Below, piece by piece: positions 1 through 36,952 of a stretch of DNA of 36,952 bases; the first letter of the stretch is position 1, and every line of letters starts with the position of its first letter. Origin of the DNA: Arachnia propionica (GTDB taxonomy: Bacteria; Actinomycetota; Actinomycetes; Propionibacteriales; Propionibacteriaceae); the NCBI RefSeq assembly GCF_003932785.1, contig NZ_RQYT01000028.1, positions 1 through 36,952 on the forward strand, in the 5' to 3' direction. A program made the position numbers and the translations under genes. A model generated the notes under the pieces. It was not told where the DNA came from and made no database searches. It saw nothing but the letters and a program-made list of their open reading frames with translations.

Positions 1-112
1 AACATCCTCCTCAATACCGTGCATCGGATCAGTCACGCCACACACCTCATTGCTACATGGACGACAAAAGACAGCTGCCCAATGTTAACACAGGGAGGAA
101 AGACAGGGTCGC
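1..112. other. Left window edge, no gene seen
   Basis: Moderately A/T-richer than the rest of the window. It holds the region downstream of the small membrane protein gene that ends at 113. No convincing coding frame, hairpin or RNA gene was seen. A run AGGGAGGAAAG at about 92-102 resembles a ribosome binding site but no credible gene follows it. Confidence 0.5.
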
Positions 113-391
113 TCAGCGGCGGTACCTTCTCCTCAGCCGCTTGCGCTGGATCCTCAGGGCCACCCGGTAGGAGAGGTACTCCGCGACGACGTAGCCAACG
201 CCCATCAGGACCGCGCCCAGGTACCGCGATCCGGGGAACATCAGCGCGATGAAGACGAACGTCCCGACCCCGCGAACCACGTAGTTCGTCGCACTGGGCC
301 GGTAGATGTGGAGGTGATCCTCGAGCGTCCCGTACCAGATCCGCCACCGCCAGGCAGCCCGCCTGCGGTCCACAGTGCCCCTACTCCCCAT
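113..391 (-). CDS. Small membrane protein of unknown function
   Basis: A 92-residue protein starting from the ATG at 391. The N-terminal 25 residues are basic and Arg/Trp-rich. A hydrophobic segment follows at about residues 38-75 (VGTFVFIALMF, then GAVLMGVGYVVAEYL), long enough for two membrane passes, and the tail is strongly basic (RIQRKRLRRRYRR). I do not recognise a family. It lies 25 bp downstream of the DUF4143 ATPase gene on the same strand, so it may be its operon partner. The frame stays open upstream, but the extension lies in the ATPase coding region and is not hydrophobic, so the ATG at 391 is preferred. Being real is inferred from the coherent membrane segments and basic flanks (positive-inside pattern). 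Confidence 0.6.
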   Translation of the reverse strand: MGSRGTVDRRRAAWRWRIWYGTLEDHLHIYRPSATNYVVRGVGTFVFIALMFPGSRYLGAVLMGVGYVVAEYLSYRVALRIQRKRLRRRYRR

Positions 392-416
392 GCCCGCAGT
401 ATGCACCCTGACACCC

Positions 417-1688
417 TCACGGACCGAGGAGCCCGAGAGGCACGACAGCAACACCATCCTGACGACGATAGGCATAGGGTCCGGTGTTGATGACGACCCG
501 GTCGACGACTCGGTCCCCCAGTTGCCCCTTGAGCCAGTTGAGGTGCCTGACATCGGCATCGGCGACGGCACCCGCCAGTTTGACCTCGATGGCGAGCACC
601 CGCAGATCATCGGATTCCACGATCAGATCGATCTCATGATCGGTGTTCTTCGTGCGCGCATGGCTCACGGTGGCCCGGATCGGCTGGGCGTGGACCCGGA
701 CGGACTGCGTCACCAAGGACTCAAAGAGAGCCCCCACCCAGGTTCCGGTGTCCGGTTGGATCCGCGGGCCCTCCCCCCGCAGGAGCCCCCCCGCACCAAC
801 ACCCACCAGGCGAGCGGCCAGGGCCGGGTCGACCAGATGGTGCTTCGACGCCAACGTCAGCCGCTTCAGCGGAGAGAACGACGGGATCCAGGCAGGCAGC
901 GGGTCAAGCACGAAGATGTTCTCCAGGTGTTCCCGGTAGATCTTCACGGTCTGGCGTGCAGGCTTGTCGGACTCACCCGGCGTCGCCGCATTCAGGATCG
1001 CGGTATGACTGGCGTCGGTGGCTGTCGCGGCGGCGTGGGCACGGAGCCAGGCCAGCAGGGTGTGACGACGACGCACCCTCACCCCCGCCTCGGGGAGGTC
1101 GCGATCCACCATGCGGGCGAGATAGCTGTCCAACTGCATCGAACGGGCAGGCTCCGGAAGGTCTCGAATCCCCGGAAAGCCGGATCGAAGAATCTCCTCG
1201 ACGTAATCGGGGAGAGTCAGTGAGCAGTGGCCGGAGATCTTGGCACCACCGCCCTCCAGAAGGGCTGCCATCGAGACCGTCGGTTCACTCACTCCGCGCT
1301 CCGCCAAGGACATCGGGCGCAGCAGGAAGGAGGCGATACGCCCGGCGCCGGAATGCATGCGCGCCTCAGGGGCCGGTGTGGCAGAGCCAGTGAGCAGGAA
1401 ACGCCCACCGCTGGGATCAACATCAACGGCCCGGCGGACATGGTCCCAGATCTGCGGGACAAGCTGCCATTCATCAATGAGAAGGGGCGATGGCTCATCC
1501 TGGATCGAATCCGGGTGATCGCTGAGGGCTTGCCGACGCACCGGGTCGTCCAGTTGAACCTCGGAGCGGCTGTGCTGCCGCGCCGTCGCCGTCTTGCCCA
1601 CCCCCTTCGCCCCTTCGATGGCGATGGCCGGCAGGTGCGGAAACAGTTCGTCGAGCAGGTCGTCCAGGACTCGGCGTCGATACCCCAT
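417..1688 (-). CDS. AAA ATPase with C-terminal DUF4143 (PD-(D/E)XK-like) domain, copy 1
   Basis: A 423-residue protein. Walker A is GAKGVGKT at residues 26-33 and Walker B is LLIDEWQ at 69-75; a sensor-like FLLTGSATP lies near residue 97. This is the AAA_14 plus DUF4143 layout. The C-terminal domain has EIDLIVE followed by AIEVKL, the D...E-x-K spacing of PD-(D/E)XK nuclease-like folds; whether it cuts nucleic acid is unknown for the family. The start at 1688 fits a leaderless transcript: TAGATT (1695-1700, minus strand) ends 6 nt before the ATG and there is no ribosome binding site. Three 23-bp direct repeats cover the upstream region. A related protein is encoded at 28714-29949. These families are common in actinobacteria and archaea and lack an agreed function; control of a partner gene, defence or toxin-like roles have been proposed only loosely. 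Confidence 0.9.
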   Translation of the reverse strand: MGYRRRVLDDLLDELFPHLPAIAIEGAKGVGKTATARQHSRSEVQLDDPVRRQALSDHPDSIQDEPSPLLIDEWQLVPQIWDHVRRAVDVDPSGGRFLLTGSATPAPEARMHSGAGRIASFLLRPMSLAERGVSEPTVSMAALLEGGGAKISGHCSLTLPDYVEEILRSGFPGIRDLPEPARSMQLDSYLARMVDRDLPEAGVRVRRRHTLLAWLRAHAAATATDASHTAILNAATPGESDKPARQTVKIYREHLENIFVLDPLPAWIPSFSPLKRLTLASKHHLVDPALAARLVGVGAGGLLRGEGPRIQPDTGTWVGALFESLVTQSVRVHAQPIRATVSHARTKNTDHEIDLIVESDDLRVLAIEVKLAGAVADADVRHLNWLKGQLGDRVVDRVVINTGPYAYRRQDGVAVVPLGLLGP

Positions 1689-1694
1689 GCGCCG

Positions 1695-1700
1695 AATCTA
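1695..1700 (-). promoter_or_regulatory. Predicted -10 box of DUF4143 ATPase copy 1
   Basis: TAGATT on the minus strand matches the actinobacterial TANNNT -10 pattern and lies 6 nt from the start codon at 1688, predicting a leaderless transcript. It overlaps the first 23-bp repeat by three bases. This is inference from pattern and spacing. Confidence 0.5.
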
Positions 1701-1766
1701 CCAAACAGACGTAGTTACATCTACCAAACGGACGAGTCCTTACCTACCAAACGGACGGATCCTGAC
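1698..1766. repeat. Three 23-bp direct repeats upstream of DUF4143 ATPase copy 1
   Basis: Units at 1698-1720, 1721-1743 and 1744-1766 follow each other with no gap. Each begins CTACCAAACGGACG (unit 1 has CTACCAAACAGACG), then 9 less conserved bases; units 2 and 3 agree at 20 of 23 positions. The array starts at the predicted -10 box of the ATPase gene and runs upstream over its -35 region, as an autoregulatory operator would. A similar-period array with a different sequence precedes the second DUF4143 gene. Confidence 0.85.
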
Positions 1767-1779
1767 GACCCTCTTAAAC

Positions 1780-1807
1780 ACTCGTATAGCTTCCTATACA
1801 CTCGTAT
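1780..1807. promoter_or_regulatory. Candidate operator of the TetR-ABC operon
   Basis: GTATAG (1784-1789) and CTATAC (1794-1799) are perfect inverted arms around CTTC. The octamer ACTCGTAT also occurs twice, at 1780-1787 and 1800-1807, exactly 20 bp apart. The block ends one base before the TetR start codon and includes the -10-like TATACA, so binding there would shut off the operon. Autoregulation through such palindromes is usual for TetR proteins; that this protein binds here is inference. Confidence 0.55.
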
Positions 1808-1808
1808 C

Positions 1809-2423
1809 ATGACTTCCGACCTCACCGCCCGCGCCCGCCTCCGCGACGCCACCATCGCGCTCGTCGCCGAGGGGGAGGTCCCGAGCGCCCGCAGCGTCGC
1901 CGCCCGCGCCGAGGTGTCCATCGGGCTCATCCGCCACCACTTCGGCACCATGGACGGCCTCCTGCTGGCCTGTGACGAACGCATCGCCGCCCTCGTCAAG
2001 GACGCCAAGCGACAACACATCCAAGGCCCCCTGCCCAACATCTTCGCCAGCCTCCAGGCCACCGGTCAGGACCAGGTGCTCGGCTACCTCGCGCACCGCC
2101 TCACCAAGCCGAGCGCCGCCATCGACGCCCTCGTCGACCAGCTCGTCGCCGACGCCGTCGGCTACTGGCAGGAGGCCATCGACGCGGGGCTCGCCCGCCC
2201 CGTCGACAACCTCCCGGTCGCCGTGAGGATGATCACGATCTACTCGCTCGGCTCGCTGGTCCTCCACCGCCAGATGCGGCGCCTCCTCGACATCGACGTC
2301 ACCTCCCTCGACCTCATGAACCAGCCGGGCATCCGCGACTACGTCCGGGCCCAGTTCGACCTCTTCAGCGGCCTCCTCTCACCCGACCTCATCACCCACT
2401 ACCGCGACCAGCTCAAGGAGTGA
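1809..2423 (+). CDS. TetR-family transcriptional regulator
   Basis: A 204-residue protein. The N-terminal helix-turn-helix spans about residues 8-50: ARLRDATIALVAEGE, then SARSVAARAEVSIGLIRHHF, the typical TetR recognition helix region. The rest is a helical ligand-binding domain that I cannot match to a ligand. The ATG at 1809 places the HTH at the usual distance from the N terminus; longer frames upstream run through the repeat region. An ABC transporter gene starts one base after its stop codon, so the protein most likely represses this exporter operon, relieved by an exported compound. A palindrome just upstream (1784-1799) is the likely autoregulatory operator. Confidence 0.9.
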   Translation: MTSDLTARARLRDATIALVAEGEVPSARSVAARAEVSIGLIRHHFGTMDGLLLACDERIAALVKDAKRQHIQGPLPNIFASLQATGQDQVLGYLAHRLTKPSAAIDALVDQLVADAVGYWQEAIDAGLARPVDNLPVAVRMITIYSLGSLVLHRQMRRLLDIDVTSLDLMNQPGIRDYVRAQFDLFSGLLSPDLITHYRDQLKE

Positions 2424-2424
2424 C

Positions 2425-3306
2425 ATGCCAGCCATCGAGACCCACCAGCTCACCAAGCGCTACGGCTCCTTCACCGCCCTCGACCGTCTCGACCTCCAGG
2501 TCGAGACAGGCCAGGTCTTCGGTTTCCTCGGCCCCAACGGCGCCGGGAAGTCCACCACCATCCGCATCCTCCTCGACGAGATCCGCGCGACCTCCGGATC
2601 CGCGACACTGCTCGGGCTCGACTCCCACCGCGACGCCGTCGCCGTCCATCGACGCCTCGGCTACCTCCCCAGCGACCTCGCCCTCCAGCCCAGCCTCACC
2701 GGCCACCAGACCCTCGCCTTCCTGGCCCGGCTGCGCGGCGGCTCTGACCGAGCGCTCGTCGCGCAGCTGCAGGAACGTCTCGACGCGGACCTCGACAAGC
2801 GCGTCGAGGAACTCAGCTCCGGCAACCGGCAGAAGGTCGGCCTCATCGCCTGCCTCATGCACCGCCCCGAACTCGTCATCATGGACGAACCCAACGCGGG
2901 CCTCGACCCGCTGGTCCAGCACGAGTTCCAGCAGCTGATCCGCGAGATCGCCGACGACGGCCGCACCGTCTTCCTGTCCTCCCACACCCTCTCCGAGGTC
3001 CAACGCGTCGCCGACCGCGTCGCCATCATCCGCCGCGGCCGCCTCATCGCGACGGAGAACGTCGCCGACCTCAGATCCCTGCGCCAGGTCGAACTCATCC
3101 TCGACCGCACCCCCGACCCCGCCGACCTGCAGGTCCCCGGCAGCCACGACGTGGTGGTCACGGACCGCCGCGCCACCCTCACCTTCGACGGCGACCTCGG
3201 TCCCCTGCTCGCCGCCGTCGGGGCCAAGCACCGGATCGTCGACGTCACCGCCAGCGACTCCGACCTCGAGGACGTCTTCCTCACCTTCTACCGGGAGCGG
3301 TCATGA
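2425..3306 (+). CDS. ABC transporter ATP-binding protein
   Basis: A 293-residue ABC-2 type ATPase. Walker A GPNGAGKST is at residues 36-44, the signature ELSSGNRQK near 132, Walker B LVIMDEPNAGLDP near 151, and the switch histidine in LSSHTLSE. The C-terminal 80 residues form the extra domain common in drug and lantibiotic exporter ATPases. The start follows the TetR stop by one base, and the stop codon overlaps the permease start as ATGA. It should power export through the membrane protein encoded next; the substrate is unknown, most likely a hydrophobic drug or peptide. Confidence 0.92.
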   Translation: MPAIETHQLTKRYGSFTALDRLDLQVETGQVFGFLGPNGAGKSTTIRILLDEIRATSGSATLLGLDSHRDAVAVHRRLGYLPSDLALQPSLTGHQTLAFLARLRGGSDRALVAQLQERLDADLDKRVEELSSGNRQKVGLIACLMHRPELVIMDEPNAGLDPLVQHEFQQLIREIADDGRTVFLSSHTLSEVQRVADRVAIIRRGRLIATENVADLRSLRQVELILDRTPDPADLQVPGSHDVVVTDRRATLTFDGDLGPLLAAVGAKHRIVDVTASDSDLEDVFLTFYRERS

Positions 3307-4934
3307 GCACCCTCGCCATGGTGCAGCGCGGCCTGCGCCCCCGACTCATCGGAATGGTCGCCGTCGTGCTGAGCGTCTTCGCATTCACCCTGCTGGCGAT
3401 GTGGATGTCCCAGTCGATGGACGCCAGCGTCTACGACAGCCTCCCCGACGCCATGCGCGCCCTGGCCGGGATCCCCGCCGGCGCCGACGTCGAGGTGATG
3501 GCCTACGCGCAGATGGTCGGGTTCATGGGGGCCCTGACCACCGCCGCCTTCGCCGTCGCCGTGGGCGCGCACGTCGTCGCCGGGGAGGAGCAGGACCGCA
3601 CCCTACCCCTCATCCTCGCCCAGCCCGTCTCCCGGCTGCGGGTCGCGGGGGCGAGGATCGTCGTGCTGGTCGCGGTCGTCGCAATCATCGGGGCCGGCCT
3701 GTGGGGGCTGTCCCTGCTGGCGACACTGCCCTTCGACGTGGACCTCGGCCAGGCGCATCTCGGCGCCCTGACCCTCGCCCTCGGCGCGAACGCCCTGTTC
3801 TGCGGGTCGGTCGCCTTCTGCCTCGGCGCCGCGACGGGACGGAAGGGCCTGGCCCTCGGCGTCGGCACGCTCGTGCTGCTGCTCGGCTGGCTCGCCGCCG
3901 GGCTGCTGCCGCTGACCGCCGCGACGGAGGGGCTGGTCGACCTCGTCCCGTGGGCCTGGTACTCCCGCCCGGAGGTCCTCGTCAACGGACTCGACGGCGC
4001 GGCCCTGGCCAAGCTCCTCGGCGGCAGCGTCCTGCTGCTGATCCTCGGGGTCGTCGGGTTTCGCCTGCGTGACGTCGGCACCCCCGTCCCGCTGATCCCG
4101 AGCCTTCCCCGCCGCCGCAGGACAACGCGACGGCTCGCAGCACCCCGTCGCGGCCTCACCCTGACCGGCCTGGCGCTCCGCCGTCACCGCACGCTGTTCC
4201 TCGTCGTGGCGGTGGTCGCCGCCGGGATCATGGGGCTGCTCATGGGACCCATGTACGAGCAGATGACGGCACAGCTCGAGTCCTTGTCGGAGACGATGCC
4301 GGCGGCGGTCTTCCAGGTCTGGGGCGCCGACGACATGACCACCCCGGCCGGGTTCTACTGGGCCGAGACCCTGGGGGTCATGGCGCCGGTCGCGGTCATC
4401 ACGGTGGGGGTCGTGCCCGCCGTCGCCCTCGCCTCCGATGAGCGGAATCGTCGCCTCGCCATGATCCTGACGGCCACGACCCGCACGCGCCTCCTCGCCG
4501 CGACCCTCGCGACGCAGGTCGTCCTCGTCGTCGCCATCGCCGCCCTGACGGGGCTGGGGATCTGGGGTGGGGCGCGGCTCGGCAACCTCGACCTGCCCGC
4601 CGCCCACATCGCCGGGGCCGCCGTCCACCTGGCGGCACTCGGACTGTTCGTCTCCGCGACGGCGTCGCTGGCGGCAGCCGCCTCGGGACGGCCCGCGGTG
4701 GCGACGTGGACGGCCGTCGGGGTCGGCGTCATCGGCTACGCCGTCAACGTCGCGGTCACGATGGCGCCGCGCTTCGAGGGTTGGGCCGTGGTCAGCCCGT
4801 TCCACTGGTACGGCTCCGCCCGCCCCCTGCACAACGGGGCCAACTGGGGCCATGTCGCCGTGATGCTGGTCGGGGCGGTGGCGCTGTGGGCCGTCGCCCA
4901 CCCACTGTTCCAGCGACGTGACCTCAACCGGTGA
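3303..4934 (+). CDS. ABC-2 type permease, two fused halves
   Basis: A 543-residue integral membrane protein with about twelve hydrophobic segments. It looks like two six-helix ABC-2 halves joined head to tail: the first begins RGLRPRLIGMVAVVLSVFAF and the second near residue 280 begins LTLTGLALRRHRTLFLVVAV. A cytoplasmic basic stretch (PRRRRTTRRLAAPRRG) joins them. Each half has the large extracytoplasmic loop after helix 1 usual for this group. The start overlaps the ATPase stop (ATGA), so the two are translationally coupled. Such fused permeases are known in actinobacterial exporters of polyketides or other drugs, but the substrate cannot be read from sequence. Confidence 0.85.
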   Translation: MSTLAMVQRGLRPRLIGMVAVVLSVFAFTLLAMWMSQSMDASVYDSLPDAMRALAGIPAGADVEVMAYAQMVGFMGALTTAAFAVAVGAHVVAGEEQDRTLPLILAQPVSRLRVAGARIVVLVAVVAIIGAGLWGLSLLATLPFDVDLGQAHLGALTLALGANALFCGSVAFCLGAATGRKGLALGVGTLVLLLGWLAAGLLPLTAATEGLVDLVPWAWYSRPEVLVNGLDGAALAKLLGGSVLLLILGVVGFRLRDVGTPVPLIPSLPRRRRTTRRLAAPRRGLTLTGLALRRHRTLFLVVAVVAAGIMGLLMGPMYEQMTAQLESLSETMPAAVFQVWGADDMTTPAGFYWAETLGVMAPVAVITVGVVPAVALASDERNRRLAMILTATTRTRLLAATLATQVVLVVAIAALTGLGIWGGARLGNLDLPAAHIAGAAVHLAALGLFVSATASLAAAASGRPAVATWTAVGVGVIGYAVNVAVTMAPRFEGWAVVSPFHWYGSARPLHNGANWGHVAVMLVGAVALWAVAHPLFQRRDLNR

Positions 4935-4935
4935 T

Positions 4936-5005
4936 TCCCTGCACATGCGCGACGCATGATCACTGAGAACGCTCCCACCCGGGAAGCGCCGCGCATGTGC
5001 AGGGA
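4936..5005. terminator. Long inverted repeat between convergent genes, likely bidirectional terminator
   Basis: TCCCTGCACATGCGCG (4936-4951) and its exact complement (4990-5005) form 16-bp arms around a 38-nt loop, which itself contains a smaller stem (GCTCCC/GGGAAGC). It lies between the convergent permease and aldo/keto reductase genes. There is no T run, so a role in transcript end protection or as an interspersed palindrome is also possible. Confidence 0.5.
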
Positions 5006-5013
5006 TTCGTGGG

Positions 5014-6036
5014 TCACTCCCAGATGTCGCCGCCGGGGGCCGCGATGTGCTGGTCGATCTCGGCCAGCTCGTCGTCGGTGAAGTCGAGCTCCTTGAGCGT
5101 GCCGAGGTTGGTCTCCAGCTGCTCGAGCGACGAGACACCGATGAGGGTCGACGTCACCCGCGGATCCCGCAGCACCCAGGCCAGGGCCAGCTGCGACAGC
5201 GTCTGGCCACGCCGCTCGGCGATCGCCCCCAGGGCGCGGAGCCGCTCCAGCACGTCGCCGGTGATCTGCGCCGACTTCAGCGACCCCTCGCGGGCGGCGC
5301 GGGAGTCGGAGGGCACCCCGTCGAGGTAACGGTTCGTGAGCAGCCCCTGGGCCAGCGCCGAGAAGGAGATGATGCCCATGCCCTCGGTCTCGCAGGCGTC
5401 CTTGACACCCGGCTCGATCCAACGGTTGAACATCGAGTACAGCGGCTGGTGGATGAGCAGCGGCGTGCCGAGCTCCCGGGCGATCTGCGCGGCCTGCCGG
5501 GTCTGGGTGGCGTCGTAGGAGGAGATGCCGACGTACAGCGCCTTGCCGGAACGCACCGCCTGGTCGAGGGCCATCATCGTCTCGGCGATGGGGGTGTCCG
5601 GGTCGAACCGGTGGGAGTAGAAGATGTCGACGTAGTCCACCCCGATCCGCTTCAGCGACTGGTCGAGTGAGGCGAGCACGTACTTGCGGGAGCCGCCACC
5701 CTCCCCGTACGGCCCGGGCCACATGTCGTACCCCGCCTTCGAGGAGATGATGATCTCGTCGCGGAACGGCGCGAGGTCCTGGCGGAAGATCGTGCCGAAG
5801 TTGATCTCGGCCTGTCCGTAGGGTGGACCGTAGTTGTTGGCCAGGTCGAAGTGGGTGATGCCTGCGTCGAAGGCGCGACGGATGATCTCCCGCTGGACAC
5901 CCAGCGGCTTGTCATCGCCGAAGTTCTGCCACATACCGAGCGACAGCACGGGAAGTTTGAGGCCGGAGCGGCCACAGAAACGGTAGGGCATGCGACCGTC
6001 GTAACGGTTCTGGTCAGGCACATAGGTGGGGTACAT
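5014..6036 (-). CDS. gpr: Aldo/keto reductase, L-glyceraldehyde 3-phosphate reductase (YghZ/Gpr) type
   Basis: A 340-residue NADPH-dependent aldo/keto reductase. It matches the Escherichia coli YghZ/Gpr pattern closely along its length: RYDGRMPYRFCGRSGL at the N terminus, then THFDLANNYGPPYG, SSKAGYDMWPGPYG, QSLKRIGVDYVDIFYSHR, KALYVGISSYD and IDQHIAAPGGDIW at the end. The catalytic tetrad is visible as Asp in FDLA, Tyr in NNYG, Lys in SSKAG and His in YSHR. The family reduces L-glyceraldehyde 3-phosphate and methylglyoxal-like aldehydes in the cytoplasm. The start at 6036 gives the standard family N terminus. It is divergent from the 6085 gene with only 48 bp between. Confidence 0.93.
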   Translation of the reverse strand: MYPTYVPDQNRYDGRMPYRFCGRSGLKLPVLSLGMWQNFGDDKPLGVQREIIRRAFDAGITHFDLANNYGPPYGQAEINFGTIFRQDLAPFRDEIIISSKAGYDMWPGPYGEGGGSRKYVLASLDQSLKRIGVDYVDIFYSHRFDPDTPIAETMMALDQAVRSGKALYVGISSYDATQTRQAAQIARELGTPLLIHQPLYSMFNRWIEPGVKDACETEGMGIISFSALAQGLLTNRYLDGVPSDSRAAREGSLKSAQITGDVLERLRALGAIAERRGQTLSQLALAWVLRDPRVTSTLIGVSSLEQLETNLGTLKELDFTDDELAEIDQHIAAPGGDIWE

Positions 6037-6084
6037 GCCCCCAATCCTGCCCCACGTGCACCCGAACCGCGAGAGGATAAGGGC

Positions 6085-7614
6085 ATGCCGGATTGGGATG
6101 ATGACACCAGATGGTGGTGGTCGAGCGAGTACGGGCGCGACAAGATGCTGCGCGAGGCCATCAGGGATCAGTACCAGGAAACCCTCATGCTGCGGTCCAG
6201 CATGGCGAGGCAGGCCGGTGACTTCCAGAAACAGCTGCGCAACGTCCAGGGCAGCGTCGAGAACCGGCTGGGCCGCCTGACCGACGCCTTCCTCAGCTAC
6301 GTCCGGCTCGACGGTATCGAGAAGGACCTCTCCGCCTTCGTCGGCCACCCCAGCGCACGCAGCCAGGCGCGACGCAACATCCAGCGCCTCATCGACGGGC
6401 ACACCCCCGAGGAGGTCGCCGACTGCCCGAACTACTGGCTCCCGCCCGCGGTGGCGGCGCTCGGCCCCGACGGCTCCGTCGACCCGACGCTGGCCGAGCG
6501 GGCCCGTCAGCGCAACCCGGAGGCGACGGGCATCTTCCTCACGATCGCCCAGGCGGCCCTGGGCCGCGGCGCCCCGGTGCTCGGGGAGCTGCCCGGTCTG
6601 CTGCAGGTGGACGAGAACGGGTGCTGGGAGCGGTGGCAGGCCCTCGTCTGGTCGGCCATCGCGACGGGCGGATTCGGACCCGCTGGCCTCGACGCGGTGC
6701 GCGGCGTCGTCGACGGTCTCCTGACCGGCCGCGACGACTGGGTGGAGTGGCTGAACCGTTCCCTCCAGGGCGATCCCCGTCCGAAGCACTCCACCGATCC
6801 CCTCGGCTGGGCCCTCGACCAGGTGGAGGATCCGCTCCCCGGTGAGGGCGAGACGCCGGCCGACGCGGGCCGGAAACTGCTGCTGGAGGCGTTGCTGCTG
6901 CGGATCGTCGGCAGCGGCCCCGAGGAGGACAGCCTCCTCGCGATGGCCGAGGGCACCCGGCACGACTTCATGGCGCTGCTGGAACCCGCCACCCTGACGC
7001 CGCGCGAGGACAAGGGCCAGCGGGTGGAGGCGGGGGACGTGTTGCGGGCGATGGCCCTCGACCCCCAGGCACCCGTCGAGGCGCGCCGCTGGCTGTGGCG
7101 TCGCATCCTGGTGCAGCTGGCGCCGATCGCCCAGGAGTACGCCACCGCCCCCGCACCCAGGGCGCCGGAGGTCCCCCTCCAGCGCCACCAGGACATCGTC
7201 GTCGGGGTGGAGGGCGCGATCAACCCGACGCGGGTGAAGGTGGCCCGCAGCCGCATCGAGGGCACCGCCCCGACCGGGATCTCGGCGAAGGGGCTGCAGC
7301 TGACCGGGGTCGGCGGCGCCGTCCTCCTGATCTCCATCGGCTGGTGGGCGGCCGGGCAGCCGGCGTGGGGGATGCTGTTCCTCGGGGCGGGGGTCCTCCT
7401 CGGCCTGCTGGGGTTCAACATGCACAAGTTCACCCTGGATGCGCGGGCACGCATCGCCGACGACCTGGCCACCCTCGACAGCTCCATCGCGTCCACGACG
7501 AAGAAACTCGCGACGGCGCACCAGCAGGCCGTGGAGACCCATCAGGCGCGACTCGCCCATGCCGCGCGCTACCAGGAGACGCAACGCCGCACGTCGCTCC
7601 CCGTCGACCAGTAG
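6085..7614 (+). CDS. Hypothetical protein with two membrane segments and coiled coils
   Basis: A 509-residue protein I cannot assign to a family. It starts MPDWDDDTRWWWSSEYG. A helical, coiled-coil-prone part (about residues 20-80) contains DQYQETLMLRSSMARQAG. The middle is acidic, Leu-rich and soluble-looking. Near residues 405-450 there are two close hydrophobic segments (GVGGAVLLISIGWWAAG, then GMLFLGAGVLLGLLGF), followed by a Lys/Ala/Gln-rich helix at the C terminus. It therefore looks like a membrane-anchored cytoplasmic protein. GAGAGGATAAGGGC before the ATG at 6085 is a plausible ribosome binding site. It precedes the phosphofructokinase gene by 32 bp on the same strand. Confidence 0.75.
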   Translation: MPDWDDDTRWWWSSEYGRDKMLREAIRDQYQETLMLRSSMARQAGDFQKQLRNVQGSVENRLGRLTDAFLSYVRLDGIEKDLSAFVGHPSARSQARRNIQRLIDGHTPEEVADCPNYWLPPAVAALGPDGSVDPTLAERARQRNPEATGIFLTIAQAALGRGAPVLGELPGLLQVDENGCWERWQALVWSAIATGGFGPAGLDAVRGVVDGLLTGRDDWVEWLNRSLQGDPRPKHSTDPLGWALDQVEDPLPGEGETPADAGRKLLLEALLLRIVGSGPEEDSLLAMAEGTRHDFMALLEPATLTPREDKGQRVEAGDVLRAMALDPQAPVEARRWLWRRILVQLAPIAQEYATAPAPRAPEVPLQRHQDIVVGVEGAINPTRVKVARSRIEGTAPTGISAKGLQLTGVGGAVLLISIGWWAAGQPAWGMLFLGAGVLLGLLGFNMHKFTLDARARIADDLATLDSSIASTTKKLATAHQQAVETHQARLAHAARYQETQRRTSLPVDQ

Positions 7615-7617
7615 GGT
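7612..7617 (+). promoter_or_regulatory. Possible -10 box for the phosphofructokinase gene
   Basis: TAGGGT overlaps the stop codon of the preceding gene and fits the TANNNT pattern. It would give a leader of about 23 nt carrying AAAGGGGG (7631-7638) as ribosome binding site. Read-through from the gene before is equally possible. Confidence 0.3.
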
Positions 7618-7646
7618 TGGGAGCACGACCAAAGGGGGTTGTTCCC

Positions 7647-8768
7647 ATGAGCAAACGCATCGGAGTCCTGACGGCCGGAGGCGACTCGCCGGGCCTGAAC
7701 GCCGCGATCCGCGGCCTCGGGAAGGCGGCGATGGAGCGGCACGGCATGGACCTCATCGGGTTCCGCGGTGGCATCCGGGGGCTGGCGGAGGACACGTGGG
7801 TGCCACTGGACCACGACAGCCTGTCGGGGATCCTCACCGTCGGCGGCACGGTCCTCGGCACCAGCCGGGACAAGGTGCACCGCATGGTCATCGACGGACA
7901 GACCGTCGACGCGATCCCTCGCATCGCGGAGGTGGTGGAACGCAACAAGCTGGACTGCCTCGTCATGCTGGGTGGCGGCGGCACGGCGAAGAACGCGTTG
8001 CGCCTCGTCAACGCGGGATTGCCGGTGATCCATCTGCCGAAGACCATCGACCGGGACGTCGCCCACACGGACAACACCTTCGGTTTCTCGACGGCTCTGG
8101 AGATCGCGACGGAGGCCATCGACCGGCTCCACTCGACTGCCCACAGTCACCACCGCGTCATCCTCGCCGAGATCATGGGACACAAGGCGGGGTGGCTGGC
8201 CCTCGGCGCGGGCATCGCGGGTGGTGCGGACATCATCCTCATCCCCGAGATCCCGTACTCGCTGGACTCGGTGGTGGAGACCATCCGGGCCCGACAGGCC
8301 CGAGGCAAGCACTTCAGCGTCATCGCCGTCGCTGAGGGGGCGATGGACGTGGCCGCGTCGCAGGCGATCGCCGCGGCGGAGTCACTGAAACGCTCCGCGA
8401 ACTCCCCGGAGGAGAAGGCCGCCGCGAAACAGCATCTGGCGCGGGTCCTCGACGAGCACCGGGAGCACATCTTCCGACTCGCCCGGCACCTGGAGGCCGC
8501 GACGGGGTTGGAGTCGCGGGTGACGATCCTCGGCTACGTGCAGCGCGGCGGCACCCCGTGCGCGGAGGATCGGCTGCTCGGCTCCCGCATCGGGACAGCG
8601 GCCGCCGACCTGATCGCCGAGGGCGAGACGGGAATCATGGTGGGCAGCGCGGGCGATGGCACCGTCGCGGTCCCGCTGGAGCAGGTGGCCGGGAACCTGG
8701 CGCTGGTCCCGCCCGACCACCCGTGGGTCCGGACGGCCCGCGACGTCGGCACGGGCCTCGGCGACTGA
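7647..8768 (+). CDS. pfkA: 6-phosphofructokinase family protein with altered active site
   Basis: A 373-residue PFK-fold protein, long like the group III actinobacterial enzymes. Conserved parts: GGDSPGLN at residues 11-18, PKTID at 131-135 with catalytic Asp135, and QRGGTP near the C terminus. The phosphoryl-donor loop reads LGGGGTAK (108-115): the Gly at the Escherichia coli 104 position favours ATP, as pyrophosphate enzymes carry Asp there, while Lys132 (E. coli Gly124) is typical of pyrophosphate and some ATP enzymes. Three positions are unusual: Gly111 instead of Asp103, Arg136 instead of Asn128 in TIDND, and His in MGHKAGW where MGR is normal. It probably phosphorylates fructose 6-phosphate or a related sugar phosphate in glycolysis. 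Donor and substrate are uncertain. Confidence 0.85.
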   Translation: MSKRIGVLTAGGDSPGLNAAIRGLGKAAMERHGMDLIGFRGGIRGLAEDTWVPLDHDSLSGILTVGGTVLGTSRDKVHRMVIDGQTVDAIPRIAEVVERNKLDCLVMLGGGGTAKNALRLVNAGLPVIHLPKTIDRDVAHTDNTFGFSTALEIATEAIDRLHSTAHSHHRVILAEIMGHKAGWLALGAGIAGGADIILIPEIPYSLDSVVETIRARQARGKHFSVIAVAEGAMDVAASQAIAAAESLKRSANSPEEKAAAKQHLARVLDEHREHIFRLARHLEAATGLESRVTILGYVQRGGTPCAEDRLLGSRIGTAAADLIAEGETGIMVGSAGDGTVAVPLEQVAGNLALVPPDHPWVRTARDVGTGLGD

Positions 8769-8796
8769 CCGGAGCGCCCTGAGCGCTGCGGCACGG
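8756..8796. repeat. Left copy of direct repeat bounding the WYL-ABC-NmrA segment
   Basis: This 41-bp stretch contains the last four codons and the stop of the phosphofructokinase gene plus downstream bases. It aligns with 12626-12667: CCTCGGCGACTGA then CCGGAGCGC, a variable middle, then GCGGCACGG. There are five mismatches and one 1-bp gap. The downstream half can fold (AGCGC/GCGCT), so it may be the terminator of the gene. Confidence 0.75.
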
Positions 8797-8880
8797 GAGA
8801 TGGCCATCGATGCAGGTTCAGGGTCGTCACGCGAGTTCAGGCCACACGCCGGTCCGTGTCCTACGTTCCACGTCCGTGAT

Positions 8881-8898
8881 CAGCCGTTCCAACGGCTG
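8881..8898. terminator. Short perfect palindrome after the WYL gene
   Basis: CAGCCGTT and AACGGCTG form perfect 8-bp arms around CC, 9 bp beyond the stop codon of the WYL regulator. The 2-nt gap is too short for an RNA loop unless the inner pairs open, and no T tract follows. Terminator or protein site is undecided. Confidence 0.3.
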
Positions 8899-8906
8899 CC
8901 GCGTCG

Positions 8907-9869
8907 TCATCGGGTTTGCCCTTCGGTCGCGGCGGTGAACCGAGCACCCCAGCCACGTAGGTGCTCGATGGCCTCAGGCGGCCCGTGAACGGTGAACGGG
9001 GCTCCGATCGCAGCGAGACAGAAGGCGGCCCAGTCAAGAGATTCTGCGGAGATGCGCACCTCGCAACGGTCGTCGTCGACGGAGTGGACACCGCCGTACC
9101 TCGCCAACTCCTGCTTGACCCGCTCCTCGGGGGCCCACACGGTCGCCCGCACCGAGTACTTCGCAGGCATTGCCCTGATCTGGCTGTGCACGAACTCAAC
9201 CGGATCGACTTCGGGCAGTTGGCGGGGCACGAACGTCCTGCCCGTGCGGACAGGGTTTTCGATCCGGTCGATACGGAAGGTGCGCCAGTCCGCGCGGTCG
9301 AGGTCCCACGCGATCAGATAGAGTCGCTGGTCGACACTGACGCTGCGGTGCGGTTGGACCAGACGCTGCGAAACCTGGCCGCTCCTCGAGTGGTAATGGA
9401 AACGCAGCACTTCGTGATCCCGGCTGGCCAGGGCCACGGTGGTCAACGCCGTGACGTCCCTGATGCTCGACGACGAACGGTTCATCGGCACCGTCACCAC
9501 GCCCCGCAGGCTGTCGATGCGGTGCCGGATGCGCGTCGGAAGCACTTGGACGATCTTTGCCATCGCGCTCACTGCCGCCTCCCCCGGCGTAGCGTTGGCG
9601 GAGGCGATCTCCTTGAGTCCCAGCACCACCGCGGTGGCCTCGTCCTCGCTCAGCACCAGCGGCGGCAGTGACGCGCCCGGAACGAGCTGATAGCCTCCGC
9701 CGGTTCCCCTGGTCGTGGTGATCGGGTAGCCGAGCTCCTGCAAATCGTTCACGTCACGCCGGAGCGTACGTTGGCTCACCCCGAGCCGGCGCGCGAGTTC
9801 GTCGCCCGGCCAGTGGCGTCGGTTCTGCAGCAACCCCAGAAGCTCAAGAGCCCGTGTTCTCGTCGACAT
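8907..9869 (-). CDS. HTH/WYL-domain transcriptional regulator (YafY type)
   Basis: A 320-residue regulator. The N-terminal helix-turn-helix (about residues 1-60) contains RTRALELLGLLQNRRHW, then GDELARRLGVSQRTLRRDVNDL, the HTH_11/DeoR-like pattern. The WYL domain at about 130-210 contains FHYHSR, QPHRSVSVDQRLYLIAWDL and WRTFRIDRI; a C-terminal WCX-like domain follows. The start at 9869 is preferred over the in-frame upstream codon because TAGACT lies 7 nt before it, giving a leaderless transcript. WYL regulators respond to small molecules or nucleic acids. This one is divergent from an ABC exporter operon and shares a palindromic operator with it, so it most likely controls the exporter and itself. 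Confidence 0.9.
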   Translation of the reverse strand: MSTRTRALELLGLLQNRRHWPGDELARRLGVSQRTLRRDVNDLQELGYPITTTRGTGGGYQLVPGASLPPLVLSEDEATAVVLGLKEIASANATPGEAAVSAMAKIVQVLPTRIRHRIDSLRGVVTVPMNRSSSSIRDVTALTTVALASRDHEVLRFHYHSRSGQVSQRLVQPHRSVSVDQRLYLIAWDLDRADWRTFRIDRIENPVRTGRTFVPRQLPEVDPVEFVHSQIRAMPAKYSVRATVWAPEERVKQELARYGGVHSVDDDRCEVRISAESLDWAAFCLAAIGAPFTVHGPPEAIEHLRGWGARFTAATEGQTR

Positions 9870-9876
9870 CGGTTCA

Positions 9877-9882
9877 AGTCTA
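9877..9882 (-). promoter_or_regulatory. Predicted -10 box of the WYL regulator
   Basis: TAGACT on the minus strand, 7 nt before the ATG at 9869, fits a leaderless actinobacterial promoter. The palindrome at 9890-9912 lies directly upstream, in the -35 region. Confidence 0.45.
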
Positions 9883-9889
9883 TTCCCAT

Positions 9890-9912
9890 TTGTGGCCATA
9901 TAGCGGCCACAA
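9890..9912. promoter_or_regulatory. Palindromic operator between WYL regulator and ABC exporter
   Basis: TTGTGGCC (9890-9897) and GGCCACAA (9905-9912) are perfect 8-bp arms with a 7-bp centre (ATATAGC). The centre includes a -10-like CATATAG for the plus-strand ABC gene and the site abuts the -10 box of the WYL gene. One bound regulator dimer could therefore control both directions. Binding is inferred from position and symmetry. Confidence 0.65.
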
Positions 9913-9961
9913 GTCCTGTGAGGATGGATGTGTCATCAACGAAAGGGAGTGCAGCCAGCTC

Positions 9962-10968
<1,007 letters not shown>

Positions 10969-10972
<4 letters not shown>

Positions 10973-11754
10973 CCACCACCACTTCCACCGCACCGCGTCG
11001 TAATGCCCTCGGCGACATCCTCATCGTCATGGGCCGCGAACTGCGCCCGGTGGCCAGCGACCCGTTCTCCCTGGTGGCCGGGCTGATCCAGCCGCTGTTC
11101 TTCCTGCTGCTTTTCGGGCCGCTGATCGCCACAACGACAGCGCCGACGCAGGGATCCCCGTGGGCGTGGTTCGTGCCGGGAATCCTGGTCATGACCTCGC
11201 TCTTCGGCACCGCGGGTACCGGATCGAACCTCCAGTATGACCTGCAAGGCGGCTCCCAGGAACGCCTCCTCGTCACACCGCTGACGCGATCGTCATTGTT
11301 CATCGGGCGTGCACTGAAGGAGTTCGTACCGCTCGTCGCCCAGGCTGTCGTGGTCATCCTGGTCGTGATCCCGTTCGGGTTCCGCCCCGACCCGGGCGGC
11401 GGTCTCCTCGGCCTGCTGCTCCTGGGAGTCCTCGGTATCGGCATCGGTTCGCTCAGCTACGCACTGGCCATCGCAGTGCGAGAGCAGGACTGGATGTTCT
11501 GGACTGTCCACCAGACGGTGTTGTTCCCGCTCATGATCCTCTCCGGGATGCTGCTGCCCCTGGAGAACGGACCCACCTGGATGCACGTCCTCGCGCAGTT
11601 CAACCCCCTCACCCACGTCGTCAATGCCGAACGAGACCTGTTCGCAGGCCAGATCGCGACCGCAGATGTTGCCTACGGTTTCCTCGCCGCGATCATCACC
11701 GCCATCCTCGGCTTCACCCTCGGGCTGCGAGCCCTCCGCGCCAGCACCACCTGA
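10969..11754 (+). CDS. ABC-2 type permease (DrrB-like)
   Basis: A 261-residue membrane protein with six predicted segments and the ABC-2 layout: amphipathic N terminus (ILIVMGRELRPVASDPFSLV), GLIQPLFFLLLFGPL as helix 1, a conserved ERLLVTPLTRSSLFIGRALKE cytoplasmic stretch, and FPLMILSGMLLPLENGPTWM before the last helices, the DrrB-type sequence region. Start and upstream stop overlap as ATGA, so expression is coupled to the ATPase. Substrate unknown. Confidence 0.9.
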
Positions 11755-11778
11755 TCCACCCAAGAAAGGACCCTCACC

Positions 11779-12606
11779 ATGCGTGTTCTCATCACCGGAG
11801 CCACCGGACACGTCGGACGCCACCTGGTCATCCAGCTTCACGAAGCCGGTCACCACGTCCGGGCGCTCAGTCGCAACCCTGCCACGGCCAACCTTCCCAC
11901 CGGCGTCGAGGTGGTGGCAGGCGATCTCAATGATGCCGCCACCCTCGCACCGGCGTTCGACGGCGTCGACGGGATCCACCTGATCACCTTCGGCGGCGAT
12001 GACGGCGAAGAACTGGGCAACGGCCCGGAGATCGTCGCGCTCGCCGAACGGCACGGCATCACCCGGGCCACGGTGCTCAGCAGTTGGTCGCCCACTGGAA
12101 TCGAGGCCGCCCTACAGGCCAGCTCAATCGCCTGGACCTTCGTGCAACCGGCGGAGTTCATGTGCAACGCCTTGGAGCTGACCGGGGAAATTCGCGCCAC
12201 GCGCTCCGTTTCCATGCTCGCCACCTACCCCAGCGCGGTGGTGCACGAGGCCGACATCGCCGCCGTCGCCGCCACCGCGCTCACCCAGAACGGCCACGCT
12301 GGCCGCTCCTACCCTCTCACCGGGCCCGAGGCACTCACCCCGGCCGAACGCGTCCGCATCCTCGCCGAGGCGACGGGCGAGGACATCGCCTTCGTGCAGC
12401 TGAGGAGCAAGGAGGCCGAGCGCGAACGAATGCGGGGCTACGGCTACGACGAGGAGTACGTGGAGTTCGGCATCCAGCTGGCCACCAACCCGCCCGCCGC
12501 CGCCAACGTGGTTCTGCCCACCGTCGAGGAGGTCACCGGACGGCCTGCCCGGACCTTCGCCCAGTGGGCGCAGGAGCATGCGGCGAAGTTCCGCACTGCA
12601 GGCTGA
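11779..12606 (+). CDS. NmrA-like NAD(P)-binding oxidoreductase
   Basis: A 275-residue atypical short-chain dehydrogenase. The N-terminal Rossmann motif is GATGHVGRHL (residues 7-16), followed by ALSRNP, a nucleotide-phosphate-binding region, and VVAGDLND. The catalytic Tyr-x-x-x-Lys of classical SDR enzymes is absent, as in NmrA/HSCARG and quinone oxidoreductase-like members. It may sense NADP(H) or reduce a quinone or similar compound. GAAAGGA lies 9 nt before the ATG. Only 24 bp separate it from the exporter genes, so it is probably co-transcribed and could modify the exported compound or respond to redox stress that it causes. Confidence 0.88.
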   Translation: MRVLITGATGHVGRHLVIQLHEAGHHVRALSRNPATANLPTGVEVVAGDLNDAATLAPAFDGVDGIHLITFGGDDGEELGNGPEIVALAERHGITRATVLSSWSPTGIEAALQASSIAWTFVQPAEFMCNALELTGEIRATRSVSMLATYPSAVVHEADIAAVAATALTQNGHAGRSYPLTGPEALTPAERVRILAEATGEDIAFVQLRSKEAERERMRGYGYDEEYVEFGIQLATNPPAAANVVLPTVEEVTGRPARTFAQWAQEHAAKFRTAG

Positions 12607-12625
12607 TCCGCCGGAGAGGCAGCCA

Positions 12626-12667
12626 CCTCGGCGACTGATCCGGAGCGCACTCCGCACCGCGGCACGG
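12626..12667. repeat. Right copy of direct repeat bounding the WYL-ABC-NmrA segment
   Basis: Aligns with 8756-8796 with five mismatches and one gap, and still carries the final Leu-Gly-Asp-stop codons of the phosphofructokinase, here without the gene. It contains CGGAG/CTCCG arms around CGCA that can fold. It ends 9 bp before the DsbA-family stop codon, so it may terminate both converging genes. Confidence 0.75.
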
Positions 12668-12675
12668 CCGCCCTG

Positions 12676-13278
12676 TCAGTCGAAGATCGGGTCGCGGTCG
12701 CGGGAGCGCTTCAGCTCGAAGAAACCGTCGTAGGCCGTCACCTTGACGAAGCCGTCGAACAACTCGCCCGCCGCCTCGCCCTTCGGGGCCGGCGAGATGA
12801 CCGGGCCGAACAGCGCCATCCCGTTGACCCGGATGACAGGCGTGCCGACATCCGTGCCGACGAGGTCCTCCACCACCTTCTGGTAGCGGCGGGTGATGCC
12901 GTCGAAGGCGTCGGTGGTGGCCTCCTCGGCGATGCCGACGTCGAGGCCGCAGTCCGCGAGGGCCGCCCGGACGGTCTCCACCGCGACGGGTTCCCCGCCC
13001 GGATGGATGCGGGTGCCGATGGCGGTGTAGAAGGCGCGCAGGGCGTCGGCGCCATGACGCTCCTGCACGGCGGCGGTGGCGTAGGAGGCGACGCGGGTTG
13101 AGTCGATGTGCGCGCGGTACCCCTCCGGTAGGTCCCGGCCCTCGTTGAGGATGTAGAGGCTCATCGGGTGGAAGGTGGTGTGGACGTCGCGCACCTGCTC
13201 CACCTCCAGCATCCAGCGGGAGGCCATCCAGGCCCAGGGGCAGGTCGGGTCGAACCAGAAGTCAACGTGCGTGGTCAT
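12676..13278 (-). CDS. DsbA-family protein, mycothiol-dependent nitroreductase (Rv2466c) type, CPWA active site
   Basis: A 200-residue thioredoxin-fold protein beginning [18 protein letters not shown]. It follows the layout of the Rv2466c/FrnE group: active-site motif at residues 13-16, helical insert, and cis-Pro segment GTPVIRVNG near 144. Rv2466c has CPWC and uses mycothiol; here the second cysteine is Ala16, leaving a single active-site thiol. A monothiol mechanism with mycothiol would still be possible. The start at 13278 puts the motif at the usual position. A Roadblock gene lies 31 bp upstream on the same strand, so the two may share a transcript. Confidence 0.88.
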
Positions 13279-13309
13279 GGCCCCATCCCAGCGCCTGGGC
13301 GGGAAGAAC

Positions 13310-13822
13310 TCAAGATCGGGTCAGCAACTGGTGGATCTCGACGAACGCGAGACGGGCCTCGATGCGCATCAGACCCAGATTCGAGTCGAGCGGCCCCTGC
13401 ATGACGAGAATGGTCTCCTCGCCCGTTTCGTAGACGACGAGATATCCGCGGTTTCCCCTCAGGACGACCTCCGCCAGATCACCGATCCCGGAACGCTCCG
13501 AGATGCGTCGACCCAGACTGATCGACGACGCGGCCATCGCGGCGATGCGTTCGGCGTCGGCCTCCGGGAAGTCGTGGCAGATCGGCAGCCCGTCCTGCGA
13601 GGCGATCATGACCCCGCCGAGCTCCGGCACGGCGGTGTGGATGTTGTCGAGCACATGGGTGAGCTCGTTCGCCTTGCTGGTGCTGTGCATGGCACGTCGC
13701 GACGAGGACGCCGCGGCCGGTCGCCGGTCCCCGTGCTTGCCGAAGATGTTGGGAACCGTCAGGTCCGACAGGTCGTCCTCATCGAAGCCGTCAACACCCT
13801 GACGCATCACCGTCCTGGACAT
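13310..13822 (-). CDS. Roadblock/LC7-domain protein
   Basis: A 170-residue protein. The first 45 residues are polar and probably disordered. The Roadblock fold follows at about 50-165, with [24 protein letters not shown] as first helix and strands, and [23 protein letters not shown] for the later strands. Bacterial Roadblock/MglB-like proteins bind small GTPases or act as dimeric scaffolds, but no GTPase gene is seen here. GAGGAGAGC precedes the ATG at 13822. It is divergent from the BON/OmpA gene with 152 bp between; a TACCAT -10-like box lies at 13855-13860 on the minus strand. Confidence 0.8.
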
Positions 13823-13974
13823 GCTCTCCTCGTTCCTCGTCTCGGCTGATGCAGATGGTAGAACCGGGCCCCGAGAAATGCCAGACGGAATCTTGCACCA
13901 TCTTTCGTGTCAAAAACTCGCAGCACGTTCACTTTCAGTTATATCGTCTTGTGGGACAACCATGGGAGGGTGAC

Positions 13975-14736
13975 ATGAAAGGACGCGGCGTGGTTGCCGC
14001 CGTGGGCCTCGCGACGCTTGTTGCGGGCGGGGCGGCGTTGGGCGCCTGGCTCGTGGAGCGCACGCTGACCGCGGAGGCGACGGAGACCCTGTCGGCCCTT
14101 GGGGTCGAGGCGGACGTCGTCTTCTCCGGCAGGGCAGCGACGGTGACGGTGTCCCAGGGGGACCCGAAGAAGGTGGAGGAACTGGTGCAGGGTGTGCCCG
14201 GGGTGTCCGAGGTGACGGTCATCCCCAACCCCTCGTCGACCCAGCCGACCGCCACGGCCTCCCCATCGGCCACCCCGAGCGCGACCACGCCCGCCGCGAC
14301 GCCGAGCAGCCAGCCACCGTCGGCGACCCCCTCCCCCAACCCCACCCCGGAGCCGACGCCGACCCCTGAGGCGTCGCCCACCCCTGACAACACCCCCATG
14401 CCCTCGCCGGTGATCCAGTTCGAGGGCGGTTCCACCAGGATGGTCGACGGCGAGGGTTCGAAGATCGCGGAGCTCGCCGCCTGGCTGCAGGCCCACCCGG
14501 GCAGGGTGATCCAGGTCGTCGGCCACACCGACAGCGGCCGGACGCCCGAGTTCCGGAAGGCCCTGTCCGAGCAGCGCGCCTCGCAGGTCGTCGAGGCCCT
14601 CGTCGCCCACGGCGCGGACCGGAACCAGCTGGTGGTGGTCGGCATGGCCGACAATGACCCGGCGGCATCCAACGACACCCGCGAGGGTCGCGCCGCCAAC
14701 CGTCGTGTGACGTTCGTCGAGCAAGGTGAAAGGTGA
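13975..14736 (+). CDS. Membrane-anchored BON-like/OmpA C-terminal domain protein (ArfA-like layout)
   Basis: A 253-residue envelope protein. An N-terminal signal anchor (residues 5-24, VVAAVGLATLVAGGAALGAW) is followed by a small BON-like domain to about residue 82 (ALGVEADVVFSGRAATVTVS, then VQGVPGVSEVTVIPN). A Pro/Thr/Ser/Ala-rich linker of about 60 residues comes next. The C-terminal OmpA domain has IQVVGHTDS, LSEQRASQVVEAL and EGRAANRRVTF, including the Asp and Arg that bind peptidoglycan in this family. Mycobacterial ArfA (Rv0899) has the same order, though with a different linker. GGGAGGGTGAC before the ATG is a strong ribosome binding site. It overlaps nothing but is 7 bp from the next gene, so a shared operon is likely. 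Confidence 0.87.
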   Translation: MKGRGVVAAVGLATLVAGGAALGAWLVERTLTAEATETLSALGVEADVVFSGRAATVTVSQGDPKKVEELVQGVPGVSEVTVIPNPSSTQPTATASPSATPSATTPAATPSSQPPSATPSPNPTPEPTPTPEASPTPDNTPMPSPVIQFEGGSTRMVDGEGSKIAELAAWLQAHPGRVIQVVGHTDSGRTPEFRKALSEQRASQVVEALVAHGADRNQLVVVGMADNDPAASNDTREGRAANRRVTFVEQGER

Positions 14737-14743
14737 CCACTCA

Positions 14744-17290
14744 ATGAACAACTATCTTCTTCTTGCCCTCGAACTGCTGCTCATCCTGCTGGTGTGCGCG
14801 GTGGTCGCGTTCCTCATCGGCTGGTTCCTCTCGAAGCGTCGGTGGCTCGCCGAGGCCGAGTCGGAGCGGGCCGAGGCGCGGCCTGCGCAGCGGGCGGAGT
14901 CGGTGAGTCCCTTCGCCGAGACCCCCGCCCTGAAGGACGACGAGCGGATCACCGCGTTGGAGAAGCGCGCGACGGAGGCCGAGGAGCGGGCGTCCCAGCA
15001 GCTCACCGACGCGGAGAACCGGGTGCGGGCCGCCGAGGAGCGGGCCGTCGACGAGGAGGCCCGGCGCGCCGGCGTCGAGGCGAAGCTGGCGGACGCGGAG
15101 GATCGGCGGGCCGAGGCCGAGGCGCGGCTGGCGGCGGCCGAGGACCAGCGCGTGGATCTGGAGTCGAGGCTGAGCGACGCCGAGGCGCGACTCGCCGAGG
15201 CCGAACGCAACGCCCCCGTCGCGGCGGAGGGGCAGGCCGCGGAGTCCCAGGCCCTGGCTGCGACGGCAGCCGGGCACGACGCACGGATCGCCGAGTTGGA
15301 GGCGCTGGCGGAGCGTCAGGAGCGTGAGATGGCGCGGCTCGAGAAGCGGGCCACGGCGGCCTGGGACAAGACGATGCCCCAGCTGCTGGAGCGGATCACC
15401 GTCCTGGAGACCGACCTCGACCAGGCGCAGCACGACAACGCCGAGCTGAAGTCGCTGCTCGACCTGGAGCGCGGCGTGAAGCAGTCCTCGGTCGTGACCG
15501 GTTCGGGTCCGAGCGAGGACGCGATCGGCGACAGCCACTACGACGCGATCGGCGGCGACGAGCCACAGGCGATCGGACAGGACGACGACGCCGTCATCGG
15601 CGACGACAGCACCGGCACCATCACCGACGAGGCCGCGGGTGCGATCGGCGCTCACGAGGACGCCTCCATCGGCTCCGACGACGGCATGGCGATCGTCGCT
15701 GAGGGGGTCCACAGCTTCGCCCCGGAGAGCCCGGAGATCCCGGAGACCGAGGATGCGGCTGAGCAGGCGGAGCCAAAGGTCGAGATGACCGAGGTGGCGG
15801 AGCCGGAGGCCGAGCGGACGGACATCGTCGAGCCCCTGCTGGACGAGGCCGTCGCCGAGGAGGTCTCCGTTCCCGAGGAGTCCGAGACCGTGTTCGAGCA
15901 GGTCGAGGAGGCCCCCGCCGAGGAGGTCGTGATCGACGAGGTCACGGCTGAGGAGCCCATGACCGGGGACGACACCGACGCCGAGCAGGCCGAAACCGGG
16001 ACCGATGCGGAGGAGCCCGTCGCGGAGGAGACCCCCGCTGAGGAGACCCCCGCTGAGGAGCCCGTCGCGGAGGAGACCGACGAGCACGCCCCCGAGGAGT
16101 CCGCCGTCGAGCACGACGGGATCGGGGACGAGGCCGTCATCGACGATGCGGAGATCCTCGCCGAGGAGCCCGTCTCCGAGGACTCCCACGAGGAGGCCCC
16201 CGCCGAGGAGGTCGTCGCGGAGGAGGTCGCCGTCGAGGATGCCGTGATGGAGGAGCAGGTCGAGGACCACGACCTCGCCTCGGAGACCACCGAGGCCGTC
16301 GCCGACGAGCCCGACGCCGACCAGCACGCCCCCGAGGAGAACGTCACGGAGGAGCCCGCGGCAGAGGAGGTCGTCGCGGAGGACGCAGTCGTGGCGGAGG
16401 AGGAGTTCCAGGGCTTCGCCCCGGCCGTGGCCGACGAGCTGGACAGCGACGAGGCACCGGCCACGGAGCACGACCACGCCGACATCCCGGCCGAGGAGCC
16501 CGACGTGCCGGAGGTCGCCGAGGAGGAGCAGGTCGAGGAGTCCCACGACATCGCCCCGTCGAGTGCCGACTTCATCGTCGACGAGCCCGCCGAGTCGGAC
16601 TTCAGCCAGCCGGAGCAGGTCGAGGAGGCGGCGACGGAGCCCGAGGTGGCTCCCGTCGTGTTGGAGCCGATCGTGATCGAGCCGGTGACGGTCGCCCCCG
16701 TCGAGTCGGACCCGGCCCCCGTCGTCGAGGAGCTCAAGCCGCTGACCGAGGCGGAACTCTTCGAGGGCAATGACGATGAGACGCTGCACCTGCACGACGA
16801 CGAGGAGGACACCACCCCCGCCTTCGACGGGCTGCGGGACGAGACGGTGGTCCTGGAGGACTCGTTCAACTCCTCCGACTACCCCGAGGCGGATTTCGAC
16901 GAGGGGCCCGCCACGACGGTGCTGCCCGCGAAGGTCTTCGGGCTGGATGACGAGACCCTCAGTGTGCCCGAGGGGGAGGACGTGGTCGGCTACGCCCCGA
17001 CGCGCGCCATCGTCGGCCTGCACGACGACACGGCCCGCGACGTCACCGCGGAGGACGAGAACTTCGGCCCGAAGCCGTCCCGCGCCTGCACCAAGCAGCA
17101 GCCGGAGGAGTTCACCCCGGATGACATGGAGGACACCCGCGAGATGCGGCTCAGCCTCAACGAGCGCAAGGAGCACCTCGCGATGACGATGCGCCGCGCC
17201 GAGGAGGACCACTTCTGGGACTACGTGGTGAGCGACGACGAGTACGGTCAGCCGCACCACACACCGACGGAGCCCGAGCTCAACGAGTGA
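14744..17290 (+). CDS. Large acidic membrane-anchored coiled-coil protein with internal repeats
   Basis: An 848-residue protein I cannot place in a family. Residues 4-29 form one hydrophobic anchor followed by basic residues (SKRRW), so the rest is probably cytoplasmic. About 65-250 is a long Ala/Glu/Arg coiled coil. Around 260-325 a motif of AIG or VIG followed by acidic residues recurs six times. About 330-680 is extremely Glu/Asp-rich, with tandem blocks such as EETPAEETPAEEP. Near 675-775 four copies of G-(L/N)-x-D-(D/E)-T occur (FEGNDDET, FDGLRDET, VFGLDDET, IVGLHDDT). The C terminus is helical and ends acidic. AAAGGTG lies 8 nt before the ATG. It probably forms a scaffold with the OmpA protein encoded just upstream. 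Confidence 0.8.
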   Translation: MNNYLLLALELLLILLVCAVVAFLIGWFLSKRRWLAEAESERAEARPAQRAESVSPFAETPALKDDERITALEKRATEAEERASQQLTDAENRVRAAEERAVDEEARRAGVEAKLADAEDRRAEAEARLAAAEDQRVDLESRLSDAEARLAEAERNAPVAAEGQAAESQALAATAAGHDARIAELEALAERQEREMARLEKRATAAWDKTMPQLLERITVLETDLDQAQHDNAELKSLLDLERGVKQSSVVTGSGPSEDAIGDSHYDAIGGDEPQAIGQDDDAVIGDDSTGTITDEAAGAIGAHEDASIGSDDGMAIVAEGVHSFAPESPEIPETEDAAEQAEPKVEMTEVAEPEAERTDIVEPLLDEAVAEEVSVPEESETVFEQVEEAPAEEVVIDEVTAEEPMTGDDTDAEQAETGTDAEEPVAEETPAEETPAEEPVAEETDEHAPEESAVEHDGIGDEAVIDDAEILAEEPVSEDSHEEAPAEEVVAEEVAVEDAVMEEQVEDHDLASETTEAVADEPDADQHAPEENVTEEPAAEEVVAEDAVVAEEEFQGFAPAVADELDSDEAPATEHDHADIPAEEPDVPEVAEEEQVEESHDIAPSSADFIVDEPAESDFSQPEQVEEAATEPEVAPVVLEPIVIEPVTVAPVESDPAPVVEELKPLTEAELFEGNDDETLHLHDDEEDTTPAFDGLRDETVVLEDSFNSSDYPEADFDEGPATTVLPAKVFGLDDETLSVPEGEDVVGYAPTRAIVGLHDDTARDVTAEDENFGPKPSRACTKQQPEEFTPDDMEDTREMRLSLNERKEHLAMTMRRAEEDHFWDYVVSDDEYGQPHHTPTEPELNE

Positions 17291-18053
17291 TGAGGTGGGC
17301 CAGGCCGAGCGCTTGGTTGAGGTAGCTGCCACCGAACAGCGCACAGTGCACCAGGACCATGTGGAACTGGTGCACTGTGCGTCTGAGCTCCCAGCCGTCG
17401 GCGAGGGGGCTGAGTTCCTGGTACCCGGCGAGGATCGACGTGAGGTGGCTGGCCCCGAAGAGGGCCAGTTCGGCCAGGTCGGTCTCGGCGTGGCCGCCGT
17501 GGGCGGACGGGTCGATGAGGGTGCCGGTGGCGCCCACGGCGTCGGCCTCCCACACGATGTTGCCGCCCCACAGGTCGCCGTGGAGCCGGGCGACGCCGCG
17601 GACGAGCCTGGGTTGGGGTGAGTCGAAGCGTCCGGCGGCGACGACGTCGATCGCCTGGTTGAGCAGGTGCCGGGCGGCCGGGTCGAGGGAGGTGAGCCTC
17701 AGGTAGGGGCGCAGTCGGGCGTCGGCGAAGAACTCGCCCCAGCTGTTCCAGCGTGGGGTCGCGGCGACGGGGGCGGGCAGTTCGGCCAGTTTCGCGTCGG
17801 CCTCGCGGAGCCCGGGCGGGGGCGCTCCCCAGTGCGGGGCCCCGGCGGCGTGGGTGCGGGCCAGGGCCCGCCCGAAGGCGGCGGCATCGTCGCGGGTGGG
17901 TTCCCCGTGGGTCATCATCCGGGACTCCAGCCAGCCGGGTCCGCTGCGGAGGACCTCGGCGACGGGGGCACCGCCGCGAGCGGCTCGGAGCCAGTCGAGG
18001 CTCGCGACCTCGGTCCGGATCGCCTCGACGCTGCCAGTCTTGCGAAACCCCAT
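17280..18053 (-). CDS. Fructosamine kinase-like protein (APH/FN3K fold)
   Basis: A 257-residue protein of the aminoglycoside phosphotransferase/fructosamine-3-kinase fold. The catalytic loop is RLHGDLWGGNIVW near residue 170 (HGD-x5-N) and the metal-binding segment is LIDPSAHGGHAETDLAE, the DPA-x-GHxE-x-DLA pattern of fructosamine kinases. The protein starts at MGFRKTG, placing the ATP-binding Lys in the fifth position and lacking the usual first two strands; short actinobacterial members of this type exist, and the upstream frame shows no missing strands. Expected role: phosphorylation of glycated protein lysines to allow deglycation. The last 11 bases overlap the end of the converging acidic protein gene. 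Confidence 0.85.
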   Translation of the reverse strand: MGFRKTGSVEAIRTEVASLDWLRAARGGAPVAEVLRSGPGWLESRMMTHGEPTRDDAAAFGRALARTHAAGAPHWGAPPPGLREADAKLAELPAPVAATPRWNSWGEFFADARLRPYLRLTSLDPAARHLLNQAIDVVAAGRFDSPQPRLVRGVARLHGDLWGGNIVWEADAVGATGTLIDPSAHGGHAETDLAELALFGASHLTSILAGYQELSPLADGWELRRTVHQFHMVLVHCALFGGSYLNQALGLAHLITR

Positions 18054-18105
18054 GACCCCATTCTCCCACCCCCTTCCCATGGCGGCTGGCCCGGGCGCGA
18101 CGGGG

Positions 18106-18744
18106 TCAGGCGTCGCCCGCGCGGAGCCACGCACGCAGGGCGGCAGCCAGTGCGACGGCGATCAGCCAGCCGACCCCCACCCCCGGCCGGACCCCGGCCC
18201 AGCCGCCGAGCGGGGTCGCGTCGGGCAGCCAGGCCATCGCGACCGGGAAGGGACGGAGCAGCCCGGGCGCGATCCACAGCACCGCCAGCACGGCGACCGA
18301 TCCGGCCAGGACCGAGCGGGTGACCTCGGCCGCCAGGTGGGCGGCCATCGCCACCGCCCACAACCACAGCCACGCCCCAGCCCAGCCATCGAGCACCCCC
18401 AGCGGGACGCGGCTGGCGGCGGTCAGCAGCGCGGCGACGAACGCCGTCGCGACCCCCGCCACCATCCAACGGGACGCCCACCACACGATGCGCCGCGGCA
18501 CGGCCAGCCACGCGACGCTCCGGTGCGGCCACTCCGCCGCCCCCAGCACCGCACCCGCCACCACCGCCGCGGCCTGCACGACGCCACGCGACAGGTCCGC
18601 CACCGCCGTCGCCGGGGCGCCGCCGCTGGACTGGCGGAGCAGCAGGACCACCCCGACGGCCAGCAGCACCCCGCCCGCCGTCGCCCAGCCAAGCGGCGGC
18701 AGGGTGGCACTCCTGCGGAGCTCCGCGCGCAGGGCCGCCCTCAC
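18106..18744 (-). CDS. ABC transporter membrane subunit, second permease
   Basis: A 212-residue hydrophobic protein with about six membrane segments, including GWATAGGVLLAVGVVLLL, then VVQAAAVVAGAVLGAAEW and GWLIAVALAAAL. GTG at 18744 is chosen because it overlaps the stop of the upstream permease gene (GTGA) and gives the same basic N terminus (RAALRAELRRSAT) as its neighbour (RALRAETRKALTS). It and the protein encoded at 18741-19502 are probably two related halves of an exporter membrane domain. Confidence 0.75.
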   Translation of the reverse strand: MRAALRAELRRSATLPPLGWATAGGVLLAVGVVLLLRQSSGGAPATAVADLSRGVVQAAAVVAGAVLGAAEWPHRSVAWLAVPRRIVWWASRWMVAGVATAFVAALLTAASRVPLGVLDGWAGAWLWLWAVAMAAHLAAEVTRSVLAGSVAVLAVLWIAPGLLRPFPVAMAWLPDATPLGGWAGVRPGVGVGWLIAVALAAALRAWLRAGDA

Positions 18745-19502
18745 GGCTCCCGCCTCCGATCCACCACGACGGCGAGGGCGAGCAGCACCAGCACCCATCC
18801 CGTCGCCACGATCGTCGCGACGACCACGCCCGGCTGAGCGGGGTCGGCGGGGGTGCGCATCATCGCCATCGCGGCGGTGTCCGGCAGGTACCAGGCCCAG
18901 CCCCAGCGCTGGGTCAGCAGGTAGCCGACGGAGATCACCGTCTGGTTCGCGACGAGGTAGATCAGCGGCACCAACCCGTCGCCGACGAGCGCCGTCACGG
19001 CGACGCCGAGCAGCCCGTAGAGCAGGATGTAACCCAGCCCGGCGACGCCCTGACCCCAGCGGGCCGCGTCCATGGCGGGCGCGTACTCCCCCAGCCCGGC
19101 CTGCGCGGCCAGCAGCGCCCCGAACGACGCCACTGCCCCGAGGCCGCCCAGGAGGAGAGCCGCGACGACGGTCTTCGCGACGAGGACCCTCGGGCGCGAC
19201 GGCATCGCGAGCGCCGTCGTCGTCGCCTGACGGCCGCCTCCCAGCTCGTTCGGCATCGCGACCCGCTCCGCGCCGACGAGGACCACCCCGACGACGGCGG
19301 CCGCGGCGGCCGCCAGCAGCAGTTCACCGGCGCCGACGACCCGGAGGTCGTCGTGGCCGGGGACGCCGGCTGCGAGGTCGGCCCGCGTGCCGGAGCCGTT
19401 GATCCACGCCAGCAGCACCGGCGCCGCCACCCCAAGTAGCATCGCCCAGAGGACGACCTTGGAGGTCAGCGCCTTGCGGGTCTCCGCCCGCAGCGCCCTC
19501 AT
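18741..19502 (-). CDS. ABC transporter membrane subunit, first permease
   Basis: A 253-residue membrane protein starting MRALRAETRKALTSK. About six hydrophobic segments are visible: VVLWAMLLGVAAPVLLAW, ELLLAAAAAAVVGVVLV, a conserved ABC-2 like middle (TTTALAMPSRPRVLVAKTVV), GYILLYGLLGVAVTALVG and VVVATIVATGWVLVLLALA. The start overlaps the ATPase stop as ATGA; the stop overlaps the GTG of the next permease. Layout and position indicate a lantibiotic/bacitracin-type exporter (ABC-2 permease), but the substrate is not known. Confidence 0.82.
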   Translation of the reverse strand: MRALRAETRKALTSKVVLWAMLLGVAAPVLLAWINGSGTRADLAAGVPGHDDLRVVGAGELLLAAAAAAVVGVVLVGAERVAMPNELGGGRQATTTALAMPSRPRVLVAKTVVAALLLGGLGAVASFGALLAAQAGLGEYAPAMDAARWGQGVAGLGYILLYGLLGVAVTALVGDGLVPLIYLVANQTVISVGYLLTQRWGWAWYLPDTAAMAMMRTPADPAQPGVVVATIVATGWVLVLLALAVVVDRRREP

Positions 19503-20203
19503 CGCGGGTTCTCCGAGGTCAGCGCGAAGTAGGCGTCCTCCAGCGACGCGTGTCCGGCGGTGACCTCGGCCATGGTGCCCGCGGCCCGGATGCGGCCGCC
19601 CGCGATGACCACGACGTCGTCGGCGACCTCCGCCAGCTCGGTCATGACGTGGCTGGACAGCAGCACCGTCCCGCCCCGGGAGGCGTGGCGGCGCAGCAGG
19701 GTCCGGATCCAGCGGATGCCCTCCGGGTCGAGGCCGTTGATGGGTTCGTCCAGCACCAGCACCTCCGGCTCCCCCAGCAGGGCTGTCGCGATCCCGAGTC
19801 GCTGCGCCATCCCGAGCGAGAAGGTTCCCACCCTCCGGCGGGCGGCGTCCTGCAGCCCGACCTCGGCCAGGACCTCCCGGACCCGCCCCCGGGGGATGGC
19901 GTTGCTGGCGGCCACCCAGCGGAGCTGGTCGACGGCGCGCCGCGCCGGATGGGAGCCGGAACCGCCGAGGCTGGCCCCAACGACGGTGAGGGGCCGGCTG
20001 AGCGAGCGGTACGGCCTGCCGCACACCTCGGCGCTGCCGGTGTGGCCGCGGTCGAGGCCGAGCAGGATGCGCAGCGTCGAGGTCTTCCCCGCCCCGTTGG
20101 GTCCGACGAAGCCGGTGACCCGCCCGGGGTGGGCCCGGAACGTGACCCCGTCGAGGATGGTTCGTCCGCCACGACGGCGGGTGATGTCAGTCACAGCGAT
20201 CAT
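19499..20203 (-). CDS. ABC transporter ATP-binding protein next to two-component system
   Basis: A 234-residue ATPase. Walker A is GPNGAGKTS near residues 34-42, Walker B VLVLDEPINGLDP near 155, and the switch His is in LLSSHVMTE. The signature reads SLGMAQRLG rather than LSGGQ, as is usual in bacitracin/lantibiotic self-protection ATPases. The start at 20203 gives the standard IAVTDITRRRGG N terminus; the much longer open frame upstream overlaps the divergent histidine kinase and is spurious. It heads a three-gene operon with two permease genes, divergent from the kinase gene. Confidence 0.9.
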   Translation of the reverse strand: MIAVTDITRRRGGRTILDGVTFRAHPGRVTGFVGPNGAGKTSTLRILLGLDRGHTGSAEVCGRPYRSLSRPLTVVGASLGGSGSHPARRAVDQLRWVAASNAIPRGRVREVLAEVGLQDAARRRVGTFSLGMAQRLGIATALLGEPEVLVLDEPINGLDPEGIRWIRTLLRRHASRGGTVLLSSHVMTELAEVADDVVVIAGGRIRAAGTMAEVTAGHASLEDAYFALTSENPR

Positions 20204-20234
20204 GGCCCCAGCCCATCCGATTCCCCGGCCCGCC

Positions 20235-20270
20235 GCATCGGCGCGGGGGACTCGGCCCTGGGGCCGATGC
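20235..20270. promoter_or_regulatory. Inverted repeat in the divergent ABC/two-component promoter region
   Basis: GCATCGGC (20235-20242) and GCCGATGC (20263-20270) are perfect inverted arms 20 bp apart in the 99-bp region between the ABC operon and the histidine kinase gene. Overlapping this, GGCCCCAG (20204-20211) pairs with CTGGGGCC (20258-20265). A site for the response regulator is likely from position; RNA structure is the alternative. Confidence 0.4.
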
Positions 20271-20289
20271 CTGCCGCCGTCGAGCGCCG

Positions 20290-20295
20290 TAGGCT
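20290..20295 (+). promoter_or_regulatory. Predicted -10 box of the histidine kinase gene
   Basis: TAGGCT lies 7 nt before the ATG at 20303 and fits the TANNNT pattern. It predicts a leaderless transcript and agrees with the chosen start. Confidence 0.45.
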
Positions 20296-20302
20296 CGCAG
20301 GC

Positions 20303-21133
20303 ATGACGTCTCGTCCCCTCCCCGTCGGCTGGGTGGCGGCCGGGCTGACGGTGGTGGCGCTGGCCCTGACGGGCGCCCCGCGCGAGTCGCCCCGGATCCC
20401 GCTGCTGCCGATGCTGCTGGTCGCCGCCGTCGGGGCGCTCGCGGTGTGGTTGGCGTGGCGACGCGGGGTGCAGCGTCGCCGCTACGAGCGGGCCCTCGCC
20501 GACGCCGCCGCCCACGACGCCGTCCTGCGGGAGCGGATCGCCATCGCGCGGGACCTGCACGACATCGTCTCCCACGGCCTCGGGGCGGTCACGGTGCGGG
20601 CGGAGGCGGGGCGGCGGCTCATCGACCTGGACCCGGAGGAGGGGCGCCGGGCCCTCGCCGAGGTGGTTGCGCTGAGCCGGGAGGCGACGGGGGAGCTCCG
20701 GCGGCTGCTGACCGTGCTGAAGGATCCGGAGGCGGCACCACTGCACCCGACCCCCGGCCTCGCCGAGGTCGCGGAGCTCGTGGCTCAGACCCGTCGGCGC
20801 GGGGTCACCGTCGACGCCGATGTGGCGACCGACGTCGCCGCGGCGCCGGGGGTTCAGCTGACGGCGTACACGGTGGTCCGCGAGGCCCTCGCGAACGTGT
20901 GGCGTCACGCCGGCCCGACGACGGCCAGGGTGAGCGTTGCTGTCGTCGATGAGATGCTGCTCACGCATGTCATCGACGACGGCCCGGTCCCGGGATGGGT
21001 GCCCGAGCGAGGGTCCGGGCACGGCCTGGAGCTGCTGCGCACCCGGGTCGAGCTGCACGGCGGCACCCTCCATCACGGGCCGCTCGGCGCCGGGTACGAG
21101 GTGCGGGCGTCCCTGCCGTTGGGGGAGCGATGA
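20303..21133 (+). CDS. Sensor histidine kinase, HisKA_3 (NarL-partner) type
   Basis: A 276-residue kinase. Two N-terminal membrane segments (about 8-23 and 32-52) leave only a very short outside loop, as in intramembrane-sensing kinases. The dimerization/phosphoacceptor motif is IARDLHDIVSHGL with His86. The ATPase domain has the N box REALANVWRHA, the DDG box, and the G2 region GHGLELLRTRVELHGG. It should autophosphorylate and pass phosphate to the response regulator encoded by the overlapping next gene (ATGA overlap). With a divergent ABC exporter operon, the pair most likely senses cell-envelope stress or a peptide antibiotic. Confidence 0.92.
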   Translation: MTSRPLPVGWVAAGLTVVALALTGAPRESPRIPLLPMLLVAAVGALAVWLAWRRGVQRRRYERALADAAAHDAVLRERIAIARDLHDIVSHGLGAVTVRAEAGRRLIDLDPEEGRRALAEVVALSREATGELRRLLTVLKDPEAAPLHPTPGLAEVAELVAQTRRRGVTVDADVATDVAAAPGVQLTAYTVVREALANVWRHAGPTTARVSVAVVDEMLLTHVIDDGPVPGWVPERGSGHGLELLRTRVELHGGTLHHGPLGAGYEVRASLPLGER

Positions 21134-21786
21134 TCCGGGTGCTGGTGGCGGAGGACCAGGCGATCGTGCGTCGCAGCCTCGCGATGATCCTGGCCGCGGA
21201 GCCGGATCTCACGGTCGTCGGCGAGGCGGCGGACGGCGTCGAGGCGCTCCGCCTGATCCGGGACCTGGTGCCCGATGTGGTGCTCATGGACATCCGGATG
21301 CCGCGGCTGGACGGGTTGGCGGCGACGGAACAGGTCGCCGCGGATCCCCTGCTGGCGGGGGTGCGGGTGTGCGTGCTGACGATGTTCGAGCTGGACGAGT
21401 ACGTGTTCCGGGCCCTCAGGGCGGGCGCGAGCGGGTTCCTGCTGAAGGACACGGAACCGGAAGAGCTGGTCCGGACGGTGCGCCGCATCCACGACGGCGA
21501 GCAGGCGCTGTCCCCGTCGGTGCTGAAAAGGGTGGTGACACGGGCGGTCGGCGGGCGGAATCCGTCGCCACCGGAGGTGCTGACCCCCCGGGAGGTGGAG
21601 GTGCTCACCCTCATCGGCAAGGGCCTCAACAACGCGGAGATCGAACGCGAACTGTTCATCAGCAAGGGCACCCTGAAGAGCCACATCGCCCACCTGCTGA
21701 CGAAACTGGACGCACGGGACCGGCCCCAGCTCATCATCACGGCCTGGGAGTCGGGGCTGGTCGGCCAGGAAACCATCGTCGACTGA
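21130..21786 (+). CDS. NarL/LuxR-type response regulator
   Basis: A 218-residue regulator. The receiver domain has the acidic pair E8-D9, the phosphoacceptor Asp54 (VVLMDIRMPRLDG), the conserved Thr in VLTMFE and Lys in FLLKDTEP. A LuxR-type helix-turn-helix ends the protein: LTPREVEVLTLIGKGLNNAE, then ELFISKGTLKSHIAHLLTKL. It overlaps the kinase gene by 4 bases. It most likely activates the divergent three-gene ABC operon, possibly through the inverted repeats at 20235-20270. Confidence 0.93.
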   Translation: MIRVLVAEDQAIVRRSLAMILAAEPDLTVVGEAADGVEALRLIRDLVPDVVLMDIRMPRLDGLAATEQVAADPLLAGVRVCVLTMFELDEYVFRALRAGASGFLLKDTEPEELVRTVRRIHDGEQALSPSVLKRVVTRAVGGRNPSPPEVLTPREVEVLTLIGKGLNNAEIERELFISKGTLKSHIAHLLTKLDARDRPQLIITAWESGLVGQETIVD

Positions 21787-21850
21787 AGGACGGGCCACGG
21801 CACGGGGTTGAGCCGGTATCGGCGGAGTGCCCACACGGCCCTCCTGGTTT

Positions 21851-21971
21851 CGCCTGCCTTGCCCTTGATTCGCCTGCCTTGAGTCGGAAACGCCTGCCTT
21901 CTTTCCATTCGCCTGTCAAACAAGACAGGCGAGCCGCTGAAATGGCAGGCGAATCGGCATCAAGGCAGGCG
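21851..21971. repeat. Seven-unit, 20-bp phased inverted repeat array
   Basis: CGCCTGCCTT occurs at 21851, 21871 and 21891, exactly 20 bp apart, then CGCCTGTCAA at 21910. After a central perfect hairpin (TCGCCTGTC, AAACAA, GACAGGCGA), the reverse motif (A/G)CAGGCG ends at 21931, 21951 and 21971, again 20 bp apart. Most units are preceded or followed by an ATTCG/CGAAT extension. The array fills the gap between the converging response regulator and VapC-like toxin genes, ending 2 bp before the toxin stop. It could be a bidirectional terminator, an interspersed repeat family or a protein-binding array. Confidence 0.8.
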
Positions 21972-21973
21972 AA

Positions 21974-22378
21974 TCATGGCACCTTCACCTCGATGAAGTC
22001 CTCCAGCCCGGAGAAGTCGTCCGGGTTCCGGGTCCACAACACGGCACCGTGCGCGTGCGCGGTGGCAGCGATGAGCAGGTCCATTACGCGCCGACGTGGT
22101 TGCCGTCCGGCCTCGACGACCGCAGCCGCCAGGCGGCCGTAACTGGCCGCGACCACCTCGTCCAGCGGCAGGGCATCGAATCGGTGCTGCAGGATGCTGA
22201 GCCGACGCAGGCGTTCGGCCCGCAGCTCAGCGGACGTGGCGACGAGGACCCCGAGGTGCAACTCCGCCAGTGTCACGGCACTGATCGCAAGAACGCCCGG
22301 GATCGGGACCACGTCCTGGGCGATCACGACACTCGTGTCCAGCAGACCCCGCTGCTCCCCCGACGCCTGTCCGGTCAC
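21974..22378 (-). CDS. vapC: VapC-type PIN-domain toxin
   Basis: A 134-residue PIN-domain protein. The acidic residues expected for metal-dependent RNase activity are present: Asp14 (LLDTSV), Glu39 (TLAELHLG), Asp100 (RVMDLLIAATA) and Asp120/Asp121 (TRNPDDF). Family members cleave tRNA or rRNA to halt growth. GTG at 22378 overlaps the stop of the antitoxin gene (GTGA), the usual coupling for these modules. It is preceded on the same strand by the jet/mks genes; the operator and -10 box before the antitoxin suggest an independent promoter. Confidence 0.92.
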   Translation of the reverse strand: MTGQASGEQRGLLDTSVVIAQDVVPIPGVLAISAVTLAELHLGVLVATSAELRAERLRRLSILQHRFDALPLDEVVAASYGRLAAAVVEAGRQPRRRVMDLLIAATAHAHGAVLWTRNPDDFSGLEDFIEVKVP

Positions 22379-22623
22379 CGCTCATCCCAGGGGTCGCGGA
22401 TGCCGTCGGCCAGGAGCTCCCGGTCCGCTTTCCACTCGGCATCCGCAGGACCCGTGAAGAGATCCGACACATCGTCCCAGTGCCGCCACCTCGTCTCCCG
22501 GGCCGGCACGATCCTGGCACTCGGACGACCGGACACGGTGACGACGACTTCCTCGCCCTGCTCCACGCGTCGCAGCAGCGCGGAGGCGTCCTGCCTCAAC
22601 TCACGGAGTCCGACGATGCCCAT
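22375..22623 (-). CDS. vapB: Phd/YefM-type antitoxin
   Basis: An 82-residue antitoxin. The N-terminal half has the Phd/YefM fold pattern: GLRELRQDASALLRRVEQGE, then EVVVTVSGRPSARIVPA. The C-terminal half is acidic and Trp-rich (WRHWDDVSDLF, DPWDER), a toxin-binding tail. It should neutralise the PIN toxin and repress the operon. The ATG at 22623 lies 6 nt after a TACCAT -10 box, so the transcript is predicted to be leaderless, and a perfect palindrome overlaps that box. Confidence 0.9.
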   Translation of the reverse strand: MGIVGLRELRQDASALLRRVEQGEEVVVTVSGRPSARIVPARETRWRHWDDVSDLFTGPADAEWKADRELLADGIRDPWDER

Positions 22624-22631
22624 GACCCCAT

Positions 22632-22649
22632 GGTAGCACTTGTGCTACC
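22632..22649. promoter_or_regulatory. Operator and -10 region of the toxin-antitoxin operon
   Basis: GGTAGCAC and GTGCTACC form perfect 8-bp arms around TT. The palindrome overlaps the predicted minus-strand -10 box TACCAT (22630-22635), 6 nt from the antitoxin start. Autorepression by antitoxin or complex at such sites is standard for this class; it lies only 16 bp after the jetC stop. Confidence 0.75.
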
Positions 22650-22665
22650 CATTGTTCGGGGCGGG

Positions 22666-25600
22666 TCAGCCTGGCGTGGCCGCCTCCTCGGGCTCCAAGC
22701 TGTCGTCGTCCTCGATCTCCTGGAGCGGCTGGATGTAGGAGTAGCCGGTCCGGTCGTTCTTCGTCACCGCCAGGATGAGGTCGCAGTGCGGCTCCAGACC
22801 CGTCACCTTGTCCAGCGGGGCCCCGATGATGAGCTGGAAGCCGAGCCCCCGCCAGGCCCGCACCGCCCGGAACGCGAACTCCCCGTCGGCCTTGATGAAC
22901 CCCTCGTCCAGCAGGACCGGCGCGAACCTCGGCTTCGTGCGGGTCTCGTCGCCCAGCTGGTAGCGCAGGGCCGCGCCGACGATGAAGGACACCAACTCCT
23001 GGCTCTCGCCGCCGCTCTTGCCGCCGAGCGACGCGTAGGTGCTCAGCACCCGGCCCTCACGGTCGACCTTCGTGGCGGTCACCTCGATGTGGCGACGCAC
23101 GTCGAGGAGGTCGTCGCGCGCCGACGACCCCTCCACCTCCGCCAGCGACGTGACGAAGGACCTCAGCTGCGCGAACCGCTCGTCCATCTGTTCGTCGTCC
23201 CACTCCACCGCCACATTCGACGACAGCTGCCGTAGCTGCCGACGGAACACGGTCAGCGCCTGCGGGTGCAGCTGCCGCACCGTGATCCGCAACCGGTCCT
23301 CGCCAGCCCCGAACGGCAGATCGCCGAGGATGTCGTTGACCGGGTCGAGCCGGTCGTGGATGTCCTCCAGGGCCTCCTCGAAGGAGTCGCCGAGCAGCTT
23401 GAGGTCGTTGCCACTCCACTCCTGGAAGTGTCGCTTGAACACCTGTCTGCGTTCGAACAGGCCGTGATGGATGATCCCGGTCAGGATCTCCGCGTAGTCC
23501 CGGTACGACGCGACGTCGACGCCACGGTTCGGATCCGGCCAGCGGTCGTTGAACCGCTCGAAGATCGTCCGCAGCTGCCCCTCGAGCATCTCGGCGCGCG
23601 CCGACTCCGTCCCCAGCTCGGTTCGGAGCCGCCGCCCCAGGTCCCGCATCGCGTCGCGGAGCCCCTGCCAGGTCACCTCGCCGCGGCCCTCCCGCAGCGC
23701 CTCGTCGAGATGTCCCTCGTCGTCGGCGTCGAGCCGCGCCACCCCGGCCCCCTCCAGCGCCTCGACCTCGAGGGCGACGGCGTCCTGACGGTCGACGATC
23801 TCGCCGTGCTCGGTGCGGAACCCCTCCAGCAACAACGTCGCCTGGTGGTGGGCGAGCCGCTGCTCCTCCCGCCGCGCGACCAGCGCGTCCAGGCTGCCCT
23901 TGAGCTCGGTGAGGATGTCGGAGTTCCGCAGCAGCGCCTCGTGGCGGGCCCGCAGCTCGGCCAGCTCCGCGTCGATGACCGCCACGTCGATGTTCTCCCA
24001 CGCCGTGGCCAGCACCGTCGTGTGGGCGGCCTCCTCGCGGCGCAACCGCTCATGGGCCTCCTGCAGCCCCTCGATCTCCTCCGCCAGCCGGGTCCGTTCA
24101 GCGACGCGGTCTTGCAGCTGCTGCTGCAACTCCGCGACGCGGGTGGCGGAATCGAAACCGAGCACGGGACGCTGGTTGCGGTTCCAGCCGTGCGCGCCCC
24201 GTCGCCCCGACGACACCTGGCCACGGATCGTGACCTTCGGTTCGTCGCCGCCGAGCTGCTCGGGGCCGTCGACGCACAGATGGTCGAAACCCGGGCGCGA
24301 CACCCGTTCCTGAACCCACCCGGCGAACGGGGAGTCGACCTTGAACCGCAGCCGCCCCGACAGGTAGCGCTCGTCGCCGGATTCGCGGAGCGGCAGCCCC
24401 AGCTCGACCCCCTCGAAGGAGATGCGACGCCCGAGCTCCAGCCCGTCGATCCGCTGCCGGATCTCGCGCTGCCGCCGATGATCCATGAGCAGGGTCAGCC
24501 CGACGCCACGCAACGTCACCTCCGCCGCCAGCCGCCACTGCTCGTACTCCGGGGCCAGATCCATCAGCTCCGCCGCGAACGGCAGCTCGGCAGGACTCAT
24601 CCCACACGCCTCAGCGATGAGGTTGCGGGCCCGGTCGTGGTCCATCGGCACCAGGCCGGATCGGTGCCGCAGCGACTCCAACTCCTGACCGATGGCCTCG
24701 ATCTCCCCGTCCAGCGCGGGCCGGGCCTCGATGCACCGGTCCCGACGTCCCATCAGGTCGGTGCTGGCCTCGTCGGCCCGGGTGAGGAAGTCGCGGGCCC
24801 GACGCTGCAGGTCCTCGAAGCCGGCCTGGTCGAGGTCATCGATGCCGAGCACCTCGGTACGTTCCCGGAACTCGTCGAGGGCGCGGGCGGCCCGCTCCCG
24901 TCGCGCCTCGCCACGCTCGATGTCGGCACCCAACGTCTCCAGCGCCCCGCCGCCGTTGGCCCGGATCTGTTCCTCGACCTGCCGGACCCGCTCATCGGTG
25001 CGTGCCACCGCCTCCCGGGCCGCGTCCACGGCGGCGGTGGCGTCGCGACGCTGGTCGCGGTTGCGGTCCTCGGCCTCGCGCAGCAGCCGTTCCTCGGCCC
25101 GCAGCTGCCACAGTCGGTACGGGGTGTGATCGTCGCCGGTGGTGAGGCCGTAGCGGTCGATCCGCTCCGCCCGCCCCTTCGCCTGCAGGTAGTCGATGTG
25201 GAGTCCGGGGATCGGGTCGAGGATGCGTTTCTTCTCACCGTCGGTCTCCAGGTCCCGGTACGACTGGTCCAGGCTGGCGAACTGCTCCAACACCCGCTCG
25301 GCGGCGTCGAAGGTGCGGGGACGTTCCAGCACGAGCTCCTTGTAGAGCCGGTCGACGGTCTTGACCTGGTGCCCCGCCTGGATGCGGGCGAGCAGCCTCA
25401 GGGCCCGCTCCCCCTCACCACTGGACCCGATGCCGAGCCGCGAGGTGACGGCGTCGAAGAAACGGGTGAGGGTGTCGTGGTGGACGATGGCCGGGAAGTG
25501 GGTGCGCATGACGCGCGGGTCGAAACGGCTGGCGGCGACGGCGGCGAGCTCCTGCAGGTCGATGTCACCGGGGATGGTGAACAACTTCATCGTGACCTCG

Positions 25601-26046
25601 GAGGTGTGACTCGCCCCGACCGGCACGTAGTAGGTCCGCAGCGGGGTGAAGCGGCGCCCCAGGTCGTCCTGGAAGGTCATCGCCAGCGCACCCCAGATGG
25701 GGGCGTCGTCGCCGCGCAGCACCTGATCGGTGCCGTCATCGGCGGTGTCGCGTTTCCCCTTGAGGTAGGTGAGGACGTTGCGTTGGCTGGCGTCGCGGGC
25801 CCGACCCACCGTCGCGTTGTTGGAGGCGCCGTTGAACGGCACCGATGAGGGCATCATGAGGGCCGTGTACGCGTCGAGGAGGGTGCTCTTGCCGGTGCCG
25901 GAGCCGCCGGAGATGAGGGTGGTGCCCTCGGCGATGTCGATGCGTTTGTGGCCGTGGAAGCCACCCCAGTTGACGACCTGCAGGCAGCGGGCGCGCCACT
26001 GCTGGGTCTCGTCGGCGAAGCCGGGAAGCGACGGGGCCTCACTCAT
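22666..26046 (-). CDS. jetC: Wadjet JetC / condensin MksB, SMC-like ATPase
   Basis: A 1126-residue SMC-like protein. Walker A GGSGTGKST is at residues 47-55 after a WGGFHGHKRIDI strand region. Long Arg/Glu/Ala coiled-coil arms fill the middle, around a central hinge-like globular part. The ABC signature region GGKSGGESQ is near 1008-1016 and Walker B FAPVLLDEGF at 1041-1050. In type I Wadjet and MksBEF systems this ATPase works with JetA and JetB to extrude DNA loops, and JetD cleaves small circular DNA. The start overlaps the jetB stop by 8 bases. No jetD follows; a toxin-antitoxin operon comes 16 bp later. Confidence 0.93.
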   Translation of the reverse strand: MSEAPSLPGFADETQQWRARCLQVVNWGGFHGHKRIDIAEGTTLISGGSGTGKSTLLDAYTALMMPSSVPFNGASNNATVGRARDASQRNVLTYLKGKRDTADDGTDQVLRGDDAPIWGALAMTFQDDLGRRFTPLRTYYVPVGASHTSEVTMKLFTIPGDIDLQELAAVAASRFDPRVMRTHFPAIVHHDTLTRFFDAVTSRLGIGSSGEGERALRLLARIQAGHQVKTVDRLYKELVLERPRTFDAAERVLEQFASLDQSYRDLETDGEKKRILDPIPGLHIDYLQAKGRAERIDRYGLTTGDDHTPYRLWQLRAEERLLREAEDRNRDQRRDATAAVDAAREAVARTDERVRQVEEQIRANGGGALETLGADIERGEARRERAARALDEFRERTEVLGIDDLDQAGFEDLQRRARDFLTRADEASTDLMGRRDRCIEARPALDGEIEAIGQELESLRHRSGLVPMDHDRARNLIAEACGMSPAELPFAAELMDLAPEYEQWRLAAEVTLRGVGLTLLMDHRRQREIRQRIDGLELGRRISFEGVELGLPLRESGDERYLSGRLRFKVDSPFAGWVQERVSRPGFDHLCVDGPEQLGGDEPKVTIRGQVSSGRRGAHGWNRNQRPVLGFDSATRVAELQQQLQDRVAERTRLAEEIEGLQEAHERLRREEAAHTTVLATAWENIDVAVIDAELAELRARHEALLRNSDILTELKGSLDALVARREEQRLAHHQATLLLEGFRTEHGEIVDRQDAVALEVEALEGAGVARLDADDEGHLDEALREGRGEVTWQGLRDAMRDLGRRLRTELGTESARAEMLEGQLRTIFERFNDRWPDPNRGVDVASYRDYAEILTGIIHHGLFERRQVFKRHFQEWSGNDLKLLGDSFEEALEDIHDRLDPVNDILGDLPFGAGEDRLRITVRQLHPQALTVFRRQLRQLSSNVAVEWDDEQMDERFAQLRSFVTSLAEVEGSSARDDLLDVRRHIEVTATKVDREGRVLSTYASLGGKSGGESQELVSFIVGAALRYQLGDETRTKPRFAPVLLDEGFIKADGEFAFRAVRAWRGLGFQLIIGAPLDKVTGLEPHCDLILAVTKNDRTGYSYIQPLQEIEDDDSLEPEEAATPG

Positions 26047-26869
26047 CGCGGTCCTCCTCGGGCAGGTCGGCGTCCAGGTCGTCCTCGTCATCCGCGGCCT
26101 CGGCGGCCCGGGCCGCCTCGATGGCAGCAGCCTGGTCGGGGGTCAGGTCGATGAGCGACGGTTCCGGCTCGGGTTCGTCGGGGGTGGGGTCGTTCTGGCG
26201 TTGCAGCCAGGCGAGGAGTTCCTTGAGTCTCCCGATCGGCAGCAGGGTCTCGATGACGGGCGAGATGACGAGGCGGTCCTCCTCGGCGGTGCGCTCCAGG
26301 ATCCCCATCGCGCGGAGGTTCTCGATGGCGTTGCGGGTGCGCGACTCGTCGCCGTAGACATCCGTCGCCGACGGGGGCCGGTACCGCGCGACCGCGTCGA
26401 TGCACTCCTGCCGATCCACCCACACCCGGCCGGAGCCGGTGCTCTCGGCGAGGTGACGCTGCCTCAGGTGGACCATGAGGACGGTCTCCTCCCGGGTGTA
26501 GGAGGTGTCGCGCAGCAGCGTCGGGAAGCGACGCGGCACCTCGGAGCGAACCTGCACCTTGTAGGCGACCCCGCGTTCCGCGTCCATGACGAGGTCGAGG
26601 AACAGGTCGTTGAGGCGGCTGCGGAGGATGCGCCGGTTGCGGACGAGGGTCTCCCAGGCGCGCGGGTGGCGGTCGCGGGTGATGAGCGGGGTGCGGATGA
26701 GCCCGACGAGGCACTGCCGCACGTCGAGGGGCAGCTCACCGTCGTCGCCCTCGAACAGGGAGAGGGAACTGTCCCGGGTGTCGTCCTCGACCGCCTCCGG
26801 GTCGATGAACCCGTCGTCGACGGAGGTTGGCTCGTCGAGGATGTCCGGGTGCTCGTCATGGTCAGCCAT
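26039..26869 (-). CDS. jetB: Wadjet JetB / condensin MksE (DUF4194)
   Basis: A 276-residue DUF4194 protein. After an acidic disordered N terminus (HPDILDEPTSVDDGF) comes the conserved core: LPLDVRQCLVGLIRTPLI, then RILRSRLNDLFLDLVMD, SYTREETVLMVHLRQR, and a winged-helix-like TRNAIENLRAMGIL...LVISPVIETLL. The last 50 residues are acidic. MksE/JetB (KITE-like) dimers bind the kleisin JetA and the JetC heads. The ATG at 26869 overlaps the jetA stop by 8 bases, and the stop overlaps jetC by 8 bases, an intact three-gene operon. Confidence 0.92.
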   Translation of the reverse strand: MADHDEHPDILDEPTSVDDGFIDPEAVEDDTRDSSLSLFEGDDGELPLDVRQCLVGLIRTPLITRDRHPRAWETLVRNRRILRSRLNDLFLDLVMDAERGVAYKVQVRSEVPRRFPTLLRDTSYTREETVLMVHLRQRHLAESTGSGRVWVDRQECIDAVARYRPPSATDVYGDESRTRNAIENLRAMGILERTAEEDRLVISPVIETLLPIGRLKELLAWLQRQNDPTPDEPEPEPSLIDLTPDQAAAIEAARAAEAADDEDDLDADLPEEDRDE

Positions 26870-28361
26870 GGGTGTGTCCCTTCGGGGTGCTGAACTCGTG
26901 CGCTGTGACGGGGACCTCGGGCAGGAGGAGGTCGCGGGAGGTGCCGTCGGGGCGGATGGTGGTGACGGGGGTGAGCGCGTCGGTCTCGCCCTCCCACAGC
27001 CCCAGCCGGGTGAGGACCTGCAGCAGCCCGAGGATCTCGACGGGGCGACGCAGGTGGTCGGGGAGGGAGTTGAAGGCCTCGGAGAGGGTGGTCGCACCAT
27101 GGTCGGTGAGGGCCCGGCGGAGGGCGTCGCGGACCTCGGCGAGGAGGGGCCCGCCGTAACGGCGGACCTGATCCAGCGACGGCGGCGGCGGGGCGCTGGC
27201 GTCGACGTCCTCGAGCGCGGCGGGCGGGAGGTCGTCGGCGGGGTCGTGGAAGCGGGTGCGCAGATGATCGGTCTCGACGCGGCCGGGCATCCAGGGCATG
27301 GGGACGTAGTCGCGGGGGCGGGCGTCGGTCATCCAGGTGGCGAGCTGCTGGTCGAGCTGCCGCAGCACCTGGCCGAGTTCCCGGTTGGTGCGGGAGTCGA
27401 CGGCGGTGAGGTGGTCGGCCAGCGCCCGCGACGCCTTGTGCTGCTTCTCCTGCACGTTGCGGACCCCGGTGCGCATGATGGAGGCGGCGGCGAGGAACTC
27501 CTTGCGTTCGCGTCGGGTGAGGCCGATGGCCTCGGCGAAGGGGTGGTCGACGATGGCACGCAGGTCGCGTCGGAAGCTCGCGAGGAGGGTCTCGTCGCTG
27601 AGGATCGCCAACGCACCCTCGAAGGCCCTGCCCTGCTCGGTGCTGGCGGTGAGGTCGCGGCTGGCGGCGAGGTAGTCGTCGAGGACCTCGCCCTTGGGGC
27701 GTTCCTCGGCGCGGAAGTCGCGGATCATGTCGCGGTGGATGCGGTCGATCTCCTCCTCGACGCGACGGAAGTCGCCGGGGAGCTGGGACAGCAGGTTGCG
27801 GACGTTGAGGTAGCCGCTGAGGACCTCCTCGTCGGAGGCGGCCCGGAGTTCACCGCCGGAGGCGAGGCGGGTGTGTTCGGCGGTGAGCCGGGCGATCTCG
27901 TCCTCGAGGGCGGCGATCCGGGCCTCGCGGTCGGGGTTGGCGTCGAGGGCGGTGCGGCTGACGGCCTCGACGATGGTGGTGAGGCGGGACTCGCTGATGA
28001 GGGCCCGGTCGCGGGACATCTCGTCGAAGACCCGTTGGGCGGTGAGGGTGGCGGAGGTGAGTTCGTAGACCTCGCCGCCCTCGTCGTCGGGGAGGCGACG
28101 CAGCCAGCCCTCGCGCATCCAGGCGCGGCACAGGCCGAGCCCGTGGGCGCCGGGTGGCAGTTCGTGGCCGAGGCTGGCGAGTTCCTCGAGGTGGGCGTCG
28201 ACCTGCGAGTGGAGCCGGTCGGCGCGCACCGACTTGGTGTGCTGGGGGAAGCAGGTCCGGAAGGTGGCCATGGCGAGCCACGACCACTTGTACGTCACGA
28301 GCCTGAGGGTCGGCCCCTCCCCCGCCTCCTTGAGACGGGCCACCTCCGCCGCGATGCTCAC
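26862..28361 (-). CDS. jetA: Wadjet JetA / condensin MksF (DUF3375)
   Basis: A 499-residue DUF3375 protein, the kleisin-like MukF counterpart. Recognisable parts are LRLVTYKWSWLAMATFRTCF near the N terminus, the coiled-coil ALEDEIARLTAEHTRLASGG, VEEEIDRIHRDMIRDFR, and RTNRELGQVLRQLDQQLATW. The GTG at 28361 is chosen because GGAGGAGG lies 6 nt before it and the upstream frame is Pro/Arg-rich without family character. It is the first gene of the jetABC operon. No operator was identified; the nearest upstream structure is the hairpin element at 28589-28667. Confidence 0.92.
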   Translation of the reverse strand: MSIAAEVARLKEAGEGPTLRLVTYKWSWLAMATFRTCFPQHTKSVRADRLHSQVDAHLEELASLGHELPPGAHGLGLCRAWMREGWLRRLPDDEGGEVYELTSATLTAQRVFDEMSRDRALISESRLTTIVEAVSRTALDANPDREARIAALEDEIARLTAEHTRLASGGELRAASDEEVLSGYLNVRNLLSQLPGDFRRVEEEIDRIHRDMIRDFRAEERPKGEVLDDYLAASRDLTASTEQGRAFEGALAILSDETLLASFRRDLRAIVDHPFAEAIGLTRRERKEFLAAASIMRTGVRNVQEKQHKASRALADHLTAVDSRTNRELGQVLRQLDQQLATWMTDARPRDYVPMPWMPGRVETDHLRTRFHDPADDLPPAALEDVDASAPPPPSLDQVRRYGGPLLAEVRDALRRALTDHGATTLSEAFNSLPDHLRRPVEILGLLQVLTRLGLWEGETDALTPVTTIRPDGTSRDLLLPEVPVTAHEFSTPKGHTHG

Positions 28362-28713
28362 ATCACCCCTCCTCCGGTCGCGCCCCAAGATGGTACCCGC
28401 CCGCCACGTCCGGGGGCTCCCCGCGGGTGCGTCGGGGACATCCGACGGACGCTCCGGCACCTTCCAGAGCCTCCCGGGGCCGACCGGAGCCCCCGCCGGA
28501 CCAGGCCCACGCCAGACGAGAACCACTCCAGGCCGGGGAACGACTCGCGGATGCCCAATTCACGTCACCTGCACCCGCCCTACCTCCATGAGCACGAACC
28601 GCCGCGTTGCTTCCACGAGACCCCTCTTTGAAACGTTTCAAGCGAAGCAGAACGGCGGTTCGTGACCGGATCGAGCGCGGCATGAGGCCTGAAGCACGAG
28701 GGGGTGGGGGCCG
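28362..28713. other. 352-bp non-coding region upstream of jetA
   Basis: It holds the jetA ribosome binding site, about 220 bp of GC-rich sequence without a convincing frame or promoter, and the hairpin element at 28589-28667. The DUF4143 ATPase gene ends at 28714, so both jetA and the ATPase gene are on the minus strand and read-through into jetA is possible. Confidence 0.6.
28589..28667. repeat. Hairpin element, copy 1
   Basis: A 79-bp element. Outer arms CACGAACCGCCG (28593-28604) and its complement (28653-28664) extend imperfectly inward to about 20 bp. In the loop lies the perfect 14-bp palindrome TTGAAACGTTTCAA (28628-28641). It is nearly identical (about seven differences) to 30103-30180 and in the same orientation. 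The two copies bracket the DUF4143 ATPase gene and its 23-bp array. Confidence 0.85.
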
Positions 28714-29949
28714 TCAGAGTCCCCGCCACAGGGCCGCGATGGGCATGGCCCACAGCCGCTCCCCCAAGGGGAAGGACATGGTGCCGGTGTGCAGGACGAA
28801 GCCCCTGACGAACTGGTCGCCGATCTGGTCCCGCAGCCACGCCAGGTGTCGGGCGTCGCGTTTCGTGGCCGTCATGGCGGCCTTGACCTCGATCCCCACC
28901 ACCGCGCCCACCCTGGACTCCAGCACGATGTCCACCTCATGGGATCCGTTGGTGTCGCGAAAATGGAACGCCTCATGGTTGGGCCGCAGCAGGGGACGCA
29001 GCTGCGCCATGACGAAGGTCTCGATGACTCGTCCCAGCCGATTCGCGTCCAGGAGCAGGCCCTGTGCATCGTCGCCAGCCAGATGCATGGCCATTCCAGG
29101 GTCGACGAGATGCAGTCTGGGCGCCTTCACTGCCCGACGCAGCCGGTTGACACCCCACGAGGGAATGCGTTCGATGATGCGGAGCTCCTCCAGGAGGTCG
29201 AGGTGGGTCCTGACCGTGCGCTGATCGACGTCAGCGAACTCAGCGAGCGACTGGAGCGACGGGAGTCCGGCAGTGTTCAGGGCAGCCGCACGCACCAGGC
29301 GGAGCAAGGCCTGGGGCCTGCGCACCGTCTGGAGTTCCTGTGCGTCGCGATGCACGAGCTGTTCGACGTATCCGTCGTACCAGCGGGCGCGACCGCGAGC
29401 ACTGAGCCCGACGGCTGCCGGAAACCCACCCCGGGCTGCCATGGCCACGTGGTCGACGAGACCCGGGGCGTCGCGGAGCTCCCCCACGGGAGGGTTGTCA
29501 ACGGCGAAGAGACGCTCCAAAACCTCGTGACCTCGAGGACCGTGCTCGATCTCCGCCTGGGTGAGACCGAACATGGGGACCGGGACGATCCGACCCGTCG
29601 CAGGCCAACCGGCTCCGCTGAGCCGGGAGCGGACACTTCCGGTGATGAGGTAGCGCCCGGGGGTCGCCCCGGAGTCGACCGCTCGCTTCACGGCACCCAA
29701 TGACTCGGGGGCACGTTGCCACTCATCGATCAACACAGGGGGCAGCATGGCCGCCAGAACCTCGTCCGGGGCCATGGCCAGGGCACCTGCTTGCTCCGGT
29801 CGATCGAGACGAAGCGTCGAAGCGGCCCGGCGCAGAGCCGTCGTGGTCTTGCCGCACCCCCTGGGGCCGGTCAGCATCACGGCGGGCAGCTCCTGCAGCA
29901 CCTCATCCAACAGGGTGTCCACGAAACGTGGGATGTAGTCGTCGGGCAT
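28714..29949 (-). CDS. AAA ATPase with C-terminal DUF4143 (PD-(D/E)XK-like) domain, copy 2
   Basis: A 411-residue protein of the same family as 417-1688. Walker A GPRGCGKT is at residues 28-35, with VLIDEWQ as Walker B and YLITGS as sensor region. A winged-helix-like part (LQSLAEFADVDQRTVRTHLDLLEEL) lies between the two domains and could bind DNA. The C-terminal domain has HEVDIVLE and GIEVKAA, the spacing of PD-(D/E)XK folds. The ATG at 29949 has AAGGAG 4 nt upstream; the longer in-frame start at 30012 would run through the repeat array. It is bracketed by two hairpin elements and preceded by four 23-bp repeats. Its role is unknown. Confidence 0.9.
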   Translation of the reverse strand: MPDDYIPRFVDTLLDEVLQELPAVMLTGPRGCGKTTTALRRAASTLRLDRPEQAGALAMAPDEVLAAMLPPVLIDEWQRAPESLGAVKRAVDSGATPGRYLITGSVRSRLSGAGWPATGRIVPVPMFGLTQAEIEHGPRGHEVLERLFAVDNPPVGELRDAPGLVDHVAMAARGGFPAAVGLSARGRARWYDGYVEQLVHRDAQELQTVRRPQALLRLVRAAALNTAGLPSLQSLAEFADVDQRTVRTHLDLLEELRIIERIPSWGVNRLRRAVKAPRLHLVDPGMAMHLAGDDAQGLLLDANRLGRVIETFVMAQLRPLLRPNHEAFHFRDTNGSHEVDIVLESRVGAVVGIEVKAAMTATKRDARHLAWLRDQIGDQFVRGFVLHTGTMSFPLGERLWAMPIAALWRGL

Positions 29950-29976
29950 GATGCTCCTTGAGGGACGAACACTGCC

Positions 29977-29982
29977 ATCGTA
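29977..29982 (-). promoter_or_regulatory. Predicted -10 box of DUF4143 ATPase copy 2
   Basis: TACGAT on the minus strand fits TANNNT. It would give a leader of about 20 nt with AAGGAG as ribosome binding site before the ATG at 29949. The 23-bp array begins two bases upstream of it. Confidence 0.45.
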
Positions 29983-29983
29983 G

Positions 29984-30075
29984 CCCTGATGCAGCTGTGA
30001 CACGGCTCCCAATGCTGTTTTTGCACACCTTCTGATGCTGTTTCAGCACGGCTCCTGATGTCGATCCAGCACGAC
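29984..30075. repeat. Four 23-bp direct repeats upstream of DUF4143 ATPase copy 2
   Basis: Units 29984-30006, 30007-30029, 30030-30052 and 30053-30075 are contiguous. The plus-strand pattern is TGATGC near the left and GCACGGC at the right. Against the third unit, the others agree at 15, 16 and 17 of 23 positions. The third contains a perfect TGCTG/CAGCA inverted repeat. The array directly abuts the predicted -10 box of the ATPase gene, as in copy 1, but the repeat sequence differs. Confidence 0.8.
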
Positions 30076-30102
30076 CCCAGCCCCGACCACCCCGCCTCCC
30101 GG

Positions 30103-30180
30103 TGAGCACGAACCGCCGCTTTGCTTCCACGAGACCCTGTTTGAAACGTTTCAATAAAAGCAGAACGGCGGTTCGTGACC
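30103..30180. repeat. Hairpin element, copy 2
   Basis: A 78-bp element. Outer arms CACGAACCGCCG (30107-30118) and its complement (30166-30177) extend to 20 bp with two mismatches. The centre has the perfect palindrome TTGAAACGTTTCAA (30141-30154), which resembles LacI-family operators with a central CG. It lies 27 bp upstream of the 23-bp array and is directly repeated at 28589-28667. Confidence 0.85.
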
Positions 30181-30373
30181 AAGGGCGCGACGTGAGGGGA
30201 GGCGACGCGGGCCTGCGGTCCGTCGTTCGTGACCGCTGGAGCGGGGGTGAGAGGGGACCCAAGCAGGCGTGCGGACAGGCGCATCCACTGCGGTCGCCCC
30301 AGCCCCCGTCAGTCCCTCCCGCCAGGACGCCATCGTGACGCTCCTCGTCACGATCCCCCCACCGCGCACCCTC

Positions 30374-30379
30374 TAGACT
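30374..30379 (+). promoter_or_regulatory. Predicted -10 box of the DUF3151 gene
   Basis: TAGACT, 6 nt before the ATG at 30386, predicts a leaderless transcript. Confidence 0.5.
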
Positions 30380-30385
30380 CGGGTC

Positions 30386-30811
30386 ATGACTGGGACGCAT
30401 CCGAACCTCATGGCCTCCAACTTCGTCGTTCACCTTCCTGAGGATCCCGCGACCGCACTCGTCGAGCAGGGCGACCTGCTGGACGCGACAGCCGCACACC
30501 CGTCGTCGTCGCTGTGCTGGGCGCTGCTCGCCGAGCAGAGCCTCGCCGAGGACACCCTGAACAGCACCCTCGCCGCCTACGCCTACGCCCGCACCGGCTA
30601 CCATCGCGGGCTCGACCAGCTGCGTCGCAACGGCTGGAAGGGGTCGGGGCAGGTGCCGTGGGAGCACGAGCCCAACCGGGGTTTTCTCATGAGTCTGTGG
30701 CTGCTGAGCGTCGCGGCGGGCCGGATCGGCGAGACCGACGAGCAGCAGCGCTGCGCCCAGTTCCTCCGCGACTCCTCCGAGACGGCCTGGCAGGAACTCG
30801 CCGGGGCCTGA
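30386..30811 (+). CDS. DUF3151 protein
   Basis: A 141-residue protein matching the actinobacterial DUF3151 pattern: ATAAHPSSSLCWALLAEQSL, then AYAYARTGYHRGLDQLRRNGWKG, GQVPWEHEPNRGFL and LRDSSETAWQEL. The helical hairpins resemble TPR-like repeats. The function of the family is not known to me. It is widely conserved in actinobacterial chromosomes, so it marks core chromosome on this side of the accessory block. The start at 30386 is supported by the -10 box 6 nt upstream. Confidence 0.9.
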   Translation: MTGTHPNLMASNFVVHLPEDPATALVEQGDLLDATAAHPSSSLCWALLAEQSLAEDTLNSTLAAYAYARTGYHRGLDQLRRNGWKGSGQVPWEHEPNRGFLMSLWLLSVAAGRIGETDEQQRCAQFLRDSSETAWQELAGA

Positions 30812-30843
30812 ACCCGGCAGCCCCGCCGCTGGTCGAGCCGGGT
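30812..30843. terminator. Inverted repeat after the DUF3151 gene
   Basis: ACCCGGC (30812-30818) and GCCGGGT (30837-30843) can pair around an 18-nt loop, directly after the DUF3151 stop and before the converging solenoid gene. No T tract follows, so termination is only likely from position. Confidence 0.35.
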
Positions 30844-30927
30844 CCGCAGCCTACGGACGGAAAGGGGCGGGCTCAGGCGGTGTGCCCTCCGTTGGTCCGT
30901 TGGGGAGCCGAGTCCCCGACGACCCGC

Positions 30928-32913
30928 TCAACCCTGCTCGAGCAACCCCAGGCAACGACGCAGCGTGGCCTGTTTCTCCTCGTCCTCCCGGATCGAGGGT
31001 GCCAGCCGCCGGTCGTCGTCCAGCAGTGAGCGCAGTCCGAGGAGGACCTGCTCCGCGATCCCCGGCTCCCGCTCCCGCAGCAGCCCACACAGCTCCACCT
31101 CCAGGCCGGGGGTCCAGCCGTCGCGAAGCTCACGGGCCACCAGATCCACCGTCTCCTCGGCTGACAGTGGCCAGGGTTCACCCAGGCCGAGCAGCACACT
31201 CCCGCACACCGCGCGGTCGTACTCGGCCTCTCGGATCAGGGCGCCCAGTCGGGTCACCAGTTCCGCACGCTGCGCGTCGTCGATGCGTCCGATCCACTCC
31301 GCCGCCAACCTGGCCGCCTTCCCGGCGTAGAAGTTCTCCACGACCAGCAGGTCGACGATCCTCGGCCAGGCCTGACGAACCGGCAACACACCCGCGTCGA
31401 CCAAGCCCTTCACGCAGGCGACGGTCACGTCCTCGTCGCTGTCCTCGTCCGCCAGAAGGCCCTGCCACCAGGCGATCAGCTGCGGGTGGTCCCGCTGCGG
31501 GAAACCGTCGTCGAGGGCCTGGTCATGGTTGGGTCCGCATGCCTCCAGGGCTCTCTCCCAGTCCGTCACCTCCCCGGTGTGACGGGCCAGCCGGATCAGG
31601 TCGTCGGTGTTCTCCGCCGCCGCGCGGGCCGCCTGCAGGTCAGCTTCCGTGTCGGCCCAGTGGGGGTTCGCCGGGTCCCACCGCTTCGCGACGGCGCGCA
31701 GCGGACCCTGCAGGTCGTCCGGCCAGGTCGCGATCCATTCGGCGAGGGTGCGCCCGGTGAACTCGTCGTCGGGTTCTCGGGTGGTCAGGTATTCGGCCAC
31801 CACCTGCGCCAGGATCTCCCCCGGAACCACGTCGGCCTCCTGGAAGGCCGACCCGATGGGGGCTCCGATTTGCGGTTCGATGGCCACGTTCAGGTCCTCA
31901 TCCGCGAGGTCTTCGCCCTGCTCCAGGCCCCACCGCAGCGTGGCCGCCAGGTGGTTCTCCCAGCGAGGATCCCCGGCGACGGCGAGGGCATGGGCGACGC
32001 TGGCTCGAGGATGGGTCCACCCCTCAACGGGGCCGTCGAACCGTGAGGCAGCCCCGTCGAGGGCGTCGAGCACCTCAGGGGTACGGGGCAGGCGCAGCAG
32101 AAGGGTGATGGCGTCCTCAGCGGGCAGGGTGTCATCACGGGTTCCGGCGAGAACCTGTCGGATGGCATCACAGGTGGCCGATCGACGGCGGTCAGCGGCG
32201 TCGAGGAGTCCGATCATCACGGATTCGGTCGGCTCGAAGGCGGCCAGCAGTTCGGGGCCGCGCGGGACGTCGCCGAGCCAGGCGACGAATTCGTGTTCCT
32301 CCACCAGCACCTGGTGGGTTGCCACCAGTGCGACGTCCTGGTCCGTTGCGGTGCCTGCTGCGAAGCGGCCGAGGGCAGCAGGCACCGCGAGGCGAGGGTC
32401 ATCGCTGCCCGGGAACAGGCCGTGATGTCCAAGGGCCACCGCGGCGGCCCAGGCGAGGTCCCCGTGATCCTCGAGGGCCGAGATCAGGGCGTCGGTGAGT
32501 TCCGGGGTCGGCGGGCCGATGAGGGACACGACCTCGGCGGCCGCCACCACTTCGTCGCCTCCGGCCGAGATGAGAGCCGCAAGCACGGGGTAGGAGGCCA
32601 GCAGCACGGAACGCATGTCCTGTGCGGTGCTGCTGGGGTTCTCGACGACCGCCTTGGCAGCGCTCTGGATGAGGGTCAGGGGTGGTTCGGGAGGCAGTCC
32701 GTCGGCGATCATCGCCACAGCCACCTCGACGGTGGGCACGGCAGCCGCGCAGAGCCCACCCTGGTGCAGGACGGAGTACTCCAGCTCATCCAGGGCCTCC
32801 TCGTCGCCCGCGGCCATCTTCTCGATGAGCGTCGGCACGTTGCGAGCGGACCCGTAGGCATGTTGCAGGGAGTCCCAATCGACGGCTTTCAAGGCCTTCT
32901 TCCACATCGACAT
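30928..32913 (-). CDS. Predicted helical-repeat (HEAT-like) protein, paralog A
   Basis: A 661-residue, acidic, Ala/Leu-rich protein that I cannot assign to a family. The whole length reads as paired helices, for example AAEVVSLIGPPTPELTDAL followed by WAAAVALGHHGLFPGSDDP, so a solenoid is likely. No signal peptide, membrane segment or enzyme motif was seen. It is a clear paralog of the protein encoded at 33010-35001: both begin (S/T)xWKK(A/T)(L/M)KAVDW, share HHxLFPGSDDPRL, LIRLPRTPEVLDA-like, HPQLxAWWQG and end LRRCLGLLEQG. The gene follows paralog B by 96 bp and ends the HTH-ParA operon. Its start lacks a strong ribosome binding site. Confidence 0.8.
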   Translation of the reverse strand: MSMWKKALKAVDWDSLQHAYGSARNVPTLIEKMAAGDEEALDELEYSVLHQGGLCAAAVPTVEVAVAMIADGLPPEPPLTLIQSAAKAVVENPSSTAQDMRSVLLASYPVLAALISAGGDEVVAAAEVVSLIGPPTPELTDALISALEDHGDLAWAAAVALGHHGLFPGSDDPRLAVPAALGRFAAGTATDQDVALVATHQVLVEEHEFVAWLGDVPRGPELLAAFEPTESVMIGLLDAADRRRSATCDAIRQVLAGTRDDTLPAEDAITLLLRLPRTPEVLDALDGAASRFDGPVEGWTHPRASVAHALAVAGDPRWENHLAATLRWGLEQGEDLADEDLNVAIEPQIGAPIGSAFQEADVVPGEILAQVVAEYLTTREPDDEFTGRTLAEWIATWPDDLQGPLRAVAKRWDPANPHWADTEADLQAARAAAENTDDLIRLARHTGEVTDWERALEACGPNHDQALDDGFPQRDHPQLIAWWQGLLADEDSDEDVTVACVKGLVDAGVLPVRQAWPRIVDLLVVENFYAGKAARLAAEWIGRIDDAQRAELVTRLGALIREAEYDRAVCGSVLLGLGEPWPLSAEETVDLVARELRDGWTPGLEVELCGLLREREPGIAEQVLLGLRSLLDDDRRLAPSIREDEEKQATLRRCLGLLEQG

Positions 32914-33009
32914 GGCGTGATCCTATCCCGACCGAAGGCCGTGGGAACACGTACCCAACCCGGTTTCCTGCGCGTCCTCTGGGCCCTCAGCGTCGCCCCG
33001 ACGACCCGT

Positions 33010-35001
33010 TCAGCCCTGCTCGAGCAACCCCAGGCAACGACGCAGCCTGGCCTGCTTCTCCTCGTCCTCCCGGATCGACGGGACGAGCCGCCGGTCCCCC
33101 TCCAGCAGTGCCCGCATCCGGGACGCGAACTGCTCCGTGGCCTCCGGTTCCTGATCCCTGAGCAACTCGCACAACGTCACGGCGCTGTCCGGCCCCTTGT
33201 AGTTGGTGAGCAGGTCGCGGATCACCATGGTGGCGGTGTCCTCCGGCGACAGCGGCCACTGCCCGCCCAGCCGGACCAGCACGGTCCCGCACTCGGCCCG
33301 GTCGTACTCCGCCTCGGCCACCACCGTCGCCAACCGCTCCACCAGCCCTGCCCGGGCGGTGTCGTCGACGCGGTCACTCCACTCCGACGCCAGCCGGGCG
33401 GCGTCACCGACGAAGTAGTTCTTCGGCGTGACGAGCGCGACGACGCGGTCCCAGCCCTCGGCAACGGGCATCGCCCCCGCCTCGACGACCCCCTTCAACG
33501 CCGCCACCTGCTCCTGCTCGTGGTCGCTGTCCGCGAGGATGCCCTGCCACCAAGCGACGAGTTGCGGATGGTCACGTTCCGGGAACTGCTCATCGACCTT
33601 CTCGTGGTGCGTGCCCTCGGTGGCGGCCAGGGCGGCGAGCCAGTCGTCGAGAAGCCCGGTGTGCCGGGCCAACGGGATGAGGTCGCGGGTGTCCTTCGCC
33701 TCGTCGCGGATGCGTTGCAGATCCGCCTCCGAGTCGGCCCAGTGCGGGTTGAGCGGATTCAGTCGTTTCGCGGCAGCCCGCAGCGGTTCCTGCAGCTCGG
33801 CGGGCCAGGTCGCCGCCCACCGCGCCACGCTCCACCACGTGAACTCCTTGCCCTGAGGGTCGAGGACCTCCAGCGCCTCGCCGATCAGCGTCGCGAGTTC
33901 CCGCCCCGGAACCACACCCACCTCCGCCAGGGCGATCCCCAACGGCGAGTGCACACCAATATCCTTCGACGCGTACAGCTCGGTGCTCTCCGCCTCGTCC
34001 CGGTGCTCCAGCGCCCACCGGATCGCGGTCTCCGCATGCCGCTCCCACCGGGGATCACCTGCCTCGGCGAGGATGAGGGCGGCGCTGGCGTGTGGCTGAC
34101 TGAGGAGGATCTCGCCGTCGAACCTCGGGGCGGCTTGGTCGATCGCGTCGAGCACCTCCGGGGTGCGCGGCAACCGGATCAGCAGGTCGAAGTCGTACTC
34201 CCCCACCTCCTCACTGCTGGTGAGGAACTCGGCCACCCGGGACGCGACGGCCGGGGTGATGGAGCGGGAACGCTCGGCCGCATCGAGCAGCCCGTGGGCG
34301 ACCTCACTGCTGGGCTCCATCGCCAGGAGGACCTCCTCGCCTCGCGGGACGGAGCCGATCCAGCTGGGGTTCTCACGCTTCGTGACGAGATCCGCATGGG
34401 CGGCGACCAGTTCGACGTCCTCCCCCGTGGCATGGCCCGCCTCGAACCGGCCCAGGGCGGCAGGCACCGTGAGACGGGGATCGTCGCTGCCCGGGAACAG
34501 GTCGTGATGCCCCAGCGTCCGTGCCGCCACCCACGACAGCTTCCCGCCCGAGTCCAGCGCGTCGACGAGGGCAGCGGTCAACTCCGGCCCCGGGGTTCCG
34601 AGATGCACGACGAGATCCGCCACCTTGACCGCGTCCCGACCCCCGGCGGCCAGCACCGGGATGAGGACCGGGACCGCCTTGTCGAGGGCGACACGCGTCG
34701 CCTCCACCACGTCGGCACTCCCCAACCCGTTCCCGACGGCCTCCGCCGCCGTCCGGATCAGCTTCAGCGGCTGTTTCGGCGCCACCCCGTCGCCGATCAT
34801 GGCGGTCACGACCTCGACCACCGGCACTGCCGCGGGCCACAGGCCGCCCTGGTGCATCGCCGAGGCCTCGATGTCGTGGAAGGCCCCCTTCTTGCCCTTG
34901 GCAAGCTTCTTCAGCAGGTCGGGGAGGTCCTCGGCGGTGCCATAGGCGTGCCTGAACGACTTCCAGTCGACGGCCTTCATGGTCTTCTTCCACGTCGTCA
35001 C
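33010..35001 (-). CDS. Predicted helical-repeat (HEAT-like) protein, paralog B
   Basis: A 663-residue helical-repeat protein, paralog of 30928-32913 over its full length. Shared segments include AVDWxSxxHAYG at the start, MHQGGLWPAAVPVVEVV, LGHHDLFPGSDDPRLTVPAA, LLIRLPRTPEVLDAIDQAA, ERDHPQLVAWWQGILAD and a nearly identical last 20 residues. The GTG at 35001 is preferred because GGAAGGTG lies 8 nt upstream and the start mirrors the paralog. The DNA around both stop codons is almost identical, including bases after the stop, which points to recent duplication or gene conversion. It lies 56 bp after the ParA-like gene. Function unknown; the solenoid could bind the ATPase or another protein. Confidence 0.8.
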   Translation of the reverse strand: MTTWKKTMKAVDWKSFRHAYGTAEDLPDLLKKLAKGKKGAFHDIEASAMHQGGLWPAAVPVVEVVTAMIGDGVAPKQPLKLIRTAAEAVGNGLGSADVVEATRVALDKAVPVLIPVLAAGGRDAVKVADLVVHLGTPGPELTAALVDALDSGGKLSWVAARTLGHHDLFPGSDDPRLTVPAALGRFEAGHATGEDVELVAAHADLVTKRENPSWIGSVPRGEEVLLAMEPSSEVAHGLLDAAERSRSITPAVASRVAEFLTSSEEVGEYDFDLLIRLPRTPEVLDAIDQAAPRFDGEILLSQPHASAALILAEAGDPRWERHAETAIRWALEHRDEAESTELYASKDIGVHSPLGIALAEVGVVPGRELATLIGEALEVLDPQGKEFTWWSVARWAATWPAELQEPLRAAAKRLNPLNPHWADSEADLQRIRDEAKDTRDLIPLARHTGLLDDWLAALAATEGTHHEKVDEQFPERDHPQLVAWWQGILADSDHEQEQVAALKGVVEAGAMPVAEGWDRVVALVTPKNYFVGDAARLASEWSDRVDDTARAGLVERLATVVAEAEYDRAECGTVLVRLGGQWPLSPEDTATMVIRDLLTNYKGPDSAVTLCELLRDQEPEATEQFASRMRALLEGDRRLVPSIREDEEKQARLRRCLGLLEQG

Positions 35002-35057
35002 GTGTGGTTCACCTTCCTGCTGCATGGCATCCGGGTCGGACTGGTCGCCGTTCGCGG

Positions 35058-36332
35058 TCAGAGGCCCTGCGCGACACGGGCGGCGGCCTGCAGCCAAGCG
35101 AGCCGGGTCCCCGGCCGGAGCGCGTCCCAGCGGAGTCGTCCATCCACCATGGCGGGGTCGAAGGGGATGGTGCTGACGCTTCGTGCGATCTCCCGGAAGC
35201 CGCTGACGACCCGATCGACGTCGCGTCGGTGGGCCGTGGGGTCGGCCTGGTTGATGATGACGGCGGCCTGTTCGGCGAGCCGGGCGCCGTGGTCGCCCTG
35301 GGCGGCGAGGCTCTCCAGCAGCAGCGCGCCCGATTCGGCGTGGTCGTCGCGGGTGGTGGTGGCCATGACGAGCTGGTCCGTGTGGTGGATCATGCGACGC
35401 CACATCGGGTCGGACTCGTCGTTGCCGGAGTCCATGAGCACGAGCCGGTAGTACTTGCACGCGACGCGGTGGATGGCATCCACGTCGTCGGCGGAGATGC
35501 GCTGCGCGGAGGCCAGCTCCATCGGCTTGCTGCGCAGCACGTCGTAGCGGTCCTCGGTCTGGTGGTGGACGTAGTGCGCCAGATCCGCGGCCTGGGCCTG
35601 GGTGGACAGGAGCTTCCCCGTCGCGGGCAGCAGCTCCAGCAGGGTGCCGTCGTGGGGGCCCTGCTCGGTGCGCCAGCCGAGGGTGCCGCGGGTCTGGTTG
35701 TTGTCCCACGCGAGGACCCCGGCGCCGCCGTGACGGGCGAAGGCCGCGGCGAGGAGCGCCGTCGTGGGGGTCTTCCCGGCGCCGCCCTTGCCGTTGACGA
35801 TGGCGATGGTGCGGGGGCCGGGCCAGTGACGGCTCACCATGCTGATGGCGGCGCGTTCGGTGAGTTCCTGGTGGCTCGGTGGCATCCGGATCCCGACCCT
35901 GCCCATTGCGCCGCGCCAGCCCTGCGTCGCGGGTGCCGGCTGGTTCTCGGAGCGGAGGAAGGAGTTCTCCCGGGCCCGCCGCGCGACGACGGGGGGAGAG
36001 TCGAGGAGCCCCGCTGACGACGGCGAGGGGGAGGAGACGAACGGTGACGGTTGCGCCGCAGGGGCCGGGGTCGGGGGCGGCACCGGGGTGGCGGGGGTTG
36101 GGTTGGTGGTGACGAGTCCGTCGGGATGGACGAGGAGCGAGAAGACCTGGCCCTCGCTCTCACGGGCCTCGAGGGAGATCACCTCGTTGGTGCGTCGGGC
36201 GTGCTCGATGACGAGCGTGAGGCAGGCGCGCCGAGCATCCACCACCGACCCCGCTGTGACGAGGCGTTCGGTCTCGTCGTCGATGACGACGCTCCCAGTA
36301 CCGTCTGGACGGACGGTCGCGATGGCGGCCAT
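35058..36332 (-). CDS. ParA/MinD-like ATPase with proline-rich linker
   Basis: A 424-residue protein. An N-terminal domain of about 75 residues (ATVRPDGTGSVVIDDETERL) is followed by a Pro/Thr/Ala-rich linker (about 80-115). The C-terminal part is a deviant-Walker ATPase: IAIVNGKGGAGKTPTTALLA near residue 180, LAWDNNQTRGTLGW, LVLMDSGNDESDPMWRR and VIINQADPTAHRRDVD. The ParA/MinD group moves or positions cargo using ATP-dependent dimers on DNA or membrane; EspI-like and element-borne proteins also have a Pro-rich linker. No ParB or membrane-targeting helix is visible. The ATG at 36332 has AGAGG 8 nt upstream and lies 11 bp after the HTH gene, ahead of the two solenoid genes. Confidence 0.88.
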   Translation of the reverse strand: MAAIATVRPDGTGSVVIDDETERLVTAGSVVDARRACLTLVIEHARRTNEVISLEARESEGQVFSLLVHPDGLVTTNPTPATPVPPPTPAPAAQPSPFVSSPSPSSAGLLDSPPVVARRARENSFLRSENQPAPATQGWRGAMGRVGIRMPPSHQELTERAAISMVSRHWPGPRTIAIVNGKGGAGKTPTTALLAAAFARHGGAGVLAWDNNQTRGTLGWRTEQGPHDGTLLELLPATGKLLSTQAQAADLAHYVHHQTEDRYDVLRSKPMELASAQRISADDVDAIHRVACKYYRLVLMDSGNDESDPMWRRMIHHTDQLVMATTTRDDHAESGALLLESLAAQGDHGARLAEQAAVIINQADPTAHRRDVDRVVSGFREIARSVSTIPFDPAMVDGRLRWDALRPGTRLAWLQAAARVAQGL

Positions 36333-36343
36333 GCGTGTTCCTC

Positions 36344-36595
36344 TCAAAGGTTGTGATGGGTCGGCCCCGCGTCAGGTTCGACCTGCATGACGGGGGAGTT
36401 GAGTCCGGCAGCGAGGGAGTCCCTGAGATCGTCGCGAACCACGAACCAGAGGGATCCCAGCTTGTAGGCGGGGATGACGCCGTGACGGATCCACTGGTAC
36501 ACACCGCGTTTCGTCATGCCCAGCAGGTCCGCGGCCTCCTGGATCCCGAGGAGCTTCGGCACGCCCTCGAAGACCTCATCCAGACGAGATGTCAC
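36344..36595 (-). CDS. Small HTH DNA-binding protein (excisionase/MerR-like HTH_17)
   Basis: An 83-residue protein from GTG 36595 (88 residues if ATG 36610 is used). GAGGAAGGG lies 4-5 nt before the GTG, which is why it is preferred. The core is LLGIQEAADLLGMTKRGVYQ, then WIRHGVIPAYKLGSLWFVVRDDL, the winged helix-turn-helix of excisionase and MerR-like proteins. Such proteins act as directionality factors for integrases or as local regulators. No integrase is in view. It heads the operon with the ParA-like and solenoid genes, and phased hexamers lie directly upstream, so autoregulation is the simplest role. Confidence 0.85.
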   Translation of the reverse strand: MTSRLDEVFEGVPKLLGIQEAADLLGMTKRGVYQWIRHGVIPAYKLGSLWFVVRDDLRDSLAAGLNSPVMQVEPDAGPTHHNL

Positions 36596-36630
36596 GGCAC
36601 CCTTCCTCATGCGACAGCCACCACGACAGA

Positions 36631-36636
36631 ACAGTA
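36631..36636 (-). promoter_or_regulatory. Predicted -10 box of the HTH-ParA-solenoid operon
   Basis: TACTGT on the minus strand fits TANNNT. Transcription would begin near 36624, leaving a leader that includes the GAGGAAGGG ribosome binding site for GTG 36595. Confidence 0.4.
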
Positions 36637-36641
36637 CGCGA

Positions 36642-36689
36642 TGTGTAACGAAATGTCACTGCATGTAACTCTGACGTCAGCGATGACAC
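36642..36689. promoter_or_regulatory. 10-bp phased hexamers upstream of the HTH-ParA operon
   Basis: TGTAAC (36644), TGTCAC (36654) and TGTAAC (36664) are exactly 10 bp apart, continued by ACGTCA (36674, within the palindrome TGACGTCA) and TGACAC (36684). All face the same side of the helix and start 6-8 bp upstream of the -10 box. Likely a cooperative operator for the HTH protein or ParA-like ATPase; this is inference. Confidence 0.55.
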
Positions 36690-36952
36690 TCTGCGTCGCT
36701 TCATCCCTCCCCACACCCCCATGGTGCCCGAGGAGGGGTTCAGTGCCTCTGGGGCCGACAGCGACGGCAGTCACGCTATCGACGGATCCGACGGATCGCC
36801 CGTCGTCCATTCGGCGGGCCAAGACGTGCATTCACCGCTCCGGAGGGCCGTCCAGCTCGTGGGTTTTAGCGTTGGAGGTGGTTGTGGGTTGTTCGGGATG
36901 GTTGTTTGAGGCTTGTCAGTCGTGGTGTGAGGGTGGTGTCCGGGGTGGGGCG

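Follow-up and report, generated by a model that had tools for sequence, protein, structure and literature searches.

Most genes of a DUF4143 ATPase family that is widespread in bacteria and suspected to be antiviral are preceded by a tandem array of short direct repeats close to their start codon. This upstream array is a rule of the family, and the gene W2 of Arachnia propionica is one case of it. The sequence of an array and the DNA-reading part of the protein encoded behind it appear to have changed in step, which suggests that each copy recognizes and controls itself. Judged from sequence comparison, the array is likely to be a private operator controlling the transcription of its own gene: a head-to-tail series of mostly three to six sites (two to six overall), 22–23 bp apart, would cover the -35 and spacer of the promoter predicted for this gene, end at its -10 box, and be read by the winged helix of the gene's own product. 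Position, periodicity, the geometry of the predicted promoter and the co-variation with the winged helix are the observations behind this reading, whereas binding, autoregulation and its sign as well as a role in defence are what we infer.

The window, i.e. the whole stretch of 36,952 nucleotides that was analysed, corresponds to contig C102 in a draft genome of 3.49 Mb. W2 is located on its minus strand (28714..29949) and encodes a PDC-S01 protein of 411 amino acids with a P-loop ATPase (AAA_14), a winged helix and a DUF4143/PD-(D/E)XK-like domain. Upstream of the gene four contiguous 23-bp units with pairwise identities of 57–74% (30075–29984, minus strand) lead from the distal unit 1 (30053..30075) over units 2 (30030..30052) and 3 (30007..30029) to the proximal unit 4 (29984..30006). 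By eye, unit 1 is nearest to the unit of an orthologue 72% identical to W2. Directly after the array a -10-like box, TACGAT (29982–29977), and before the ATG at 29949 a ribosome-binding-site-like AAGGAG (29954..29959) were read by eye, both on the minus strand. An earlier note on this DNA had described four contiguous 23-bp units abutting a predicted -10 box. This is borne out: the period-23 self-match score in the 150 bp before W2 is 25, a value reached in none of 3000 mononucleotide shuffles (maximum 18). Among 491 tiles of the window a period of 22 or 23 with a score of at least 14 occurs only at W2 and at the first family member in the window, W1. A CRISPR array was ruled out, as the units are contiguous, 22–23 bp long and without spacers. 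That close orthologues of W2 carry arrays as well is true for the 72% identical copy, which has a clear array with related units; in a 59% identical orthologue related units can be seen by eye only and stay below detection (p 0.3).

W1 (417..1688, minus strand, 423 aa) is preceded by three 23-bp units on the minus strand (1757–1735, 1734–1712 and 1711–1689). A TAGATT box (1700–1695, minus strand, by eye) lies within the last unit, 6 nt before the ATG. Both arrays share the 23-bp period, as had been noted, with three units at W1 and four at W2. That their repeats are unrelated holds for the pairwise comparison: a unit similarity of 0.396 corresponds to the 15th percentile of 4732 protein pairs with less than 35% identity, and the units are no more alike than chance pairs. 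It does not hold on the level of the family, where both are variants of a common skeleton.

The genome of the window contains 16 DUF4143 matches, of which 14 were inspected for their upstream DNA (a fragment on C103 and a contig-end copy on C121 were left out). Arrays are present in 11 of the 12 distinct near-full-length copies, each with a different unit and with C138a as the exception; the C119 copy is taken once in this count, at p 0.01. In a collection of 41 genomes, including this one and some of the same order, 20 were positive with 1 to 24 matches each, many of them fragments. In the 150 bp before the start codon, 63 of 76 near-full-length gene entries of this genus set have a tandem array (p ≤ 0.01, 100 shuffles); in this set one entry (L027) is from the same order and C119 was entered twice (p 0.01 and 0.02). 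The period is 22 in 11, 23 in 46 and 44/46 in 6 of the arrays. For comparison, the region from -300 to -151 gave arrays in 7 of the 76 entries, none of them with a period of 22, 23 or 44/46.

A scan of named genomes covered 80 genes at 79 of 80 loci, one of them a near-identical Arachnia copy, and revealed an array before 65 genes (control further upstream: 7 of 77, three at 22). Periods were 22 in 35, 23 in 15 and 43–46 in 14 cases, with one at 14, so that in both sets pooled 127 of 128 arrays have a period of 22/23 bp or about double. The holders belong to actinobacteria, proteobacteria, clostridia, Opitutia, Lentisphaeria and one Uhrbacteria genome. The same pattern is found in the high-copy genomes G196, G204 and G197; in the set of 87 genes analysed with them, 61 have a significant array of any period: 40 at 22/23 or 45/46, 12 at 32/33, 5 at 39–41 and 4 at other values (control: 12 of 86, one each at 22, 23 and 45). 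G204 has 16 arrays at 22/23 bp (or double). No array was detected in 13 of the 76 entries of the genus set and in 15 of the 80 named-genome genes; by eye, some of the 13 have degenerate units and others none.

A site model that allows only spacings of 22 and 23 bp, with some registers doubtful by eye, was fitted to 129 arrays. The chains comprise 2–6 sites (3–6 in 114 of the 129), and the 331 spacings divide into 180 of 23 bp and 151 of 22 bp. Common to the units is a weak skeleton, approximately YKGCRAAWYNNCNR, which contains 6.3 bits of information as compared to 2.6–3.3 bits when unit positions are permuted (24 fits, 8 sets). We therefore regard the units of different copies as divergent variants of one site. 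The last site ends at a median distance of 15 bp before the start codon. TANNNT boxes sit at preferred offsets from this site and are present 10–40 nt after its start in 49 of 65 arrays (background 1.6%) and in 41 of 64 arrays (background 3.9%), an enrichment that leads us to predict a promoter at the array end. The array is predicted to cover the -35 and spacer region of this promoter and to lie for the most part before the expected transcript. The short distance to the start codon could also be explained if the repeats acted in RNA as leader or attenuator. We give this explanation next to no probability, given a predicted -10 box at or after the last site, which leaves the array mostly outside the predicted transcript, several genes that appear leaderless by eye, and an Rfam search of the window without any match. 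For the proposed self-read operator, the coverage of the -35 and spacer region makes repression likelier than activation, and autoregulation would probably be by repression.

Unit similarity is 0.875 for proteins of more than 90% identity and decreases to background (0.45) below 30%. Controlling for the remainder of the protein, we compared how well its individual parts predict unit similarity in phylogenetically independent pairs, of which an identity filter left 73 of 75 (158 array-bearing genes). Only the winged helix, residues 225–281, does so among four domain-size stretches tried (partial r 0.43, p = 1.5e-4); the values are 0.06 for the ATPase (1–180), 0.03 for helices 184–224 and -0.03 for the nuclease part (301–411). 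An r of 0.43 was reached in 7 of 5000 within-identity-bin permutations and, by any 57-residue window, in 18 of 500 permutations, and windows of this length without overlap to 225–281 attain at most 0.24. The peak at 223–243 corresponds to a loop, the first HTH helix and the turn in the structure model. The wing (263–277) reaches 0.22 (p 0.057), and the canonical recognition helix alone (241–255) is not significant with a partial r of 0.09. A loop of the nuclease part (329–340) shows 0.32 (p 0.006), for which we offer no explanation. As evidence for co-variation we used this independent-pair test alone. When the tree was left uncontrolled, pairwise tests yielded mixed peaks and were set aside: at 50–95% identity window 265–276 is top (0.405) and 241–252 second (0.311), at 38–95% identity the ATPase window 25–36 leads (0.377). 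Likewise set aside was the mutual information of individual protein columns with unit positions (129 arrays), which was dominated by a clade split.

Units and winged helix co-vary moderately, as the earlier note had expected. The moderate size of this effect, the low value of the recognition helix, the nuclease loop at 329–340 and the genes in which no array was detected count against the self-read operator. Its proposal that each protein reads its own repeat through this domain agrees with the value for 225–281 but finds no counterpart in the recognition helix, and the winged helix is not situated between the ATPase and DUF4143 domains, as had been assumed, but inside the DUF4143 Pfam match (201–357). 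A different regulator would be needed for each of 11 arrays in one genome if the main partner of the operator were another host regulator and the protein's own winged helix made no contact to the array. In STAND proteins the usual function of the winged helix is control of the nucleotide state rather than DNA reading, which is in favour of such a partner. So is RptR, a separate small repressor with three direct repeats before a defence island (as presented in PMC12255303). As unit similarity tracks the encoded winged helix and not the other domains, and arrays precede family members in many phyla, we consider this arrangement rather unlikely.

The earlier note had furthermore proposed that the copies are insulated from each other. 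Within its own genome the C99 unit (≤3 mismatches) was found at its three array positions and at one 3-mismatch site, and a degenerate pattern of C120/C138b only in those two arrays (8 of 8 matches), with 0 and 1 match for the reversed-pattern controls. For these two patterns no regulon is visible, since the matches are essentially the own arrays plus a single 3-mismatch site, and in this respect insulation is plausible. As a selected property it found no support: 55 within-genome pairs above 35% identity gave no sign that like units are avoided, and within-genome units are no less similar than between-genome units at equal protein identity (the pair at 0.84 in this comparison is one gene, C119, entered twice). 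Insulation of the copies is plausible as a natural consequence of private sites.

Regarding the protein itself, W2 has Pfam matches to AAA_14 and DUF4143 and matches the PADLOC model PDLC04790 with 377.7 bits over residues 1–409 of 411. The PDC-S01 profile was matched by all 67 aligned family proteins. The family is the PADLOC phage-defence candidate PDC-S01, with a putative antiphage role. The account in PMC12988326 describes PDC-S01 as a single gene, ATPase plus PD-(D/E)XK, ranks it fourth in frequency among the defence systems of prokaryotes, and states that experimental validation is pending for most candidates of its kind. The protein combines a STAND-like ATPase–winged helix with a PD-(D/E)XK-like domain. 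The STAND arrangement is present, with a P-loop ATPase whose NBD and winged helix are ordered as in NLR proteins, and in a comparison of structure models covering mainly residues 1–322 the NBD–winged-helix part resembles NLR/CED-4 proteins. The PD-(D/E)XK residues are conserved (E310 in 74, D340 in 76, E354 in 74 and K356 in 75 of 76), and D340, E354 and K356 lie in or at the end of strands in the model. Since the STAND-like ATPase is here joined to a PD-(D/E)XK-like domain whose active-site residues are conserved, the array would probably keep a potentially harmful defence effector low until something removes the protein from the DNA. An origin in small replicons now settled in chromosomes, with the arrays as iterons or partition site and the ATPase as initiator or partition protein, is difficult to reconcile with the conserved nuclease residues, the -10 box at the array end and the 11 arrays with different units in one genome (16 at 22/23 bp or double in G204). 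In its favour, iterons of comparable length next to a winged-helix initiator gene are classical, and residues 215–261 have a weak PHROG match to a replication initiator (E 0.0053); still we regard this origin as highly improbable.

The period was compared by clade in a phylogeny of 252 proteins. The clade that includes W1 and W2 has arrays of 22/23 bp (or double) in 157 of its 185 members and none in the 32–33 or 39–42 class. A second clade (support 100) has 32/33 bp in 18 of 25 cases and one case in 39–42, and a third (support 41) has 39–42 bp in 5 of 18 and one 22/23. Five changes suffice to explain the period classes on the tree. A period of 39–42 bp is only weakly indicated as a trait of the third clade, whose sites are partly palindromic in appearance. 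All five scanned proteins of the 32–33-bp clade matched PDC-S01 models; L193, L194, L292 and further proteins of this clade are PDC-S01 relatives with upstream arrays of 32–33 bp. A period of 32–33 bp is about one helical turn above 22–23 bp, and this step may reflect the packing of protomers.

In none of 24 relatives, compared over stretches of about 1.5 kb or less each, did we find a family ORF upstream of the DUF3151 gene, i.e. at the position of W2. In the closest relative the flank on the other side is conserved, and the W2 orthologue is on another contig. Two loci of G005 were compared with the sister genomes G002 and G004, where the gene is absent. At the first, both sisters retain array and gene start; at the second, G002 has an array-like remnant and the G004 junction, with a 12-bp overlap, is ambiguous. 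A clean insertion with empty site was rejected for both loci, which we read as loss, with remnants in three of the four cases. Two Agrobacterium pAt plasmids have only 1.6 kb, gene plus array, in common within the 3.2 kb compared of each. By tblastn, relatives of W2 are present on 286 of 72,556 plasmid records and on 5 of 50,697 phage records. Due to the patchy presence, the remnants and the one shared plasmid segment, we infer that gene and array form one cassette that is quickly gained, lost and diverged.

These patterns also bear on the idea that the array is a cleavage or recombination target of its own nuclease, i.e. that a homing-like or transposition-like element ends in the array. Conserved PD-(D/E)XK residues, match numbers of 0–24 per genome with many fragments, and the plasmid segment of only gene and array would suit such an element. 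The two sister-genome loci look like deletions, a tie to the -10 box is not needed for a cleavage target, and in the 150 bp after the stop codon arrays were found in 3 of 73 genes, none with a period of 22/23 bp or double, which makes this idea very unlikely. A palindromic repeat of about 79 bp with TTGAAACGTTTCAA in its middle is located on both sides of W2 (28589–28667 and 30103–30180). It gave 42 match rows in G000, some of them overlapping, 5 in G010 and none in 23 other genomes; as a dispersed repeat of the genome it was rejected as the ends of a mobile unit. In G010, contig C1 (L068), two DUF4143 matches of equal score lie about 10 kb apart in opposite directions, either a recent inverted duplication or an assembly effect, as one distinct protein remained after merging.

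W2 is directly adjoined by Wadjet genes (22666–28526), all on the minus strand: JetA (26862–28526), JetB (26039–27100, true start probably further in) and JetC (22666–26091). A Phd-like antitoxin/PIN pair (22375–22623 and 21974–22378, minus strand) occupies the place at which JetD would be expected from the Wadjet gene order. Between convergent genes at 21850–21975, a hairpin is surrounded by two sets of imperfect repeats that face each other, with GGCGAATC as core and a spacing near 20 bp. By eye the core resembles the family's array units, and it is perhaps the relic of a lost copy. At 30928–35709 (minus strand) two adjacent large open frames (661 and 899 aa) contain stretches 75–80% identical between them and gave no Pfam or PADLOC match. 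In Thermus thermophilus HB27 a DUF4143 ATPase gene is listed with RNA up 6.6-fold in Ago-bearing cells with plasmid (PMC4406477). This listed gene is probably the family member at 9854–11074 of L342 (HB27 pTT27), for which no clear array was found. This speaks against the operator reading, and the Ago-linked induction was not taken as support for it.

A wider reading, which we advance tentatively, is that in these bacteria-wide NLR-like ATPase-nucleases the winged helix is a sequence-specific DNA reader and the receptor is docked on a private DNA lock, with binding putative. The array would then silence the gene and at the same time keep the protein inactive until an invader frees it by stripping, titrating or destroying the array. 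Fast co-change of lock and reader would allow many independent copies per genome (16 in G204, 11 here), and the period (22–23, 32–33, perhaps 39–42 bp) would be a clade-level trait set by protomer packing on the DNA. If the self-read operator is true, it would provide a handle on the control of PDC-S01, a ready assay (array and gene in a reporter strain) and more than 100 natural reader/site pairs (158 array-bearing genes) from which the specificity of winged helices could be learned; in NLR-like proteins this domain would gain a new role.

Compared to STAND ATPases of the NLR/Apaf-1/CED-4 type and the archaeal 2qen, the sensor repeats are replaced in this family by a PD-(D/E)XK-like domain, and the winged helix co-varies with a DNA repeat. 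Transcription activators of the MalT type are similar in that a STAND ATPase binds direct repeats of promoters. MalT uses a separate C-terminal HTH and controls other genes, whereas here no regulon was seen for the two patterns searched. Plasmid iterons and Rep proteins are comparable in that a winged-helix protein is encoded next to tandem sites of about 20 bp and specificity differs between relatives; here there are many copies per genome, tied to a -10 box, and a nuclease-like domain takes the place of a known replication function. The open-licence PMC papers listed in literature searches include none on arrays before DUF4143 or PDC-S01 genes, and the passages on PDC-S01 in PMC12988326 and PMC13356809 make no mention of the upstream array described here. 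A further likeness is RptR, a small dimeric repressor of an E. coli defence island: as presented in PMC12255303, a product of the operon binds direct repeats that overlap the -10 box of the defence promoter. The RptR repeats are three in number, 9 bp long and hold a palindrome, and the site is conserved, whereas our repeats are 22–23 bp long with a unit that differs per copy. RptR is a separate repressor (PMC12255303); in the family investigated here the putative effector itself is the putative reader.
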